Part shown: piece after piece, positions 1-64,000 of the stretch
Layout: each line of letters opens with the position of its first letter
How positions within the stretch are numbered: the stretch's first letter is position 1
Assembly: GCF_024169315.1 (NCBI RefSeq)
Contig: NZ_JALJWR010000001.1
Coordinates: 1,261,501-1,325,500, forward strand
From: Pseudomonas migulae
GTDB taxonomy: Bacteria; Pseudomonadota; Gammaproteobacteria; Pseudomonadales; Pseudomonadaceae
Direction: 5' to 3'
Length of the DNA stretch: 64,000 bases
Made by a program: the position numbers and the translations under genes
Notes under the pieces: generated by a model
The model's input: only the letters and a program-made list of their open reading frames with translations
Databases searched by the model: none
What the model was told of the DNA's origin: nothing

Positions 1-262
1 GCAGCGCCCAGGACACCTTGGACAGCTCACGCTCGATCAACGCCTGTGACAGGTAATCGAGCCCTCCGCCGCCGACTTCCTCGGGCATGTTGAACGCATA
101 AAAACCGGCGGCAATCGCCTTTGCGCGAATCTGCGCAGCCAGTTCCGGCGGCACGGCATCGGCGCGGTCGACGGCGTCTTCGTGGGGCAGCAGTTCTCTT
201 TCGACGAAGCTGCGCACGGACTCAACCAGCATGTCCTGCTCTTGGGTCAGTTGAAAATTCAT
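1..262 (-). CDS. Acyl-CoA dehydrogenase, N-terminal part (cut by window edge)
   Basis: The first 87 residues of a flavoprotein acyl-CoA dehydrogenase, which would oxidise an acyl-CoA to the 2-enoyl-CoA using FAD. The start codon is at 260-262 on the minus strand, and the reading begins MNFQLTQEQDMLVESVRSF, the typical helical N-terminal domain opening of the family. It continues with the conserved stretch FNMPEEVGGGGLDYLSQAL (about residues 58-76), the usual 'P-x-x-x-G-G-x-G' segment. The rest lies outside the window. The enoyl-CoA hydratase gene begins upstream on the same strand and ends 19 bases before this start, so the two probably form one fatty- or aromatic-acyl-CoA oxidation operon. 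The substrate cannot be inferred. Confidence 0.85.
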   Translation of the reverse strand, partial: MNFQLTQEQDMLVESVRSFVERELLPHEDAVDRADAVPPELAAQIRAKAIAAGFYAFNMPEEVGGGGLDYLSQALIERELSKVSWAL

Positions 263-281
263 GGTTGCACCTGCGGTTCGA

Positions 282-1073
282 TTACTGGCCGATGAAATGA
301 GGCGTGCGTTTTTCCACGGCGGCCCTGAGGGCTTCAGTGCCGTCCTGGCTGCGACCACACAGCAAGCCCGCTGCCTGTTCGGCCGCGAGTTGCTCGGCCA
401 GGCTGCGCCGGGCGCCGTCGCGCAGCAGCACCTTGGTCTGGGCGAAGGCGAATGTCGGGCCGCTGGCCAGCCGCGTCGCCAGCTCGGTGGTTTGCGTGAT
501 CAACGCTTCATCGGCGCACACTTCGCTCACCAAGCCGGTGGCCAACGCGCGGTCGGCACTCCAGATTTCGTCGAGGAACAGCAGGCGTTTGCTCTGCTCG
601 AGGCCGATCAACCGTGGCAGGTGCCAACTGGCGCCGGCGTCCGGCGAGTAAGCCATGCTGGTGTAACCGGCCTTGAACCGTGCCGATTGCGCGGCGAGTC
701 GGAAGTCGCAGCACAACGTCAGGTCCATCCCGGCGCCTACAGCAATGCCGTTGATGGCAGCAATGGTGGGTTTGCTGAAACCGTGCAGGCGATTCATCAA
801 CTGGTGGGCGGTTTCGGTCCAGCCGTAGGTTTCAAGAATGCCGCGGCGCTCGGCGTCGGCCCATTCGGCCACGTCCGCGCCCGCGCAGAAACCTTTGCCG
901 TTGCCGGTCAGCACCAGCACCCGTATCGCCGGGTCGGCTTCATGGCCGTCGAGCAGATCGATCAAGGCCTTGAGGGTGGGAATGTCCAGCGCGTTGCGTT
1001 GCTCGGTGCGGTTGAGGGTGATCCAGGCGATGCCGTTTTCAACCCGGCTGAGCAGTGACGGTTGCGAAGTCAT
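282..1073 (-). CDS. Enoyl-CoA hydratase/isomerase family protein
   Basis: A 263-residue crotonase-fold protein, the usual length for the family, expected to hydrate or isomerise enoyl-CoA esters in the cytoplasm. The N-terminus carries the spiral-fold opening (IAWITLNRTEQRNALD, residues 15-30). The first oxyanion-hole segment is FCAGADV at 62-68 and the second is the G-rich NGIAVGAGMDL at 108-118. Where many hydratases have the second catalytic Glu there is an Asp in SPDAG (about residue 145), so isomerase or other crotonase chemistry is possible. A GAGGA ribosome site precedes the ATG at 1073. It is followed on the same strand by the acyl-CoA dehydrogenase gene, consistent with a beta-oxidation-type pair. 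Confidence 0.85.
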   Translation of the reverse strand: MTSQPSLLSRVENGIAWITLNRTEQRNALDIPTLKALIDLLDGHEADPAIRVLVLTGNGKGFCAGADVAEWADAERRGILETYGWTETAHQLMNRLHGFSKPTIAAINGIAVGAGMDLTLCCDFRLAAQSARFKAGYTSMAYSPDAGASWHLPRLIGLEQSKRLLFLDEIWSADRALATGLVSEVCADEALITQTTELATRLASGPTFAFAQTKVLLRDGARRSLAEQLAAEQAAGLLCGRSQDGTEALRAAVEKRTPHFIGQ

Positions 1074-1284
1074 GAAAGGTCCTCGTCGTTCTTATAGTTG
1101 GACTGGAGGTACGAACTGCTGACGATACTAAACAAGTGTTCAGTAACAGGGCAATCCTTTCAAAACCGTTTAGACATCGTCGCTACAACCCGCTAATTGT
1201 TTGATTTAAATATAAAATTTCTGAAAAAAGGCAATGGATCCCCTGAAGCTGTTACATCTTCGAACAACTCCCGGCCGTCCCAAA

Positions 1285-1330
1285 AAGCAAAAAGCCCCGC
1301 CCTCTCGAAGAGGACGGGGCTTTTTGTTGC
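1285..1330 (-). terminator. Rho-independent terminator after the ybdD-like gene
   Basis: A G+C-rich hairpin (left arm AGCCCCGCCCTCT, right arm AGAGGACGGGGCT, tight CGA-type loop) is flanked by A5 on one side and T5 on the other. On the minus strand it lies 20 bases past the stop of the ybdD-like gene and is followed by TTTTTGCTTTTT. It could also stop transcription on the plus strand. Confidence 0.85.
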
Positions 1331-1348
1331 CCGCCGATCAACCGGCGT

Positions 1349-1549
1349 TCAGCAGCACCGCGTCGTGCAGCTGCGCTTGCCGTAGCGCGCTTCCTGACGT
1401 TCGCGAAAGAACGCCGAATAACTCATGACCGGCTCGCCGGGATGATTCAGCGCCATCTGCGCCACGTAGTTGTCGTAATCCGGAACGCCCACCATCAGGC
1501 GCGTGCTTTGGCTGAGGAGCTTGGCGGCATGCTGCAGTTTACGGAACAT
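1349..1549 (-). CDS. YbdD/YjiX family small protein (DUF466)
   Basis: A 66-residue protein beginning MFRKLQHAAKLLSQSTRLM. It carries the family core VGVPDYDNYVAQM (about residues 20-32), then the SAFFRERQEARYG segment, and ends in Cys-Cys, as YbdD/YjiX proteins do. In enterobacteria and many pseudomonads these small proteins sit directly after the CstA/BtsT pyruvate and peptide transporter and are thought to work with it. Here no cstA-like gene is adjacent. The ATG at 1549 is chosen over an earlier in-frame one because family members start at this position and an AAAGAGA ribosome site precedes it. The gene stands alone, followed by a strong terminator. Confidence 0.85.
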   Translation of the reverse strand: MFRKLQHAAKLLSQSTRLMVGVPDYDNYVAQMALNHPGEPVMSYSAFFRERQEARYGKRSCTTRCC

Positions 1550-1637
1550 GGCAGAAGTCTCTTTGTGGTGTGGGGACGGTCCAATGAAACCGCACTCATG
1601 TATCTGCAATGTGTCCGCGACCGGATGATTTGTATGT

Positions 1638-2576
1638 TCACGTAGCCCGGCTCTGCGCGATGCGTTTTGCCAGATTGATAAAGTTACTCAGGACCGGCCC
1701 CTCCTCCTCCCCCCGACAGATCAGGGTAATCGGCGCGACCAGCCGTGGTCGGGCGTTGAGGCGGCAATACACCACGGACTCACGATGAAACCCGTTCATC
1801 GACGCCGGCACCACGGAAACGCCGGCACCGGCCGCCACCAGACTGATGTTGGTGAGCATTCGTTCGACTTCGAAAGCGATTTTCGGCGTGAAGCCTGCGT
1901 TCTCACAGGCCTCGATCAGCTTCGAATACATACCCGTGGCACCGCTGCGTCGCACGAGGATGAACGGCTCGTCCGCCAGGTGCTTGATCGATATGACGGG
2001 CATCGGCACCTCGCCATCCCCCTTCTGTTTACGCGAACGGCCCAACAGCGGATGCCCCACCGGCAGTACCAGCAACATGTCTTCTTCGAGCAACTGATAG
2101 AACGTCATGTCCTGCGGCTGGCCCACGGGGGCGCGAAGGATACCGATGTCGAGCTTGCGTTGAACCAGATCGTCGGTCAGCTCCCGGGCACTGCCTTCGT
2201 TCAGCAACAGGCTGACGCCCGGATACGCCTCGCGGTAGGCGCGAATGATGCTGGGGATCAACGGATGCGCGGCGGCCGAACTGGTGAAGCCGATCGACAG
2301 CGCGCCTTCGTAGCCCTGGGCCGCCTTGGCTGAACGCCGTGCAGCGTCTTCGACGCGATTGAGAATGTCCCGCGCCTCCTGCAGGAAAATCACCCCGCCG
2401 GGGGTCAGGTCAACGCCCTTGGGGTGACGCCGGAACAGGTCGAACCCCAACTCGCTTTCCAGCGCACGGATCTGCTGGCTGAGCGGCGGCTGCTGCATGT
2501 TCAGGCGGACGGCGGCCCGAGTGAAATGCTGCTCCTCGGCAACCATCAGGAAATAACGCAGGTGTCGGAGTTCCAT
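1638..2576 (-). CDS. LysR-family transcriptional regulator
   Basis: A 312-residue LysR-type regulator. Residues 1-60 form the winged helix-turn-helix (MELRHLRYFLMVAEEQHFTR, then the recognition-helix segment QQPPLSQQIRALE). A linker helix and a periplasmic-binding-protein-like effector domain (about 90-300) follow. The N-terminus resembles the BenM/CatM/HcaR branch. The start at 2576 is preferred to the longer in-frame start at 2639 because the HTH begins at residue 1, as in the family. It is divergent to the dicarboxylate-type symporter at 2750, so that transporter gene is its likely target. The effector is unknown; a carboxylate or aromatic acid would fit the neighbour. Confidence 0.9.
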   Translation of the reverse strand: MELRHLRYFLMVAEEQHFTRAAVRLNMQQPPLSQQIRALESELGFDLFRRHPKGVDLTPGGVIFLQEARDILNRVEDAARRSAKAAQGYEGALSIGFTSSAAAHPLIPSIIRAYREAYPGVSLLLNEGSARELTDDLVQRKLDIGILRAPVGQPQDMTFYQLLEEDMLLVLPVGHPLLGRSRKQKGDGEVPMPVISIKHLADEPFILVRRSGATGMYSKLIEACENAGFTPKIAFEVERMLTNISLVAAGAGVSVVPASMNGFHRESVVYCRLNARPRLVAPITLICRGEEEGPVLSNFINLAKRIAQSRAT

Positions 2577-2749
2577 AGGGCCCTGAACATGAAGGTAAGT
2601 AGGGAGGCGCAGTATAGGGGCGTGGATTGCACCCGACAAAACGACGCCGATGGCGGATAAAACTCGTTACACTGCACGCCATAAAAAAATCTGGCGCCGA
2701 ACCCCCTGCGGTCATTGGCGACCCGTGTCGCGAGGAGCCTCAACCCCCC
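2577..2749. promoter_or_regulatory. Divergent promoter region, lysR / symporter
   Basis: A 173-base gap between the oppositely oriented lysR and symporter genes. LysR regulators usually bind such gaps. I could not pick out a convincing T-N11-A box or a clear -35/-10 pair. A GAGGAG ribosome site for the symporter lies at 2732-2737, 12 bases before its ATG, which is rather long spacing. Confidence 0.5.
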
Positions 2750-3991
2750 ATGCATGGCCGTTTTTTCAACAGCAGCGTTATGCAGATGCTGGCCGCCATG
2801 CTTTTCGGCCTGGCGCTGGGGTATGCGCAACCGCACCTGGCGGTCATCCTCAAGCCCCTCGGTGACGGCTTCGTCAAACTGATCAGCATGAACATCTCCC
2901 TGGTGGTCTTCGTGCTGGTGGTGTCGGGTATCGCCAGCCTGCATGACCACCGCCAGTCCGCACGCATCGGCGGCAAGGTCGTGATCTACTTTGAAGTTCT
3001 CGCGCTGTTCTCCCTCCTGGCCGGAATGGCCGCGGCGCTGTGGCTGCAACCCGGTGCAGGTCTGGCAACGCTGGACACTGCAACAGCTCAGCACCTGCCA
3101 GGCAGCCTCCATGATTCGTTCAACGTCAGCGGATTTGTACTGAGCGTCATTCCCACCACGTTTGTCGATGCCTTCATGCAGGGTGGCAATACTCTGCAGG
3201 TGTTGTTTCTGGCCATTCTGTTCGGCATGGCCCTGGCACGCTGCGGTGAGGATGGCGCCCCGATACGCAAGGGCATCGATGTCCTCGCGCAGCTGATGTT
3301 CAACATCATGGCGATGATCCTGAAACTGGCGCCGCTGGCCGCTTTCGCCACGCTGGCCTACACCGTCGGCCGCTACGGCCTGTCGTCGATGCTGCCCTTG
3401 GCGAAACTGGTGTTGACCCTGTACCTGGCCAGCGCGCTGTTCATTGTGATCGTGTTCAGTTGCGTGACCCGGATCGCCGGGGTGCGTTTGTCGAGCCTGC
3501 TGCGCTACATCAAGGAAGAGTTGCTGGTGGTATTGCTCACCACCTCATCGATCGCCGCCCTGCCCTCGCTGATCGTCAAGATGGAACGCCTGGGTTGCGC
3601 ACACAGTATCGTGCGCCTGGTCCTGCCCGCCGGAAACGCGCTGAATCTCAACGGCACCAACATCTACCTGGCGGTGTGCGCCCTGTTTATCGCCCAGGCC
3701 GCGCACATCGACATGAACACCGGCCAGCTCATCACCTTCCTGATGATCGCCATGCTGACCTCCAAAGGGGCCAGTGCTGTGGCGGGTTCGTCGTTCATCA
3801 CCCTGGCAGTGACCCTCAGTGCCCTGCAGATCGTGCCGCTGGAGGGCGTCGCGTTGCTGTTGAGCATCGAGCGGCTGATGAAATGCCGCTCACTGACCAA
3901 CCTGATCGGCAACGCCGTGGCGTGCCTCGCCATTGCCCACTGGGAAAAAGCCATCGACCGGGAACGCTTGCAACAGGAACTGGGTCGCTGA
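2750..3991 (+). CDS. Dicarboxylate/amino acid:cation symporter (DAACS family), divergent cation site
   Basis: A 413-residue inner-membrane carrier of the SDF (GltP/DctA) family, with eight membrane helices and two re-entrant loops expected. Family landmarks are the HP1 serine motif as TTSSIAALP (264-272), the helix-7 motif as NLNGT (299-303), the HP2 segment LTSKGASAVAGS (336-347) and the C-terminal SLTNLIGN. Several key positions differ from E. coli DctA as I recall it: the serine motif has Ile where Glu is usual, NLDGT is NLNGT, and the IDRFMSEAR helix-8 segment is IERLMKCR, one residue shorter and with Asp to Glu. Coupling ion or substrate may therefore differ. The start at 2750 gives the normal family length. 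It is divergent to a LysR gene and converges on the HMW1C gene with 6 bases between them. Confidence 0.85.
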   Translation: MHGRFFNSSVMQMLAAMLFGLALGYAQPHLAVILKPLGDGFVKLISMNISLVVFVLVVSGIASLHDHRQSARIGGKVVIYFEVLALFSLLAGMAAALWLQPGAGLATLDTATAQHLPGSLHDSFNVSGFVLSVIPTTFVDAFMQGGNTLQVLFLAILFGMALARCGEDGAPIRKGIDVLAQLMFNIMAMILKLAPLAAFATLAYTVGRYGLSSMLPLAKLVLTLYLASALFIVIVFSCVTRIAGVRLSSLLRYIKEELLVVLLTTSSIAALPSLIVKMERLGCAHSIVRLVLPAGNALNLNGTNIYLAVCALFIAQAAHIDMNTGQLITFLMIAMLTSKGASAVAGSSFITLAVTLSALQIVPLEGVALLLSIERLMKCRSLTNLIGNAVACLAIAHWEKAIDRERLQQELGR

Positions 3992-3997
3992 AAAACC

Positions 3998-5839
3998 TCA
4001 ACCCAGCTCGTTGAGCAACGCCTCGCTCAACGCCTGCGGCCGCCCGGAAAACAGGGTGCGCAACGGCTCATCGGTGGCCAGATGCCGATACAACGCGGAC
4101 CGTTCTTCATGGCTGGAGGCCATGCGCACCGCCGCCTGAATGTAGGCTTCGCGGGTCGGCGCAATGGTCCATGACGGCAGCCCGACGCGCCGGAACAAGC
4201 CCTCGTCGATGTGCTCGAACACCTGCGGACCGGTCTTGCACACGCCCGGCAACCCCACCGTCAACGCGTCGATAATGCCGTTGGTATTACCGAACGGAAA
4301 CGGGCTGAGAAACAGGTCGCAGCGGTTGAGAATCGCCATGTAATCCTGATAAGGCTGGTGCGGATACACCGTGGCATCGCGCACGTAGCGTTCAATCAGG
4401 CGCACCAGTTGCGGGTACAACAAGCCCTGGGCCTGGCCAACGAGAAAGTGGAAATGCACGCGTTTCCCGGACTGATTCAAGGTCTGCACGGCGATGGCCT
4501 GGCAGCTCGCCAGAAAGCCCGGATTGAGTTTCATCGTGGTCGCCGCCACGGCGACATTGACCACCGGCCCGTCGTCGCGCGCCACGCGTGGCAGATTCAC
4601 CGCAAGCGCTGATGGGCGATAAGGCTGGCCATCGGCGGGCAAGCGCAGCAGCCGCTCGGTGAAACACTCCGGATCACCGACAAAATCATCCTCGACACTG
4701 ATGCAATCGATATGGCGTGAAGCGGTGGTCGCCGGGTGCCCGAGCGCCGCCACTTGCAGCGGCGCCATCCGTAGATTGCTGGCGAACAGCGTGATCTGGA
4801 ACATGCCGACGCTGGGCATGTAGAACACTTGTGCTTTTCGCGCCGCCGCGAGGTCACGCAACTGGCGCAGGCAGGCGAACAGATCGTCAGGCTCGGCGAA
4901 CTCGACAAACTCGTCGAATACCGCGCGTCCCAGGTCATCGACATTGGCCCCGTAGCCGACGCCCACCACGTGGAAATCACGCCGCGCCGCCTCCAGGGTG
5001 CGCGAGTGAGTGCGGTAGATCGAGTGCCCGCCGGAAAACCACTCCACCAGCACCAGCATCAACGGTTTTTGCGATGCGTTGTCGACCGCACCCCGGTGCA
5101 GCGGCAGTGGCTGGATGCCGACACTGTCCAGCTTGCGCTCGATCAGACGGTTGATCGATGCCTTGATCCGGTGCCGTTGCGGCAGGTCGGCATAACTGCA
5201 ATGCATGTACACGTCATGCAACACGCTGATCGGCAGCGCGTCGAGGCTGTCGAGCTGGTCCAGGCGATCGGGCAACCAGGCCAGTAACGCCTCGCGCTTG
5301 GAATGCGCGGCCGGCGTGCCGAGGAATCGCGGCGACAGCAGCGCCATGAACAGCGCGGCGGCCAGCGCCGGGTTACGCGCCCACAGCAACTCGACATCCA
5401 GCGGCAGCTCGGACTCCGGAGAGTAAAGGATGCAGAACTTCACCAGATCCTGTTCCGCGAGCCGGTAGTCGTTGGCGTCGTGCCCCAGCAGGTTCAACGA
5501 GCGCAGGATGTGGTCGCAATTGACGAAGGCGCTGGCCGCGAACAGCGACGACAGCCAGCGTTGCAGGTTGATCAATTGGCCGAAACCGTCGGGACTGATG
5601 CGAAACCCGGGGTCGGAAAACAGCGCCGTGATGGCGCTGGTCAGGCGCGTCAATACGTGATGTTCCAGCTCGCCGGCGGTAATCGCCGGCGACACGGACA
5701 AGGAGAATTGTTCGGACAATTTGCCGTAGTGGCGGTCGATCAGTTGCAGCAGCCGCACCAGATCCTGGGCAGCCGCCTCGTGATCATGGGTGTAACAGCG
5801 GTACTCGAACTGCTCGAGGGAAAACACTTGATCGGACAT
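3998..5839 (-). CDS. HMW1C-type cytoplasmic N-glycosyltransferase (GT41-like)
   Basis: A 613-residue protein that closely follows the HMW1C glycosyltransferases of Haemophilus and Actinobacillus (about 620 residues). These transfer hexose from UDP-hexose to Asn in N-X-S/T sequons of their adhesin in the cytoplasm. The all-alpha N-terminal domain spans about 1-240 and includes the family blocks FVNCDHIL and DVYMHCSY. The GT-B region follows with HSIYRTHS (272-279), LGHPATT (366-372), TTMKLNP (434-440) and FPFGNTNGIID (514-524). The His, Lys437 and Asp524 of these motifs match residues implicated in nucleotide-sugar binding. It is the last gene of the TpsB-TpsA-lyase series, 71 bases after the lyase stop, which points to the neighbouring TpsA as substrate. 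Start ATG at 5839. Confidence 0.93.
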   Translation of the reverse strand: MSDQVFSLEQFEYRCYTHDHEAAAQDLVRLLQLIDRHYGKLSEQFSLSVSPAITAGELEHHVLTRLTSAITALFSDPGFRISPDGFGQLINLQRWLSSLFAASAFVNCDHILRSLNLLGHDANDYRLAEQDLVKFCILYSPESELPLDVELLWARNPALAAALFMALLSPRFLGTPAAHSKREALLAWLPDRLDQLDSLDALPISVLHDVYMHCSYADLPQRHRIKASINRLIERKLDSVGIQPLPLHRGAVDNASQKPLMLVLVEWFSGGHSIYRTHSRTLEAARRDFHVVGVGYGANVDDLGRAVFDEFVEFAEPDDLFACLRQLRDLAAARKAQVFYMPSVGMFQITLFASNLRMAPLQVAALGHPATTASRHIDCISVEDDFVGDPECFTERLLRLPADGQPYRPSALAVNLPRVARDDGPVVNVAVAATTMKLNPGFLASCQAIAVQTLNQSGKRVHFHFLVGQAQGLLYPQLVRLIERYVRDATVYPHQPYQDYMAILNRCDLFLSPFPFGNTNGIIDALTVGLPGVCKTGPQVFEHIDEGLFRRVGLPSWTIAPTREAYIQAAVRMASSHEERSALYRHLATDEPLRTLFSGRPQALSEALLNELG

Positions 5840-5910
5840 AGCAAACGCCAGAGTGAGAATGGACTTCGACGATCATGGGCCCGATCGACACGGGTCAGGC
5901 CCATTACCCC

Positions 5911-7431
5911 TCAACGGCCCAATGCGTAAAACGTGCTGTCGAGGTGATTCTGCGCCTGCGCCAGCTTCTGCCGCTGCTGGGTCAGCCAGTCCTGATCACC
6001 CTTGAGGCGCAGTTTTTCCTCGGCCAGCATCCGCTCGACTTCGGCCCGCTGCGGTCCGCCCAGCCCTTTGCTGGCACTGACCATGTTCTGCGCCGTCAGG
6101 GCCTCGCGGAACCGGGCCTCGGTCAGCGGGAACTGTGCGCCTTGCAGGTTGAACGCTTCCAGCGCCTTGCCGTAGATCACCCGCACCTGATCGAACGGAA
6201 TGTCGGCCGGCTTGATCTTGTTCTGGCGCCCATAGGTGACCAGATCGGATGCGAAGTGATGGCCGACGCGGAACGGTACATCAGACTCGCGTTGCAGCGT
6301 ATCGGCCAGTTCGGTGGTGGTCGAGTAGTCCGCGTCGACTTCCTGCAAAGCGCGCTTCTTGTCGATGATCAGGTTGCCCAGCATATCGGTCATCAAGTCG
6401 AACGCCTGGGTGGTCTGATCAAGGGTTTTCTCGACCTGATCACGCTTGTAGTCCGGCATGCCCGACGAAACGTTATGGCCTTCGAACTCGAACGTGACCG
6501 CCCCGCCCACCACGTCGCTGGCTTGCAGGCGCAAGCGGTTGAGCACGTAGGGATTGCGCTTCTGCGGCATGATGCTGCTGGTTCCGGTCAGATGGCCTTC
6601 CTGGATCATGATCCACGGATAGGGCTGGTGATACTGGATGTGCATGTCCTGCACCAACAGGCCGATGGTCTGCGCGGCATTGCTGCACACGCCGGTCAGC
6701 TCCATGCCAGTGTCGAGGGCCGCCAGTTGCGTGGCGTCATAGGAGTTTTCAACCGGTGCGTCGAAACCCAGCAGGTCCGACAGGCGTTTGCGGTCCACCG
6801 GGAAACTCGACGTCCCGAGCGCCGCGCTGCCCAACGGGCTCAGGTTGAGGCGCGCATACGCCTGTTGCAGCCGTGTGGTGTCGCGCTCGAACACGGCGGT
6901 GAACCCCAGCAGGTAGTGGGCGTAAGTCGTCGGTTGCGCTTGCACGCCGTTGGTGTAGGCCGGGACGATGGTGTCGATATGGTTTTGCGCCAGATCGATG
7001 AACGCGGCCCGGGATTTGTTCATCGAGTCCAGCAGGTTCAGCGCGCGCTCGCGCTGCATCAGCCGGCGCGTGGTGGACAGGATGTCCTGGCGGCTACGGC
7101 CCGAATGCATGCGCGAACCATCGGGGCCGGCCAGTTTCAGAATCAGCGGCTCGTAGTCCAGGTAATCCGCCGGGCGCTCGGCGCCGGGCTTGTCGCCGTC
7201 CTTGATCACCTGATCGACCGCCGACACGATCTTCTTGCCCAGATCTTTTGGCACGATGTTGTTTTCGATGACCATCACCGTGGACGCCTTGTTCATTTCG
7301 CCCAGGTAGTAAAAATAGTCATGGACTTCTTTCTTCTCGGCAGCCTGGACGTTGCCCAGGGACATGCTCAGTGCCAGCGGCAACAGTGCGAAGTGGATCG
7401 CCAGGCGCAGCGGGGATTGGGAGTGGTTCAT
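5911..7431 (-). CDS. Exported argininosuccinate-lyase-like protein (fumarase/aspartase superfamily)
   Basis: A 506-residue protein with a signal peptide (hydrophobic 9-25, AxA-type cleavage near 30) followed by an argininosuccinate-lyase-like core. Visible superfamily motifs are SGRSRQD (110-116), the His-Thr region as AYTNGVQAQPTT (158-169) and the signature loop GTSSIMPQKRNP (283-294) with the catalytic-type Ser. In ArgH the second motif reads YTHLQRAQP; here Asn161 replaces the conserved His, so ordinary argininosuccinate cleavage is doubtful. Export of a lyase of this superfamily is also unusual. The ATG at 7431 lies 8 bases after the tpsA stop and gives a clean signal peptide. It sits between tpsA and the HMW1C gene, so it probably acts on or beside the adhesin in the periplasm. 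The reaction is unknown. Confidence 0.8.
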   Translation of the reverse strand: MNHSQSPLRLAIHFALLPLALSMSLGNVQAAEKKEVHDYFYYLGEMNKASTVMVIENNIVPKDLGKKIVSAVDQVIKDGDKPGAERPADYLDYEPLILKLAGPDGSRMHSGRSRQDILSTTRRLMQRERALNLLDSMNKSRAAFIDLAQNHIDTIVPAYTNGVQAQPTTYAHYLLGFTAVFERDTTRLQQAYARLNLSPLGSAALGTSSFPVDRKRLSDLLGFDAPVENSYDATQLAALDTGMELTGVCSNAAQTIGLLVQDMHIQYHQPYPWIMIQEGHLTGTSSIMPQKRNPYVLNRLRLQASDVVGGAVTFEFEGHNVSSGMPDYKRDQVEKTLDQTTQAFDLMTDMLGNLIIDKKRALQEVDADYSTTTELADTLQRESDVPFRVGHHFASDLVTYGRQNKIKPADIPFDQVRVIYGKALEAFNLQGAQFPLTEARFREALTAQNMVSASKGLGGPQRAEVERMLAEEKLRLKGDQDWLTQQRQKLAQAQNHLDSTFYALGR

Positions 7432-7439
7432 TGGGGTGG

Positions 7440-10400
7440 TTACTCTCGCTCGGTTTGACTGGAAGAACGGGGACCCGACGTGCCAGCGGCAGCGACGGTG
7501 GACCATGGCGCGACCTTGATGTCCACCTGGTCGGCAACGCTGCCCATGGCGGTGAGGTGGTAATCGGGTGTCAGGGGTTGGCTCCAGGCGCTGTTCGCCA
7601 TCTGCATGTGCAGGTACTGGGTGGTCGGTGCGATTGCGCTGTCGAACAGGCTGCTGTTGATCAGTCCGCCCCGTGAAATCACCACGGCGCCGTCACCGCT
7701 GGCCGACAGGCTGGTGGTGTCATCAGTGTGGGTGATGAATTGGCCGGTTGGCGTGTCGACATCCACCAGCAACAAACCGTCAACGACCTGCAGGCTGTTA
7801 TTGCCGTCGTCGAAGCTCAAGGCCGCCCCGCCGGCACTTCTGCCGATCAGGGTCAGGTTGCCGTCGCCGCCCGTGGTCACGCGGTTGTAGCCGTTGGCAT
7901 TGGAAGCGCTGAACGCAATCCCGTCGCCGCTGCCTTGCGCGGTGCCCACCAGGCGAATGTCGCCGCTGTCGGAAACAATCCTTACTCCGTTGCCCGGCCC
8001 CGAGGCGCCGCTGCGAATGCTCAGGCCGGCCTCGGACGAGGTGGCGGCGCTGGTGCCGGTCAGGGACAGATCGCCGCTGACGGTCGACAGCGTCAGCGAA
8101 CTGCTATTGCCCGACGGATAAATATTGAGGCCGACGCCGCCCCGGGATTGTCCCTCGAGGGTGACCGAGCCGGTGCCCGTGGCCTGGATCACGTTTTGCC
8201 CGGTCAGCAGACCAATGCCGTCGCCCGCGCCGCTGCTGCCATTGATGCTCAACGCACCGTTTTCAACGCTGAGCTGCGCCTTGCCGTTGCCGTAGATCTC
8301 GATCCCGCTGCCGAAATCGGTGGCATTGCCGATCAGGGTCAGGTTGCCGTCACCGCTGGTTTTCAGGATGTTGTTGACGGCAAGGATGGCGATACCGTGG
8401 TCCAGCTCGGCGCTGTTGGGCGAGTGGAAGTTGCCGATCAGGGTGATGTCGCCGCCCTGGGAGGTGATGCGGTTGCTGGAAACGCCGTTGCCGGTGCTGC
8501 CGCCCAGGGCGATGGCATCCGAGGTGCCCACTGAATCGCCGCGCAAGGTGATGTTGCCGGAATCGCTGGCGACGTTGACGCCTCTGGAATTGCCCGTGGA
8601 GTTGAAGAAAATCCCATAGCCACCGGAGGCCGTCGTGCTGTTGCCGCTGATGTTGATGTCACCGCTGGTGGTCGACAGGTCAATGGCGGCGTTGGCGCCC
8701 GACGGCGCAATATCGACGCCGCGCCCGGAAACGCTGGTGCCATCCAGCGTCAGGTTGCCGCTGCGGGTCGCGACACGAATCGTCGAATAATCACCGCTGG
8801 CGTCCAGCGACAATGCCTTGAACGAGCCGCTCGCAGTGCTCACGGTGTTGTGGTTGGCCTTGAGCAGGACATCACCGCCGGTGCTGGCGATGTTGATCCC
8901 CGCGCCGGGTGTCGCGGCGGTGCCGCTGCCCGATGCGATCAGTGCCAAAGCCGGTGTGGTGCCGCCTTCGGTGGTCCCGGTCAGGGTGATGTCGCCGTCG
9001 GTAGCGAGGTTGATCGATGAGGTGGCACCGGTCGAATTGAGGATCGTGCCGTAGCTGCCGTTGCTATGGCCGTTCAGCACAATGTCACCGCCCTGTGCCG
9101 AACCCAGGTTGACGGCGCCATCGCCCGAAGCGGCCAGGTACACACCCCTGCCGGTGTCGCTATTGCCCTGCACCGTGAGCCTTCCGGTGCCGACCGTCAG
9201 GCTCTGCGAAGACGACGCCGCCGTCGCGCAGACCAGCACGCCATAGCCGGAAGCCGCCGTGCCGCGCAGTGTCACATCGCCGGAACCGGTGGCGGCGATG
9301 CTGTTGTTGGTGCTGAAGATCCGTGTCGCGTTGCCGCTGCCCAGGTTGGTACTGTCGACCGTGATCGATCCGATGCCCGTGGTCAGCAAACTGCTGCCTG
9401 CGGTCAGGACGAAGGCGTCGCCGGTCCCGCTGGTGCTCGCTTGCAGCGCGGTGATGCTGATGTTGCCGCCACCGGCGTCGATGCTGCTGCCACGGATGTT
9501 CACCGCCGTTGCCGTGGAACCTGCCGCCAGGGTGGCGGACGTGGCGCCGCGCAGGACGACGTTGCCTCCGCTGGTGGTGATGCGCGTGCCGTTGCTCAGG
9601 GAAATGCCGTTGCCGTTGCTGACGTTGGTGCTGGCGTAAGACTGGTTCGGCTGCACCGCGCCGCTGATGGTCAGGTTGCCGCCGTTGGTGCTGAGGGTCG
9701 CATTGCTCAGCGCCACCGAGCCGTTGCCGCTGTTGTTGAAGTTCGAGTACAGCGACACGTTGAGGGTCTTGCCCGTACCGTTGCTGATGCTGGTGTTGGT
9801 CATCACGATGTTGCGGTGAGCCTGCAACGTCAGGGTCGCGTTGCCGACCCCGCGGACGTTGTCCAGCACGTTGATGTCGCCGGAAGTCCCGCCCACCGAG
9901 GTCGTTTGTACAATGACGTTCGCCCCTTCGGACAACGACGCGTTGAGCACTGCCGAGCTGAGGTTGGAACTGCTGGCGCCACTGGACGTGAACGGACTGG
10001 TGCTGGTGGCGCCGCCGGCACTGGCGGGCGCGGTGATGTTGATGTTGAACGGGTCAATCAGCCAGGTACCGCCCTGGCCCGACACCGCGCTGAGGTCGAC
10101 GATACCGGTGACATCCAGCGCGTGCCCTGAGGTTTCCACCAACCCGCCCCGCCCCTGTCTGCCGGCACCTTTGACGCTGATGCCGCCGTGGAACTGCGTG
10201 CTGTCCAGCGACCAGAGAATGACTTTGCCGCCATTGCCGTTGCTCAAGGCATCGGCGCTGATGCGCGCATCGCGGCCCATGTAGGTGGACGTTGCCTGGT
10301 GAACGCCGTTGCTGCCCTGATAGTCGCCACCCAGCAGCACGGTGCCGCCCGCGACATCGCCGTCGGCATTGATTCGGCCACTGTCGAACAGACCGACATA

Positions 10401-11345
10401 CTCCCCGGTCATGCTAACGTTGCCGCCGCGCTCGCCACTGTTGCGCCCGGACACGTCGAGGGTACCGCTGTTGGCCACCACGCCGTGACTGCCGCCATCG
10501 AGCACGATGCGACCGTTGCGTTGCTGCAGGCTGCGCGCTTCGATCACCCCCTCGTTGTTCACCACATTGCTGAGCATCGCCTGGGAATCCCGCGCGCTGA
10601 GCGCCACCAGGCCACCGTTGGCTTGCAATAGCCCGCGGTTGACCACGCTGGCGCCCACCGCCGGGTCGTTGACTTCGAGGTTGATCAAGCCGTCGCCGTT
10701 GAGGTCGAGGGTGATCTTCTCGCCGCCACCCAGCACGACCGAGCCCAGTCGGGCGACCACGGTGCCTTCATTGCGCACCTGGGCACCGAGCAGCGCGACG
10801 CTGCCGCCGTCTCCCGCCGTGATCACCCCTTGGTTGATGACCGCGCCCTGGCTTTTGCCGGAGAACACGTTGCGCCCGGCGAGAAAATCGCTGTTGGAAA
10901 TATCCAGCGAACTGGCCACCAGCCCGCCAACGTTGACCATCGAGCCCGCACCAAACAACACCCCGGACGGGTTGATCAGAAACACCTGACCGTTGGCGTT
11001 CAACTGGCCGAGAATCTGCGAGCCGTCGCTGCCGGTCACCCGATTCAGGGCGACCGATGAACTGCCCGGCTGGTGAAAATTGACCTGGGCGCCACTGCCG
11101 ATATTGAAGGTGTTCCAGTTGATGATCGCCCGGTCGCTGCCCTGATTCACGGTCATCACGTTGCCGTTGCTGTTGACGGTGGCGCTACCGGCAACCACCT
11201 GGCCGTTGGTGGGCAGCGCGTTGCTGTCCAGTGCCAGCGCCGGCAGCGGCGCAAGGCTGTAAATCACACAGAGCACGGCATGGCTGAGGGGTTTGAGACG
11301 CGGTAGCGCCTGGCGACTGATGCGGTGGGTTCGAACGTTGCTCAC
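7440..11345 (-). CDS. TpsA exoprotein, HMW1/filamentous-haemagglutinin-like adhesin
   Basis: A 1301-residue secreted beta-helical protein of a two-partner secretion system. A long signal peptide runs to about residue 38 (cleavage near ALA). The TPS domain (about 40-290) follows with NQGSDRAIINWNTFNIG (67-83), SSVALNRVTG and FLINPSGVLFGAG (122-134), where NPSG replaces the usual NPNG. The rest is Gly/Ser/Thr/Asn-rich with many short repeats of the type 'GDGNLTLIG'. I count about 30 N-X-S/T sequons, almost all after residue 430, which fits modification by the co-encoded HMW1C enzyme. The start is a GTG at 11345 with AGGAG six to seven bases upstream, 10 bases after the tpsB stop. The C-terminus ends in a Ser-rich tail rather than an obvious anchor. 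Confidence 0.92.
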   Translation of the reverse strand: MSNVRTHRISRQALPRLKPLSHAVLCVIYSLAPLPALALDSNALPTNGQVVAGSATVNSNGNVMTVNQGSDRAIINWNTFNIGSGAQVNFHQPGSSSVALNRVTGSDGSQILGQLNANGQVFLINPSGVLFGAGSMVNVGGLVASSLDISNSDFLAGRNVFSGKSQGAVINQGVITAGDGGSVALLGAQVRNEGTVVARLGSVVLGGGEKITLDLNGDGLINLEVNDPAVGASVVNRGLLQANGGLVALSARDSQAMLSNVVNNEGVIEARSLQQRNGRIVLDGGSHGVVANSGTLDVSGRNSGERGGNVSMTGEYVGLFDSGRINADGDVAGGTVLLGGDYQGSNGVHQATSTYMGRDARISADALSNGNGGKVILWSLDSTQFHGGISVKGAGRQGRGGLVETSGHALDVTGIVDLSAVSGQGGTWLIDPFNINITAPASAGGATSTSPFTSSGASSSNLSSAVLNASLSEGANVIVQTTSVGGTSGDINVLDNVRGVGNATLTLQAHRNIVMTNTSISNGTGKTLNVSLYSNFNNSGNGSVALSNATLSTNGGNLTISGAVQPNQSYASTNVSNGNGISLSNGTRITTSGGNVVLRGATSATLAAGSTATAVNIRGSSIDAGGGNISITALQASTSGTGDAFVLTAGSSLLTTGIGSITVDSTNLGSGNATRIFSTNNSIAATGSGDVTLRGTAASGYGVLVCATAASSSQSLTVGTGRLTVQGNSDTGRGVYLAASGDGAVNLGSAQGGDIVLNGHSNGSYGTILNSTGATSSINLATDGDITLTGTTEGGTTPALALIASGSGTAATPGAGINIASTGGDVLLKANHNTVSTASGSFKALSLDASGDYSTIRVATRSGNLTLDGTSVSGRGVDIAPSGANAAIDLSTTSGDINISGNSTTASGGYGIFFNSTGNSRGVNVASDSGNITLRGDSVGTSDAIALGGSTGNGVSSNRITSQGGDITLIGNFHSPNSAELDHGIAILAVNNILKTSGDGNLTLIGNATDFGSGIEIYGNGKAQLSVENGALSINGSSGAGDGIGLLTGQNVIQATGTGSVTLEGQSRGGVGLNIYPSGNSSSLTLSTVSGDLSLTGTSAATSSEAGLSIRSGASGPGNGVRIVSDSGDIRLVGTAQGSGDGIAFSASNANGYNRVTTGGDGNLTLIGRSAGGAALSFDDGNNSLQVVDGLLLVDVDTPTGQFITHTDDTTSLSASGDGAVVISRGGLINSSLFDSAIAPTTQYLHMQMANSAWSQPLTPDYHLTAMGSVADQVDIKVAPWSTVAAAGTSGPRSSSQTERE

Positions 11346-11355
11346 AGCCTTCTCC

Positions 11356-14300
11356 TCAGAACGAATAGTTGATGCCAGTGCCGATGGCGCTGATGGTGGT
11401 GCCGGCGCCCGGTGCGTAGCCGCTGGCGGCGTAAACGCCGGTCAGCGCGAAGTTGTAGTTGGCCAGGGACTGGTTTTTCAGGATCACGTACTGACCGAAC
11501 AGGTCGGTGTTTTTGGTCAGCTTGTACGTAGCACCCACGGCGTACTGAGTGGCACCCATGCCGTGGGTGTCGCAGTCGATAGCCCGGGCAGCGATCATCG
11601 AGCACTCGCCCGGCAGCGCCTGGGCGTAACTGGCCCGCAACTGCCAGGCGCCGATGTTGTGCGTGACGCCGAGCAGATAGGCACGGCGGCGATATTTCGA
11701 CAGGTCGCTGGAGGTGGTGCTGTTGTTGATCACGCCGTCTTCGGAATAGGACAAGTCATCGGCAATGGCCGACAGCTTGGTGTCGCCGAAGTCATAGGCC
11801 AGGCCGTAACGCACACTGAAATCATCCGAAGACGTGCCGTCAGTGACGTGGGTGGTGCTGCCGACGCCCCGGGCATTGCGTCCCAGCGAGGCGACGCCGA
11901 AATAATCGACGTGCCGTTCGGCAGCGACCACCGCGGTAAAGCCTCCATGGGTGTAGGTCAGGCTGCCGCCGTAGATATAGCCGTTGCCGACGTCTTCGGC
12001 TGAGCGGGTGCCGTTGTTGGAATACGCCAGTTTCAGTTGCAGGCCGTACCACTCCGGCGTCCAGTACTGCACGACGCCAGCCTGACGCCGGTTGAACGCG
12101 GCGTCATCGTTGTTCGATTCCTCGGCGGTGCCGGACGGCCCGTTGACGTTGGTGGCCAGGCTGGTGCTGAAGCCGGGCGAACCGATGATGTTGTAATACG
12201 CCGCACTGGTCTTGCCGTGGAACGGATCAAGACTGGTGGTGGCTTCTTTCATTGGCATGTCCCAGATGCCATACAGCAACGTACCGTACTGCCCGTTGTT
12301 GAACGCCGCGCCGGAGTTGCGCAGCTTGGTGCTCGGCGACGCCGACTGCACCACCGAAGGGTCGTCGCTGGCGGTGTAGTTGAGGGAAATGCCGTACTCG
12401 AGTTGCCACAACAGGTTCCAGTCATCGGTCAGCGCATAACCGCCATGTCCACCGACGTAGGAGACGTTGTCACGGGCCCGCCAGAAACTGGCCATGTTGC
12501 GTCCGTTGGGGGTGGCCAGTCGGCTCTGGTTGGCCGGCGCCGCGGCGGTCGCGCCGTGACGGTCGACGTATTCGGGGACGATGCCCAGTGAGCCGTAGAA
12601 CACGGTCTGGGTTTCGGGCACTTCGAAATCCTCGCCCTTGGAACCCAGGTCGCTGGCCAACCCGGCGAATGCCTGAGGCGAACCGGAGATCGAGAACCAC
12701 AGGCGCCGCGCCGCGCGATCGTCGCTGGTGGGGTTGTCGCCGGGCGAAAACGCCAGGCTGGCGTTCATCACCAGCTCGCGGTGATACAGGTTCACCCCCA
12801 CGCCGTAGCCATAGCGGGTCAGGTCATTTTCGCTGTTGTCCCAGGGGTTCTTGTTGACGCGCACCTTGCCGCCGTCGGCGAACAATGCGCCCTCGGCAAT
12901 CGCGCCGTGAAACGTGCCCAGGTATTTGCGCAATTCCACACGCCCCAGAATCCCCTCGTCCCCCGCCGCTTCGCCGACCGGATAGGCGCGCACGCCATTG
13001 GGTCCGCCGAGGCTGAGTTTTTCCGAGGAATCGAGGTTCTTGTCGGCCCATTGCCCGGCGATCGAGCCGTACAGCGAATAGCCGTAACCCAACGTCTGCA
13101 AACGACTGAACGAGGCGTTGGTTTTCTTGTAGGTGCCCGCGGCTTTTGCGGTGAAATCGTCCAGCGCTGCATCAGCAGCGGTGTTCTTGTCCAGGTCGCC
13201 GACACCGAAGGCCAGGCTCCACAGGTTGCTGCCCTGCCAACCGTCCCGCCAGTTGCCATACAGCGCGGCACTGCGAAACACCGCCGATTTTTTCACGGCA
13301 AAATCGCCGGCTTCGTCCTCGAAATGCCGGTGCTCTTCGGACAGGTTGAGACTGATGTTGGTGTCCCGCGAGCGCAGCAGCGAGCTGTTGAGGAATACCG
13401 AAGACACCTTGGCCGTGCCGTCGGCGTTGACCGCCTTGAGGTTCTTGCCGATCGCGTATTCCAGCTCAGCGTAATTGGCACCAATGGAAATCCCGCTGGC
13501 GCCCAAGGGTTGCTGAAAGCCAACCCCCTTGATCTCCAGCCCTTCGAATGAGTTCTGCGAGTTGACGGTAAAGGTTTCGCCGAAGCCGAACGCATCGTTG
13601 AGGCTGACGCTGGAGGTCAGCCGATTGGAACCGGTGAAGTAGTTGCCGTAGTTGTCGATGGCCGCTCGGGCAGTGAAGGCCGTCATCTCGTTGAGCTCGA
13701 GGACAATGTCCGCAGCACCCGGCTGTTGCGACGGCCGCAAGATCGCGCGCACCGCGACACCGGCGATGTCCGACAGGCGCAGCAGCACCCGCTCCAGGTC
13801 CTGTTCGCGAATGATCGTGCCCGGTTGCAAGGCATCGACGAAACGTTGCTGCATGCCGGGGCGCAAACGCACGTTCGGCCCTGGCATCGCGACGACCGTG
13901 CCGATCACGCCTTCCTGAATGCCAATGGTGACCTGGCCATCCTGGATTTCCTGGGCCGGCAGATACGCCCGGGCCACCAGATAACCGCGGGCCCGGTACA
14001 ACTCGGTGATCTGCGCCGCCGCTTCGCGCAGGCCGTTGAGGTCCAGGACCCGTCGGGTATAAGGCTTGAGTTGCTCTTGCAACCGGGTGTCGCTGATTTC
14101 ATGGTTGCCGCTGAAGGTGAAGCCTTTGACCTCAAGCTTTATCGATGAAGCCGTCGCATCGGCGCGGGGCTCGGGCTCGGCGTCCTGGCTGTCGATGCGC
14201 ACGCTGCCAGGGGCTGCGGGCTGCACGCTTTCGGTCGGCCGCAGGGCCTCGCGGTTGCTATCGAACAGGGTGCCGGCGGACGGCAACGTATCGGCCTGGA

Positions 14301-14391
14301 CCTGCGCAGCCATCAAGGCCGCCGCCAGGAACGTCAGGCGGCCAGGCCCGAAGGCTCGGGACGCCCGGGTAAACAGATCGTGTTTGTTCAT
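11356..14391 (-). CDS. TpsB two-partner secretion transporter fused to a C-terminal porin-like barrel
   Basis: A 1011-residue outer-membrane protein, nearly double the usual TpsB length of about 560-590. A signal peptide (to about 33) and Pro-rich linker lead into a POTRA-2-type domain (about 84-165, with KGFTFSGNHEIS) and a FhaC/HMW1B-type barrel. The barrel includes the tip motif SLGGPNGVRAYP (460-471) and ends near RRLWFSISGS (562-571). After a short linker, residues about 593-1011 read as a complete second barrel of the Burkholderia/OmpC-like Porin_4 kind (FNRRQAGVVQYWTPEW, NTDLFGQYVILKN) with the terminal Phe of outer-membrane proteins (GINYSF). There is no stop or frame change between the halves. 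It lies upstream of tpsA with 10 bases between them, so TpsA is the expected cargo. Confidence 0.9.
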   Translation of the reverse strand: MNKHDLFTRASRAFGPGRLTFLAAALMAAQVQADTLPSAGTLFDSNREALRPTESVQPAAPGSVRIDSQDAEPEPRADATASSIKLEVKGFTFSGNHEISDTRLQEQLKPYTRRVLDLNGLREAAAQITELYRARGYLVARAYLPAQEIQDGQVTIGIQEGVIGTVVAMPGPNVRLRPGMQQRFVDALQPGTIIREQDLERVLLRLSDIAGVAVRAILRPSQQPGAADIVLELNEMTAFTARAAIDNYGNYFTGSNRLTSSVSLNDAFGFGETFTVNSQNSFEGLEIKGVGFQQPLGASGISIGANYAELEYAIGKNLKAVNADGTAKVSSVFLNSSLLRSRDTNISLNLSEEHRHFEDEAGDFAVKKSAVFRSAALYGNWRDGWQGSNLWSLAFGVGDLDKNTAADAALDDFTAKAAGTYKKTNASFSRLQTLGYGYSLYGSIAGQWADKNLDSSEKLSLGGPNGVRAYPVGEAAGDEGILGRVELRKYLGTFHGAIAEGALFADGGKVRVNKNPWDNSENDLTRYGYGVGVNLYHRELVMNASLAFSPGDNPTSDDRAARRLWFSISGSPQAFAGLASDLGSKGEDFEVPETQTVFYGSLGIVPEYVDRHGATAAAPANQSRLATPNGRNMASFWRARDNVSYVGGHGGYALTDDWNLLWQLEYGISLNYTASDDPSVVQSASPSTKLRNSGAAFNNGQYGTLLYGIWDMPMKEATTSLDPFHGKTSAAYYNIIGSPGFSTSLATNVNGPSGTAEESNNDDAAFNRRQAGVVQYWTPEWYGLQLKLAYSNNGTRSAEDVGNGYIYGGSLTYTHGGFTAVVAAERHVDYFGVASLGRNARGVGSTTHVTDGTSSDDFSVRYGLAYDFGDTKLSAIADDLSYSEDGVINNSTTSSDLSKYRRRAYLLGVTHNIGAWQLRASYAQALPGECSMIAARAIDCDTHGMGATQYAVGATYKLTKNTDLFGQYVILKNQSLANYNFALTGVYAASGYAPGAGTTISAIGTGINYSF

Positions 14392-14463
14392 ACATCGCTC
14401 TTATTATTTTTATCGAGGACGTGAGTGTCCCGCCGCACAGCGGTGACGCATCAGCGTGCGTAC

Positions 14464-15546
14464 TCAGGGGAAAATGATTCGGGCGACCTGTTCGTCACTG
14501 AACATTTGCGCTGCGCTGTGCCCCAGCCCCCGGATCAAGTGCTGTGGGTGATTGACCGGCGTCTGCCATTTTTTGCCGAGGAAGCGTTCGTAAGCGATGT
14601 AGACGAGTTGGCGTTCAACCCGTGTCTGGCCCTGGAAATTGGCGCCGCAGGAACTGTCCATCACCCGGCTGTTGGGGTTGTTGTCCTTTGCACCGACCAG
14701 ATAGGTCACGTCACGCGCGGCGTAACGGGCAAACAGTTGCTGCGGCGACAGTTGCTGCGTCTGCACATACGCCGGGGCACCTTCCAGACCATAGCGATAG
14801 CGGCCATAGCTGGGGCATATCACGGTGGTCACCGGTGAGAACCCGCCGACCTGCAGGCGGTTGTCATCGAAATACAAGTAGCTCGATGGACTGGCGATGA
14901 TGTACCGAATGTGCAGGCCACTGGATTTCAGCCCGGCATCGAGGTGATTGACCACCGCGTAGCGCTGCATCAGTTGTGCGCCGGCCGAATGGCTGACCAT
15001 GACGATTTCTTTCAGGGCGGGGAAACGCTGGCGGTCAGACAGGTAGGCGACGAGGTCGTCCAGTACCTGGAAACCGGGAATACCGGTGCGGCCTGACTGC
15101 GATTCGAGGCCATGCATCCATTTGTCACGAGGCCACAGGGGCATGTCGTCAGCGACGTCGGGATCGGTCGGTGTCAGGAAGTTGGGGGCCAGCAACAGCG
15201 TCTGGTCGTCCGAAAGCCCGGCCTTGTCCAGCAGCTTGCGACCGGTTTCGAAGTAGCGGTCGGCATCACGCTGCACGCCGTGCAGGATCACCACGGCACG
15301 CTCGATGTGCTTGAGTGGCTGATACAGATCGGCGTTGGCGTAGACCCGGAAAGGATAGGCTTCCACGTCGCGGCCCAGACGCAATGTCTGGAATCTTTCG
15401 TCGACGCGCTTGCCCGCCACTTCGCCCTGGGCTTCGGAGACGGACGAAGAGGTGATCGCCCCGACCAGGGCCACCGTGCCCAGCACCGAGGCCATGGACT
15501 TTGTAAAGGTGAACGAGGCTTGCAGGCTTTTGAAAATACAGAACAT
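14464..15546 (-). CDS. Exported alpha/beta-hydrolase-like protein, first gene of the TPS locus
   Basis: A 360-residue protein with an N-terminal hydrophobic segment (about 10-32) that looks like a signal peptide or anchor. An alpha/beta-hydrolase core follows: VVILHG (85-90) is the oxyanion-loop region, VSHSAGA (184-190) holds the nucleophile elbow with Ser187, and RGLGHSA near the C-terminus is a candidate for the catalytic His. The start at 15546 is set by AGAGGG five bases upstream; a longer in-frame reading has no ribosome site. It precedes tpsB by 72 bases on the same strand with no terminator visible, so it is probably the first gene of the adhesin operon. The substrate is unknown; an esterase acting on cell-surface polymers or on the adhesin is only a guess. 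Confidence 0.75.
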   Translation of the reverse strand: MFCIFKSLQASFTFTKSMASVLGTVALVGAITSSSVSEAQGEVAGKRVDERFQTLRLGRDVEAYPFRVYANADLYQPLKHIERAVVILHGVQRDADRYFETGRKLLDKAGLSDDQTLLLAPNFLTPTDPDVADDMPLWPRDKWMHGLESQSGRTGIPGFQVLDDLVAYLSDRQRFPALKEIVMVSHSAGAQLMQRYAVVNHLDAGLKSSGLHIRYIIASPSSYLYFDDNRLQVGGFSPVTTVICPSYGRYRYGLEGAPAYVQTQQLSPQQLFARYAARDVTYLVGAKDNNPNSRVMDSSCGANFQGQTRVERQLVYIAYERFLGKKWQTPVNHPQHLIRGLGHSAAQMFSDEQVARIIFP

Positions 15547-15799
15547 GGCACCCTCTACGCTGATACTCCGAACGGTGTGGCATCGACTCGATGCCACTGT
15601 CCTTTCGTTGTGCGGCTGTTCGGAAACAGGATGGGCATGTGTTCGCGTCAAAGCGTTTTACGCCCCACCGACGGTGGGACCGCGAGGCCGCGAAGCCAGG
15701 CTCTTCTCTTGTTTTTTGCGAATCCTAACAGCGAGGGTGACCAATGAAAAATACGTTAAAAATCGATCTCGATACTTTAAAAATATCGAGATTGACCTG
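15547..15799. promoter_or_regulatory. Intergenic region: aceF-like terminator-like repeat and likely promoter of the TPS locus
   Basis: A 253-base gap on the minus strand between the E2 gene and the hydrolase gene. A perfect 9-base inverted repeat, ATCTCGATA (15766-15774) and TATCGAGAT (15784-15792), starts 8 bases past the E2 stop; it is followed by GATTTTTAA on the minus strand and could end the aceEF-like transcript or bind a regulator. A second dyad, CCCACCG / CGGTGGG (15664-15678), has a single central base and is more likely a protein site. The promoter of the five-gene adhesin locus must lie in this stretch, but no confident -35/-10 pair was found. Confidence 0.5.
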
Positions 15800-17035
15800 T
15801 TACAACACCAGCCGACGGTAGTCCGCCAGGACACTGCCCAGATAGGCGTTGAAACGACCCGCGGCGGCGCCATCGATCACACGATGATCCCAACTCAGGC
15901 TCAACGGCAGCATGTGGCGCGTGACCACCTGCCCACCCTCCAGCGCGAGTCGCTCCCGGCTTTTGCCCACCCCCAGGATGGCGACTTCAGGCGCATTGAT
16001 GATCGGCGTGAAATACGTCCCGCCAATGCCGCCCAGGGACGAGATGGAAAAGCAGCCCCCACTCATCTCCGCAACGCTCAACTTGCCCTCCCGTGCCTTT
16101 TCAGCCAGCGCCGACATTTCCCGGGCAATCGCCAGCACACCTTTTTGATCGACGTCCTTGATGACAGGAACGACCAACCCTTGCGGCGTATCGGCGGCAA
16201 AGCCGATGTGGCAATAACGCTTCAACACCAGTTCGTCCCCCTTGAGGCTGGCATTGAACTCCGGGAATTTTTTCAGGGCGGCTGCGCAGGCTTTCATCAA
16301 CAAGGCCAGCAACGTCAGCTTGACCCCGCTCTCTGCCTTTTCCTTGTTCACCTGCACGCGGAACTGTTCGAGCTGCGTGATATCCGCATCGTCATGATTG
16401 GTCACGTGGGGAATCATGACCCAGTTGCGATGCAGGTTGGCCCCGCTGATTTTGCGGATGCGCGAAAGTGCCCGGGTTTCCACCGGCCCGTATTGGGCAA
16501 AATCAACCACCGGCCAGGGCAGCAAGCCAGCCAACGGCCGGGCACTGGGTTCAGCTGCCGTGAGCGCGCCTTTCACATGGGCCGACACGTCCTCTTTGGT
16601 GATGCGATTGCGCAGCCCCGTCCCCTGAATGGCCATGAGCGAAACACCGAGCTCTCGAGAAAACTTGCGGACCGAGGGCGAGGCCAGCGGCAAGTGCGTC
16701 GGCGGGGCAACCACTTCGATGGGCGACGGTGCCTGCCGAGGTTCTGTGAGCGCTGCAACGGGTTCGATGATGGGAGCAGGTGCCGGTGAGCGCCCTTCAC
16801 TTTCGATCAAGGCGATCGGCGATCCTTCGCTGACCTTGTCGTCCAGCCCGACCGTCAACGAGTGCAATACGCCCGTCGTTGGCGATGGAATTTCCATGGA
16901 CGCCTTGTCTGTCTCGACAATGATCAAGGTCTGCCCTTCGAGCACCGCATCGCCGGCCTTGACCAGTATTTCTATGACACCGACGTCCTTGGCATCGCCA
17001 ATGTCGGGCATTCGCACTTCATGCACATTCTTCAT
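15800..17035 (-). CDS. Dihydrolipoamide acetyltransferase (E2), single-lipoyl form
   Basis: A 411-residue E2 component of a 2-oxoacid dehydrogenase complex, transferring the acyl group from lipoamide to CoA. One lipoyl domain (about 1-75) carries the modified Lys in VETDKAS. A Pro/Ala-rich linker follows, then a peripheral-subunit-binding domain (SPSVRKFSRELGV, about 120-155) and the catalytic domain ending with SLSWDHRVIDG, the conserved His-Asp active site. Having one lipoyl domain makes it shorter than the main pseudomonad AceF. The ATG at 17035 has AGGA upstream and removes an unlikely N-terminal extension. It follows the E1 gene by 40 bases. No E3 gene is near, so a shared lipoamide dehydrogenase is implied. 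Confidence 0.9.
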   Translation of the reverse strand: MKNVHEVRMPDIGDAKDVGVIEILVKAGDAVLEGQTLIIVETDKASMEIPSPTTGVLHSLTVGLDDKVSEGSPIALIESEGRSPAPAPIIEPVAALTEPRQAPSPIEVVAPPTHLPLASPSVRKFSRELGVSLMAIQGTGLRNRITKEDVSAHVKGALTAAEPSARPLAGLLPWPVVDFAQYGPVETRALSRIRKISGANLHRNWVMIPHVTNHDDADITQLEQFRVQVNKEKAESGVKLTLLALLMKACAAALKKFPEFNASLKGDELVLKRYCHIGFAADTPQGLVVPVIKDVDQKGVLAIAREMSALAEKAREGKLSVAEMSGGCFSISSLGGIGGTYFTPIINAPEVAILGVGKSRERLALEGGQVVTRHMLPLSLSWDHRVIDGAAAGRFNAYLGSVLADYRRLVL

Positions 17036-17075
17036 ACGCGTTTCCTGAACATTCGACTCGAACTGAAGCACGGCT

Positions 17076-19775
17076 TCAAGCTTCCCAAGGCGCGACGGCG
17101 TCTACCTCAATGGCGTACCGCGCAATCGCCTCGGCGCACACACTGGCGTCGAGGCGCCCTTCCTGAACCAGTGACGTCAGCGCGCTCAAGACAATCTGAT
17201 GGCGATCCACTTCGAAAAACGCGCGCAGCCTGCCGCGGGTGTCACTGCGGCCAAAACCGTCGGTGCCAAGCACGGTGTAGCGCGCCGGCAGATAACTCGC
17301 GATCAACTGGGGCAAGGCACGGACGTAATCGGTGCTGGCAATGATCGGCGCCGCATCGTTGAGCGATTCCTGTACGTGGCTGCGCCGCGCCGGTTGCCCG
17401 GGATGCAGGCGATTCCAGCGTTCCACTTCGCGGGCATCGCGGGCCAGTTCGGTGAAACTGGTGACGCTCCACACCTCGCTGTCGATGTTCCAGTCGCTGG
17501 CCAGCAACTCGGCCGCCGCGATCACTTCAAGCAGGATCGCGCCGGAACCCAGCAACTGGACGCTGCCCCGTGCATCCTCGACTTCATGCCGGGCGAACAG
17601 GTACATGCCTTTGATAATCGCCTGTTCGACACCGTCGGGCAGGTTGGGCTGCGGGTAGTTTTCGTTCATCAGCGTGACGTAATAGAACTCGTCGACCTGG
17701 CGCTCCAGCATCTGGCGCATGCCGTGATCGAGGATCACCGCAAACTCACCGGCGAACGCCGGATCGTAGGCACGGCAGTTCGGCACCATCGCCGCCATCA
17801 AGTGGCTGTTGCCGTCCTGGTGCTGCAGGCCTTCGCCACCCAGCGTGGTGCGACCCGCCGTGGCGCCGAGCAGGAACCCTCGCGCCCGCTGGTCAGCCGC
17901 CGCCCAGATCAGGTCGCCGACGCGCTGGAAGCCGAACATCGAGTAGTAGATGTAGAACGGCAGCATGGGCAGGCCATGCACCGAATAGCTGGTCGCCGCG
18001 GCGACCCAGGAACTGATCGCGCCGGCCTCGCTGATGCCCTCTTCGAGAATCTGGCCATCCAGGGCTTCCCGATAACTGAGGATCGAACCGATGTCCTCCG
18101 GTTCATAACGCTGGCCCACGCTGGAGTAGATGCCGATCTGTTTGAACAGGCTGGCCATGCCGAAGGTGCGCGCCTCATCGGCCACGATCGGCACGATGCG
18201 CGGTCCCAGTTGTTTGTCCCGGAGCAAACCGCTGAGCATCCGCACGAACGCCATGGTGGTGGACATTTCCTTGCCTTCAGCGGCAATGGCAAACCCTGCG
18301 TAGCTGCTGACGTCGGGCACGGCCAATGACGTCGACGTGACAGGCCGCGACGGCATGTACCCGCCCAAGGCACGGCGACGCTCATGCAGGTAACGCATTT
18401 CGGCACTGTCGTCGGCGGGTTTGAAGAAGCTCAGCGAAGCGGCCTGTTCATCGGTCAACGGCAAATTGAAGCGGTTACGGAAGGCGATCAAGGCGTCCTT
18501 GTCGAGTTTCTTCTGCTGGTGCACGGTCATCTTGCCCTGCCCGGCGTCGCCCATGCCGAAACCCTTCTTGGTCTGCGCCAGAATCACCGTGGGCTTTCTG
18601 CCTTCGCGCATGGCGCTGTGGTAGGCGGAAAAGATCTTCACCACGTCGTGCCCACCGCGTTTGAGGCGGTCGATCTGTTCATCGGTCAGCCCTTGGGCCA
18701 GATGCGCCAGGGCTTCGTTCTGGCCAAAGAACTGCTCGCGGTTGAAGCGCCCGTCTTTGGCGGCAAAGGTCTGGAACTGGCCGTCGACCGTGGCAGACAA
18801 GGCCTTGACCAGCGCGCCGTCGTGATCCCGGGCAAACAGGCCGTCCCAATCCGATCCCCAGACCAGTTTGATGACGTTCCAGCCCGCCCCGCCGAACAAC
18901 GCCTCCAGTTCGTCGATGATGCGACCGTTGCCCCGCACCGGACCGTCCAGCCGTTGAAGGTTGCAGTTGACCACCCACACCAGATTATCCAGCCCTTCAC
19001 GCGCCGCCAACGTCAGGGCCGACATGCTTTCCGGCTCATCCATTTCACCGTCGCCAAACACGCCCCAGACGGTGCGTCCGGTGGTGTCTTGCAAGCCGCG
19101 ATGCTCCAGGTAGCGCATGAAGCGCGCCTGATAGATCGAGCTGATCGGGCCAATGCCCATCGAGCCGGTCGGGAACTGCCAGAAGTCCGGCATCAACCAC
19201 GGGTGCGGGTAACTCGACAGCCCCCGGGCGCCTTGGGCGCGCGCGCCGATTTCCTGCCGGTAATGCTGCAGATCCTTTTCCTCGAGGCGACCTTCCAGAA
19301 AAGCCCGTGCATAAACGCCCGGCGCGGAGTGCGGCTGATAAAACACCAGATCACCGCCGCTGCTTTCGGTTCGCGCCTTGAAGAAGTGGTTGAAGCCCAC
19401 CTCGAACAAATCGGCAGCGCTGGCATAACTGGCGATGTGGCCACCGAGCTCCCCATAGGCCTGGTTGGCCCGGGCCACCATGACCAGCGCATTCCAGCGC
19501 ATGATCGAGGCCAGGCGTTCTTCCATCGCCAGATCACCGGGAAACACCGGCTGCTGCTCAACGCTGATGGTATTGATGTAGGGCGTGCCGTGGCGCGGCC
19601 GCCAGTTCATCTCGGCAGTGCTGGCCAGTGTCACCAGCATGTCCATGATCTGCGCGGCTTGCCCGGCACCACCATGGGCGATGACCGAGAGCAAGGCATC
19701 CCGCCATTCAGCGATTTCCTGGGCATCTTCAGCGGTCTGGCCCGGCAATTGGGCATGAATATCGGACGGGTTCAT
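17076..19775 (-). CDS. Homodimeric pyruvate dehydrogenase-type E1 component
   Basis: An 899-residue thiamine-diphosphate enzyme of the AceE family, close to the family's usual 880-900 residues. It decarboxylates a 2-oxoacid and loads the acyl group onto E2 lipoyl groups. The ThDP/Mg motif reads GDGEMDEPES followed about 20 residues later by VVNCNLQ, and there are strong AceE blocks such as YPHPWLMPDFWQFPTGSMG and GLQHQDGNSHL. The ATG at 19775 has CAGGAG six bases upstream and overlaps the stop of the small gene before it (ATGA), indicating translational coupling. Lying downstream of acdS, it may be a second copy serving 2-oxobutyrate; that is inference. Confidence 0.9.
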   Translation of the reverse strand: MNPSDIHAQLPGQTAEDAQEIAEWRDALLSVIAHGGAGQAAQIMDMLVTLASTAEMNWRPRHGTPYINTISVEQQPVFPGDLAMEERLASIMRWNALVMVARANQAYGELGGHIASYASAADLFEVGFNHFFKARTESSGGDLVFYQPHSAPGVYARAFLEGRLEEKDLQHYRQEIGARAQGARGLSSYPHPWLMPDFWQFPTGSMGIGPISSIYQARFMRYLEHRGLQDTTGRTVWGVFGDGEMDEPESMSALTLAAREGLDNLVWVVNCNLQRLDGPVRGNGRIIDELEALFGGAGWNVIKLVWGSDWDGLFARDHDGALVKALSATVDGQFQTFAAKDGRFNREQFFGQNEALAHLAQGLTDEQIDRLKRGGHDVVKIFSAYHSAMREGRKPTVILAQTKKGFGMGDAGQGKMTVHQQKKLDKDALIAFRNRFNLPLTDEQAASLSFFKPADDSAEMRYLHERRRALGGYMPSRPVTSTSLAVPDVSSYAGFAIAAEGKEMSTTMAFVRMLSGLLRDKQLGPRIVPIVADEARTFGMASLFKQIGIYSSVGQRYEPEDIGSILSYREALDGQILEEGISEAGAISSWVAAATSYSVHGLPMLPFYIYYSMFGFQRVGDLIWAAADQRARGFLLGATAGRTTLGGEGLQHQDGNSHLMAAMVPNCRAYDPAFAGEFAVILDHGMRQMLERQVDEFYYVTLMNENYPQPNLPDGVEQAIIKGMYLFARHEVEDARGSVQLLGSGAILLEVIAAAELLASDWNIDSEVWSVTSFTELARDAREVERWNRLHPGQPARRSHVQESLNDAAPIIASTDYVRALPQLIASYLPARYTVLGTDGFGRSDTRGRLRAFFEVDRHQIVLSALTSLVQEGRLDASVCAEAIARYAIEVDAVAPWEA

Positions 19776-20062
19776 GGGCAACTCCTGCAGGTGTCGGGAA
19801 ACACTTCAAGGTGGCGCGAATGGCTGGCTCGGGCGAGGTTTTTGACCTGTTCCACCGCCTCGATGATGAAACGTTCGGCCGAGACGACATTCGCCGTCTC
19901 GACCTGGATCAGCGCGACATTGTCAAAACAGCTGAAACCCTGGTGGATCAAGTCAATATGATCGCTATCAAGGCCGGACGCGATGACCACGATACGCGTA
20001 CCGCTTGAAGGCTCGCGCATCCACTTCATGGCGTTATTACGACAGTCGGCAGTTTGGCTCAT
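19772..20062 (-). CDS. Small protein of unknown function, coupled to aceE-like gene
   Basis: A 96-residue soluble protein of no family I recognise. Its central part (MKWMREPSSGTRIVVIASGL, then FDNVALIQVETANV) resembles the start of the next gene upstream (AVWIKEPSAEAGVVIVTSAA, then WDQVAYLAVKQS), so the two look like diverged tandem relatives. It ends with a Cys-containing tail. The stop overlaps the E1 start by four bases, which ties it to the 2-oxoacid dehydrogenase pair. No signal peptide or membrane helix is seen. A regulatory or assembly role is possible but unsupported. Confidence 0.65.
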   Translation of the reverse strand: MSQTADCRNNAMKWMREPSSGTRIVVIASGLDSDHIDLIHQGFSCFDNVALIQVETANVVSAERFIIEAVEQVKNLARASHSRHLEVFPDTCRSCP

Positions 20063-20097
20063 AGGCTTTGCCTTTCTTGTTGGGAGTGGTTGATTCG

Positions 20098-20562
20098 CTA
20101 AATGACGCAGCGCTCCTGCAGCACGCTTTTCGCCAGACTCCGGGTGGCCGATAAAACGTCTTCCACCTGTCGATCCATCGCCGCGTTGGAGGACGCTATT
20201 TCTCCCAGTTCGACGACGCGCAACGGGTGACCACAGACCGATCCCAGCCAGGTCAGGCCAGGGGCCGCGCCGACTTCGACGTCCAGTAAAAAGCTGCCTT
20301 TGGAAACGTAGCGCAGCAATTGGCTGGCATCACAGGCGTCGACCCGCGGTGACTGTTCGGGGTTGAACCCGACCCGCAACCAGTCGAGCATCAATTCCCT
20401 GGATTGCTTGACGGCCAGATAAGCCACCTGGTCCCAGTCGTCGATCGCCACGTGCAGCTTGTCGATCATGTATTTGGGCAACGCAGCACTGGTGACGATG
20501 ACCACCCCGGCCTCGGCCGACGGCTCCTTGATCCAGACTGCGGATTGCGATGTCGCATGCAT
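20098..20562 (-). CDS. Protein of unknown function upstream of aceE-like operon
   Basis: A 154-residue soluble protein with a good ribosome site (GGGAG) before the ATG at 20562. Residues about 9-60 (W-I-K-E-P-S, then GVVIVTSAALPKYMIDKL) resemble the 96-residue protein encoded next, suggesting duplication. The remainder contains a hydrophobic beta-rich part (LLDVEVGAAPGLTWLGSV) and a helical end. There is no recognised catalytic motif. It lies between acdS, 233 bases upstream across a REP-like repeat, and the small coupled gene 35 bases downstream, all on the minus strand. Confidence 0.65.
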   Translation of the reverse strand: MHATSQSAVWIKEPSAEAGVVIVTSAALPKYMIDKLHVAIDDWDQVAYLAVKQSRELMLDWLRVGFNPEQSPRVDACDASQLLRYVSKGSFLLDVEVGAAPGLTWLGSVCGHPLRVVELGEIASSNAAMDRQVEDVLSATRSLAKSVLQERCVI

Positions 20563-20595
20563 GGCGTTACTCCCGACGTTTGAACGGTCCGCTCC

Positions 20596-20785
20596 CCTGT
20601 GGGAACGAGCCTCTGTGGTGAGGGAGTTTTGTGGCGAGGGGATTTATCCCCGTTGATCTGCGAAGCGGCCCCCCGCGGTCTGCCAGGTACACCGCACACA
20701 ATGGTTTTACGACTGCTGCGCAGCCGAACGGGGATAAATCCCCTCGCCAAAGAATCCCCTCACCACAGTGGATCGCTCCTACAGG
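20596..20785. repeat. REP-like inverted repeat pair (type 1)
   Basis: Two perfect 22-base arms, at 20633-20654 (GGCGAGGGGATTTATCCCCG plus TT) and 20727-20748 in inverted orientation, enclose about 72 bases. Outer shorter matches (CTGTGGTGAGGG against CCCTCACCACAG) extend the dyad. This matches the paired palindromic repeats common between Pseudomonas genes and occurs again, degraded, at 53377-53488. It lies just past the acdS stop and may act as a 3' mRNA stabiliser or weak terminator. Confidence 0.8.
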
Positions 20786-20795
20786 TGGAGCACCG

Positions 20796-21812
20796 TCAGC
20801 CGTTGCGGAACAGGAAACTGTAGGCATTCAGCGCCGGCACCCCGCCCAGGTGCGCGTACAGCACTTTCGAGCCTTCAGGGAATTCGCCACGGCGGACCAT
20901 CTCGATCATCCCGTGCATGGATTTGCCCTCATACACCGGGTCGGTCAGCACGCCTTCAAGACTCCCGCAAAGACGAATGGCCTCCAGCGTGCCTTCGTTC
21001 GGCAAACCGTATTCGGGATACGCGAAGCGCGTGTCGAGCACCACATCCTCGTCGGTGATTTCGCGGCCCAGTTCCACCAGTTCGGCAGTGTGCCGGGCGA
21101 TACGCAAAATCTGCGCCCTGGTCTTTTCCGGTTTGGCCGAAGCATCGATACCGATGACGTTCTTCGAACGACCGTCGGCGGCGAAACCGACAACCATGCC
21201 CGCCTGGGTACTGCCGGTCACGGAGCACACCACGATGTAGTCGAATTTGAAGCCCAGTTCCTGTTCCTGCTGCCGGACTTCCTCGGCAAAACCGACGAAG
21301 CCGAGGCCGCCATAAGGATGCTCGGAACAACCCGCCGGAATCGGGAACGGTTTGCCGCCCCGCTCCACCACGTCGCTCATGGCCTTCTCCCAACTCGGTC
21401 GAATGCCGATGTCGAACCCGGCGGCGTCCAGTCGTACGTCGGCGCCCATGATGCGCGACATCTCGATATTGCCGACCCGGTCATACACGGCGTCGGAGTA
21501 GTTCACCCAGTTTTCCTGGACCAGCACACACTTCATGCCCAGGTGGGCAGCGACGGCCGCGACCTGACGGGTCTGGTTCGACTGGATACCGCCGATCGAC
21601 ACCAGCGTGTCGCAGCCCTGTTCGAGTGCTTCGGGAATCAGGTATTCGAGCTTGCGTGTCTTGTTGCCGCCGAAGGCCAGGCCGCTGTTGCAGTCTTCAC
21701 GCTTGGCATACAGCTCGACCTTGCCGCCCAGGTGTTCACTGAGGCGTTTCAAGGGCGTAATGGGAGAAGGACCGAAGGTCAGCGGATAGCGTTTGAAACG
21801 ATTCAGGTTCAT
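20796..21812 (-). CDS. acdS: 1-aminocyclopropane-1-carboxylate deaminase
   Basis: A 338-residue PLP enzyme that converts ACC, the plant ethylene precursor, to 2-oxobutyrate and ammonia in the cytoplasm. It matches my memory of the Pseudomonas UW4/ACP enzyme almost residue for residue. PLP Lys51 lies in [10 protein letters not shown]. Glu295 (in VYEGKS) and Leu322 (in YAHLGG), the pair used to tell real ACC deaminases from D-cysteine desulfhydrases, are both present. AAGGAG lies seven bases before the ATG. The divergent Lrp-type gene at 22015 is the expected activator AcdR. The downstream same-strand 2-oxoacid dehydrogenase genes could consume the product. Confidence 0.97.
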
Positions 21813-22014
21813 GACTCTGCTCCTTGTTTATTGGATATCCAAGCGCCAGGCCGAAAGGCAAAAAAGGCTGCATTTCCAGGCTGTTTCAGGGCGGCTTCGA
21901 TGAGTTCAATATTAAGAACAAAGCTGAAAATATGTGTTGCAAGTTTCAATCCATTAAAGAAACATCGCTCAACAGTTATCCCTTAAAACATACTTTTATT
22001 GTGCATAAATCACT
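21813..22014. promoter_or_regulatory. acdS-acdR divergent control region
   Basis: A 202-base A+T-richer gap between acdS and acdR. In Pseudomonas UW4 the corresponding region is known to bind the Lrp-like AcdR and to carry Crp/Fnr-type sites. Here A+T-rich tracts near 21900-22010 are visible. No clear ribosome site precedes the acdR ATG at 22015, and a CATAAA element lies only 6-11 bases before it, so acdR may be leaderless. Exact operators were not resolved. Confidence 0.6.
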
Positions 22015-22524
22015 ATGAGCGCAACAAATAACCACAAGAAACCCGGCACTCCAGGTGCAGAGCCGCTCGCGCTGGACCGGACCGACCGCGCCATTCTCAA
22101 GACCCTGCAACGCGACGCCTCGATCTCCAATGTGGCGCTTGCCGAGAAGGTGAAACTGAGCGCGCCGGCCTGTCTGCGGCGAGTCGAACGCCTCAAGCAG
22201 GCGGGCCTGATCAAGGGCATTGTCGCGCTGCTGGACAATGACGCGCTGGACGCGGGAATGGTGGTGTTGATCGGCGTGGTGCTGGATCGCTCGACGCCGG
22301 AATCTTTCGCCGCTTTTGAAGCGGCGGCGCAAAAGGTGTCCGGCTGCATGGAGTGTCATGTAGTGACAGGGGAATTCGACTACTTCATGTTGATCCGCAC
22401 CAAGGACAGCAACAGCTTCAACCGGCTGCATGCGGAGCAGTTGCTGTATTTGCCCGGGGTTCGGCAGATCCGTTCGTTCATGGGGTTGCGGCAGGTGTTG
22501 TCGACCACACACATCCCCATTTGA
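22015..22524 (+). CDS. acdR: Lrp/AsnC-family regulator, AcdR-type
   Basis: A 169-residue Lrp-type regulator with a helix-turn-helix at about 22-72 (LDRTDRAILKTLQRDA, then SAPACLRRVERLKQAG) and a C-terminal ligand-binding RAM domain (about 85-160). It is divergent to acdS. In UW4 the equivalent AcdR senses ACC together with a partner protein and activates acdS, with leucine relieving activation. Position and sequence support the same role here. The N-terminal 20 residues are Pro/Asn-rich and flexible. Confidence 0.92.
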   Translation: MSATNNHKKPGTPGAEPLALDRTDRAILKTLQRDASISNVALAEKVKLSAPACLRRVERLKQAGLIKGIVALLDNDALDAGMVVLIGVVLDRSTPESFAAFEAAAQKVSGCMECHVVTGEFDYFMLIRTKDSNSFNRLHAEQLLYLPGVRQIRSFMGLRQVLSTTHIPI

Positions 22525-22527
22525 GGG

Positions 22528-23964
22528 TCAGATCAATCCGAGGGTCAGCGCCTTCAGTGTTGCTGCCGCACGGGTCGTGCACTGCAATTTGCGGAACACA
22601 CTCTCGACATGAGTGCGCACCGTGCTCGGGCTGATGCCGAGCTGGCGCGCCACCTCCTTGTTGCTGCCGCCCATGCTGATGCGCTGCAGGATTTGCGTCT
22701 CGCGGTCGCTCAACGGGCTGGCGTTTCCCCTGGGCGCGACGGCGCTCTCGCCGCGAGCCGCCGCAATGACCGCCTGACAGGCCTGAGGGTCGAAACGCCC
22801 CAGCGCGGCTTCGTCGAGCAAGAGACGCTCGGCGTCACTGTCGCTGAAGGCCGCACGCCACGGCCGGTCGCAACGCAATGCCTGCCAGACCAGCGTGGCC
22901 GCCAGCAAACGCTGTTCGGCGGACAAGGCATCGCCCTCAAGGCCACGGAAGTAGCCACTGCCATCCAGCCGTTCATAGGCATTCGCCGCCAGCCGACCCG
23001 GCACCGACAGTTCAGGGATCTGGCCGCAGGTGCGCGACGTCCAGTAAGGCACCAGCCGTACCTGTTCGAGATCACCGTCCAGCAATACGCCGGGCGTGTT
23101 CCAGATTCGGTTGGGCACCGCCGCCCGGCCGACGCCATGAATCAGCGCCGCTTTCGCGGCCTGGTCGGCCGACGGGTCCGACAAGCCCCACAACCTCGCG
23201 GCCTCCCTGACCAGTTCTGCCGACCGGCGTGAGTAGCCCGCCAGCCAGGGCAGCTTGAGGTCGATCACATCCCCGACCAGCGTCAGCGCAACCTGCCTCT
23301 CGCTTCGATGCGGTTGCGAACGAACGTCTTGCGGCACGCGCAACGATTCCAGCCAGTCTTTGGCATTTAGCGCAAGTTCTGCGGCCAGCGATGCCGGGTA
23401 GCGACGATCGCCCTTGGTCGCGATCCATTCCAGTGCTGCATCCAGTCCGTGAACCCGGGAGAGGATTTCCAGATCACCGGCCAGCAGCACTTGATAGACC
23501 ACCTCCGGCACTTCGGGATGGCGCAAGCCAAAGGGTTTGCCTTCCCCATCGAACTGCTCGAACACGTGTCGCAGCCCGTGTTCGACCGGCGCGCTCAGGC
23601 CAAGCGTGTGTGCGATATCGCCCGACACCTCGCAATGCACCACGGCCAACGGCGCCGATTTGCGCATCGCGCGCAGGCCTGCCGCGCCCAGTGTCTGGCT
23701 AAGCATGGCGTTGCGGCCCTCGACGTCATCGCCCAGCAAACGGGTGAAACCCTCGGCATTGGCCGTACACCCCGACCAGCGCAGCAACGCCACTTGCCGT
23801 GCGACCTCGGTGTGTTCACCGGCACCGTGACACGACTGCGCGAGCAACTGCACCAGGCGAGCCGTGCGGCGTGACTGGTCGAAGGGCTGGCCCATGCTCA
23901 GGTCCCCGACCATGGACAACGCCAGGATCGCACTCTCCAGCTCGATACCGTCACTCTCGCGCAT
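22528..23964 (-). CDS. LuxR-type regulator with degenerate HD-GYP-like domain
   Basis: A 478-residue protein with a long N-terminal helical sensor part, an HD-GYP-like region and a C-terminal LuxR helix-turn-helix (LSDRETQILQRISMGGSNKE, then SPSTVRTHVESVFRKL). In the middle domain the metal-binding His-Asp is HG (ALIHGVGRAAVPN) and the second His pair is replaced by Ala-Tyr (NAYERLDGSGYFRG), so cyclic-di-GMP hydrolysis is not expected and a ligand-sensing role is more likely. AAGGGGA five bases before the ATG at 23964 favours this start over one seven codons earlier. It converges on acdR with 3 bases between the stops. Confidence 0.8.
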   Translation of the reverse strand: MRESDGIELESAILALSMVGDLSMGQPFDQSRRTARLVQLLAQSCHGAGEHTEVARQVALLRWSGCTANAEGFTRLLGDDVEGRNAMLSQTLGAAGLRAMRKSAPLAVVHCEVSGDIAHTLGLSAPVEHGLRHVFEQFDGEGKPFGLRHPEVPEVVYQVLLAGDLEILSRVHGLDAALEWIATKGDRRYPASLAAELALNAKDWLESLRVPQDVRSQPHRSERQVALTLVGDVIDLKLPWLAGYSRRSAELVREAARLWGLSDPSADQAAKAALIHGVGRAAVPNRIWNTPGVLLDGDLEQVRLVPYWTSRTCGQIPELSVPGRLAANAYERLDGSGYFRGLEGDALSAEQRLLAATLVWQALRCDRPWRAAFSDSDAERLLLDEAALGRFDPQACQAVIAAARGESAVAPRGNASPLSDRETQILQRISMGGSNKEVARQLGISPSTVRTHVESVFRKLQCTTRAAATLKALTLGLI

Positions 23965-24074
23965 GACTCTCCCCTTTCTTCGCATGATTTTTGGCCTGCC
24001 TCGGATAAACGACCGATACCGGACCGCCCCCGTATTCCTGAAACTGCGTCACACCAACCACAGGAGTTCCAACC

Positions 24075-24905
24075 ATGTTCAAACCCAAGGCTATCGCCCT
24101 CGCACTCGCCATGACCACTTCATTGTTCGCCGTCGGCAGCCAGGCCGCCGCCCCGCAACCGTCGGTGGTGATCGTACACGGTGCTTTCGCCGACGGCTCC
24201 GACTGGGGCAAGGTTGTTCCGCTGCTGCAGGCCGAAGGTATCAAGGTTACCGTGGTGCAAAACCCGCTGACTTCCCTGGCCGATGACGTAGCCGCTACGC
24301 AACGCGTGTTGAACAATCAGGACAACGGCGTCGTGCTGGTCGGGCACTCCTGGGGCGGTACAGTCATCAGTCAGGCCGGTACTGACCAGAAAGTCCGTGG
24401 CCTGGTGTACGTCGCTGCGTTCGCCCCGGATGCGGGCCAGGCCAGCAAGGATCTGGGCAAAGACTTCCCGGCACCGCCCGGCGTGAAAGACATCGCCGCT
24501 GATAAAAACGGTTTTCTCTACATGACCCCCCAAGGCATGGCCACCGGCTTCGCCCAGGATCTTCCCGCCGCACAGACCGCCGTCATGGCCGCCACGCAGG
24601 GACCGATTCGCGCCTCGGCATTCGACGACAAAACCAGTGCCGCGGCCTGGAAGGGTAAACCGACCTGGTACGTCGTCGCCCGCGATGACCGCATGATCCA
24701 ACCCGATCTGCAGCGTGCGTTTGCCAAAAAGTTGAAAGCGCAGGTCACCGAAGTCCAGGCCAGTCATGTGCCGCAGCAGTCGCGTCCGGCTGACGTGGCC
24801 AAGGTCATCATCCAGGCGGTGCACGAGACTCAGGACAAGACCGCGGAAGTGACGGATGCAACACAGCAGTCTTACGGGCCGCAAAACACCAGGAACGGGG
24901 TTTGA
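24075..24905 (+). CDS. Exported alpha/beta hydrolase
   Basis: A 276-residue periplasmic protein. A signal peptide (residues 1-25, AAA cleavage) precedes an alpha/beta-hydrolase fold resembling the salicylate-esterase/hydroxynitrile-lyase branch: VVIVHGAFADGSDW (31-44), nucleophile elbow GHSWGG with Ser92, and His in QASHVPQQSRP near residue 236. It probably hydrolyses small esters, with unknown substrate. A GAGTT site lies before the ATG. It is divergent from the LuxR gene, which may control it. It ends before a shared bidirectional terminator. Confidence 0.85.
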   Translation: MFKPKAIALALAMTTSLFAVGSQAAAPQPSVVIVHGAFADGSDWGKVVPLLQAEGIKVTVVQNPLTSLADDVAATQRVLNNQDNGVVLVGHSWGGTVISQAGTDQKVRGLVYVAAFAPDAGQASKDLGKDFPAPPGVKDIAADKNGFLYMTPQGMATGFAQDLPAAQTAVMAATQGPIRASAFDDKTSAAAWKGKPTWYVVARDDRMIQPDLQRAFAKKLKAQVTEVQASHVPQQSRPADVAKVIIQAVHETQDKTAEVTDATQQSYGPQNTRNGV

Positions 24906-24922
24906 GCAGGCCACTTTAACGC

Positions 24923-24952
24923 ACAAAAAAAAGCCGCGAATATCGCGGCTTT
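24923..24952. terminator. Bidirectional terminator
   Basis: The hairpin AAGCCGCGA-ATA-TCGCGGCTT lies between the convergent hydrolase gene and small DUF gene. On the minus strand it is followed by eight T residues and on the plus strand by TTTCTCGTTCT, so it can serve both. Confidence 0.85.
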
Positions 24953-24959
24953 CTCGTTC

Positions 24960-25229
24960 TCAGCGTGCAGTTTTTTCCAGCGTCCAGCCCAGCACATCCA
25001 AGGCATCACAGCCGTCCTGGACGAGCATGTGTGCGGCGTTGGCGAAATGCTCCAGGTCATGCCCCTCGGCTTCTCTGACGCAAAGGCAGGAAACACTGTT
25101 GAGCAGATTACGCGCAGCTTTTAGTCGGTGGACGGCGGTTTCAAGAAGATCGGAAGCGCGGGCTTCGGTGTCGATGTACAGCGTCGGGCCGACGCTGAAG
25201 TTGCCTTGGAGCGGGTGGAATTTAGGCAT
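24960..25229 (-). CDS. Small DUF3077/DUF6124-like Pseudomonas protein
   Basis: An 89-residue soluble helical protein. It has the pattern of small proteins recurrent in Pseudomonas: a variable N-terminus, a short 'FSVGPTLYIDTEARASDLLE' block at 10-29 and helical segments ending LVQDGCDALDVLGWTLEK. Function is unknown for the family. The start at 25229 follows family pattern; the same frame stays open for 53 more codons upstream, but that part corresponds to a structured leader described separately. Family assignment is by memory and moderate in certainty. Confidence 0.6.
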   Translation of the reverse strand: MPKFHPLQGNFSVGPTLYIDTEARASDLLETAVHRLKAARNLLNSVSCLCVREAEGHDLEHFANAAHMLVQDGCDALDVLGWTLEKTAR

Positions 25230-25405
25230 GGCGTGAATCTCATCTGATAAGTGAAGCTCCCACCCTTTCGCGGCTAAACGAATTTGGGTGGTAGCTATGC
25301 GCGGGTTAGCCGACCGGACAGATGAACCCGGCACACCCGAAGGTGTCCCACGCACAGCCACCATAGACATGTAGATTCTAGGCAGCAAAAAACGCCGCGA
25401 TTATA
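25230..25405 (-). promoter_or_regulatory. Promoter and structured 5' leader of the small DUF gene
   Basis: On the minus strand a perfect -10 TATAAT lies at 25400-25405, giving a leader of about 165 bases. It contains a hairpin with a C-UUCG-G tetraloop (arms at 330-337 and 342-349 after 25000, one mismatch) and is bounded by two direct copies of TATCAGATGA (25420-25429 and 25240-25249). The frame through the leader is open and reads VRGTPSGVPG, a phrase I recall upstream of other Pseudomonas small DUF genes. A conserved regulatory RNA is possible. Confidence 0.45.
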
Positions 25406-25725
25406 CGGGCGCTTGTGCATCATCTGATACGACCGGCTAAAGTCGATCACCGATTCGTCGGCGACGGGCGAACTATAGGCGAGCCTTAAGCGAAGAAAAA
25501 CCCGGTTTATGCGTCTCGGAGACGTCCTACACCTTTCTCGGAAATGCCTCGTTCCTCGATTTTTCTCCCTCGTGGATAGATCAAACTTCTTTTAGAACGT
25601 CACGGACCGGCCAGTGCACAAAATCCACAAGATGCCCTCGTCGAACAAAAAAAAGGCGCGTACCTCGCGGCGCGCGCCTTCTATCATCTGCGTGAGTTTT
25701 GCAACACTGAGTCAAGCCCAGGTTT
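25406..25725. other. Intergenic stretch with terminator of the sorbosone-dehydrogenase-like gene
   Basis: Non-coding apart from signals. At 25645-25682 lies a hairpin (AAGGCGCG / CGCGCCTT) followed on the minus strand by nine T residues, a strong terminator for the gene ending at 25726. Around 25511-25523 there is a small palindrome CGTCTC-G-GAGACG of unknown role. No convincing gene was seen in the remainder. Confidence 0.6.
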
Positions 25726-27072
25726 TCATTGCCCCTGTTTGGCCGCCACCACACGCCACACCTTGTTACCGACATCATCGGCCACCAGCAACGCACCACC
25801 CTGATCAAGCGCCACACCCACAGGACGCCCTTGCGCTTCGCCATCGGCATTGAGGAAACCGGTGAGAAAATCCACCGGCACGCCTGACGGCTTGCCGTCG
25901 CTGAACGGGATGAACACCACTTTATAGCCAGCCTGCGGATTGCGGTTCCACGAGCCGTGTTCGCCGATAAACACGCCATTGGCGAAACCGGCCGGCATCG
26001 CGCGGGCGTCGGAGAATGCCAGGCCCAGCGGTGCGACGTGGGTGCCCAGCGCGTAATCCGGGGAGATGGCCTGAGCCACCTTGTCCGGGCGCGGCGGTTC
26101 TACGCGGGTGTCGACGTGGTTGCCGTAGTAACTCCATGGCCAGCCGTAGAACGCACCGTCTTTCACCGAGGTCAGGTAATCCGGCACCAGGTCGCTGCCG
26201 ATTTCGTCACGCTCGTTGACCACAGTCCACAACTCATTCGAACCCGGCTTCCAGGCCAGTCCGTTGGGGTTGCGCAGGCCGCTGGCGAACAGGCGCTTGT
26301 CGGCGCTTTTAACGTCGACTTCCCAAATCGCCGCGCGACCTTCTTCGGCATCGAGACCGTTTTCACCGACGTTGCTGTTGGAACCCACCGTCACGTAAAG
26401 CTTGGTGCCCTCGGGATTGGCGAGAACGTTTTTGGTCCAGTGGTGGTTGATGCCGGCGGGCAAGTCGGTGACTTTTACCGGCGTCGCGCTGATTTCGGTT
26501 TGCCCCGTGGTGTAAGGCACCTTGACCACGGCATCGGCGTTGGCGATGAACAGCTCGTTACCCACCAACGCCATGCCGAATGGCGAGGTCAGCCCGCTCA
26601 TGAAGACCGTGCGGGTTTCAGCGTGACCGTCGCCGTCGGCATCGCGCAATAGGGTGATGCGATTGGCGCTGGGCACATCGGCGCCGACCCGTCCCATCAC
26701 GATGCCCATCGCCGTGCGTTTCGCCCAGGCCAGCGGGCCGCTACCGCCGTCCGTCGCACCTTCGGGCATCGGCGGGTGATTGCTTTCGGCGACCAACACA
26801 TCACCGTTGGGCAGCAGATAGATCCAGCGCGGATGGTCGAGATCGTCCGCCAGGGCAGTCACCTTGAATCCGGCAGGCGCCTTGGGCATGTCACTGCCCG
26901 ACCAACCGACCGCCTTGGACACCTTCAACGTGGGAATCAGCGAAGTGGTGGGTTCAGGCAACTGCGGCGACGGGCCGACGCTGGCCTGGGGCGGCAGTTT
27001 GGACGATTCACCACAAGCGGTGAGCAACGCGGCAGTGGTCATCAACAGCGCCAGTCGGCGGGAAACAGTCAT
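25726..27072 (-). CDS. Sorbosone-dehydrogenase-like PQQ-type lipoprotein
   Basis: A 448-residue lipoprotein: the signal sequence has the lipobox LLTAC with Cys20 as lipidation site. The mature part is a six-bladed propeller of the soluble glucose/L-sorbosone dehydrogenase family. Visible blocks are DHPRWIYLLPNGDVLVAES, GNELFIANADAVVKVPY, ASGLRNPNGLAWKP and GEHGSWNRNPQAGY. Such proteins oxidise sugars or aldehydes in the periplasm with PQQ, passing electrons to the respiratory chain. Asp46 after the lipobox does not inform sorting. GAGG precedes the ATG. It appears monocistronic with its own terminator. Confidence 0.85.
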   Translation of the reverse strand: MTVSRRLALLMTTAALLTACGESSKLPPQASVGPSPQLPEPTTSLIPTLKVSKAVGWSGSDMPKAPAGFKVTALADDLDHPRWIYLLPNGDVLVAESNHPPMPEGATDGGSGPLAWAKRTAMGIVMGRVGADVPSANRITLLRDADGDGHAETRTVFMSGLTSPFGMALVGNELFIANADAVVKVPYTTGQTEISATPVKVTDLPAGINHHWTKNVLANPEGTKLYVTVGSNSNVGENGLDAEEGRAAIWEVDVKSADKRLFASGLRNPNGLAWKPGSNELWTVVNERDEIGSDLVPDYLTSVKDGAFYGWPWSYYGNHVDTRVEPPRPDKVAQAISPDYALGTHVAPLGLAFSDARAMPAGFANGVFIGEHGSWNRNPQAGYKVVFIPFSDGKPSGVPVDFLTGFLNADGEAQGRPVGVALDQGGALLVADDVGNKVWRVVAAKQGQ

Positions 27073-27240
27073 GGTTCGAACCTCGCAATGGCCATCCGTG
27101 GGCCAATTCAGGAAAAGGCAAAATCCCGTCGAGTATCGCGGGGCGGATTCGTTTCAAACACCGCACTCGCCACAAATCAATTTTGCCTGAATCGCACGAA
27201 TGCACGCCCTCAATGCCGGGCACTATCCCAACCACCGGTT

Positions 27241-28164
27241 CTAGGCAGGATTCAACAACGCCTCGCGCAACAACCTGGCCGCCGGCGAGTCCGGCACGCC
27301 TTTGCGCGACACCAGTTCATAGGGTTCGCTGCGGGAGGTGATGGGCAGCGGCAGCGTGGTGGTGAAGCCGTAGCCGGAGCAGAACTTCGCCACGTCGGTC
27401 GACACCAGCGCGACGAGGGTCGGGTTTTCCTGAAGCAGCGACAAGGTGGCGAAGGCCGAAGTGGTTTCCAGCAGGTGCACCGGAAAACGCAGGTCGGCCT
27501 CGTGAAATTCCCGCTCCAGCAACAACCGCATCGGCATGTTGGCGCGATAGACGACCCAGCGGTAATCCACCAGGTCCTTCAGCGATAACTGCCGGGCATA
27601 GGCGAACGGATGTTGGGTGCTGGCGATCACGGCCAGGGTTTCCTCGACGAAGGTCGAGCTCTCGTACAAGTACGGAGTGGTGCTGATGGTGGTACGGCAG
27701 ATCGCCAGATCCAGACGCCCGGCGTCGAGCTGGCTGAGCAGCGCGGCGCTGGTGTCCTCGACGATCTCGATGGACAGCTTCGGGTTGTCGGCAATCACCC
27801 GGCTGATCGCCGTGGTCAGTAGCGGCACGGCGCCCATGATGGTGCCGACCGACACGCGCCCGCCCTCGCCGCTCATGATGCCGATGATCTCTTCGCGCAG
27901 GTGCGCGAGGTCGGTCTGGATCAACCGCGCGTACCGGATGACCGAGCGCCCGGCATCGTTCGGTTCAAGCCCGCGGTTAGTGCGGGTGAACAGCGAGGTG
28001 CCAAAGGTGGTTTCAATTTCCTGCAGTGCCTTGCTTGCGCCGGGCTGGGTCAGCGCGACCTGCTTGGCCGCGCCCAGCAAGGAGCCGTGCTCATCCAGGG
28101 CGATCAGCAAACGGAGCTGCTTGATGTGCAGGCGGGACATGATCGAGTTCAGTGAGGGCGTCAT
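27241..28164 (-). CDS. LysR-family regulator of the catabolic island
   Basis: A 307-residue LysR-type protein with an N-terminal winged HTH (IKQLRLLIALDEHGSLLGAA, then TQPGASKALQEIE) and an effector domain of the GbpR/TsaR-like type. It is divergent to the iron alcohol dehydrogenase gene that opens the 28.3-40.8 kb catabolic series, so it is the most likely regulator of that series. An alternative start eight codons in (28140) would still leave the HTH intact, and neither start has a strong ribosome site. Confidence 0.88.
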   Translation of the reverse strand: MTPSLNSIMSRLHIKQLRLLIALDEHGSLLGAAKQVALTQPGASKALQEIETTFGTSLFTRTNRGLEPNDAGRSVIRYARLIQTDLAHLREEIIGIMSGEGGRVSVGTIMGAVPLLTTAISRVIADNPKLSIEIVEDTSAALLSQLDAGRLDLAICRTTISTTPYLYESSTFVEETLAVIASTQHPFAYARQLSLKDLVDYRWVVYRANMPMRLLLEREFHEADLRFPVHLLETTSAFATLSLLQENPTLVALVSTDVAKFCSGYGFTTTLPLPITSRSEPYELVSRKGVPDSPAARLLREALLNPA

Positions 28165-28339
28165 CAGGGTTAACTAAAAGTTATAGAGGTATCGAAAGTT
28201 GTCAGTATCGAGGCTGGCCAGGACGGCCCTATAGTCCACCCCACAACCAGGCAATGCAACGGGTTTGACCAGAGAGCGAAGGCCCTCCCGCCCAAGACCG
28301 GTTGCAACAATAACAATCCTGTATAACTTGTGGTGAATC
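28165..28339. promoter_or_regulatory. Divergent promoter region of the catabolic island
   Basis: A 175-base gap. A TATAGT element at 28230-28235 could be a -10 for the plus-strand series. A+T-rich sequence near 28170-28200 (AACTAAAAGTTATAGAGG) contains T-N11-A-like spacing suitable for a LysR site overlapping the lysR start, but the exact box is uncertain. Confidence 0.45.
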
Positions 28340-29476
28340 ATGTCACTCATCAATTACGTCACCAAAATCCAGTTCGGCTATGACAGCCTGCAGCACCTGG
28401 CGGCCGAAGCCGAGCGCGCCGGCATCACCCGGCCGCTGATCGTCACCGACGTCGGCGTGCGCAATGCCGGCATCGTCGACAAAGTCATTGCCGCCCTTGG
28501 TGGTCTGCCTCCAGCGATTTTCGACGCCACCCCACCCAACCCGAACGAACACGCCGTGCGTGAAGCTGTCGCGCATTACCACCGCGGCGAGTGCAACGGC
28601 ATCATCGCGGTGGGCGGCGGTTCTTCGATCGATCTGGCCAAGGGCGTTGCGGTCTGCGCCACCCACGACGGTCCTCTGCACAGCTTTGCGGTGATCGAAG
28701 GCGGACTGGACCGCATCACTTCCGCTACCGCACCGCTGATCGCAATTCCGACCACGGCGGGCACCGGCAGCGAAGTCGGCCGCGGCGCCATCCTGATCCT
28801 CGACGACGGTCGCAAGGTCGGCGTCATCTCGCCGTATGTCGTGCCTCGCGTGGCCATCTGCGATCCGGAACTGACCCTGGGTCTGCCGCCCATGCTGACC
28901 GCCGCCACCGGCATGGACGCGATCGCCCATTGCATCGAAACCTTCATGGCGCCGGCGTTCAACCCCGCCGCCGACGGCATCGCCCTCGACGGTCTGTGGC
29001 GCGCCTGGGAACACATCGAACGCGCCACTGCCGAACCCGGCGATCGCGAAGCGCGGATGAACATGATGAGCGCGTCCATGCAAGGCGCGCTGGCCTTTCA
29101 AAAGGGTCTGGGCTGCGTGCACAGCCTGTCCCACGCCTTGGGCGGCATCAATCCGAAACTTCACCACGGCACCTTGAACGCGATTTTTCTACCGGCGGTC
29201 GTGCACTTCAATGCCAACGCTCCGACCGTCCGTGACGAGCGCAAACTGGAACGTCTGCGCCACGCCATGGGCCTCGGGGCCGACGCGAACATCGGTGCGG
29301 CCATCGAAGACATGACCCGACGCCTGGGCCTGCCCACCCGCCTGAGTGAGATCGGTGTCGATGAGAGCCTGTTCGCCGGCATCGTCGAGGGCGCGCTGCA
29401 CGACCACAGCCACAAGACCAACCCGCGCGAAGCCTCGTCTGCGGACTACCTGTCGATGCTCGAACAATCGCTGTAA
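28340..29476 (+). CDS. Iron-containing alcohol dehydrogenase
   Basis: A 378-residue group III (iron) alcohol dehydrogenase that interconverts an alcohol and aldehyde with NAD(P). The nucleotide-binding segment is AVGGGSSIDLAKG (90-102) and TTAGTGSE lies at 138-145. Metal ligands are visible as Asp193 and His197 (MDAIAHCIE) with His261 and His275/276 in GCVHSLSHALGG...KLHHG. It is the first gene of the island and probably supplies or removes an alcohol intermediate whose aldehyde is handled by the dehydrogenase at 37124. Confidence 0.92.
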   Translation: MSLINYVTKIQFGYDSLQHLAAEAERAGITRPLIVTDVGVRNAGIVDKVIAALGGLPPAIFDATPPNPNEHAVREAVAHYHRGECNGIIAVGGGSSIDLAKGVAVCATHDGPLHSFAVIEGGLDRITSATAPLIAIPTTAGTGSEVGRGAILILDDGRKVGVISPYVVPRVAICDPELTLGLPPMLTAATGMDAIAHCIETFMAPAFNPAADGIALDGLWRAWEHIERATAEPGDREARMNMMSASMQGALAFQKGLGCVHSLSHALGGINPKLHHGTLNAIFLPAVVHFNANAPTVRDERKLERLRHAMGLGADANIGAAIEDMTRRLGLPTRLSEIGVDESLFAGIVEGALHDHSHKTNPREASSADYLSMLEQSL

Positions 29477-29549
29477 GCAGCCGCTATCCAACAACAATAA
29501 ATCAGGAGGCAACCGCGTCTTCGGCCGAGCCGACGCCAGCGGAACAATC

Positions 29550-30329
29550 ATGAAGCCCACCGTCCTTATCGAACGGCAAGACGCCATTGCCATCGTCACC
29601 CTCAGCCACCCGGGGAAGATGAACGCCCTGACCCTGTCCATGTGGCAGGACCTGGGTGACGTCATGACCGAATTGTCCGCCGACCTCAGCGTGCGCTGCG
29701 TGGTGTTGCGCGGCGCGGGTGAACAGGCCTTTGCCGCCGGCGCCGATGTCGGCGAGTTTCCGGCCGTGCGCGCCAACCAGGCGCAAGCCCGAATCTATGC
29801 CGACGTCACCTCGAAGGCGATGCGCGCGGTTGTCGACTGCCCGCACCCGGTGATCGCGATGATCCACGGCGTGTGCGTCGGTGGCGGCCTGGAAATCGCT
29901 GCACTCTGCGACCTGCGCATCTGCGGCACGTCCAGCCGCTTCGGTGCGCCGGTCGGCAAGCTCGGGCTGGTCATGTCCTATGACGAAATGGCCGGGCTCG
30001 TTGCGCTGGCCGGTCGTTCGACGACCCTGGAGATTCTTCTGGAAGGCCGGATTCTCGACGCTAACGACGCCTACGTGAAAAACCTCGTGACCCGCGTCGT
30101 GCCCGATGCCGAGGTCGAGTCCGAAACCCTCGCCACCGCCAAACGCATCATCAATGGCGCGCCCCTCGTTGCTCGCTGGCATCGCCAGGCGGCGCGACAA
30201 CTGGAAGCCGGCGTCGCCCCCACCGTCGAACAGATCGACAGCAGTTACTCCTGCTACGACACCGACGATTTTCAGACCGGACTGAACGCTTTCATCGCGA
30301 AAGCCAAACCACAATTCGAGGGTAAATAA
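29550..30329 (+). CDS. Enoyl-CoA hydratase/isomerase family protein
   Basis: A 259-residue crotonase-fold protein. The oxyanion segments are FAAGADVGEF (about 64-73) and HGVCVGGGLEIA (about 109-120). The downstream block DEMAGLVAL lies where hydratases place catalytic acids. The ATG at 29550 is preferred to a far upstream in-frame start that would overlap the alcohol dehydrogenase gene. It ends one base before the CoA-transferase start, indicating tight coupling. It may hydrate or isomerise the CoA ester formed by the transferase next door. Confidence 0.88.
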   Translation: MKPTVLIERQDAIAIVTLSHPGKMNALTLSMWQDLGDVMTELSADLSVRCVVLRGAGEQAFAAGADVGEFPAVRANQAQARIYADVTSKAMRAVVDCPHPVIAMIHGVCVGGGLEIAALCDLRICGTSSRFGAPVGKLGLVMSYDEMAGLVALAGRSTTLEILLEGRILDANDAYVKNLVTRVVPDAEVESETLATAKRIINGAPLVARWHRQAARQLEAGVAPTVEQIDSSYSCYDTDDFQTGLNAFIAKAKPQFEGK

Positions 30330-30330
30330 C

Positions 30331-31536
30331 ATGGGACCGCTAACAGGAATGCGCGTGGTAGAACTGGCTCACATCATGTCCGGACCGGTGTGCGGCATGA
30401 TGCTGGCCGACATGGGCGCTGACGTGGTGAAGGTCGAGAAAGTCCCGGACGGTGATGATTCGCGCCGCTTCTCGCCGATCATGGCCAGCGGCGAATCCGC
30501 TTCGTTCATGGTGGTCAACCGCAACAAGCGCGGCATCGGCCTGAACCTGAAAACCGAGGGTGGGCGCGACGTGCTGCGCCGCCTGCTGATGGACGCCGAT
30601 GTGGTCACGGAAAACTACCGCGCCGGCACCATGGAGAAATTCGGCCTGGGGTACGACACCCTGAAAACCCTCAACCCTGGCCTGATTTACTGCGCTATCT
30701 CCGGTTACGGGCGCAGCGGGCCATTCGGCGAGAAAGGCGGTTTCGACCTGATCGCCCAAGGCATGAGCGGCATGATGAGCATGACCGGTGAAGCCGGGCG
30801 TGAACCGGTCAAGGCCGGCTCGCCGGTGGCCGACATCAACTCCGGCATCCTTGCCGCCCTCGGCATCGCCGCCGCCTACGCCGCCAAGCAGAAAACCGGG
30901 CTCGGGCAGATGGTCGACACGTCGTTGTTCGAAGCCGGCCTGCAACAGATGTACTGGCCGGCCGCGGCGTATTTCGCCGATGGCACCATCCTGCCGAAGA
31001 TGGGCTCGGCCAATTCCACCAGCGCGCCGTACCAGGTGTTCCGCACGGCGGATGGCTGGATCAATATCGGCGCCGCCAACCAGGCCAATTACGAACGACT
31101 GGTCGAAGCGCTGGCCGTGCCGCAACTCAAGGCCGATCCTCGCTTCGCCAGCAACGCGTTGCGCATGGAGCATCGCCTGGCCCTGGTGGAAATCCTCAAT
31201 GAAGTCCTGGTCGCGCGCACCACGGATGAATGGATGGTGTTGTTCGACAGCCTCGGCCTGCCTGCCGGGCCGGTCCTCGACATTGCCGCCGCCCTCGCCC
31301 ACCCACAAACCAAGGCTCGCGGCATGGTCGTCGAGACCGAACACCCTACCGAAGGCCGGGTGCGCGGCATGGGCCTGCCGATTCACTTCTCCGACATGGA
31401 CAACGCCCCACCCGCCACCAGCCGCCCCGCGCCGCTGCTCGGCGAACACACTCGTGAAGTGCTGAAGGAAAGCGGTTTTGCGGAGGATGAAATCGACGAG
31501 TTGATTCGAAGCCAGGCAGTGGTGGCCCTGGCGTAA
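30331..31536 (+). CDS. Class III CoA transferase (CaiB/BaiF family)
   Basis: A 401-residue family III CoA transferase. The conserved opening is MRVVELAHIMSGPVCGMMLA (residues 6-25, with ADMGADVVKVEK after it), NRNKRGIGLNLK is the CoA-binding block, and the catalytic Asp is in GSPVADINSG (about residue 168). It moves CoA from a donor such as succinyl- or formyl-CoA to a carboxylic acid, activating the island's substrate. It starts one base after the hydratase stop. A REP-like repeat follows before the TRAP genes. Confidence 0.92.
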   Translation: MGPLTGMRVVELAHIMSGPVCGMMLADMGADVVKVEKVPDGDDSRRFSPIMASGESASFMVVNRNKRGIGLNLKTEGGRDVLRRLLMDADVVTENYRAGTMEKFGLGYDTLKTLNPGLIYCAISGYGRSGPFGEKGGFDLIAQGMSGMMSMTGEAGREPVKAGSPVADINSGILAALGIAAAYAAKQKTGLGQMVDTSLFEAGLQQMYWPAAAYFADGTILPKMGSANSTSAPYQVFRTADGWINIGAANQANYERLVEALAVPQLKADPRFASNALRMEHRLALVEILNEVLVARTTDEWMVLFDSLGLPAGPVLDIAAALAHPQTKARGMVVETEHPTEGRVRGMGLPIHFSDMDNAPPATSRPAPLLGEHTREVLKESGFAEDEIDELIRSQAVVALA

Positions 31537-31547
31537 CGCAAAAACCC

Positions 31548-31637
31548 TGTGGGAGCGGGCTTGCTCGCGAATGCGGTGTGCCAGGCAACATATCCATTAG
31601 CTGACACACCGCTTTCGCGAGCAAGCCCGCTCCCACA
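31548..31637. repeat. REP-like inverted repeat pair (type 2)
   Basis: Perfect 24-base arms at 31548-31571 (TGTGGGAGCGGGCTTGCTCG plus CGAA) and 31614-31637 inverted, with 42 bases between. This is a common Pseudomonas intergenic element. It lies between the CoA-transferase gene and the TRAP operon and may reduce read-through or stabilise the upstream message. Confidence 0.9.
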
Positions 31638-31709
31638 AGGAGCAGCGTTTGCTTAACGGATTCGCTGTTTTTTCAGAACAACTACAACAAAAACAAGAAG
31701 GTGAACATC

Positions 31710-32753
31710 ATGAGCCGTATCTTGACCGAGTCTGTCAGCCGCCGATCATTTCTAGTGTCTGCCGGCGTCACCGTGGGTGGTGCATTTGCCGCCAACCTGC
31801 TGCCCTCCGGCGTCTTCGCCGCGACCAAACCCATCGTGCTGCGCTACACCAGCAGCCTGCCGGACACCCATCCGCTGAATATCCAGATGAAAGCAGCCTC
31901 ACTCGCGATCAAGGCCGAAACCAACGGCGCGGTGGACTTGCAGGTGTACGCCAACGGCGCCATGGGCGGCGACACTGACATGCTGTCCCAGGTGCGTGCC
32001 GGGGCGATCGATTTCATTCCGTTGCCCGGCGCGATTCTCTCGACACTGGTACCGGCCATGTCGATCGAAAGCATGCCGTTCGCGTTCAAGGATTACGACA
32101 GTGTCTGGGCCGCCCTGGACGGCAAACTGGGCGAGCACGTACGGGCCAAGACCGAGAAAGTCGGCCTGATCCCGATGGAAAAAGTCTGGAACAACGGCTT
32201 CCGCCAGATCACCAGCTCGACGCGACCCATCAACACCCCGCAAGACCTCGCCGGCTTCAAGTTGCGCGTACTGGTCAGCCCGTTGTGGACCTCGATGTTC
32301 AGCGCCCTCGGCGCCTCGCCGACCGGCATCAGCATCAACGAAACCTACTCGGCGTTGCAGACCAAAGTAGTCGACGGCCAGGAAAACCCGTTGGTGGTGG
32401 TCGAGTCCGCACGCTTCTATGAAGTGCAGAAATACTGCTCGATGACCGACCACATCTGGGGCGGTTTCTGGATCGTCGCCTCGGGCAAGACCTTCCCGAA
32501 ACTGCCCGCCGACATACAGGAAATCGTCTCCCGGCAGATCAACGCCGCCGCGCTGGTCCAGCGCCAACAGGTGATCGATCTCAACGCCAGCCTGGAACCG
32601 TCGCTGACCGCCCACGGCATCACCTTCAACAAAGTCGACCGTTCATTGTTCAGGGCGGACCTGCAGTCAAAAGGCTTCTACACCCAATGGAAGGAAAAGT
32701 ACGGCCCGGAAGCCTGGAGCTTGCTTGAGCAATACGCAGGTCAACTGTCCTAA
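31710..32753 (+). CDS. TRAP transporter solute-binding protein, Tat-exported (DctP type)
   Basis: A 347-residue periplasmic binding protein of a TRAP transporter. The N-terminus has a twin-arginine signal, SRRSFLVSAGVTVGGAFA, implying folded export by Tat. The mature part shows TRAP blocks such as YTSSLPDTHPLN, LSQVRAGAIDFIPLPGA and the conserved NNGFRQITSSTRPI segment with the Arg that salts the substrate carboxylate. The ATG at 31710 is chosen because AGAAGG lies eight bases upstream; an in-frame GTG three codons earlier overlaps that site. It is followed by its membrane partner 15 bases downstream. Confidence 0.92.
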   Translation: MSRILTESVSRRSFLVSAGVTVGGAFAANLLPSGVFAATKPIVLRYTSSLPDTHPLNIQMKAASLAIKAETNGAVDLQVYANGAMGGDTDMLSQVRAGAIDFIPLPGAILSTLVPAMSIESMPFAFKDYDSVWAALDGKLGEHVRAKTEKVGLIPMEKVWNNGFRQITSSTRPINTPQDLAGFKLRVLVSPLWTSMFSALGASPTGISINETYSALQTKVVDGQENPLVVVESARFYEVQKYCSMTDHIWGGFWIVASGKTFPKLPADIQEIVSRQINAAALVQRQQVIDLNASLEPSLTAHGITFNKVDRSLFRADLQSKGFYTQWKEKYGPEAWSLLEQYAGQLS

Positions 32754-32768
32754 GCCGGAGACAAGGTC

Positions 32769-34667
32769 ATGAAAACTGAAATACCAATGACGGATGTGTC
32801 CCCCGCTGAAGGAGTCAGCCCGCGTCAAACCACGTTTCGCCTCGGTCGCGCACTGGACACCGGCCTGCGCTGGCTGACCGAAGGCAGCGCAGCGTTGCTG
32901 GTGGTGATCGAAGTCACGCTGCTGTTCTGCAATGTGTTCTCTCGCTACGTGCTCAACCAGCCGATCGTCTGGGGTGATGAACTGGCGTCGCTGCTGTTCC
33001 TGTGGCTGGCGATGCTCGGTTCGGTGGTGGCGATGCGGCGCGGCGAGCACATGCGCCTCACCTCGTTCATCGGGCGGTTGCCCGTGGAAAAACGCGCCTT
33101 TGTCGACACCTTGGGCGCGGTGATCGTCATCACCTTTATCGGCCTGCTGTTCACCCCGGCGTGGGAGTACGTCAGCGATGAGTGGATCATCACCACCGCC
33201 GCCCTGGAAATCCCCAACGCCTTTCGCGTGTCCGCTATCGCCGTCGGCCTGAGCCTGATGCTGATGACCTGCGTCGCGCGGTTACTGACCAGTGCACGGT
33301 TGATCGACTTCTCGGTGTCGGTGGCGATGCTCGCCTCCCTCGGCGCGCTGTTGTGGGTGGCCGAAGGCTGGATGCTGCTGATGGGCAACTGGAACCTGGT
33401 GATCTTCTTCATGATCGGCGTGATGGCGATGATCGTCATCGGCGTACCAATCATGGTCGCGTTCGGCCTGGCGACGGTGGCGTATCTGTCGACCATGACC
33501 AGCACGCCGCTGACCCTGGTGATCGGGCGGATGGACGAAGGTATGGCGAGCCTGATCCTGCTGGCCATCCCGCTGTTCGTGTTTTTGGGGGCGCTGATCG
33601 AAGCCATGGGCATGGCCCGGGCGATGATTCGCTTCCTGTGCTCGTTGATTGGTCACGTGCGCGGCGGTTTGTCGTATGTGCTGATCGGTGCGATCTACCT
33701 GATCTCGGGCATTTCCGGTTCGAAAGCTGCGGATATGGCTGCCATCGCCCCGGCGCTGTTTCCGGAAATGAAGAAACGCGGCGAGGATGAAAACGAACTG
33801 GTGGCGATGCTCAATGCCTCTGGGGCGATGTCGGAAACCATTCCGCCCAGCCTGGTGCTGATCACCATCGGTTCGGTGACTGGCGTATCGATCTCCGCAC
33901 TGTTTACCGGCGGTTTCATGCCGGCCGTGGTGGGAGCGATTGCCATGGCCGCAGTGATCTGGTGGAAGAACCGCAAAGGCGAGGTCACCACCGGCAAACG
34001 CGCCTCCGGCAAGGAAATCGGCCACTCACTGCTGGTCGCGATCCCTGCGCTGGCCCTGCCCTTCGTGATCCGCACCGCCGTGGTTGAAGGCGTCGCCACC
34101 GCGACCGAAGTCGCTGCCATCGGCGTCGCTTACACCTTCATCGTCGGTTTGCTGTGCTATCGCTGCTTCGACTGGCGCCGGCTGTACCCGATCCTGGTCA
34201 GCACCGCGTCGTTGTCCGGCGCGATCCTGATCATCATCGGCAGCGCCACCGCCATGGCCTGGGCATTGACCCAATCAGGCTTCTCCCACCAGTTGGCGCA
34301 AGTGATGGCGACGGTGCCGGGTGGCGCAATGGGCTTCCTGATCATCTCCGCCGTGGCGTTCATCCTGCTCGGCAGTTTTCTGGAAGGCATCCCGGCCATC
34401 GTGCTGTTCGGACCGCTGCTGTTCCCGATTGCCAAGGCCTTGGGCATCAATGACGTGCATTACGCCATGGTCGCGATCTTCGCCATGGGCCTGGGCTTGT
34501 TCGCCCCGCCGTTTGGCGTGGGTTTCTACGCCGCGTGCGCCATTGCCAAGGTCGACCCCAGCGGCGCCATGCGCCGGGTCTGGCCGTATCTCGGGGCGCT
34601 GGTCGTAGCGCTCGGGGTATTGATTGCCGTGCCGTGGATTTCCATCGGTTTCCTGCCCAACGCCTGA
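32769..34667 (+). CDS. TRAP transporter fused small and large membrane subunits (DctQM)
   Basis: A 632-residue inner-membrane protein. Residues about 25-200 read as the four-helix DctQ small subunit (FSRYVLNQPIVWGDELASLL). Residues about 205-632 form the DctM large subunit with twelve or so helices (PIMVAFGLATVAYLS, IPLFVFLGALIEAMGMA, ISGSKAADMAAIAPALFPEM). Fusion of Q and M is known in several TRAP systems. With the preceding DctP it would import a carboxylate using a sodium gradient. It is the same transcription unit as the thioesterase and amidohydrolases that follow. Confidence 0.93.
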   Translation: MKTEIPMTDVSPAEGVSPRQTTFRLGRALDTGLRWLTEGSAALLVVIEVTLLFCNVFSRYVLNQPIVWGDELASLLFLWLAMLGSVVAMRRGEHMRLTSFIGRLPVEKRAFVDTLGAVIVITFIGLLFTPAWEYVSDEWIITTAALEIPNAFRVSAIAVGLSLMLMTCVARLLTSARLIDFSVSVAMLASLGALLWVAEGWMLLMGNWNLVIFFMIGVMAMIVIGVPIMVAFGLATVAYLSTMTSTPLTLVIGRMDEGMASLILLAIPLFVFLGALIEAMGMARAMIRFLCSLIGHVRGGLSYVLIGAIYLISGISGSKAADMAAIAPALFPEMKKRGEDENELVAMLNASGAMSETIPPSLVLITIGSVTGVSISALFTGGFMPAVVGAIAMAAVIWWKNRKGEVTTGKRASGKEIGHSLLVAIPALALPFVIRTAVVEGVATATEVAAIGVAYTFIVGLLCYRCFDWRRLYPILVSTASLSGAILIIIGSATAMAWALTQSGFSHQLAQVMATVPGGAMGFLIISAVAFILLGSFLEGIPAIVLFGPLLFPIAKALGINDVHYAMVAIFAMGLGLFAPPFGVGFYAACAIAKVDPSGAMRRVWPYLGALVVALGVLIAVPWISIGFLPNA

Positions 34668-34707
34668 ATCACTTTTTGACTGTCAGCACTCAAACACGAG
34701 GTTTCTC

Positions 34708-35166
34708 ATGAATTTTTCCACGCTCGAAGCCGGCACCGCCACCGAACGTCGACTGCTCGTCGACCAGCCACGCACCATCTCGTTTCTCGGCGAGGACCTG
34801 CGCATCTACGCCACGCCACGCCTGGTCGACGACATCGAACAGACCTGCCTCGATTACCTGCTCACCTTCCTCGATGACGGCGAAAACACCGTGGGTGCGG
34901 CGGTGGATATCCGCCACGTCGGCGCCACGCTGCTGGGCATGTCGGTCAGCATCGTCGCGACGGTCACCCGCATCGAAGGTCGTAGCGTCACCTTCAACGT
35001 CGAAGTGCGCGATGACGTCGAGCTGGTCGCCACGGCGGCGCATACCCGGGTGGTGGTGAACGTCGCCAAACTGCGCAGCCGCGTGCAGGCCAAAGCCGAG
35101 GCCGCCGCCGCTGGCGAAGTCGAAGACGGCGTGCTCAGCCCTTCCCAATTCTCCGCGTCGCGCTGA
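34708..35166 (+). CDS. FlK-like thioesterase (hotdog fold)
   Basis: A 152-residue hotdog-fold protein resembling the fluoroacetyl-CoA thioesterase FlK. The catalytic-type triad is recognisable by spacing: Thr in YATPRLVDDIE with Glu eight residues later, and His in IRHVGATLLG. The sequence then follows FlK with VTRIEGRSVTFNVEV. Family relatives hydrolyse short, often toxic acyl-CoAs. In this island it may release CoA from a dead-end ester. The ATG at 34708 follows a weak CACGAGG site. Substrate specificity for fluoroacetyl-CoA is not implied. Confidence 0.78.
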   Translation: MNFSTLEAGTATERRLLVDQPRTISFLGEDLRIYATPRLVDDIEQTCLDYLLTFLDDGENTVGAAVDIRHVGATLLGMSVSIVATVTRIEGRSVTFNVEVRDDVELVATAAHTRVVVNVAKLRSRVQAKAEAAAAGEVEDGVLSPSQFSASR

Positions 35167-35180
35167 AAAAGGGTCGAGTC

Positions 35181-36140
35181 ATGATCACGCTGCACGAACG
35201 CAACGGTTTGCCGAACCTTGCCGCCGAGGATGCGCTGCCGGTTGTCGATGCTCACCATCATCTGTGGGACCTCGGCAACGGTCGCTATCCGTGGCTGCAG
35301 GACGAATACCACGAGGAGTTTTTCCTCGGCGACTATCACAGCCTGCGCGGTGATTTCCTGCCGGAACAGTTCCTGGCCCTGACCGCAAAGCAACGGTTGG
35401 TGGGCACCGTGCATGTCGAGGCCGAACGTGCGCGTGACGAGCAAGTCGCCGAGACACGCTGGCTGGAACAGGTGAACGCCCGTTACGGCTTCCCGAATGC
35501 CATCGTCGCCCACGCTTGGTTCGATCGCGAAGACAGCGCGCAGATTCTCGCCGAGCAAGCCGCCCGCCCGTTGGTCAAAGGCATACGTTCGAAACCGGTG
35601 ACCTCGGCTTCACCGGACGTTTCGATTGCCGGGGCCAAGGGCACGATGCAGGACCCGAAATGGCTGGAAGGATTTTCCCGGCTGGCTGACCACGATCTGT
35701 CTTGGGACCTGCGGGTGCCACCGTGGCATCTGGTCGAAGCGGCCGAAGTCGCGGCGATGTTTCCGCGGATCCGCATCGCGCTCAATCACACCGGTTTTGC
35801 CTGGGATCGCAGCCCGGCCGGCATGGCGCGCTGGCGCAAAGGCCTGGAAGCGCTCGCCTTGCAGCCCAACGTGCACATCAAGCTGTCGGAGTTCGGGCTG
35901 AAGGATTCACCCTGGAACTACGACGATAACCGCGTGGTGGTCCTGACCGCCCTGGAGATTTTCGGCCCCGAACGCTGCATGTTCGCCAGCAACTTTCCGG
36001 TTGCCGGTTTGCGCGCCTCCTACGACACGATTGCCGACGGCATGGCCGCAATGCTCGCGCCCATGGGGCGCGCCGTGCAGGAAGCGGTGTTCGCCGGCAA
36101 CGCTCGGCGCTTTTATCGTCTGGAGGCGCCCCATGGATAA
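35181..36140 (+). CDS. Amidohydrolase-2 family protein (lactonase-like), first copy
   Basis: A 319-residue TIM-barrel metal hydrolase of the family that includes 2-pyrone-4,6-dicarboxylate lactonase and L-fucono-lactonase. The first metal motif is VVDAHHHLWDL (about 21-31), followed by GTVHVEAE, AHAWFDRED, IRIALNHTGF (His-Thr-Gly on a barrel strand) and a terminal FASNFPVAG with NARRFYRL. It probably opens a lactone or hydrolyses a C-C or C-N bond of the imported acid. It is strongly related to the next gene and overlaps it by 8 bases. Confidence 0.88.
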   Translation: MITLHERNGLPNLAAEDALPVVDAHHHLWDLGNGRYPWLQDEYHEEFFLGDYHSLRGDFLPEQFLALTAKQRLVGTVHVEAERARDEQVAETRWLEQVNARYGFPNAIVAHAWFDREDSAQILAEQAARPLVKGIRSKPVTSASPDVSIAGAKGTMQDPKWLEGFSRLADHDLSWDLRVPPWHLVEAAEVAAMFPRIRIALNHTGFAWDRSPAGMARWRKGLEALALQPNVHIKLSEFGLKDSPWNYDDNRVVVLTALEIFGPERCMFASNFPVAGLRASYDTIADGMAAMLAPMGRAVQEAVFAGNARRFYRLEAPHG

Positions 36141-37092
36141 CCTGTCCGCCATCGATTGGCGCGCGCGTTTTCTCGCCAGTGGCGATGACGCGGACTTGCC
36201 CATCGTCGACGCGCATCAACACTATTTCGACATCGAAACCCATTACTACCCGTGGTTGAACGACCGCCCGCTGCGACCGTTTCGGTATGGCGATTACTCG
36301 TCGATCTGCCGCAACTTCCTGCCGGCGGACTATCGCCGGCTGGCCGGAAATCATCGGGTTGTGCAGACGGTGGTCATCGAAGGTGAATGGGACCCGACGA
36401 CGCCGTTCGAGGAAGTGACGTTCGTCGAGTCGCTGGCGCGCACCGAACCCACCCTGGGCGCGATGGTCGCGCAGGCCTGGCTGGATCGTGAAGACGCCTT
36501 CGATCTGCTGCGCCTGTACGGCGATCACCCGCTGGTGCGCGGCATACGCCACAAGCCAACGGTGACTAGCCGTGAGGCCTGGCGTGAAGATTTCGCCGAG
36601 CCGGGCTCCATGCGCGATCCGCGCTGGCGCGAGGGCTACGCCCGACTGGCGGAAAACGGCCTGCACTTCGAGTTGCAGGCGCCGTGGTGGCATCTGCCGG
36701 AAGCCGCCGAACTGGCCCGGGATTTCCCCGAGGTGACCATCGTGGTCAATCACACCGCGCTACCGGCAGATCGTTCGGAAGAAGGCCTGGCCGGTTGGCG
36801 TAAAAACCTCGCGCTGCTGGCACAAGAGCCCAACGTCGCCCTGAAGATTTCCGGCATCTGCATTCCCGGCCAGGCATGGCCGGTCGAGGCGAATCGCGGG
36901 GTGGTGAACGACGCGATTTCGATCTTCGACGTCAGCCGCTGCGCGTTTGCCAGCAATTACCCGGTCGATGGCGTGGTGAACAGCCTCAGCGAAGTGTTCG
37001 ACGGTTTCAAAAGCATCGTCAGGGAACGTTCCCTTAGCGATCGACTGGCCCTGTTTCATGACAACGCCCGGCGCCTCTACCGCCTCGCTTGA
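36133..37092 (+). CDS. Amidohydrolase-2 family protein (lactonase-like), second copy
   Basis: A 319-residue relative of the preceding protein, with the same ordered blocks: IVDAHQHYFDIETHYYPWL, TVVIEGEWD, AQAWLDREDAF, VRGIRHKP, VTIVVNHTALPADRS and FASNYPVDG with NARRLYRL. In the first motif the third His of HHH is replaced (HQH), as in many family members. The tandem arrangement, overlapping starts and moderate divergence suggest a duplication with sub-specialised substrates, for example two successive lactones or two stereoisomers. That is inference. Confidence 0.88.
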   Translation: MDNLSAIDWRARFLASGDDADLPIVDAHQHYFDIETHYYPWLNDRPLRPFRYGDYSSICRNFLPADYRRLAGNHRVVQTVVIEGEWDPTTPFEEVTFVESLARTEPTLGAMVAQAWLDREDAFDLLRLYGDHPLVRGIRHKPTVTSREAWREDFAEPGSMRDPRWREGYARLAENGLHFELQAPWWHLPEAAELARDFPEVTIVVNHTALPADRSEEGLAGWRKNLALLAQEPNVALKISGICIPGQAWPVEANRGVVNDAISIFDVSRCAFASNYPVDGVVNSLSEVFDGFKSIVRERSLSDRLALFHDNARRLYRLA

Positions 37093-37123
37093 CCCGATTT
37101 GAACAGCTCATCAGGAGTCCAAC

Positions 37124-38701
37124 ATGTTTGAAGTTTCAGGCCACAACTACATCGCCGGCGCACGCTCGGCACAGGGCACGACCACCTTGCAAAGCCACGA
37201 CGCCAGCACCGGCGAAGCGCTGCCGTATCGCTTCCATCAGGCGACCACTGAGGAAGTGAATGCGGCTGCACAAGCTGCGGCCACGGCGTACCCGACCTTT
37301 CGCAACCTGTCGGCCGCGCGCCGCGCCGGGTTTCTCGATGCCATCGCCGCAGAGCTGGACGCGCTGGATGAATCGTTCATCGCCCTCGTGTGCCGGGAAA
37401 CAGCCCTGCCCGCCGGGCGCATTCAAGGTGAACGGGCACGCACCAGCGGCCAGATGCGCCTGTTCGCCACGATGCTGCGCCGGGGTGACTTCTACGGCGC
37501 ACGCATCGACCGTGCCCTGCCGGACCGCCAACCGCTGCCCCGTCCCGATCTGCGTCAGTACCGCACCGGGCTCGGTCTGGTCGCGGTGTTCGGTGCCAGC
37601 AACTTTCCGCTGGCCTTCTCCACCGCCGGCGGTGACACCGCTTCCGCCCTCGCCGCCGGTTGCCCGGTGGTATTCAAGGCCCACAGCGGACACATGGCGA
37701 CCGCCGATTACGTGGCCGACGCAATCACTCGCGCCGCCCGAAAAACCGGCATGCCCGAGGGCGTGTTCAGCCTGCTTTACGGCAGCATCGGTGAAGCGCT
37801 GGTCAAGCACCCGGCCATCCAGGCGGTCGGCTTCACCGGTTCGTTGCGCGGCGGCCGCGCCTTGTGTGACATGGCCGCGGCGCGTCCTCAGCCGATCCCG
37901 GTGTTCGCCGAGATGAGCAGCATCAACCCGGTGTTGCTGATGCCCGAAGCCCTCAAGGCTCGTGGTGAAAAAATCGCCGCCGAGCTGAGCGCTTCCGTGG
38001 TGTTGGGCGCGGGTCAGTTCTGCACCAATCCCGGTTTGGTGCTGGGCATTCGCTCGCCGGAGTTCACGGCGTTTCTTGAACGCTTCGCCGGATTGATGAG
38101 CGAGCAACCGGCGCAAACGATGCTCAACGCCGGCGCACTGAAAAGCTACTGCCATGGTCTGGATAACCTGCGCGCCCATCCCGGCATCACGCACCTGGCC
38201 GGCACCGAGCAACAGGGCAATCAGGCACGGCCGCAACTGTTCAAGGCCGACGCCCGCCTGTTGATCAATGGCGATGAATTGCTTCAGGAAGAAGTGTTCG
38301 GCCCGACCACCCTCGTGGTGGAAGTCGCTGACCACGCCGAGTTGATCCAGGCATTGCACGGTTTGCGCGGTCAGTTGACTGCCACGCTGATGGTCGAAGA
38401 GACGGATCTCACCACGCTGGGCGAGGTGCTGGCCCTGCTGGAACAGAAAGTCGGACGCGTGCTGTTCAACGGCTATCCCACCGGCGTGGAAGTCTGCGAC
38501 GCCATGGTGCACGGCGGCCCCTACCCGGCCACCTCGGATGCGCGCGGCACCTCGGTCGGGACGTTGGCGATCGATCGCTTCCTGCGGCCGGTGTGTTTCC
38601 AGAACTGTCCCGACAGCCTGCTGCCGGACGCCCTGAAAAACAGCAACCCGCTGGGTATCGCCCGACTGGTTGACGGCACCAGCAGCCGCGACGCGCTGTA
38701 A
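37124..38701 (+). CDS. NADP-type aldehyde dehydrogenase, 2-oxoglutarate semialdehyde dehydrogenase-like
   Basis: A 525-residue aldehyde dehydrogenase of the 2,5-dioxovalerate (alpha-ketoglutarate semialdehyde) branch, which is longer than common ALDHs. Family marks are the opening GHNYIAGARS, the cofactor region VFGASNFPLAFSTAGGDTAS, the Glu-containing VFAEMSSINPV and the catalytic Cys in GAGQFCTNPGL. It would oxidise the aldehyde end product of the island to an acid, probably 2-oxoglutarate or an analogue. It lies 31 bases after the second amidohydrolase. The start at 37124 has a CAGGAGTCC site upstream. Confidence 0.92.
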   Translation: MFEVSGHNYIAGARSAQGTTTLQSHDASTGEALPYRFHQATTEEVNAAAQAAATAYPTFRNLSAARRAGFLDAIAAELDALDESFIALVCRETALPAGRIQGERARTSGQMRLFATMLRRGDFYGARIDRALPDRQPLPRPDLRQYRTGLGLVAVFGASNFPLAFSTAGGDTASALAAGCPVVFKAHSGHMATADYVADAITRAARKTGMPEGVFSLLYGSIGEALVKHPAIQAVGFTGSLRGGRALCDMAAARPQPIPVFAEMSSINPVLLMPEALKARGEKIAAELSASVVLGAGQFCTNPGLVLGIRSPEFTAFLERFAGLMSEQPAQTMLNAGALKSYCHGLDNLRAHPGITHLAGTEQQGNQARPQLFKADARLLINGDELLQEEVFGPTTLVVEVADHAELIQALHGLRGQLTATLMVEETDLTTLGEVLALLEQKVGRVLFNGYPTGVEVCDAMVHGGPYPATSDARGTSVGTLAIDRFLRPVCFQNCPDSLLPDALKNSNPLGIARLVDGTSSRDAL

Positions 38702-38826
38702 GTCACCCGGCTTCAACTGACACCCACTGATAGCCACACCTTCCGCGCCTGTTGAACAACAGGCGTCGGATTCGCTCGTCCCGAAAACCGCTGCACCCAC
38801 ACAACAACAAAAACAGAGGAAGTCTC

Positions 38827-39399
38827 ATGCACGTTCAACGTCACCCGAAACACCGCTTGTGCCAACTGATGCTGGCCATGACCGCTGCCGTGATGATCAC
38901 CACGGCCGGCATTCAACTGGCCGTTGCCGACACCACTTCCACCGCGACGACAGCGCCCATGCAATGTGCCACTGAAACCACACCGCGCTACACCAAAACC
39001 CCCACCGGTTACCTCATGGTGCTGCGCATGGGCGACAACGCGTTCAAGGAACTGACCAAACTGGCGATCGCCGAGAAGATCCCCAGCGCGTCCATCACGG
39101 GTATCGGTTTCGGCAACGTCAAGTTTGGTTTCTGGAACAAGGACAAAAAGGACTTCGACGCGAAAATCCTGAACAGCGTCGAGATGGCGAGCATCACCGG
39201 TTCCGTCGCCTGGAAAAACGATCAGCCTTCGATCCATATGCACGGCGTCGCCGGTGACGCCACGTTCCAGGCCTACGGCGGCCACATCCTCGACTTCGAA
39301 GTCACCACAGGTTCGATGGAAATCACCGTGATCGTCCATCAGCGTCGCCTGGAACGCGGGATCGATCCCTGCATCGGCGCCAACGTGCTGGGTATCTGA
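38827..39399 (+). CDS. Exported PPC/DUF296-domain protein
   Basis: A 190-residue protein with a signal peptide (hydrophobic 14-35, AVADT) and then a PPC (plant and prokaryote conserved, DUF296) domain at about 60-185. The domain reads GYLMVLRMGDNAFKELTKLA, ASITGIGFGNVKFGFW, IHMHGVAGDATFQAYGGHIL with the paired His typical of prokaryotic PPC proteins, and EITVIVHQRRLER. Prokaryotic PPC proteins are normally cytosolic and of unknown function, so periplasmic export beside an outer-membrane porin is notable. The ATG at 38827 follows CAGAGGA; the frame is open farther upstream without a ribosome site. Confidence 0.78.
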   Translation: MHVQRHPKHRLCQLMLAMTAAVMITTAGIQLAVADTTSTATTAPMQCATETTPRYTKTPTGYLMVLRMGDNAFKELTKLAIAEKIPSASITGIGFGNVKFGFWNKDKKDFDAKILNSVEMASITGSVAWKNDQPSIHMHGVAGDATFQAYGGHILDFEVTTGSMEITVIVHQRRLERGIDPCIGANVLGI

Positions 39400-39479
39400 T
39401 TCACGCCTCACGCTCCCGCCTGTCACGGCGGGAGCCACCCTCCCGATTCAAATTACAAAAATAAATAGGGGCGTTTTAC

Positions 39480-40787
39480 ATGAGCAACAAGAACACGGCT
39501 GTAACCCTGGCGCTGGGCGCCATTGCACTCAGCACCCAGGCGCACGCCGACTTCCTGAGTGACAGCAAAGCTACGTTGGGGATGAGGAATTTCTACTTCA
39601 ACAACGACAACCGCGACGGCCCGGCCGCCCCGTCGAAAACCGAAGAATGGGCGCAGGGTTTCATGCTCGACTACAGGTCGGGCTATACCGACGGCGCCGT
39701 CGGTTTTGGTGTCGACGCCCTGGGCCTGATGGGGATCACGCTGGACAGCGGCAAAGGACGCCACGTCGGCAGCAGCATGATTCCTTCGGACAGCGACAAC
39801 AGCGCGGTCGACGAGTGGAGCCGGTTGGGGCTGACCGGCAAGGTCAAAGTCTCGAAAACCGAACTGCGCCTGGGCACGCTGATGCCGAAGCTGCCGATCC
39901 TGGTGGCCAACGACGGCCGCCTGCTGCCGCAGACCTTCGAAGGCGGGCAGATCACCTCGAGTGAGTTCAAGGACCTGACCCTCACCGGCGGCCGCATCGA
40001 ACACGCGACTGGCAGGGGTTCAAGCGATCAGACCGGGCTCGCGGCTACGGGCGGCACCCGTGAAAGCAATGCGTTCGACTTCGCCGGTGGCGACTGGAAA
40101 ATCACCAAGGACCTGACCGCCCAGTATTACTACGCCAACCTCGACGACTACTACACCCAGCAGTTTTTCGGCCTGATGCACACGCTGACGATCTCGGACA
40201 ATCAGTCGCTGAAAACCGACCTGCGTTACTTCAAGACCGATTCGTCCGGCGCAAACAGCTCGGGCACTTCGGGCTACCGAATCAGCGGCTACACCGAAGG
40301 CGCCGATGGCGAAATCGACAACCGGACCTGGAGCGCCGCACTGATTTACACCGCCGGCGCCCATGCCATCACCGCCGGCTACCAAAGCGTTTCCAGCGGC
40401 AGCAACTTCACCCAGCTCAGCCAGGGCAACCTGCCGGACAAAGGTGCCGGTGGCGCGAGTCTTTACCTGTACACCGACCGCCTGATCCAGACCTTCACCC
40501 GCGCAGGTGAACGCACCGCTTTCGGCCAGTATGCGTATGACTTTGCGGGGTTGGGCGTGCCCGGTTTGAAGGCGTCGGTCATCTACCTGAGCGGCGACAA
40601 CATCAAGACCGTCACTGGCGACACGCAAAAGGAATGGGAACGGGATATCGGCCTGGATTACGCGATTCAGTCCGGTGCGCTGAAGGGCGTCGGGTTTGGC
40701 TGGCGCAACGGCAAGTCCAACAGTGAAGCGAGCCGAAACCAGGACCAGAATCGCCTGATCGTCAGCTACAGCATTCCGTTGCTTTAA
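39480..40787 (+). CDS. OprD-family outer-membrane porin
   Basis: A 435-residue substrate-specific porin. A signal peptide (about 1-23, AHA) precedes a barrel that begins DFLSDSKATLGMRNFYFNND, the standard OprD opening, and includes ELRLGTLMPKLPILVANDGRLLP and the end RNQDQNRLIVSYSIPLL. These porins take up specific carboxylates or amino acids in pseudomonads, so it is likely the outer-membrane entry for the island's substrate. AGGGG lies nine bases before the ATG. Confidence 0.93.
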   Translation: MSNKNTAVTLALGAIALSTQAHADFLSDSKATLGMRNFYFNNDNRDGPAAPSKTEEWAQGFMLDYRSGYTDGAVGFGVDALGLMGITLDSGKGRHVGSSMIPSDSDNSAVDEWSRLGLTGKVKVSKTELRLGTLMPKLPILVANDGRLLPQTFEGGQITSSEFKDLTLTGGRIEHATGRGSSDQTGLAATGGTRESNAFDFAGGDWKITKDLTAQYYYANLDDYYTQQFFGLMHTLTISDNQSLKTDLRYFKTDSSGANSSGTSGYRISGYTEGADGEIDNRTWSAALIYTAGAHAITAGYQSVSSGSNFTQLSQGNLPDKGAGGASLYLYTDRLIQTFTRAGERTAFGQYAYDFAGLGVPGLKASVIYLSGDNIKTVTGDTQKEWERDIGLDYAIQSGALKGVGFGWRNGKSNSEASRNQDQNRLIVSYSIPLL

Positions 40788-43518
<2,731 letters not shown>

Positions 43519-43542
43519 GACAACGGACTCTAAATGCCTAAA

Positions 43543-43575
43543 CAAACGCCCCGACTTGTTCGGGGCGTTTTTCTT
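43543..43575 (+). terminator. Rho-independent terminator after katG
   Basis: The hairpin AACGCCCCGA-CTTGT-TCGGGGCGTT is followed by TTTCTTTC, 25 bases past the katG stop. Confidence 0.9.
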
Positions 43576-43660
43576 TCTCATATCTGACGTCTAGTTCCTA
43601 CATTCGCTCTAAGTGATATTCCGAGCTATTCCGCTGATACAAGATGACACGATTTGTGAT

Positions 43661-43712
43661 TTGAATTGGAGTCACACGAAGTTATAGAAACAAACTGTTT
43701 TCACGTTGAGAC
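43661..43712 (+). promoter_or_regulatory. Promoter of the MFS exporter transcript
   Basis: TTGAAT at 43661-43666 and TATAGA at 43683-43688 with 16 bases between them give a plausible sigma-70 promoter. The transcript would start near 43695 and have a leader of about 150 bases containing a short ORF and a terminator-like hairpin. Confidence 0.5.
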
Positions 43713-43748
43713 ATGGTTTTCTTCAGGTTTCTGGAGCCGCCGAACTGA
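43713..43748 (+). CDS. Putative 11-residue leader peptide
   Basis: An ORF MVFFRFLEPPN within the leader of the MFS gene, with a weak GAG-type ribosome site. It ends in Pro-Pro-Asn just before the stop; consecutive prolines slow ribosomes. Its stop lies 33 bases before the terminator-like hairpin, the geometry of ribosome-controlled attenuators. Translation is unproven. Confidence 0.3.
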   Translation: MVFFRFLEPPN

Positions 43749-43781
43749 TTAGTCCTCGCCAGGGAAGCGCGTAGGAAACGT

Positions 43782-43820
43782 TTCACGGGCGCATTGAAAA
43801 AATGTCCCGTGAATTTTTTT
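43782..43820 (+). terminator. Terminator-like attenuator hairpin in the MFS leader
   Basis: The arms TTCACGGG (43782-43789) and CCCGTGAA (43806-43813) form an 8-base stem, extended inside by CATT/AATG, and are followed directly by seven T residues. It lies 23 bases before the MFS ATG, where a true terminator would stop expression of the exporter, so regulated read-through is likely. A palindrome GAAACGTTTC (43775-43784) overlaps the left arm and could form a competing structure. Confidence 0.7.
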
Positions 43821-43843
43821 GTGTCCAGTAAGGAGTTTTAACC

Positions 43844-45373
43844 ATGGCACTAATAAGTGATGCGACACACCGCGGATCGAGATCAAAACGCTGGTTAGGC
43901 TTAAGCGTGCTGATGCTGCCAGTGTTGCTGGTGACCGTTGACAATACGGTACTTGGATTCGCGTTACCAAAGATCGCCGAGGCCCTGCGTCCGAGTGCTA
44001 GCCAGCAGTTGTGGATGATTGATGCCTATTCGCTGGTGCTGGCGGGATTGCTGGTCTCGATGGGTAGCCTGGGAGATCGAATTGGTCATCGTAAGTTGTT
44101 GCTAGCCGGTTCCATGGGTTTTGCCATTGTGTCGGTGCTAACCGCGTATTCCGATTCCGCCGTGCAACTGATTGTGGGGCGAGCTTGTATGGGTATTTTC
44201 GGTGCGATGCTGATGCCCTCGACGTTGGCGTTGATACGCTCGGTGTTCGAGGATCGAGAAGAACGCAGACTAGCAGTCGCGATCTGGGCTACGACGTTGA
44301 CGGTCGGCTCGGCACTCGGTCCTTTGGTGGGTGGGGTGTTGCTGGAATTCTTCAGTTGGGGATCGATTTTCCTGTTGGCGGTACCTGTGTTGGTGCCACT
44401 GCTGGTATTAGGGCCATTGTTGTTGCCCGAATCCGAGCGAGATGCTTCGGGACCGTTGGAACCGATAAGCATCCTGCAATCGATGGTAGCCCTTGGTGCC
44501 ATTGTTTATGGCATTAAACACAGCGCCAGTAATGGTGTTGACTGGATAACGCTGACAACACTTGCAGCAGGCGCAGTGGCGGGTTGGGTGTTTGTGCATC
44601 GGCAGTTGCGTCTGCCAGTGCCGCTCATGGATCTGAGCTTATTTCGCAACGGCACCTTCAGCGGTTCAGTGCTGATTAATCTGATGAGTCTCTCATTCCT
44701 CATCGGCTTCGTATTCTTTACCACTCAGTTCCTGCAGATCGTTCTTCAGATGTCGCCCTTGGGTGCCAGCCTCGCGTTGGTCCCAGGTCAGATCATGGCG
44801 ATTGTAGTAGGCATGGCGGTCGTGCCTGTTGCACAGCGATTACAGGTGCATGTGCTGATACCGATTTTGATGGCGTTTGCTGGCGCAGCGTTTTTGCTGG
44901 TCGCCACCATGGGCAGTAGCCTTTCCGTTCTAGTGGTGGCTTTTGCCTTGCTGAACATTGGCGTAGGTGCGATCGCGACGGTGTCCAATGATGTGATTTT
45001 GTCCGCCGCACCACCGGCAAGTGCAGGTGCCGCGTCAGCCATTAGCGAAACGGCCTATGAAGTGGGTGTGGTTTTAGGGACGACCGTACTTGGCGGGCTT
45101 GTCACTGCCTACTATCGCAGTGCATTGCAGCTGCCGGAGTTTCTGAACGAAGTGCAGACCGTGCTGGCGAGTGAGACGTTATCGGGGGCGCACAATGTGG
45201 CCGCAGATTTGTCGAGCGCCCAGGCGGGAGAGCTGATGGCGCAGGCGGCATGGGCATTCGAAGGCGGTATCGGTTTGGTTTCGTGGGTCACTTTCGGTTT
45301 GGCATCTATGGCGATATTGATAGCCTGGCGCTCTTTGCGGATACCCACGAACCAGCTTGCGAACGGGCATTGA
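43844..45373 (+). CDS. MFS drug exporter of the DHA2 (14-helix) family
   Basis: A 509-residue inner-membrane exporter resembling SmvA/QacA-type proteins. It shows the DHA2 N-terminal helix LLVTVDNTVLGFALPKIAE (with Asp in the first helix), the motif A loop GDRIGHRKLLLAGSMGF, motif C-like SALGPLVGGVLLEFFSW and fourteen hydrophobic segments. It probably expels cationic biocides or antibiotics with proton exchange. AAGGAG lies eight bases before the ATG. Codon use is richer in TTG, GTA and A/T-ending codons than its neighbours, suggesting acquisition. The attenuator-like leader suggests induction by an inhibitor of translation. Confidence 0.9.
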   Translation: MALISDATHRGSRSKRWLGLSVLMLPVLLVTVDNTVLGFALPKIAEALRPSASQQLWMIDAYSLVLAGLLVSMGSLGDRIGHRKLLLAGSMGFAIVSVLTAYSDSAVQLIVGRACMGIFGAMLMPSTLALIRSVFEDREERRLAVAIWATTLTVGSALGPLVGGVLLEFFSWGSIFLLAVPVLVPLLVLGPLLLPESERDASGPLEPISILQSMVALGAIVYGIKHSASNGVDWITLTTLAAGAVAGWVFVHRQLRLPVPLMDLSLFRNGTFSGSVLINLMSLSFLIGFVFFTTQFLQIVLQMSPLGASLALVPGQIMAIVVGMAVVPVAQRLQVHVLIPILMAFAGAAFLLVATMGSSLSVLVVAFALLNIGVGAIATVSNDVILSAAPPASAGAASAISETAYEVGVVLGTTVLGGLVTAYYRSALQLPEFLNEVQTVLASETLSGAHNVAADLSSAQAGELMAQAAWAFEGGIGLVSWVTFGLASMAILIAWRSLRIPTNQLANGH

Positions 45374-45406
45374 TCAAAACCCGAAATCTGATCGGGCTGA
45401 AAACTG

Positions 45407-45440
45407 CAACGCCTCCCAAGTGGAGGCGTTGTGCTTTTTG
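45407..45440 (+). terminator. Rho-independent terminator after the MFS exporter
   Basis: The perfect 10-base stem CAACGCCTCC / GGAGGCGTTG with a 5-base loop is followed by TGCTTTTTG. Confidence 0.85.
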
Positions 45441-45457
45441 CCGACTGGCAAAACGGA

Positions 45458-45541
45458 CTAAGTGGGAGAGATCGTCGCCAGGGCACCGATCAAAAGGGTT
45501 AACAGCAGAAAACCACCCAGGAAAAGGGACATCTTGGCCAT
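45458..45541 (-). CDS. 27-residue single-helix membrane protein
   Basis: The ORF reads MAKMSLFLGGFLLLTLLIGA followed by LATISPT. One hydrophobic helix covers nearly the whole peptide, with Lys at the N-terminal side. The start is supported by a near-perfect AGGAGG five bases upstream, better than most genes in the window. It lies between the MFS terminator and the carboxylate-amine ligase gene. Function is unknown; small membrane peptides of this kind often modulate membrane enzymes or transporters. Confidence 0.65.
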   Translation of the reverse strand: MAKMSLFLGGFLLLTLLIGALATISPT

Positions 45542-45658
45542 GGAGCCTCCTACGGAATGAGAATGCGGTGCAAGGGCTACTGCGAATGCGGACCGTGCTG
45601 TCATTGTGAGGCGCAGGCCTGATGCGTAACAGATGCAGATCACGCAGAAAAATACGGA

Positions 45659-46849
45659 TCAGATCACCTGTCCTGTCAACGCCCTGCCGGGATTGCTGCT
45701 GCTGGGGATCCTTTGATCGAAAGATGGCGCTTGCGACGTTTCCGTCAGCAGTTGGTCCACCACTTGCGAAAGTGCAGCCTGAACATCGTCCCCACTGCCC
45801 AAGGCTCGCCGGTAAACACCAAGTTGTCGCTGCGCACTGGTGCCTTCACGAAGCATTTGCCTGATGTGAGCAAAAACCGATTCTGCGCCCAATGTTCGCG
45901 CCGCATCGCCCAATATCTGTTCAGCCATGAACAGCCACTGCTCCATGGAGAACGGCCGGTCGTAGCCTTCAATAATGAACGACGCCCCAGTTCCGTGGCG
46001 TTTCGCCCGCCAGCGGTTTTCCTTGAGAACCCATTGCGATGTTTGCGAATACGCAGAACCGGGACGTGGTTGATCCATGGCATACGCCACCACCAGCCGA
46101 AAGAACGAGGCGATGCACAACGCTTCATCCAGACGTGGACAGGCATCCGTCATCCGCAACTCCAGGGTCGGATACTTCACCGCCGGCCGCAAACCCCACC
46201 AGACATCGCCAGCCTGCCGAATCGTCCCGGTACGGGTCAGCAGTGCAACGTAAGCGTCATAGGCGGATTGATCCTCAAGGAACTCCGGAATGCCCATCCG
46301 CGGCCATTCATCACAAGCCGTTTGCCGGTAACTCGCGAAGCCGCTGTCGGCGCCATCCCAAAACGGTGAAGAGCAGCTCAAGGCCAGCAAAAACGGCAGC
46401 CACGGCAAGACTTCGTTCATCACGTGGATACGGTCCAGATGCCTCGGCACCTCAACATGCACGTGCAGACCGGACAGCAGACTGCGCCGGGCTACACGCT
46501 GGAAGTCTTCGAACAGTTGAAGAAAATGATCCTGCTCGGTGGCCTGTTGCAGACGCCAGTCCGCCAACGGATGGCTGCCGACACTGAGTAGTCCCAGGCC
46601 ATAAGGATTGAGCGCATTTCCCAAGGTTTGGCGAACGTTAGCCAGGTACTCCGCTGCTTGTGCAACGTCGGTAAATATCGGCGACGCGACTTCGACCTGC
46701 CCTTTAAACATCTCATAGGCAAAGCACGGGCCCAACTCAGCCTTGCACGCCTCAATTGCTGCGCCGGGCGGATCCTCCGACATGCGGCGGGTGCGCAGGT
46801 CAGTGATGAAGTATTCCTCTTCAATGCCGAAGTTCAGGTGTGGGTTCAT
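45659..46849 (-). CDS. YbdK-type carboxylate-amine ligase (glutamate-cysteine ligase family 2)
   Basis: A 396-residue ATP-dependent ligase of the GCS2/YbdK family, which joins Glu to Cys weakly in E. coli and whose true substrate is often unclear. The metal and ATP-binding opening is NFGIEEEYFITDLRTRR (5-21); later blocks are SGLHVHVEVP, KYPTLELRMTDACPRLDEAL and ENRWRAKRHG. The ATG at 46849 has GGGAGGGG five bases upstream and removes eight residues of a longer reading. It starts 31 bases after the GH13 gene stop, so the two are probably co-transcribed. Confidence 0.88.
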   Translation of the reverse strand: MNPHLNFGIEEEYFITDLRTRRMSEDPPGAAIEACKAELGPCFAYEMFKGQVEVASPIFTDVAQAAEYLANVRQTLGNALNPYGLGLLSVGSHPLADWRLQQATEQDHFLQLFEDFQRVARRSLLSGLHVHVEVPRHLDRIHVMNEVLPWLPFLLALSCSSPFWDGADSGFASYRQTACDEWPRMGIPEFLEDQSAYDAYVALLTRTGTIRQAGDVWWGLRPAVKYPTLELRMTDACPRLDEALCIASFFRLVVAYAMDQPRPGSAYSQTSQWVLKENRWRAKRHGTGASFIIEGYDRPFSMEQWLFMAEQILGDAARTLGAESVFAHIRQMLREGTSAQRQLGVYRRALGSGDDVQAALSQVVDQLLTETSQAPSFDQRIPSSSNPGRALTGQVI

Positions 46850-46879
46850 CAGGGCCCCTCCCGGCGTGCGCAAAACGGA

Positions 46880-48946
46880 CTAGATCATCGGCGAGCTGCT
46901 GACGACGCGCAGTGCCAACCCTTCATAGGCATCGAGCGTGATGGTGAACTCGCCTTCGGGCGTGAGATCGCCTTCGACCCGTTCATTGATGATATCGACC
47001 ACCGGCCCCGGCGCAATATTGGGCAGGTGCAGGGTTTCGGTGATCGCTGTCGAGCCGAAGTTCAGCGCGGTGATCTGGGTGCCTTTGCCGGCCGGCAGCT
47101 CGTGGACCATGATCAGCAACCCCGGATGCTCGACATCCGGGACCAGGATCTGGCGACTGGCGGCAATGTCGTAGGCACGGCGCGCCGCCAGGATTCGCTT
47201 CAGTTGCGAGGCAAACGAGTCATGGTCTTTCAGTTGACTGGGCAGGCTGCCATACAGGGTTTTCGGGCGCGGCATCTGACCTTCCGACAGCTCCGCTTCC
47301 GGATTGAGATCAACGAGATCGTAGGCGCCGCGATGAATCCAGCGCGTGTCGCCGTCGAGCATCAGATGCGCGACCTGCTCTGCCGGCAATGGCAGTGCGC
47401 CGACGAGGTCCCAACCCGATAACGCGAACACGCCCGGTTGCATCGCGTTGTACATCACCAGCAGCAAATGAATCTGGCGGATCTGCTGGATATCCGCCGA
47501 GGTAATGGCATCGAGGTCGCGAATCCCCAGCGCTGCCGTGATGATGCTGGCGGTGGTGCAGGACACGCCGTTGGTGACGAATTTCAGGTTATACGGCGCG
47601 TGTTCGCCGGCCAGGCGTTCGTACATCTGCTCGCGAATGTGCTCGCGCAAAATATTGCCGGGGAAGGTCTGGCCCTGATAGAGGAAGGTGTCATGGGCGT
47701 GCAGCGTCCAGAAATGCACCAGTTCGAGGGTCAGTTCGTCGTGGTTTTGCAAGGCGTGGATCAGCGAGCCCGGATCGATGCCCAAGGTGTGCATCTGACG
47801 CAGCATCAAACGCAGGAATTCGGTATCGCCCATCAGCAACGCATGCTGGTAAGCGGGTCGGGTGATGAAGTCATAGGAAAGATCGGCCCCGCCGTGGGAC
47901 ATGGCGGCGATGTCATCAACGGTCAGGTTCAGTTCCTGAAAACTGAAACCGCCCGCCTTGCGAATCGCACCGGCCAACAACTGGTTACCGGTGATCGACA
48001 ACGGATGGCTTTCCGACCAGGCGGTGCCATCGAGCTTGCGTTCGACGCCGAGAAAGCCGTTGGCGTCCAGACGCAGGATTTTCGCCCCCATCACGTCGAT
48101 GGCGTGCAGCGCGTCGCCGATGATCATCTGCTGCGCGGCGAAGGTCGGGTCCAGCCAGTTCAGCGACGGTTGCCCCTCCTTGAAGTAATGCAGGTAAACC
48201 CAGCGTCGCGGCTTGCCGTCGACCCCGATCACGATCGACGTCGCGCTCCAGTCGGTTTCCTTGACCCCTGGCTCGAAGAAGATCACCCGCTGCAACTGGC
48301 CGACGATGTAATGCTTGTCACGCAGCACATCGACCTGCTGCGGACTGAGGTTCTGCGCGTCGCGGCCCTCGAGAACATCGGGCAGCAGCGGCCAGTCTTC
48401 CTCGCGGATCTCCACCATGTGGTAGAGCCCCGGGTAGTCTTCATAGGCCATCTCGGCCAGGCGAAAGTCCGCGCCTTTGCCGGTGTGCGAAGGAATGACG
48501 TCGTCGATGATGACCGCGTTGTGCGCGGCGGCCATGCGCGTCAGCGCCTGAAGCTGGGCCTCGGTGCCCAACTGCGGATCGATGTCGAAACTGATGCGAT
48601 CGAAGTTGCCGTCGATGGTGGGCGTGTGCTGGGTGCCCGAAAGGCCGCCGGACCTTTTCAGCGGGCCATTGTGGATGCCCTGGATACCGATTCTCGACAA
48701 GGCGTGCCATAAGGTTTCGTCCCCCAGGGCTTCCAGCACCGTGCCATTTTCACGGGTGACAATCGACGCCGGGTACGCGGTGAACCACACCGAAGCGAGG
48801 GCCGAGGCGTCACGGGGCCGGGTATGCGCATAGGGCTGTTGCCACAACCGGCCTTGCCCCGAGTAGAGCCTGGCCCGTTGTCTTGCGGCCTGCAGCATCG
48901 ATTGTTCGACCAGCCAGTCCACATGGTTTTTCTCAGCTGCCGTCAT
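46880..48946 (-). CDS. TreS-like GH13 alpha-glucosyl enzyme
   Basis: A 688-residue GH13 protein resembling maltose alpha-glucosyltransferase/trehalose synthase. The GH13 regions are I as [15 protein letters not shown] as [10 protein letters not shown] with the nucleophile Asp, III as FSFQELNL with the acid/base Glu and IV as ALQNHDELT with the third Asp. A beta-rich C-terminal domain follows from about 590. It likely acts on maltose or trehalose-type alpha-glucosides in the cytoplasm for osmotic or desiccation tolerance. The ATG at 48946 is preferred to a GTG four codons upstream that overlaps the AGGGG ribosome site. Confidence 0.82.
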
Positions 48947-49055
48947 GGAAACAATCACCCCTCGTCATGAAAAAATGGCATCCGCCCTTCTGCACCAAAG
49001 GCACCGCTCGTTTTCATATGAGGCCATGACGTGGCATTCGTTGCATCGTGCTGCG

Positions 49056-49805
49056 TTATGACGACCCGGGGTGCACCTGGCAACGCGCACCCAGCGCATC
49101 GATCTGCGGGCGGCCGAAGAGATAACCCTGCCCCCACTCGCTACCGCAGGCAGTGGCGAGGGCGCGATCGGCTTCGGATTCAATCCCCTCGATGATCACG
49201 CACGGCGCCAGGGTTTTGCACAGTTGCACCAGATGGCCCAGGGTCTGCGCGCTGTTGGTTTCCAGGCGTGCGCGCTGGAGGTAACCCTGATCGATCTTGA
49301 CGATATCGGGTCGGGTTTGCCGAATGAATTCCAGCGTGCCCAACCCTGCGCCGAAATCATCGATGGCCACTCGGCAGCCCAGTTCACGCAGGCACAACAC
49401 GAATTCAATCGCCGCCGAGGTGCTTGGGGGTGTGGCGCTTTCGGTCACTTCGATCACCAGTCGCGCGGCCACCGAAGGCGCATCGCGCAATTGCATGAGT
49501 ATCGGTTGCCAGAAGTGGTCGACGATGGCGCTTTGCGCAGAGATGTTGCAGCCCAGTCGCAGGTGTTCGTTTTGCAGCAGGCTTTCAATCACGCCCTGCA
49601 CCACGCTGCGATCGAGCTCACGCATCATTTGATGTTTTTCCAGCATGGAGAACGGATAGACCCCTTCGCCCCGCGCATCGACATGTCGCAACAGCCCTTC
49701 CTGGTACAGCACCCGACTGCTGTCGGGCAACCAGACCACCGGCTGAAACGCCAACACCAACTTGCCCTGCGCCAATTCGTTGTAGAAATCTTTGACTCTG
49801 TGCAT
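49056..49805 (-). CDS. EAL-domain cyclic-di-GMP phosphodiesterase
   Basis: A 249-residue stand-alone EAL protein with no sensor domain. The signature is YQEGLLR (35-41, EGL in place of EAL). Further catalytic residues appear as CNISAQS, EVTES, IDDFGAG (Asp-Asp), VKIDQ, EGIES and GQGYLFGRP, so the metal and loop-6 residues look complete and the enzyme is probably active in the cytoplasm. The ATG at 49805 starts right before the domain. It is divergent from the AraC gene. Confidence 0.88.
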   Translation of the reverse strand: MHRVKDFYNELAQGKLVLAFQPVVWLPDSSRVLYQEGLLRHVDARGEGVYPFSMLEKHQMMRELDRSVVQGVIESLLQNEHLRLGCNISAQSAIVDHFWQPILMQLRDAPSVAARLVIEVTESATPPSTSAAIEFVLCLRELGCRVAIDDFGAGLGTLEFIRQTRPDIVKIDQGYLQRARLETNSAQTLGHLVQLCKTLAPCVIIEGIESEADRALATACGSEWGQGYLFGRPQIDALGARCQVHPGSS

Positions 49806-50053
49806 GTCACATCCGTAGACAAAGCGGCGTCCTGCCGCCGGGTGAATTGGGCGACGCCACGCGGCGCTCCACCAACTGCAGCGTTGACTGCCGGCCATGA
49901 TCGACGCTCCCAAACCGGTCAGGAAGTGTTCCCGGGTACCTTTCGCTTGTCCTTGGAAACGTGTCGGTTGTGTTAATCGACTGTGACCATTTGTTTATTG
50001 CGATCATGCGCCGGCTTGCGCGACATCAATTAGCCATCACGCCGGGAAGAATC

Positions 50054-51058
50054 ATGCACAGAATGACCAGCACCGGTTTTCGGGTGCTCGCCGACGTCTT
50101 GACCGACGCCGGCGCCAACGTAGAAGCCTTGCTCAAAGAGTTCGACAGCAGCCATGAGGAGGTCTGGGCAAACCCCGATGGCGTCAGACTGGAGCTGGTC
50201 TACAAGGTGATGGCAGAAGCGGAAAAAAGAACCGGCAACCCGGACATTGGTTTGCTGGCTTACGCCCGCGCGCACCCGGCGAACCTGGAGGTGCTGGGTT
50301 ACGCCGTGATGTCTTGCGCCACGCTAAGCTCCGCGCTGCATCGGCTGGTGGAGTATCAGTCGTTGATCTGCAATGGCTTCTATATGTGCCTGGACCAGGA
50401 ACCGACGGCGCTGAAACTGATCGGCTTCGACATCAGCGCCCAGCCGTCGCTGACACCCCGCGCCTTCATCGATGCGGGCGCCGCGCAAACCGTGGGACTG
50501 GTGCACTGGCTGCTGCCCAAACGCAAACCTCAGCCCGTGGCAGCGACATTCACTTACCCAAAGCCTGCGGACACTACCCGGCTGGAGCGTTTGCTCGGCC
50601 GCAACCTGTCATTCGACGCGGCTTACAACAGCCTGACTTTCAGCATCGACGACTGCTCGATTGCCTTGCCGACCGCTGACCCGGCCCTGGACGTTCTGCA
50701 TGTTGAATACGCCCGCACTCGCCTGAAACAGCTGCTCAACGGCTCGATGACCGAACGTGTTCGACGGGTATTGTCCGAGCGCCTGGCCCAAGGCGTGCCC
50801 AGTGACCTGAACAGAATTGCCCAGGCGGTCGGCGTGAGTGCGCGTAGCCTGCAACGGCGCTTGAGCAACGAAGGCATGCACTTCTCGGCGCTGCAGGATG
50901 AAGCGCGATTGAGGCTCGCGCACAGCTTCCTGCGCAACTCGGCGCGCAGTGTGAAGTACATCGGCGCGCTGCTGGGTTTTCGCGATCAGAGCAGCTTTCA
51001 CAAAGCCTGCATCCGCTGGTTCGGCATGACGCCCGGGCGTTATCGGGGAGAGTCCTGA
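50054..51058 (+). CDS. AraC-family regulator with Arabinose_bd-type N-domain
   Basis: A 334-residue regulator. The N-terminal half is of the PF12625 kind found in OruR/ArgR-like and virulence AraC proteins (EEVWANPDGVRLELVYKVM, LEVLGYAVMSCATLSSAL). The C-terminal HTH pair is at about 235-330 (VPSDLNRIAQAVGVSARSLQ, YIGALLGFRDQSSFHKAC). GGGAAG precedes the ATG at 50054, which gives normal family length over a 31-residue longer reading. Targets are not clear; it lies between the EAL and GGDEF genes and converges on the latter. Confidence 0.85.
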   Translation: MHRMTSTGFRVLADVLTDAGANVEALLKEFDSSHEEVWANPDGVRLELVYKVMAEAEKRTGNPDIGLLAYARAHPANLEVLGYAVMSCATLSSALHRLVEYQSLICNGFYMCLDQEPTALKLIGFDISAQPSLTPRAFIDAGAAQTVGLVHWLLPKRKPQPVAATFTYPKPADTTRLERLLGRNLSFDAAYNSLTFSIDDCSIALPTADPALDVLHVEYARTRLKQLLNGSMTERVRRVLSERLAQGVPSDLNRIAQAVGVSARSLQRRLSNEGMHFSALQDEARLRLAHSFLRNSARSVKYIGALLGFRDQSSFHKACIRWFGMTPGRYRGES

Positions 51059-51070
51059 TTCCCTGTCGGC

Positions 51071-52198
51071 CTACTCGGACACCGCCACCTGATTCCGCCC
51101 GCGCGCCTTGGCCCGATACAACGCCTTGTCTGCGTTGTTCATCAAACTGTGCAGGTCGTGATCCTCGGCATTCATTGACGCGACACCGACGCTGGCCGAG
51201 ATGCGGTGAACCGGTCCGGACATCAGGCCGGCGATCGAATGGATGAGTTCCTCGGCAATGTTCTGTGCGACCTCGATCGAGGTGTCCGGCAGCAGCACGG
51301 CGAACTCCTCCCCGCCCAATCGACCGTGAACGTCGGTTTCGCGAAAGGAGCGGCTGATGACCGCTCCCATTTGCCGCAGCACCTGATCCCCGACCTGATG
51401 CCCGTAGGTGTCGTTGATGTGCTTGAAGTGATCCATGTCCAGCATCACGGCACACAGCGGCAAGTGGTTGTCCTTGCAGTGGCCATACAGCTGCTGGGCG
51501 TGTTCGAAAAAAGCCCGGCGGTTTTTCAGGCCGGTGAGTTCGTCGGTCTGCGCGGCGCGCGTGGAAACACTGTGCGCGTGCTCTATTTCACGGGTTAAAC
51601 GAAAGGCGGTTTCCAGTGCGTCGGACAGGCTGCGCGTCGCGCTGAATACAAATGAGGCGAACACCAACACCGCCGCCCCCATGCCGACTTGCAGGGACGA
51701 GGGTTGAAACAGCAGCCAGATCGTACAGGGGAACAACACCAGGGAAATGGACACCACCGTCATGTAGCGATAGGCGGAGTAACAGGACACGGCGCTGACA
51801 GACATCCCGACGCAAAATAGCAGGACCAGCGCCTGGGCCAACAAATCATCGGTCGGAATCGCCGCGAGTGCACCGGAGCCCCAGATACCGGCGGACAACA
51901 TCAGCGTGACCCAATACGTGCGCTCCCAGCGTTGCGGGGTGCGCTCACTGGTCGCACAGCGAAAATAGGCAATGAACATCGAAATCCGCAACAGCGACGA
52001 GGCCGCCAGCAGTGCGATCCACCACGTAATGACCGTGTGATCAAAACGCTCCCAGCACAGCCAGCACAGCATCAGCACCGCGAGGAAACTGCCAAATACC
52101 GCTGAAACCGACTGGCGGAACAGCTGGTGCAGTCGGTCCGTGTGCACCTGCCTTGCGATTAAATCTTCCGTTTCGTACCGCAATCCAAGGCCATCCAT
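51071..52198 (-). CDS. Membrane GGDEF diguanylate cyclase
   Basis: A 375-residue inner-membrane protein. About five or six hydrophobic helices span residues 30-190 (SVSAVFGSFLAVLMLCWLC, YMTVVSISLVLFPCTIWLL), followed by a GGDEF domain from about 215. The active site is LGGEEF, with the substrate-binding DMDHFKHINDTYGH block. No RxxD inhibitory site is seen just upstream of GGEEF (ETDVHGRLGGEEF), so product feedback may be absent. The ATG at 52198 has AGGCGG upstream. It probably makes cyclic-di-GMP in response to a membrane signal. Confidence 0.88.
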   Translation of the reverse strand: MDGLGLRYETEDLIARQVHTDRLHQLFRQSVSAVFGSFLAVLMLCWLCWERFDHTVITWWIALLAASSLLRISMFIAYFRCATSERTPQRWERTYWVTLMLSAGIWGSGALAAIPTDDLLAQALVLLFCVGMSVSAVSCYSAYRYMTVVSISLVLFPCTIWLLFQPSSLQVGMGAAVLVFASFVFSATRSLSDALETAFRLTREIEHAHSVSTRAAQTDELTGLKNRRAFFEHAQQLYGHCKDNHLPLCAVMLDMDHFKHINDTYGHQVGDQVLRQMGAVISRSFRETDVHGRLGGEEFAVLLPDTSIEVAQNIAEELIHSIAGLMSGPVHRISASVGVASMNAEDHDLHSLMNNADKALYRAKARGRNQVAVSE

Positions 52199-52289
52199 TT
52201 CATCCGCCTGATCATAATGCTGCGACGAATGCAATTGTGGCACATTGCTTACGGCTACTCACAAAACTCCTTGATCAGACGGATCCACG

Positions 52290-53339
52290 TCAGGCCTTCA
52301 TTTCTGCCACTAACAGATGCACCAACGCCTCGGCCGGCATTTCCCGCGCCAGCGGCGCCCCCTGCCCGGCCCACTGCACGGCAAATTCGGTGTTGGCCTG
52401 GGCGGTTGCAGCGGCGTTGAGCGCCTTGTTGGCGTCATAGGTCAGCGGATAGTCGGGCAGCGCCGTGCCGGCGGCCTCAAGACTGGTGAAGTTGCGATTG
52501 ACCATGCCACGGGCAGGACGGCCGGAAATCACGCTGGTGACTTGGGTCTGGTGCGCACGCGGCCCCTTCAGGGCGTCACGGTAAGCGCCGTTGGCGGAGG
52601 ATTCAGGACAGAGGATAAACGCGGTGCCCAGCTGCGCTGCACTGGCGCCCAGTTGCATGACCGACTTGATGCCTGCGCCGTCCATGATGCCGCCCGCCGC
52701 AATCACCGGCAGCTTGCAAGCGTTGGCCAGCACCCGCACCAGCGCAAAGGTGCCCATCTCGGTGTCCTGCTGTGGGTCGAACACCCCGCGATGCCCACCG
52801 GCTTCATAACCTTGCGCCACCAGCGCATGTACACCCGCCTGTTCCGCCTGCTGCGCTTCGGCCAGGTTCGTCACGGAACACAGCAGGATGATGCCGGCCT
52901 CCTTGAGCGCATCGATTGCAGGTTGTGGGGGCAATCCAAAATGGAAGCTGACCACTGCCGGTTTTTCTTCCAGGAGCATCTGGAGCATGCCCGGGTCTTC
53001 GACGAACGAGGTGTAGATCTCACGCAGCGATGCCGGTGCTGCGGCGCCGAACTCGGCAAAAAACGGCGTCAGGAAGTGAAGCCACTGCGCCTCTCGGGCG
53101 CTGTCATGCACGGCAGGCTGGTGGCAGAACAGGTTCACATTGAAGGGTTTATCCGTCAGCGCTGCCGTCTCTTGAATCATGGCCCGCGCCTGCTCGACGT
53201 TGCTCGCGCCGATGCCGATGGAACCCAGGCCGCCGGCATTGGATACCGCTGCTGCGAGTCTCGGGGTGGAAACACCCACCATGGGCGATTGAAGAATCGG
53301 GAGTTGAATGTTCAAAAGGGACAGCAGTGGATTGGACAT
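52290..53339 (-). CDS. Nitronate monooxygenase-like FMN protein (first copy)
   Basis: A 349-residue TIM-barrel flavoprotein of the 2-nitropropane dioxygenase family. Family marks are [50 protein letters not shown] (with the His proposed as the general base), [11 protein letters not shown] and [11 protein letters not shown]. It oxidises alkyl nitronates, possibly including the plant toxin propionate-3-nitronate. The ATG at 53339 gives normal length. It is one of two such proteins within 3 kb, but only about as related as family members generally. Confidence 0.88.
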
Positions 53340-53376
53340 GACAGCACCTGAACGTAATGAGTGAGAGTGAAAACCT

Positions 53377-53488
53377 GTGGCGAGGGGATTTAGCGAAACG
53401 TCGCACCGCCCCGTTGGACTGCGCAGCAGGCCCTTCTTTTTTGGGGCCGCTTCGCAGCCCAACGGGGATAAATAAATCCCCTCGCCAC
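53377..53488. repeat. REP-like inverted repeat, degraded type 1 copy
   Basis: The GTGGCGAGGGGATTTA left part and the CGGGGATAAATAAATCCCCT right part are related to the element at 20596, but one arm has lost the TCCCCG half and the other has a duplicated AATA. Inner sequences (CCGTTGGACTGCGCAGCAGG against CGCTTCGCAGCCCAACGG) keep the dyad. Confidence 0.75.
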
Positions 53489-53503
53489 AATGAGTCGGTG
53501 CAG

Positions 53504-54178
53504 CTAGTTGTTATGAACCGCTTTTTGCAGCCACTTCGCCCGTTCCGACAGGCGCCGCTTCCAGTCTTCGGCCAAGCCAGGGGTGGCGGCCAGCGCCAGC
53601 AGATCGTCGATCAAAGGCCGGTGCGACAGCTGCACCCGCCAGAACTCATCGGTGGAAAAGCGTTGGGTCTGCCGGTCCAGCAGTTCGATGACGTCCCCGG
53701 CCTCAATAACGCCGGGCTGGAGAACCCGGTAATACCAACCGGTGATCCGCTCCTTGGCGACATGCATCGACATGCGCTCGGCATCAAACCGATGATTGAT
53801 TTTCCAGCACGGGCTGCGCGGCTGGGAGACTTGCAACACCGCACTGCCCACCTGGAATACATCGCCGATGTGCACGTTTTTTTCAGTAAGTCCAAACGCT
53901 GAAATGTTTTCCCCGAGGCTGCCGGGGATCAACTCATGGGCGCACTGCGCAAAGGCCTGCGCCAGGCGCTGATAGTTTTCCGCCGCATAGTGATGAACCG
54001 CTTTTTCCGGACCGCCGTGCACCCTGGGATCGGCGTGTTCATCGCCGACAATTCCTTGGAGTTCGACGCGAGCAGGCCCCGAGCGTTGCTGTTTGAAGAT
54101 GCCCGAACGTTGCCCTTCAGGCTTCAGGACACCCATGCCGCCGGCAAATACATGGTCAATGTTTGAAGTCAGGTTCAT
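53504..54178 (-). CDS. MOSC-domain protein (YiiM-like)
   Basis: A 224-residue molybdenum-cofactor sulfurase C-terminal (MOSC) domain protein. Diagnostic blocks are [55 protein letters not shown] with the conserved Cys, and a helical 3-alpha tail (about 165-220). YiiM proteins reduce N-hydroxylated compounds using molybdenum cofactor. Its place between nitronate oxygenase genes may point to nitrogen-oxide or N-hydroxyl detoxification; this is inference. Confidence 0.88.
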
Positions 54179-54290
54179 CGTCCGGCCACGCTCATCCGTC
54201 TGTTTTGTTGACTTTACTAACCCTCGATAAAGCCCGTAAAATGATGACTCGTGATGCTATCCATCACTTTTTATGATAGGTGCAATGATC
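54179..54290. promoter_or_regulatory. MOSC / lysR divergent region with a dyad over the lysR ribosome site
   Basis: A 112-base gap. The inverted repeat CTATC (54257-54261) and GATAG (54275-54279), 13 bases apart, overlaps the AGGTG ribosome site of the lysR gene and has the shape of a LysR operator. Autorepression is possible. Confidence 0.45.
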
Positions 54291-55178
54291 ATGGAAATGC
54301 GCCAACTGAAGATTTTCTGCGCGGTTGCCGAGCTTGGCAGCTTCACAGCGGCCGCCGTCAATGTGAATACGGTGCAGTCCAACGTCACCATGCGGGTGAA
54401 GGAGCTGGAAGCCGAACTGAACCGGGAACTGTTCATCCGCAAAAAGTCCGGGGTAGTGCTGACCTCGGCGGGCCAGACCTTCCTCGGTTATGCGCGGCGC
54501 ATTTTGCAGCTAACAGAAGAGAGCCGCAGCGCCCTGATGGACACCGGTGTTCCGGCAGGCCTGCTGCGGTTGGGCTCGATGGAAACCACCGCCGCCATCC
54601 GCTTGCCGCAAGTGCTCACGAAGTACCGCGAGAAATACCCTGAGGTTCAGTTGTCGCTGTTGACCGGGACCACCTCCGAACTGATCAAGGCGATTGAAGC
54701 GCATCGACTCGACGGCGCATTCGTCGGCGGGTTCCACCAGAATTCGGCGTTGACCCAGGAAGAGGTTTTCCAGGAGGAACTGGTGCTGGTCAGCAGCAAC
54801 CAGTTTCAGTCGCTGCCCGCGCTGATCGAGAAAATCCCGCAGCAAACCGTCCTGGTCTTCCGCACTGGCTGCTTCTACCGTTCGACCCTGGAAAACTGGT
54901 TCTATCAGGTCGGGCTGGTCCCCAACCAGATCATGGAACTGGGCACCCTCGACGGCATCCTGTCGTGCGTCGCCGCCGGCATGGGTGTGACCTTGCTGCC
55001 CAAGGCCATCGCCGAGAATTGCAGTGTGCGCCATGCCATTTGCTGCCACACACTGCCGACGGAATTCGCCAAGGTCTCGACCGTCTTCATCCGCCGAAAC
55101 GACACGATGATCACTTCGGCCATGAGCGCATTCATCGGCCTGGCACAAGACCAGATCGCCCGGCCGGCGGTGGCGTAG
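54291..55178 (+). CDS. LysR-family regulator, paralogue A
   Basis: A 295-residue LysR protein with HTH at 1-60 (MRQLKIFCAVAELGSFTAAA, then NVNTVQSNVTMRVKELE). The effector domain contains TTAAIRLPQVLTKYREKYPE and GTTSELIKAIEAHRLDGAFV. It is close in length and sequence to the LysR at 59194, and the two frame the nitronate monooxygenase-cytochrome-ActP series. The start at 54291 is set by AGGTG eight bases upstream; other in-frame ATGs lie at 54273 and 54285. Confidence 0.88.
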   Translation: MEMRQLKIFCAVAELGSFTAAAVNVNTVQSNVTMRVKELEAELNRELFIRKKSGVVLTSAGQTFLGYARRILQLTEESRSALMDTGVPAGLLRLGSMETTAAIRLPQVLTKYREKYPEVQLSLLTGTTSELIKAIEAHRLDGAFVGGFHQNSALTQEEVFQEELVLVSSNQFQSLPALIEKIPQQTVLVFRTGCFYRSTLENWFYQVGLVPNQIMELGTLDGILSCVAAGMGVTLLPKAIAENCSVRHAICCHTLPTEFAKVSTVFIRRNDTMITSAMSAFIGLAQDQIARPAVA

Positions 55179-55205
55179 CAAATGTCTGCATCGACAAACG
55201 ACCAC

Positions 55206-55297
55206 TGTAGGAGCGAAGCTTGCTCGCGAAAGCATCAGAACATTCAACATTAAAGCTGAATGTACCGCCGCCTTCGCGAGCAAGCTTCGCTCCTACA
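55206..55297. repeat. REP-like inverted repeat pair (type 2 variant)
   Basis: Perfect 25-base arms at 55206-55230 (TGTAGGAGCGAAGCTTGCTC plus GCGAA) and 55273-55297 inverted, with 42 bases between them. The variant differs from the 31548 element in the AAGCTT core. It lies between the convergent lysR and nitronate monooxygenase genes. Confidence 0.9.
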
Positions 55298-55315
55298 GGT
55301 TATTCGAGGCTTGGC

Positions 55316-56332
55316 TCACTGCCAGCCGAGTGACCTTCTCTCCTCCTGCAGGAACCGGCCTGTCGCGCCGCCCTCCTGCGCCGACCGTAAGCCCGGTGCC
55401 GTCGGCAAGCCAAGGGCCAGCTCCGCCACACGCTCCGCCGCTGGCACAACGCTGTGAATCTTGCCCACCCCCTGCCCCGCGTACAACGACAGCTTTTTCG
55501 CCATCCGCGGTTTGTCGATCGCCCGGGCGCCACCGCCGATCAACCGCAGCAGGTTCCACTTGTCCCGATTGGGAATCACCCGGTGAGGCGTGCCGTAGGT
55601 CCAGCCGAACGAATAACCGGTCCGGTACTCTGTGTCATCCGTCGTCGCCTCGACAATCTTTTGCTTGTAGAGCGGGTGCGCGTTCGACTCGTCGGTGGCA
55701 ATAAACGCCGTGCCCACCACCACGCCTGACGCACCCAGCGACATCAATGCCTGGACATCGTTACCCGCCACAATGCCGCCCGCCGCCAGGACCGGTCGCC
55801 CCTCCGCGACGCGCAGGATTGACGACAACAACGGCATGATGCCGATCGTGCCCCGATTCAAATGACCGCCACTCTCACTGCCTTGCGCCACAATAATGTC
55901 GGCGCCTTGCGCGAAGGCAATCCTGGCGAGTTCCACCGACCCCACTTGCACCATGACCGTCAGCCCCGCGGCCTTCGCCCGGGGAATCATGTCGGCGGAA
56001 TAGGCCTCGGCATAAAACAGTGAAAGCAGCCGGGGCTTTTCTTCCAGCACCACCTGGAACTGCGCTTCGAATACGTCCGGGCCGCCGAACTGCGGAACAA
56101 GGTTCACACCAAAGGGCTTGTCGGTCAGCGCACGGGTTTCCCGTATCCATCGGCGCAAGGTCAACGGCGGCAAGCGCAGGCCGCCAAGGACGCCCATGCC
56201 CCCAGCGTTGGCGACCGCCGCAACCAGTTGAGGACCGGAAATCGCCGCCATGCCACCAAGAAAGATCGGGTACTTCACGCCGCAAAGTCGTGTGATGGCG
56301 TTTCCTGCAAAATCGAATCTGGCTTCGTTCAT
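55316..56332 (-). CDS. Nitronate monooxygenase-like FMN protein (second copy)
   Basis: A 338-residue TIM-barrel flavoprotein of the same family as the 52290 gene. Marks are YPIFLGGMAAISGPQLVAAV, NAGGMGVLGG, FGVNLVPQFGG, AQGSESGGHLN with the probable general-base His, PVLAAGGIVAGND and VVGTAFIATDES. The C-terminal part (GYSFGWTYGTPHR) differs from the first copy. It starts 3 bases after the cytochrome b561 stop, so the two are tightly coupled, unusual company for this enzyme class. Confidence 0.88.
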   Translation of the reverse strand: MNEARFDFAGNAITRLCGVKYPIFLGGMAAISGPQLVAAVANAGGMGVLGGLRLPPLTLRRWIRETRALTDKPFGVNLVPQFGGPDVFEAQFQVVLEEKPRLLSLFYAEAYSADMIPRAKAAGLTVMVQVGSVELARIAFAQGADIIVAQGSESGGHLNRGTIGIMPLLSSILRVAEGRPVLAAGGIVAGNDVQALMSLGASGVVVGTAFIATDESNAHPLYKQKIVEATTDDTEYRTGYSFGWTYGTPHRVIPNRDKWNLLRLIGGGARAIDKPRMAKKLSLYAGQGVGKIHSVVPAAERVAELALGLPTAPGLRSAQEGGATGRFLQEERRSLGWQ

Positions 56333-56335
56333 GAC

Positions 56336-56890
56336 TCACAGCTCCACATGTTTTCCAAGCATCCGCTTGAGCGTGTTGTTCTTCAGGAGAAAGTGATTCT
56401 TGACCGCACCGAAGACATGCAAGGCCAGCCCCGCGAGAAACGCCGAAGCGCCGATATCGAACAGCACATCGACGACATGCTTGAGTCCGGCGTGAATGGG
56501 CAAGAGCGTTGGAATGGAGAATCCTCCAGGCAAAACCACGGCCTCGCCGCCCGCCGAACGGGAAGCCCAAACCGCAACCGGCAGCAGCACCATCGCCAGG
56601 GCGAGCGCCACCGCGACCGAACGGCTGATGATGACCTCGATGGGATTGGGTGTGCCCACGGGCAGCGGATGGTACGAGGTGATCCTGGCCCAGAATCGAT
56701 AGACCGACACCAGGAACAGAATCAGCCCCACCAGGTTTTGCAGGTGAGCGAATGGCATCCGCGTGGCATCGCTGGGGGCCTGGTCGATCATCACCTGCAA
56801 GCCGAAGATCGCCAGCAGCGACAGTGCCACGACCCAGTGCAGCGCCACGGTGATGGGTGAAAACCTTAAGCCATTGTCTCGAAGTTGCAT
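56336..56890 (-). CDS. Cytochrome b561-type di-haem membrane protein
   Basis: A 184-residue inner-membrane protein of the bacterial cytochrome b561 family with four helices. Haem-ligand His residues are in FSPITVALHWVVAL (first helix), FAHLQNLVGLILFL (second) and PIHAGLKHVVDVLFDIGASA plus LALHVFGAVKNHFLLKN (third and fourth). It passes electrons from quinol or superoxide across the membrane. AAAGGAG precedes the ATG. It is the gene directly before the second nitronate monooxygenase and after the ActP symporter on the same strand. Confidence 0.9.
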   Translation of the reverse strand: MQLRDNGLRFSPITVALHWVVALSLLAIFGLQVMIDQAPSDATRMPFAHLQNLVGLILFLVSVYRFWARITSYHPLPVGTPNPIEVIISRSVAVALALAMVLLPVAVWASRSAGGEAVVLPGGFSIPTLLPIHAGLKHVVDVLFDIGASAFLAGLALHVFGAVKNHFLLKNNTLKRMLGKHVEL

Positions 56891-56947
56891 GGCAGACTCC
56901 TTTTGGCAGAGTGCGCAAATCAGGATAGGAAAATGAAGGACCGCGCC

Positions 56948-58621
56948 TTAATGGCTGACCGCCTGCGAGGCCCCGAGGCCGGTCTGGGCGCGGATGAGCT
57001 GGTCATCGAAACGCTCCCGCTCCAGCGCGGCCTCGCTGCTGCGATCGGTGACCGAGCCGAGCCAGGTAAAGAAGAACGCCACGTTCATCGAAATGATCGC
57101 CGGGTAGTCGAAGGGGAAAATCGCCTCGGGATTGCCCAGCACCTTGACCCACACCGCCGGCGAGAGAATCACCAGGCTGACCGAACTCACCAGCCCCGCG
57201 ATGCCACCGATCAATGCCCCGCGTGTCGTCAGCCCTTTCCAGTACATCGAAAGCGCGAGGATCGGGAAGTTGACCGAGGCCGCCACGCCAAACGTCAGCG
57301 CCACCAGGAAGGCGATGTTCTGGTCCTTGAACAGGATGCCCAGCACGACCGCAACGATGCCGATGCCAACCGAAGCGATCCGCGAAACACGGCGTTCGTC
57401 TTTCGCCTCGGCTCGACCTTTCTTGAAGACCATGACGTAGAGGTCATGGGAAATCGCCGAGGTCCCCGCCATCGTCAGCCCGGAGACCACCGCGAGGATC
57501 GTGGCGAACGCAACGGCAGAGATGAAGCCCAGTAACAGGTCACCGCCAACGGCTTTGGCCAGGTGCATCACCGGCATGTTGCCCCCGCCGATGAGCTTGC
57601 CACCCAGAATGCCGGACTCGTAGAACGCCGGATCGCGCCCGACGATCACGATCGCCGCCAGCCCGAGCACCGCTACGATCAGGTAGAAAAAGCCGATGAA
57701 GCCCGTCGCGATGAATACCGATTTACGCGCCTGCCGCGCATCCGGCACGGTGAAAAAGCGCATGAGGATATGCGGCAATCCGGCGGTGCCGAAGACCAGG
57801 CCAAGGGACAGCGAGATCAGCGCCAACGGGTCGGCCACCAGCTTGCTCGGCAACAGGATCAGCTCGCCATCGTGATGAGCGGCAACCGCCTGCGTGAACA
57901 GCTGTTCGAAGGAAAACCCGAATTTGCTCAGCGCCAATACCGCCAGCAAGGTGCCGCCCACCAGCAACAGCCCGGCCTTGATGATCTGCACCCACGTGGT
58001 GGCGACCATCCCGCCAAACGTGACATAGACCGCCATCAACAGCCCGACCGCGATCACCGCATAGTTGTAGGGAAGACCGAACAACAGCTGGATCAACTGC
58101 CCTGCACCCACCATTTGCACCACCAGATAGAAGCACACCACGGTCAACGAACCGAAGGCTGTCAGGGTACGAATCCGGTTTTGATCGAGTCGGAAGGACG
58201 CAATGTCCGAGAGCGTGATCCGTCCCAGATTGCGGATGCGCTCGGCGAACAGGAACAACAGCAGTGGCCAGGCGACAAAGAAGCTGATCGAGTACAGCAC
58301 CCCATCGAAGCCGTTGAAGAAAATCATGCTGGTGACACCCAGTAACGCAGCCGCCGACATGTAGTCCCCGGCGAGCGCCAGGCCGTTCTGGAAGCCTGTG
58401 ATGCCGCCGCCGGCGTTGTAGAAATCGTCCATTGATTTCGTCTTGTTGGCCGCCCAGTAAGTGATGCCCAACGTCGTCAGGACGAAGACCAGGAACATCG
58501 CAATCGCGGTGACATTGAGGGGTTGCTTTTCAACCGCCTGCAAGGTGTCGGCCGCCGAGACACAGGTGGCTGCCGCACTCAGGAGAGCGGGAACAATGAG
58601 GTAGCGAAGGGACGTTTTCAT
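56948..58621 (-). CDS. actP: Cation/acetate-type symporter of the SSS family
   Basis: A 557-residue sodium:solute symporter of the ActP kind, importing acetate or other short monocarboxylates. It has a signal-like N-terminus, about thirteen helices and typical ActP blocks: [60 protein letters not shown] and [15 protein letters not shown]. It overlaps the DUF485 gene by four bases (ATGA), the standard pseudomonad arrangement. The exact substrate could differ from acetate. Confidence 0.9.
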
Positions 58622-58932
58622 ACGATGGCTCCTTCGCGAATTTCTGTGGTGAGCGCGTCGAACTCACCATTGGCACGAAGGATGTAAAGGCCCGTGAACA
58701 ACCAGGCTCCGACGATGAAGGCGACGCCGAGTGGCCACCCTATATTGATGACGCTGGTCGCAGAGAGCTTCTGCGCCAGGACGTGCGGCGCGAACGCGGC
58801 GATGAGGATGAACGTGAAGTAAGGAACGAGGGTGGCGGCGACAAGACAAGCGACGAATCTTCGCTGCCTTGAGACCAACTCCTGATATCGGGGATGATTG
58901 CGAATTCTGGCTGATTCGAGTGCATGGTTCAC
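58618..58932 (-). CDS. DUF485 small membrane protein, ActP partner
   Basis: A 104-residue protein with two hydrophobic helices ([20 protein letters not shown] and [20 protein letters not shown]) and the family opening [20 protein letters not shown]485 (YjcH) proteins are co-encoded with ActP and are thought to support it. The start is a GTG at 58932 with GGAG five bases upstream; an upstream open frame lacks a ribosome site. It is translationally coupled to actP. Confidence 0.9.
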
Positions 58933-59193
58933 GTTGACTCCGTGTAGCAGTGGAAGCGTTTTATTGTTGTTCCACAGCCTCAATTCGAAGACTCGATTTG
59001 CCACTGGCTGCGGGGTATTTGCACCCTCAACCTATGCCTGGCACTGAATCATGTAAAACGATCATTAATGATGTGTGCGATCTGTTTTGATGAACCAGAC
59101 GTCGCCTTTTCTTGCCTTTGCGACCCGCGAAACCTAATCTCCTTACAGTGAATCTTTACAGCCAGTTATTGCTTTTAGAGATAGGTGAATTCG
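58933..59193. promoter_or_regulatory. DUF485-actP / lysR divergent region
   Basis: A 261-base A+T-richer gap. A perfect 12-base palindrome ATCATTAATGAT lies at 59061-59072, a candidate operator for the divergent LysR or another regulator. AGGTG at 59184-59188 is the lysR ribosome site. No firm -35/-10 pair was chosen. Confidence 0.5.
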
Positions 59194-60081
59194 ATGGATG
59201 TAACGGATCTCAAGGTGGTTGACGCGGTGGCGCGCCACGGCAGCATGAACAAGGCCGCCAGCGAACTGAACACCGTGCAATCGAACGTGTCCGCCCGAAT
59301 TCGAGCACTGGAAGAAGAGCTGGGGGTGGCGCTGTTTCAACGCAGCGCCCGAGGTGTCCAGGTCACCCCGGCCGGGCGGCGCATCCTGCCCTTCGCCGCG
59401 CGCCTGTCGAAGCTGCTCTTCGATGCCTCCAGCGCCGCGCGCGACGATGGACATCCACGAGGCGTGTTCGAGATCGGTACGCTGGAGACGACGCTGGCGT
59501 TGCGTTTGCCACGGCTGATCGCAAGGTTCGCCAAGGCCTACCCGGACGTTCGCCCGCTGATCCGCACCGGCACCACCTGCAGCCTGATCCAGGGGGTCAT
59601 CGACTGCAAGCTCGAAGGCGCGTTCGTGGTGGGGCCGGTCAATCACCCGGAACTGCTGAGTGAAAAAGCCTTTCGCGAAGAGCTTGTTTTAGTAACGTCT
59701 ACCGCCATCAATCGCCTGGAAGACGTCGCCGCTGTCGACAACCTGAAGACGGTCGTCTTTCGAATCGGTTGTTCCTATCGCCAGCGCCTGGATTCCCTGC
59801 TGACCGGATTGGGCATCCCGGCGCCCGAGCCCCTTGAGTTCGGGTCGATCGAAGCCATCGTTGCCTGCGTTTCCGCCGGCGTCGGCGTCACGCTGTTACC
59901 CATTGGCGTTGTCGCCGGTGCACTGCGCGACGGGTTGGTCAACGTGCATAAGCTGGCACCGGACATCGCCGATGTAGAGACGGTGTTTGTCCGGCGCATC
60001 GATGGCTATTTTTCCAGCGCGCTATCGACCTTTCTGGACAGCGTTCGACTGGACGGGGTGCCGGCGCTCGCGCCCACGTAG
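59194..60081 (+). CDS. LysR-family regulator, paralogue B
   Basis: A 295-residue LysR protein, related to the 54291 regulator over its length (shared NTVQSNV recognition-helix segment, TTLALRLPRLIARFAKAYPD and TGTTCSLIQGVIDCKLEGAF). HTH at 1-60. It is divergent to the DUF485-actP genes, which it probably controls. The ATG at 59194 has AGGTG upstream. Its 3' end overlaps the end of the convergent MFS gene by 76 bases. Confidence 0.88.
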   Translation: MDVTDLKVVDAVARHGSMNKAASELNTVQSNVSARIRALEEELGVALFQRSARGVQVTPAGRRILPFAARLSKLLFDASSAARDDGHPRGVFEIGTLETTLALRLPRLIARFAKAYPDVRPLIRTGTTCSLIQGVIDCKLEGAFVVGPVNHPELLSEKAFREELVLVTSTAINRLEDVAAVDNLKTVVFRIGCSYRQRLDSLLTGLGIPAPEPLEFGSIEAIVACVSAGVGVTLLPIGVVAGALRDGLVNVHKLAPDIADVETVFVRRIDGYFSSALSTFLDSVRLDGVPALAPT

Positions 60082-61280
60082 CGATAGCTCATCCAGCCGT
60101 TCATTCCGGCACAGAGCAACAGAAGCGCGGCCGTCACCAGGAACACATGATGCAAGCCGAGGTGAGCGCCAATCTGTCCACCGATCAGCGGCCCGATCAC
60201 CTGCCCGGAAAACTGCGCCGATTGCAGATAACCGAGGATTTTCCCGGTGTTGTGCTCTTCGACCGAATGCCGGATCAGCTTGGCGATCGCCGGCAGCAGG
60301 CCTGCAAGGGTCATCCCCATGACACCGCGCAAAACCGCCAGTTGCCACCATTGCGTGACGAAGGCCTGAGGGATCATGACCAGCCCGGTCAACAGCAGAC
60401 AGCCGATGATCACGTTCCAGCTGCCGACCCGGTCTGCCAGCGCCCCCAGTTTGGCGGCGGTCAAAATACTGCCCAGCGCTGAAGCGGCCATGACAAAACC
60501 GGCGACACGCGCCTGACGATCCATCAGTACGCCGAGGTCGCCGATGTAGACGGTAATGATCGGCTCGATCGACATATTGGCCAGGAGCACCATCATCGCG
60601 GTCACGAGCAGCGCGCCGATGACCGGCCATTTGGAACCCTGCCCCTCAGCCTTGTTTTTCTTGTCCCGTTGTCTGGCATCGGCCACACGATCGAAGTCCT
60701 CGCGCACCAACAGGATGGTCGCAAGGGCAGCGACCGCGATCATCCCGCCACCGACGAAAAACGTGCCGCGGATACCCACGAACTCCGGCAGGAAACCGCC
60801 CACCAACGGCCCGATCAGGTTGCCGGACAAGGCGCCCGTGGACAAAACACCCAAGGCCCAACCGGCCCGTTCCCGCGGAACCTGGGAACCAATCATGACA
60901 ATCGAAGCGGACGCGTAGCCACCGATGAGGCCAGCGAACAGGCGCAGGGCGACCAGTTCGCTCACATCCCGCGCCAGCCCGATCAGCGACATCACAATGG
61001 CCATGCCGATGGCCGCTCTGACCAGCATGGGTTTGCGGCCGTAACGGTCCGCCAGACGTCCCCAGATCGGCGCCGTCACGGCGGTCCCGAAGAACGTCGC
61101 GCCGAAGGCCACCGCCGACCATTGCACCACGTCAGCCTGCGCCGTAACGCCCAGTTGCTGGACGTACAGCGGCAAGAAGGGCAACAACATGCTCAGGCTG
61201 ACAAGGGTGGTGAAGGAGCCGAAAACACACACGGCCAGGTTTCGGCGCCAGTACCTCTGGTTACGATCGGAGTAATTCAC
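60006..61280 (-). CDS. MFS multidrug-type transporter (DHA1/MdtG-like)
   Basis: An inner-membrane transporter of about 424 residues with twelve helices. The family opening is NQRYWRRNLAVCVFGSFTTL, motif A is GRLADRYGRKPMLVRAAIG, and there are the central loop and ALADRVGS motif repeat. It is probably an efflux pump. The start is taken as the GTG at 61280, because relatives begin just before SDRNQRYW; a GTG 19 codons upstream is open but has no ribosome site. The last 25 codons overlap the lysR gene on the other strand. Confidence 0.82.
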   Translation of the reverse strand: MNYSDRNQRYWRRNLAVCVFGSFTTLVSLSMLLPFLPLYVQQLGVTAQADVVQWSAVAFGATFFGTAVTAPIWGRLADRYGRKPMLVRAAIGMAIVMSLIGLARDVSELVALRLFAGLIGGYASASIVMIGSQVPRERAGWALGVLSTGALSGNLIGPLVGGFLPEFVGIRGTFFVGGGMIAVAALATILLVREDFDRVADARQRDKKNKAEGQGSKWPVIGALLVTAMMVLLANMSIEPIITVYIGDLGVLMDRQARVAGFVMAASALGSILTAAKLGALADRVGSWNVIIGCLLLTGLVMIPQAFVTQWWQLAVLRGVMGMTLAGLLPAIAKLIRHSVEEHNTGKILGYLQSAQFSGQVIGPLIGGQIGAHLGLHHVFLVTAALLLLCAGMNGWMSYRYVGASAGTPSSRTLSRKVDSALEK

Positions 61281-61422
61281 GTGCGATGGCGTTCCGTTTT
61301 GATCGAATGGAAAGTGCTCTTCAAGACGGGCCAACACTACGCAGGCGCAGATATCTAAAGAAGCGAATTAATTCGATCAGGGCTATCTCGAATCGAGATA
61401 GCCGCTCGGAAGCGCGTGGACT

Positions 61423-62706
61423 TCAGCTTTGGGTAGCAGGTGCGCTCGAATGCATCGATGAAACAGGCTCCGGCGCCGGCTCGTCGTCCAGTTTGATGAA
61501 CATGGCCAATATCGGCCCCATCAGCACCACGGCGATCGAGGCACCGAATGCCACCGACCAGTTATTGCCGGTGATGTCGAGCAACCAGCCGATCACCACC
61601 GGCGACACCGCACCGGCCAACGCCATGCCGGTGAAGGTGCAGGCGCTGGAGGTCGCGGAGTGGGCGTGGGACACCTCGGTGCCAATCACCCAGAGCGGCG
61701 AGTCGGCCAGTTCCGAGCAGAAGAACGAGAAGCTCAGGCCACAGGCGCAGATCATCAGGTCGTGGGTGAACATCAGTGGAATCAGGCCAATGATCGAGGC
61801 CAGGAAGCCGAAGATGATCAGGTCGCGACGGGAGCGCAGGCGGTTGCCGGTGACCTTGAAACGCCAGTCCGAGAGCATGCCGCCGACCGCGGTGCCAACC
61901 GTCCCGCCGAGCAGCACGAAGGTGGAAAACATGGCGGTGTGGGTCAGGTCCATGCCGTAGCGCTGGGTGAAGAACGACGGAATCCAGTTGAGGAAAAACC
62001 ACAACACCCAGCCGTGGCAAAAACAGGTGGCGGCCGCCGGCCAGACCCTGCGCAGCATTTGCGGCCAGTTGACCGGAACGACTGCCACCGGCGCCAACGG
62101 GGCAGCGGCCGTGACTTCGACCAGTTTCTTCGACTCGCTGAGGCTGAAATACATGACGAACATGTAGATCAGCGTCACCACGCCGAGAATGACGAAGGTC
62201 ATGCGCCAGGAAAACTGGATGATCATGAACGTCACGATCAACGGCGCCAGTGCGTTGGCCAGGCGACCTGACGCATGCATCATGCCCTGGGCCGTGCCGC
62301 GCTGGGTGATGGGGATGGCGCGGGCAATCATCCGCGCCGCGGTCGGGTAGATCGGCGCTTCGCCGATGCCGACCACGAAACGGGCAATCACCAGCACCAC
62401 CAGTCCGCTGACCAGGCCAGTGGCAATGGTCGCGACCGACCAGATGATGCCGTACAGCAGCATCGCCTTGCGCGAGCCGATCCGGTCGCTGAACCAGCCG
62501 CCGGGAATCATGAAGCAGCTGTAGGCGATGGCGAACGCGGAAAACATCATGCCCAGGTTGGTGTTGCTGAAACCCAGTTCCTTGCTGATCGTCGGTGCGG
62601 CGACCGCGAGGTTGGTGCGATCCACGTACATGATGAAGGCCATGACGCACAGCAACACGAAGGTCAGCGTTGCCCTGCGTTTTTGCGCAAGCGTAGTCGG
62701 AATCAT
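61423..62706 (-). CDS. MFS anion:cation symporter (ACS/phthalate permease type)
   Basis: A 427-residue transporter with twelve helices. The opening VMAFIMYVDRTNLAVAAPTI and motif GWFSDRIGSRKAMLLYGIIW, plus FVVGIGEAPIYPTAARMI, mark the ACS family, which imports organic anions such as phthalate, glucarate or tartrate. It starts upstream of nothing but the hydrolase and pdxA-like genes on the same strand, so it probably imports their substrate. The ATG at 62706 is preferred to a GTG three codons upstream that overlaps AGGTGG. Confidence 0.9.
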   Translation of the reverse strand: MIPTTLAQKRRATLTFVLLCVMAFIMYVDRTNLAVAAPTISKELGFSNTNLGMMFSAFAIAYSCFMIPGGWFSDRIGSRKAMLLYGIIWSVATIATGLVSGLVVLVIARFVVGIGEAPIYPTAARMIARAIPITQRGTAQGMMHASGRLANALAPLIVTFMIIQFSWRMTFVILGVVTLIYMFVMYFSLSESKKLVEVTAAAPLAPVAVVPVNWPQMLRRVWPAAATCFCHGWVLWFFLNWIPSFFTQRYGMDLTHTAMFSTFVLLGGTVGTAVGGMLSDWRFKVTGNRLRSRRDLIIFGFLASIIGLIPLMFTHDLMICACGLSFSFFCSELADSPLWVIGTEVSHAHSATSSACTFTGMALAGAVSPVVIGWLLDITGNNWSVAFGASIAVVLMGPILAMFIKLDDEPAPEPVSSMHSSAPATQS

Positions 62707-62769
62707 TTTTTCCACCTTTTTTTATAGTTGTAGTGGGCAGGCGGTCATCCCGGACCGCCTGTCATGGCG

Positions 62770-63648
62770 TTACTTGAAGAAGCCGCTGAGCACCTCGTAG
62801 GTCTCGTCCGGGCACTCTTCCTGCAGGTAGTGCCCCGAAGGCACCGTAGCGGTCTGCACGATGTTGGTGGCGTAGCGGCTCCAGATTTGCGCGGCGTTGT
62901 GGTTGCGGCCAACGCCGCCCTTCTCGCCCCAGAGGATCAGCGCCGGGTTGTCGATACGCCGGCCCGCGTCGAAGTCGGCAGTGTCCATGTCCAGGTCGAT
63001 GCCGAACGTGGCGCGATAGTCTTCGCACATGGCGTGGGTGGTCGCCGGGTTCTTGATGCAGCGGATGTAATCGGCCAGCGCCTCCGGCCCGAAGAAGCTG
63101 GTGCCCTGGTCGGTCTTCGACAGTTTTCGCAGGATGAAGAACTCCGGATCGGCGTTCATCATGCGCTCCGGCGTCGGCGCGTCCTGGGTCATGAAGAACC
63201 AGTGCCAGGAGAATTTGCCCCACTGGCGCGTGACGTTGTTGAGCAGGTAATGCTGCGGCAGCATGTCGACGAAACCGGCTTTCAGCACCTTGTCGCCGTG
63301 GTCCAGGCACATGCGATGCAGGACCCGCGCACCCCGGTCGTGGCCGGCGGCATAGAACTGCTCGAAGCCCAGCGACTGCATGACTTCGACCTGGTCCTGG
63401 GCCATGGCGCGGAACGAATAAGCCGAATGATCACCGCCACCCTCCGGTTTGGAGCTGTCGCCATAGCCGCGCAAGTCGGTGCAGACCACGGTGAAATCCT
63501 TGGCCAGGCGCGGTGCGATCTTGTGCCAGGACAGGTGATTGAACGGGTTGCCGTGCATCAGCAGCAAGGGCGGGCCCTCGCCTCCCACAACAGTGACGAT
63601 GTCGGCGCCGCTGGTTTTGGTGATGGTTTTGGTGAAATTCTCGAACAT
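62770..63648 (-). CDS. Fluoroacetate-dehalogenase-like alpha/beta hydrolase
   Basis: A 292-residue cytoplasmic hydrolase closely patterned on haloacetate dehalogenases. MHGNPFNHLSWHKIAP (31-46) is the oxyanion region. The nucleophile elbow GHDRGAR (102-108) gives Asp104 with Arg105 and Arg108, the pair that binds the carboxylate in fluoroacetate dehalogenase. His149-Trp150 (FSWHWFF) match the halide-pocket residues, and His273 (PSGHYLQEE) is the base. Related enzymes also act on other substrates. It lies between the ACS transporter and the pdxA-like gene, so the natural substrate may be an imported acid rather than a haloacid. Confidence 0.85.
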   Translation of the reverse strand: MFENFTKTITKTSGADIVTVVGGEGPPLLLMHGNPFNHLSWHKIAPRLAKDFTVVCTDLRGYGDSSKPEGGGDHSAYSFRAMAQDQVEVMQSLGFEQFYAAGHDRGARVLHRMCLDHGDKVLKAGFVDMLPQHYLLNNVTRQWGKFSWHWFFMTQDAPTPERMMNADPEFFILRKLSKTDQGTSFFGPEALADYIRCIKNPATTHAMCEDYRATFGIDLDMDTADFDAGRRIDNPALILWGEKGGVGRNHNAAQIWSRYATNIVQTATVPSGHYLQEECPDETYEVLSGFFK

Positions 63649-63714
63649 GGTCTCAGCCTCGATAGGTATGCCTGGCCTGGGCGTTACGCCCTGCTCTTGT
63701 TGTTCGTGGAGGGC

Positions 63715-64000
63715 TCAGCGTTTGAGCTTGCGCGCGGCGGCGTTATCGGTGGCCACGCGGAATGCCGCGGCCATGGCGCCAACGTCGGCGGTGCCTTTGC
63801 CGACGATGTCGTACGCCACGCCATGGGCCGGGGTGGCATAGACGGTCTTGAGGCCACCGGTCAGGGTCACGCCGGACGAGAAGCCCAGCAGCTTGGTCGC
63901 GATCTGGCCCTGGTCGTGATACATGATCACCACTGCGTCGAAATCGCCGTTGCGCGCCTTGATGAACACCGTGTCGGAAGGAAACGGCCCTTCGCAGGCC
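63715..64000 (-). CDS. PdxA-like dehydrogenase, C-terminal part (cut by window edge)
   Basis: The last 94 codons of a PdxA-family NAD-dependent hydroxyacid-phosphate dehydrogenase, ending at 63715. The reading GPFPSDTVFIKARNGDFDAV, then VIMYHDQGQIATKLLGFSSG, ATPAHGVAYDIVGKGTADVG, matches the PdxA metal/substrate region (MYHDQG). The 'GQIATKLLGF' version is that of PdxA2-type proteins found in aromatic and sugar-acid operons rather than vitamin B6 synthesis. It lies 66 bases upstream of the dehalogenase-like gene in the same direction; its 5' part is off the window. Confidence 0.9.
   Translation of the reverse strand, partial: ACEGPFPSDTVFIKARNGDFDAVVIMYHDQGQIATKLLGFSSGVTLTGGLKTVYATPAHGVAYDIVGKGTADVGAMAAAFRVATDNAAARKLKR

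Follow-up and report, generated by a model that had tools for sequence, protein, structure and literature searches.

The window, a 64,000-nucleotide stretch of Pseudomonas migulae DNA, carries between positions 3998 and 15546 five genes on the minus strand, which encode an exported α/β hydrolase (14464..15546, ATG start, 360 residues), a TpsB transporter (14391..11356, 1011 residues), a TpsA exoprotein (7440..11345, 1301 residues), an exported lyase of the fumarase/argininosuccinate lyase superfamily (5911..7431, ATG start, 506 residues), and an HMW1C-type protein N-glycosyltransferase (3998..5839, 613 residues), separated in that order by 72, 10, 8, and 71 bp. Coordinates and Pfam domains confirm this arrangement, which had been described in an earlier sequence-only reading. 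Simple hydropathy analysis identifies hydrophobic N-termini with AXA-like sites in the hydrolase, TpsB, TpsA, and the lyase, in agreement with the two extra exported enzymes of that reading, and no comparable hydrophobic stretch at the N-terminus of HMW1C. Absent from the earlier description are a C-terminal Porin_4 domain in TpsB, a gene for an SDF symporter (PF00375; 2627..3991, plus strand) that is convergent with the operon and lies 6 bp from hmw1c, and a LysR-type regulator gene (1638..2639, minus strand) divergent from the symporter gene.

The tpsB product combines POTRA_2, ShlB, and Porin_4 domains. Its first part (residues 1–572; 12676..14391), consisting of a signal region, POTRA, and 16 predicted strands, has the POTRA and FhaC-type barrel of a two-partner secretion (TPS) transporter. 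However, canonical TpsB proteins have POTRA and a single barrel with nothing further, whereas here residues 595–1011 (11356..12609) form a second barrel, which adopts the Omp32-type fold over its full length. The predicted structure, of only moderate quality (pLDDT 70, pTM 0.51), joins the two parts through a low-confidence linker (about residues 573–594). By sequence or structure comparison, the product has two barrels, that of a TpsB transporter and, after it, that of an Omp32-type porin; 72 database proteins, including a partial one, share this covalent joining. Omp32 from Comamonas acidovorans is an anion-selective porin whose structure has also been solved with malate; the porin domain of the locus shares 20% identity with it and, unlike Omp32, is fused to a TpsB transporter.

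TpsA has an N-terminal TPS domain (PF05860, 135.7 bits against a cut-off of 33.5; TIGR01901, 82.9 against 29.1), its only Pfam match above cut-off, and its nearest solved structure is EtpA (8vba, 3e-81). N-X-S/T sequons are enriched on average 1.50-fold in TpsA over 28 loci, compared with 0.68- to 1.24-fold for five control motifs; the reversed sequon is itself somewhat enriched (1.24 over the same loci), and the enrichment in the TpsA of the window alone is modest (32 sequons versus 24 expected). In 28 of 30 loci (L022–L051), the alignment with TpsA (1301 residues) reaches at least residue 1254; in the other two, contig ends cut it short. Such near-full-length alignment, with the TPS domain as the only domain, makes a variable toxin tip unlikely, and a CDI or toxin-delivery system was rejected on these grounds. 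The HMW1C protein contains HMW1C_N and HMw1_D2 domains (PF18071 at 106.5 bits and PF18254 at 94.2, each exceeding its cut-off), with a Glyco_trans_1_4 match below cut-off, and aligns over its full length with solved HMW1C-like enzymes (8p0q, 4.8e-168 over residues 7–610; 3q3e, 6.9e-168). Its score against the NCBIfam equivalog for UDP-glucose:protein N-beta-glucosyltransferase (NF049992) is 675.8 bits against a cut-off of 1000, which by sequence places it in the same family but outside that equivalog. Domain and solved-structure matches support an EtpBAC/HMW1ABC-like pairing of a TPS system with an HMW1C enzyme.

In Pfam, the hydrolase has no matches other than Abhydrolase_6 and Hydrolase_4, both under their cut-offs. 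It matches poly(aspartic acid) hydrolase-1 (9o7u) at 3e-6, and its best Foldseek matches are PahZ1 (6ve6; 9e-16, probability 1.00, TM by target 0.78, rmsd 5.4) and the PHB depolymerase LpqC (1.5e-14), with the next class at 4e-9. The protein thus has the PahZ1 fold by both 6ve6 and 9o7u, and it is a candidate polymer depolymerase. A candidate triad of Ser187, Asp288, and His343, assigned by inspecting the alignment, is retained among its relatives; however, the hydrolase shares only 16–20% identity with PahZ1 and LpqC, at an rmsd of about 5. PMC4456602 describes PahZ1 as cutting beta-amide bonds and as resembling PHB depolymerases. A crude pattern finds a lipobox in the hydrolases of 13 of 32 loci, 10 of which look genuine by eye; the lipobox position is serine in the hydrolase of the window and cysteine in that of locus L022.

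The lyase contains Lyase_1 and ASL_C2 domains and, with an SSxMPxKxN loop, belongs to the fumarase/aspartase superfamily. True ArgH was rejected, as its score against the argH equivalog (234.8) is below the cut-off of 279.5. Among solved lyases, the nearest are 6rx8 and 6g3d, filed as argininosuccinate lyase; we take both to be EDDS lyase. The lyase resembles argininosuccinate lyase and both of these structures in superfamily, in its SSIMPQKxN loop, and in its ASL_C2 domain, but unlike them it is exported. Asn161, presumably at the position of the conserved histidine of argininosuccinate lyase (TH.Q), is invariant in 26 of 26 alignment rows; 6rx8 and 6g3d have glutamine at this position. Exported relatives of the lyase are named ‘argininosuccinate lyase’ in databases.

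Lyase relatives of 42–46% identity are encoded next to an OprD porin and an SDF symporter, where neither TPS genes nor HMW1C are in view. Among 20 such Pseudomonas loci, the symporter faces the lyase in 15, and the lyase directly follows an OprD-cluster porin in 13; in another (L065), OprD is present but not adjacent. These OprD-type loci contain no match to the hydrolase, which means that the lyase could act on a non-polymeric substrate. In the family of Herbaspirillum genome G203, lyase relatives at other loci (39–72%) have no common neighbors among 20 neighbors of 8 of the 14 loci and so gave no lead on the substrate, and two of them (71–72%) fall, without TPS genes, within the group of in-operon lyases. 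Among 369 genomes of the class, the lyase occurs at E ≤ 1e-90 in one, the window’s own.

The sequence-only reading had proposed an HMW1ABC-like glycosylated adhesin and suggested that the two exported enzymes further process the protein or its glycans in the periplasm. The EtpA-like TpsA, the HMW1C enzyme, the sequon enrichment, and the tight gene spacing (gaps of 8–72 bp) are in keeping with this, but the lyase and hydrolase families act on acyl or succinyl bonds and are not known to act on glycosidic bonds. The lyase relatives beside SDF and OprD genes, the PahZ1/PHB depolymerase fold, and the fused porin, which along with the symporter is left unexplained, likewise do not support processing of the adhesin, and we regard this reading as highly unlikely. 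An alternative modeled on HxuABC is metal acquisition, in which TpsA would capture a chelate of the aminopolycarboxylate class (EDDS or aspergillomarasmine type) for entry through the porin, and the lyase would destroy the chelator, freeing the metal. The presumed EDDS lyase identity of 6rx8 and 6g3d would suit such a route. HxuA provides a TpsA precedent for nutrient acquisition (PMC5422565), but no TonB receptor or metal transporter is seen in the conserved gene set, which has the SDF symporter and PahZ1-like hydrolase instead, making this route quite improbable.

By sequence, the symporter is DctA-like: its best NCBIfam match, and nearest family, is the DctA subfamily PRK01663, at 449.1 bits against a cut-off of 513. 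Its true start is probably downstream of the first TTG (2627), and that of the LysR gene is probably downstream of its own first TTG. Of the 21 loci with sdf in view, 17 have a divergent LysR gene next to it; among the remaining four, three stop at sdf or shortly beyond. An operator-like dyad, ATA[CT]-N7-[GA]TAT (15772..15786, minus strand), lies upstream of the hydrolase gene. It has 39 matches in 31 of 31 hydrolase-type loci, all near the hydrolase start, although the consensus was derived from those same loci (background, one match per 638 kb of shuffled DNA); only 4 of 20 OprD-type loci have it, two of these with 4 mismatches. A terminator-like hairpin (15792–15766) overlaps the dyad. As the element recurs ahead of the hydrolase gene in relatives whose upstream genes differ, an operator is favored, although in the window the hairpin could also end the upstream transcript. 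In the window, the lysR–sdf gap has no copy of the dyad, and the only motif that this gap shares with the hydrolase upstream region is one weak 13-mer. A sigma-70 scan found 2 sites versus 4.0 expected, an uninformative result.

These genes occur as a group in records named Pseudomonas, Stutzerimonas, Herbaspirillum, and Polaromonas, which places the locus beyond chance, and gene order is kept across genera. The earlier reading had named the absence of the hydrolase and lyase beside TpsA/HMW1C in other genomes as an outcome against it; the two enzymes do accompany TpsA/HMW1C elsewhere. In 32 related loci, the hydrolase, TpsB, porin, and TpsA are always present, hmw1c is found in 26, sdf is in view in 21, and the lyase is in view in 26 (18 in the operon, 8 divergent). 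All six loci with no lyase beside the TPS genes have one (44–45%) elsewhere in the genome, and two lyase lineages accompany one type of TPS module. HMW1C (53–54%) is likewise encoded elsewhere in the four Herbaspirillum genomes without hmw1c at the locus, the other two such loci stopping at contig ends. Among Pseudomonas genomes, a strong lyase match (E 3e-124 or better, the next being 6e-60) occurs in 5 of 5 with the fusion versus 18 of 194 without (p = 1.4e-5, ignoring kinship); two of the six genomes just mentioned are members of this genome-level survey (G048 and G140, identical coordinates). In the G203 family, the figures at E ≤ 1e-90 are 4 of 4 versus 18 of 191 (p = 1.3e-4, again ignoring kinship). 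Such co-occurrence makes unrelated neighbors unlikely.

Co-regulated neighbors are a different matter: the adhesin might attach the cell near a source of acidic polymer while a separate uptake and catabolism set shares the operon, with TpsA binding no substrate and the porin acting as a convenient general pore. The lyases encoded elsewhere in 6 of 32 loci fit this arrangement, as does the secretion of cytolysins or adhesins by the first characterized TPS systems (PMC5422565). However, porin and TpsB form one covalent chain in each of the 72 proteins, and the fusion also accompanies a second type of exported enzyme, gamma-glutamyltranspeptidase (GGT), which with the same fusion and TpsA forms parallel loci (L052–L054 and L149). 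We consider this explanation unlikely.

The fused porin points to uptake, and we lean towards the locus being a TPS system turned into a nutrient-acquisition machine for an acidic polymer. HMW1C would glycosylate TpsA in the cytoplasm, and the TpsB barrel would export TpsA, which would stay on the surface. An acidic polymer or oligomer bound by TpsA there would be cut by the hydrolase, and the fragments would pass inward through the porin attached to TpsB. In the periplasm, the lyase would beta-eliminate fumarate from N- or O-substituted succinyl ends; the symporter would take in the C4-dicarboxylate, and the LysR protein would control the operon via the dyad. A beta-linked C4 polyanion, e.g. 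poly(beta-malate) or beta-poly(aspartate), is the leading candidate substrate, although a doubtful one. PMC9210645 reports a Comamonas polymalate hydrolase without serine-esterase activity; the hydrolase here is serine-type, which counts against this acidic-polymer explanation.

The locus could well represent an undescribed kind of uptake system, in which one outer-membrane protein exports a glycosylated capture protein while its second barrel imports fragments for periplasmic cleavage to fumarate. The association of the same fusion and TpsA with GGT suggests a modular class, and the substrate of the GGT loci may be another acidic polyamide. If correct, the proposal would link HMW1C-type glycosylation to nutrition and would provide a parallel in Proteobacteria to the Sus systems of Bacteroidetes. 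It also suggests a function for the exported proteins annotated as argininosuccinate lyase and offers a few substrates that can be tested.

EtpBAC of enterotoxigenic E. coli and HMW1ABC of Haemophilus influenzae bring together TpsB, TpsA, and an HMW1C-type N-glycosyltransferase in one locus, as is the case here. For hmw1ABC, this gene content is given in PMC5422565, according to which TPS systems are known chiefly for adhesins, cytolysins, and contact-dependent toxins. In contrast to both systems, the present locus has a porin fused to TpsB, includes a hydrolase, a lyase, a DctA-like symporter, and a LysR gene, and occurs in Pseudomonas, Stutzerimonas, Herbaspirillum, and Polaromonas records. 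HxuABC, which obtains heme from hemopexin, is similar in that its TpsA serves to capture a nutrient, for which the outer membrane has a dedicated route of entry (PMC5422565). That route is a separate TonB-dependent receptor, whereas here the porin is part of the TpsB chain and degradative enzymes are added.

The five same-strand genes proposed in the sequence-only reading are borne out by coordinates and gaps read from the window sequence. All on the minus strand, the genes for the hydrolase (15546–14464), TpsB (14391–11356), TpsA (11345–7440), the lyase (7431–5911) and HMW1C (5839–3998) follow one another with intergenic gaps of 72, 10, 8 and 71 bp. The TpsB chain is a fusion that includes an Omp32-type porin domain. 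The host genome is a single contig of 6.54 Mb, and the window lyase shares 91% identity with two lyases whose records bear the names Pseudomonas moorei and Pseudomonas sp. dw_612.

Searching with the porin domain turned up 33 loci, and gene content was counted in 32 (the window and the related loci L022–L051 and L107). Hydrolase, TpsB, porin domain and TpsA are present in 32 of 32, HMW1C in 26, and an SDF symporter in 21, including that of L024, which is just 33% alike and perhaps unrelated; a divergent LysR gene adjoins the symporter in 17 of these 21. The lyase is in view in 26 loci, inside the operon in 18 and divergent upstream in eight. The divergent-lyase records, six of which also have the symporter, are P. 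sediminis, P. chengduensis, P. composti, P. wayambapalatensis, P. daroniae, P. entomophila, Stutzerimonas stutzeri and a short Bowmanella contig. The last (L030; 6.7 kb, filed as Bowmanella yangjiangensis) carries a partial locus resembling P. sediminis L028 and is possibly contamination. Where the lyase is out of view (L023–L027, L048), a 44–45% lyase is found elsewhere in all six genomes. Four Herbaspirillum loci show no HMW1C, but all four genomes encode one (53–54%) elsewhere, and no TPS genes were matched in the 11–20 kb fetched around these copies (L122–L125); the remaining two loci without HMW1C in view are cut by a contig end.

TpsA is closest to EtpA. Across 28 loci its N-X-S/T sequons occur at 1.50 times the shuffled expectation (range 1.16–1.90), compared with control values of 1.24 (reversed motif), 1.12 (D-X-S/T), 0.99 (N-X-X-S/T), 0.91 (G-X-S/T) and 0.68 (N-S/T); this group comprises 34 TpsA minus three with partial or doubtful frames (L027, L030, L040) and three counted apart (L052–L054). 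The window TpsA alone has 32 N-X-S/T against 24 expected. The L022 TpsA frame (11217–17372, 2051 aa) contains twice the stretch matching window TpsA residues 551–1173.

The TpsA counted apart come from Polaromonas loci of a second type, and give 0.95 for N-X-S/T, with the reversed motif at 1.32 and D-X-S/T at 1.40. In these loci a dienelactone-hydrolase-type gene and a gamma-glutamyltranspeptidase (GGT) gene come after the fusion and TpsA (Pfam run on L053 alone), and a second dienelactone-hydrolase-type gene lies ahead of the fusion. The GGT-type locus lacks HMW1C, and a neighbouring first-type locus on the same contig has it. In another genome of the Polaromonas family (L149), GGT directly follows TpsA. 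The same fusion is thus paired with different degradative enzymes.

The nearest solved structures to the lyase are 6rx8 (2e-49) and 6g3d (1e-48), filed as argininosuccinate lyase, which we take to be EDDS lyase; the window lyase keeps the SSIMPQKxN loop and scores under the argH cut-off. Lyase relatives (42–46%) occur in 20 further Pseudomonas loci, in which no TPS, HMW1C or hydrolase gene scored as high as 50 bits within some 20 kb, and two of whose genomes (G048, G140) have the fusion elsewhere. A cluster-7 gene lies directly upstream of the lyase on the same strand in 13 of the 20, the two members identified being OprD porins, and a convergent SDF symporter (39–44% identical to that of the window) is present in 15, adjoined in 14 by a LysR-cluster gene (by eye). 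The exported lyase thus makes up a TPS-free unit with a porin, an SDF symporter and a LysR regulator; in the window, the domain fused to TpsB may fill the place of the porin. At L112 (10946–12025), with no TPS in view, a 32% hydrolase relative is divergent to a 46% lyase, beside LysR and TonB-receptor genes.

In a lyase tree of 60 rows, with some long branches flagged and midpoint rooting used just for display, a split with full support has on one side the 18 in-operon lyases together with those of L108 and L109, which are without TPS. Seven divergent lyases fall on the opposite side, in a supported group with the 20 OprD-type Pseudomonas lyases; two lyase lineages therefore accompany one TPS module. 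Among 199 sampled Pseudomonas genomes, a strong lyase match (E no higher than 3e-124; the next is 6e-60) is found in 5/5 with the fusion versus 18/194 without (Fisher p 1.4e-5, kinship ignored), and in the family of a Herbaspirillum genome, G203 (195 genomes), in 4/4 versus 18/191 (p 1.3e-4, kinship ignored). Some of the sampled genomes enter the other counts as well: judged by contig coordinates, G037, G044, G048 and G140 seem to be the L029, L047, L048 and L023 genomes.

A dyad, ATA[CT]-N7-[GA]TAT, precedes the hydrolase gene (window 15772–15786). ATAC-N7-GTAT is presumably a LysR-family site. In a scan of the window to 24 kb and L022–L051, from which the consensus was itself derived, all 31 hydrolase-type loci have the dyad 5′ of that gene (39 matches, one to three each; background one match per 638 kb of shuffled DNA), with none elsewhere in these loci; in L029, L034 and L048 the longest open frame starts ahead of it. 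None was found in the GGT-type L052–L054. Four of the 20 OprD-type loci have it, three near the OprD start and one near the lyase start, two with four mismatches. About 20 bp downstream of the dyad, many of the hydrolase-type loci show GATATTTT[AT]CATAG or similar (by eye).

The signal region of about 10 of the 32 hydrolases (by eye) ends in a lipobox Cys, replaced by Ser in the window hydrolase (14464–15546). A short second hydrolase-like gene adjoins the divergent lyase in L028 (4433–5020) and at the same place in L031, L032, L033 and L036; the L028 copy, the one aligned, is truncated and has no catalytic serine.

The hydrolase scores under cut-off in Pfam and had no match in an NCBIfam search. 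Its structure model (pLDDT 84.9) best matches poly(aspartic acid) hydrolase-1, PahZ1 (6ve6, 9o7u), then the PHB depolymerase LpqC, some five orders of magnitude ahead of the next fold class. Poly(beta-malate) has the backbone of beta-linked poly(aspartic acid), with an ester in place of the amide bond. Taking architecture, conservation, association and fold relationships together, we favour a glycosylated TPS that serves to take up and catabolise a C4-dicarboxylate polyanion. Its steps, from export of TpsA and capture of the polyanion through entry and cleavage to import, are inferred, as is their regulation; the substrate itself is guesswork, although two candidates are good ones. In published accounts, PahZ1 cleaves beta-amide bonds and is kin to PHB depolymerases (PMC4456602), a Comamonas polymalate-degrading enzyme is reported without serine-esterase activity, and bacteria using poly(beta-malate) as a carbon source are known (PMC9210645).
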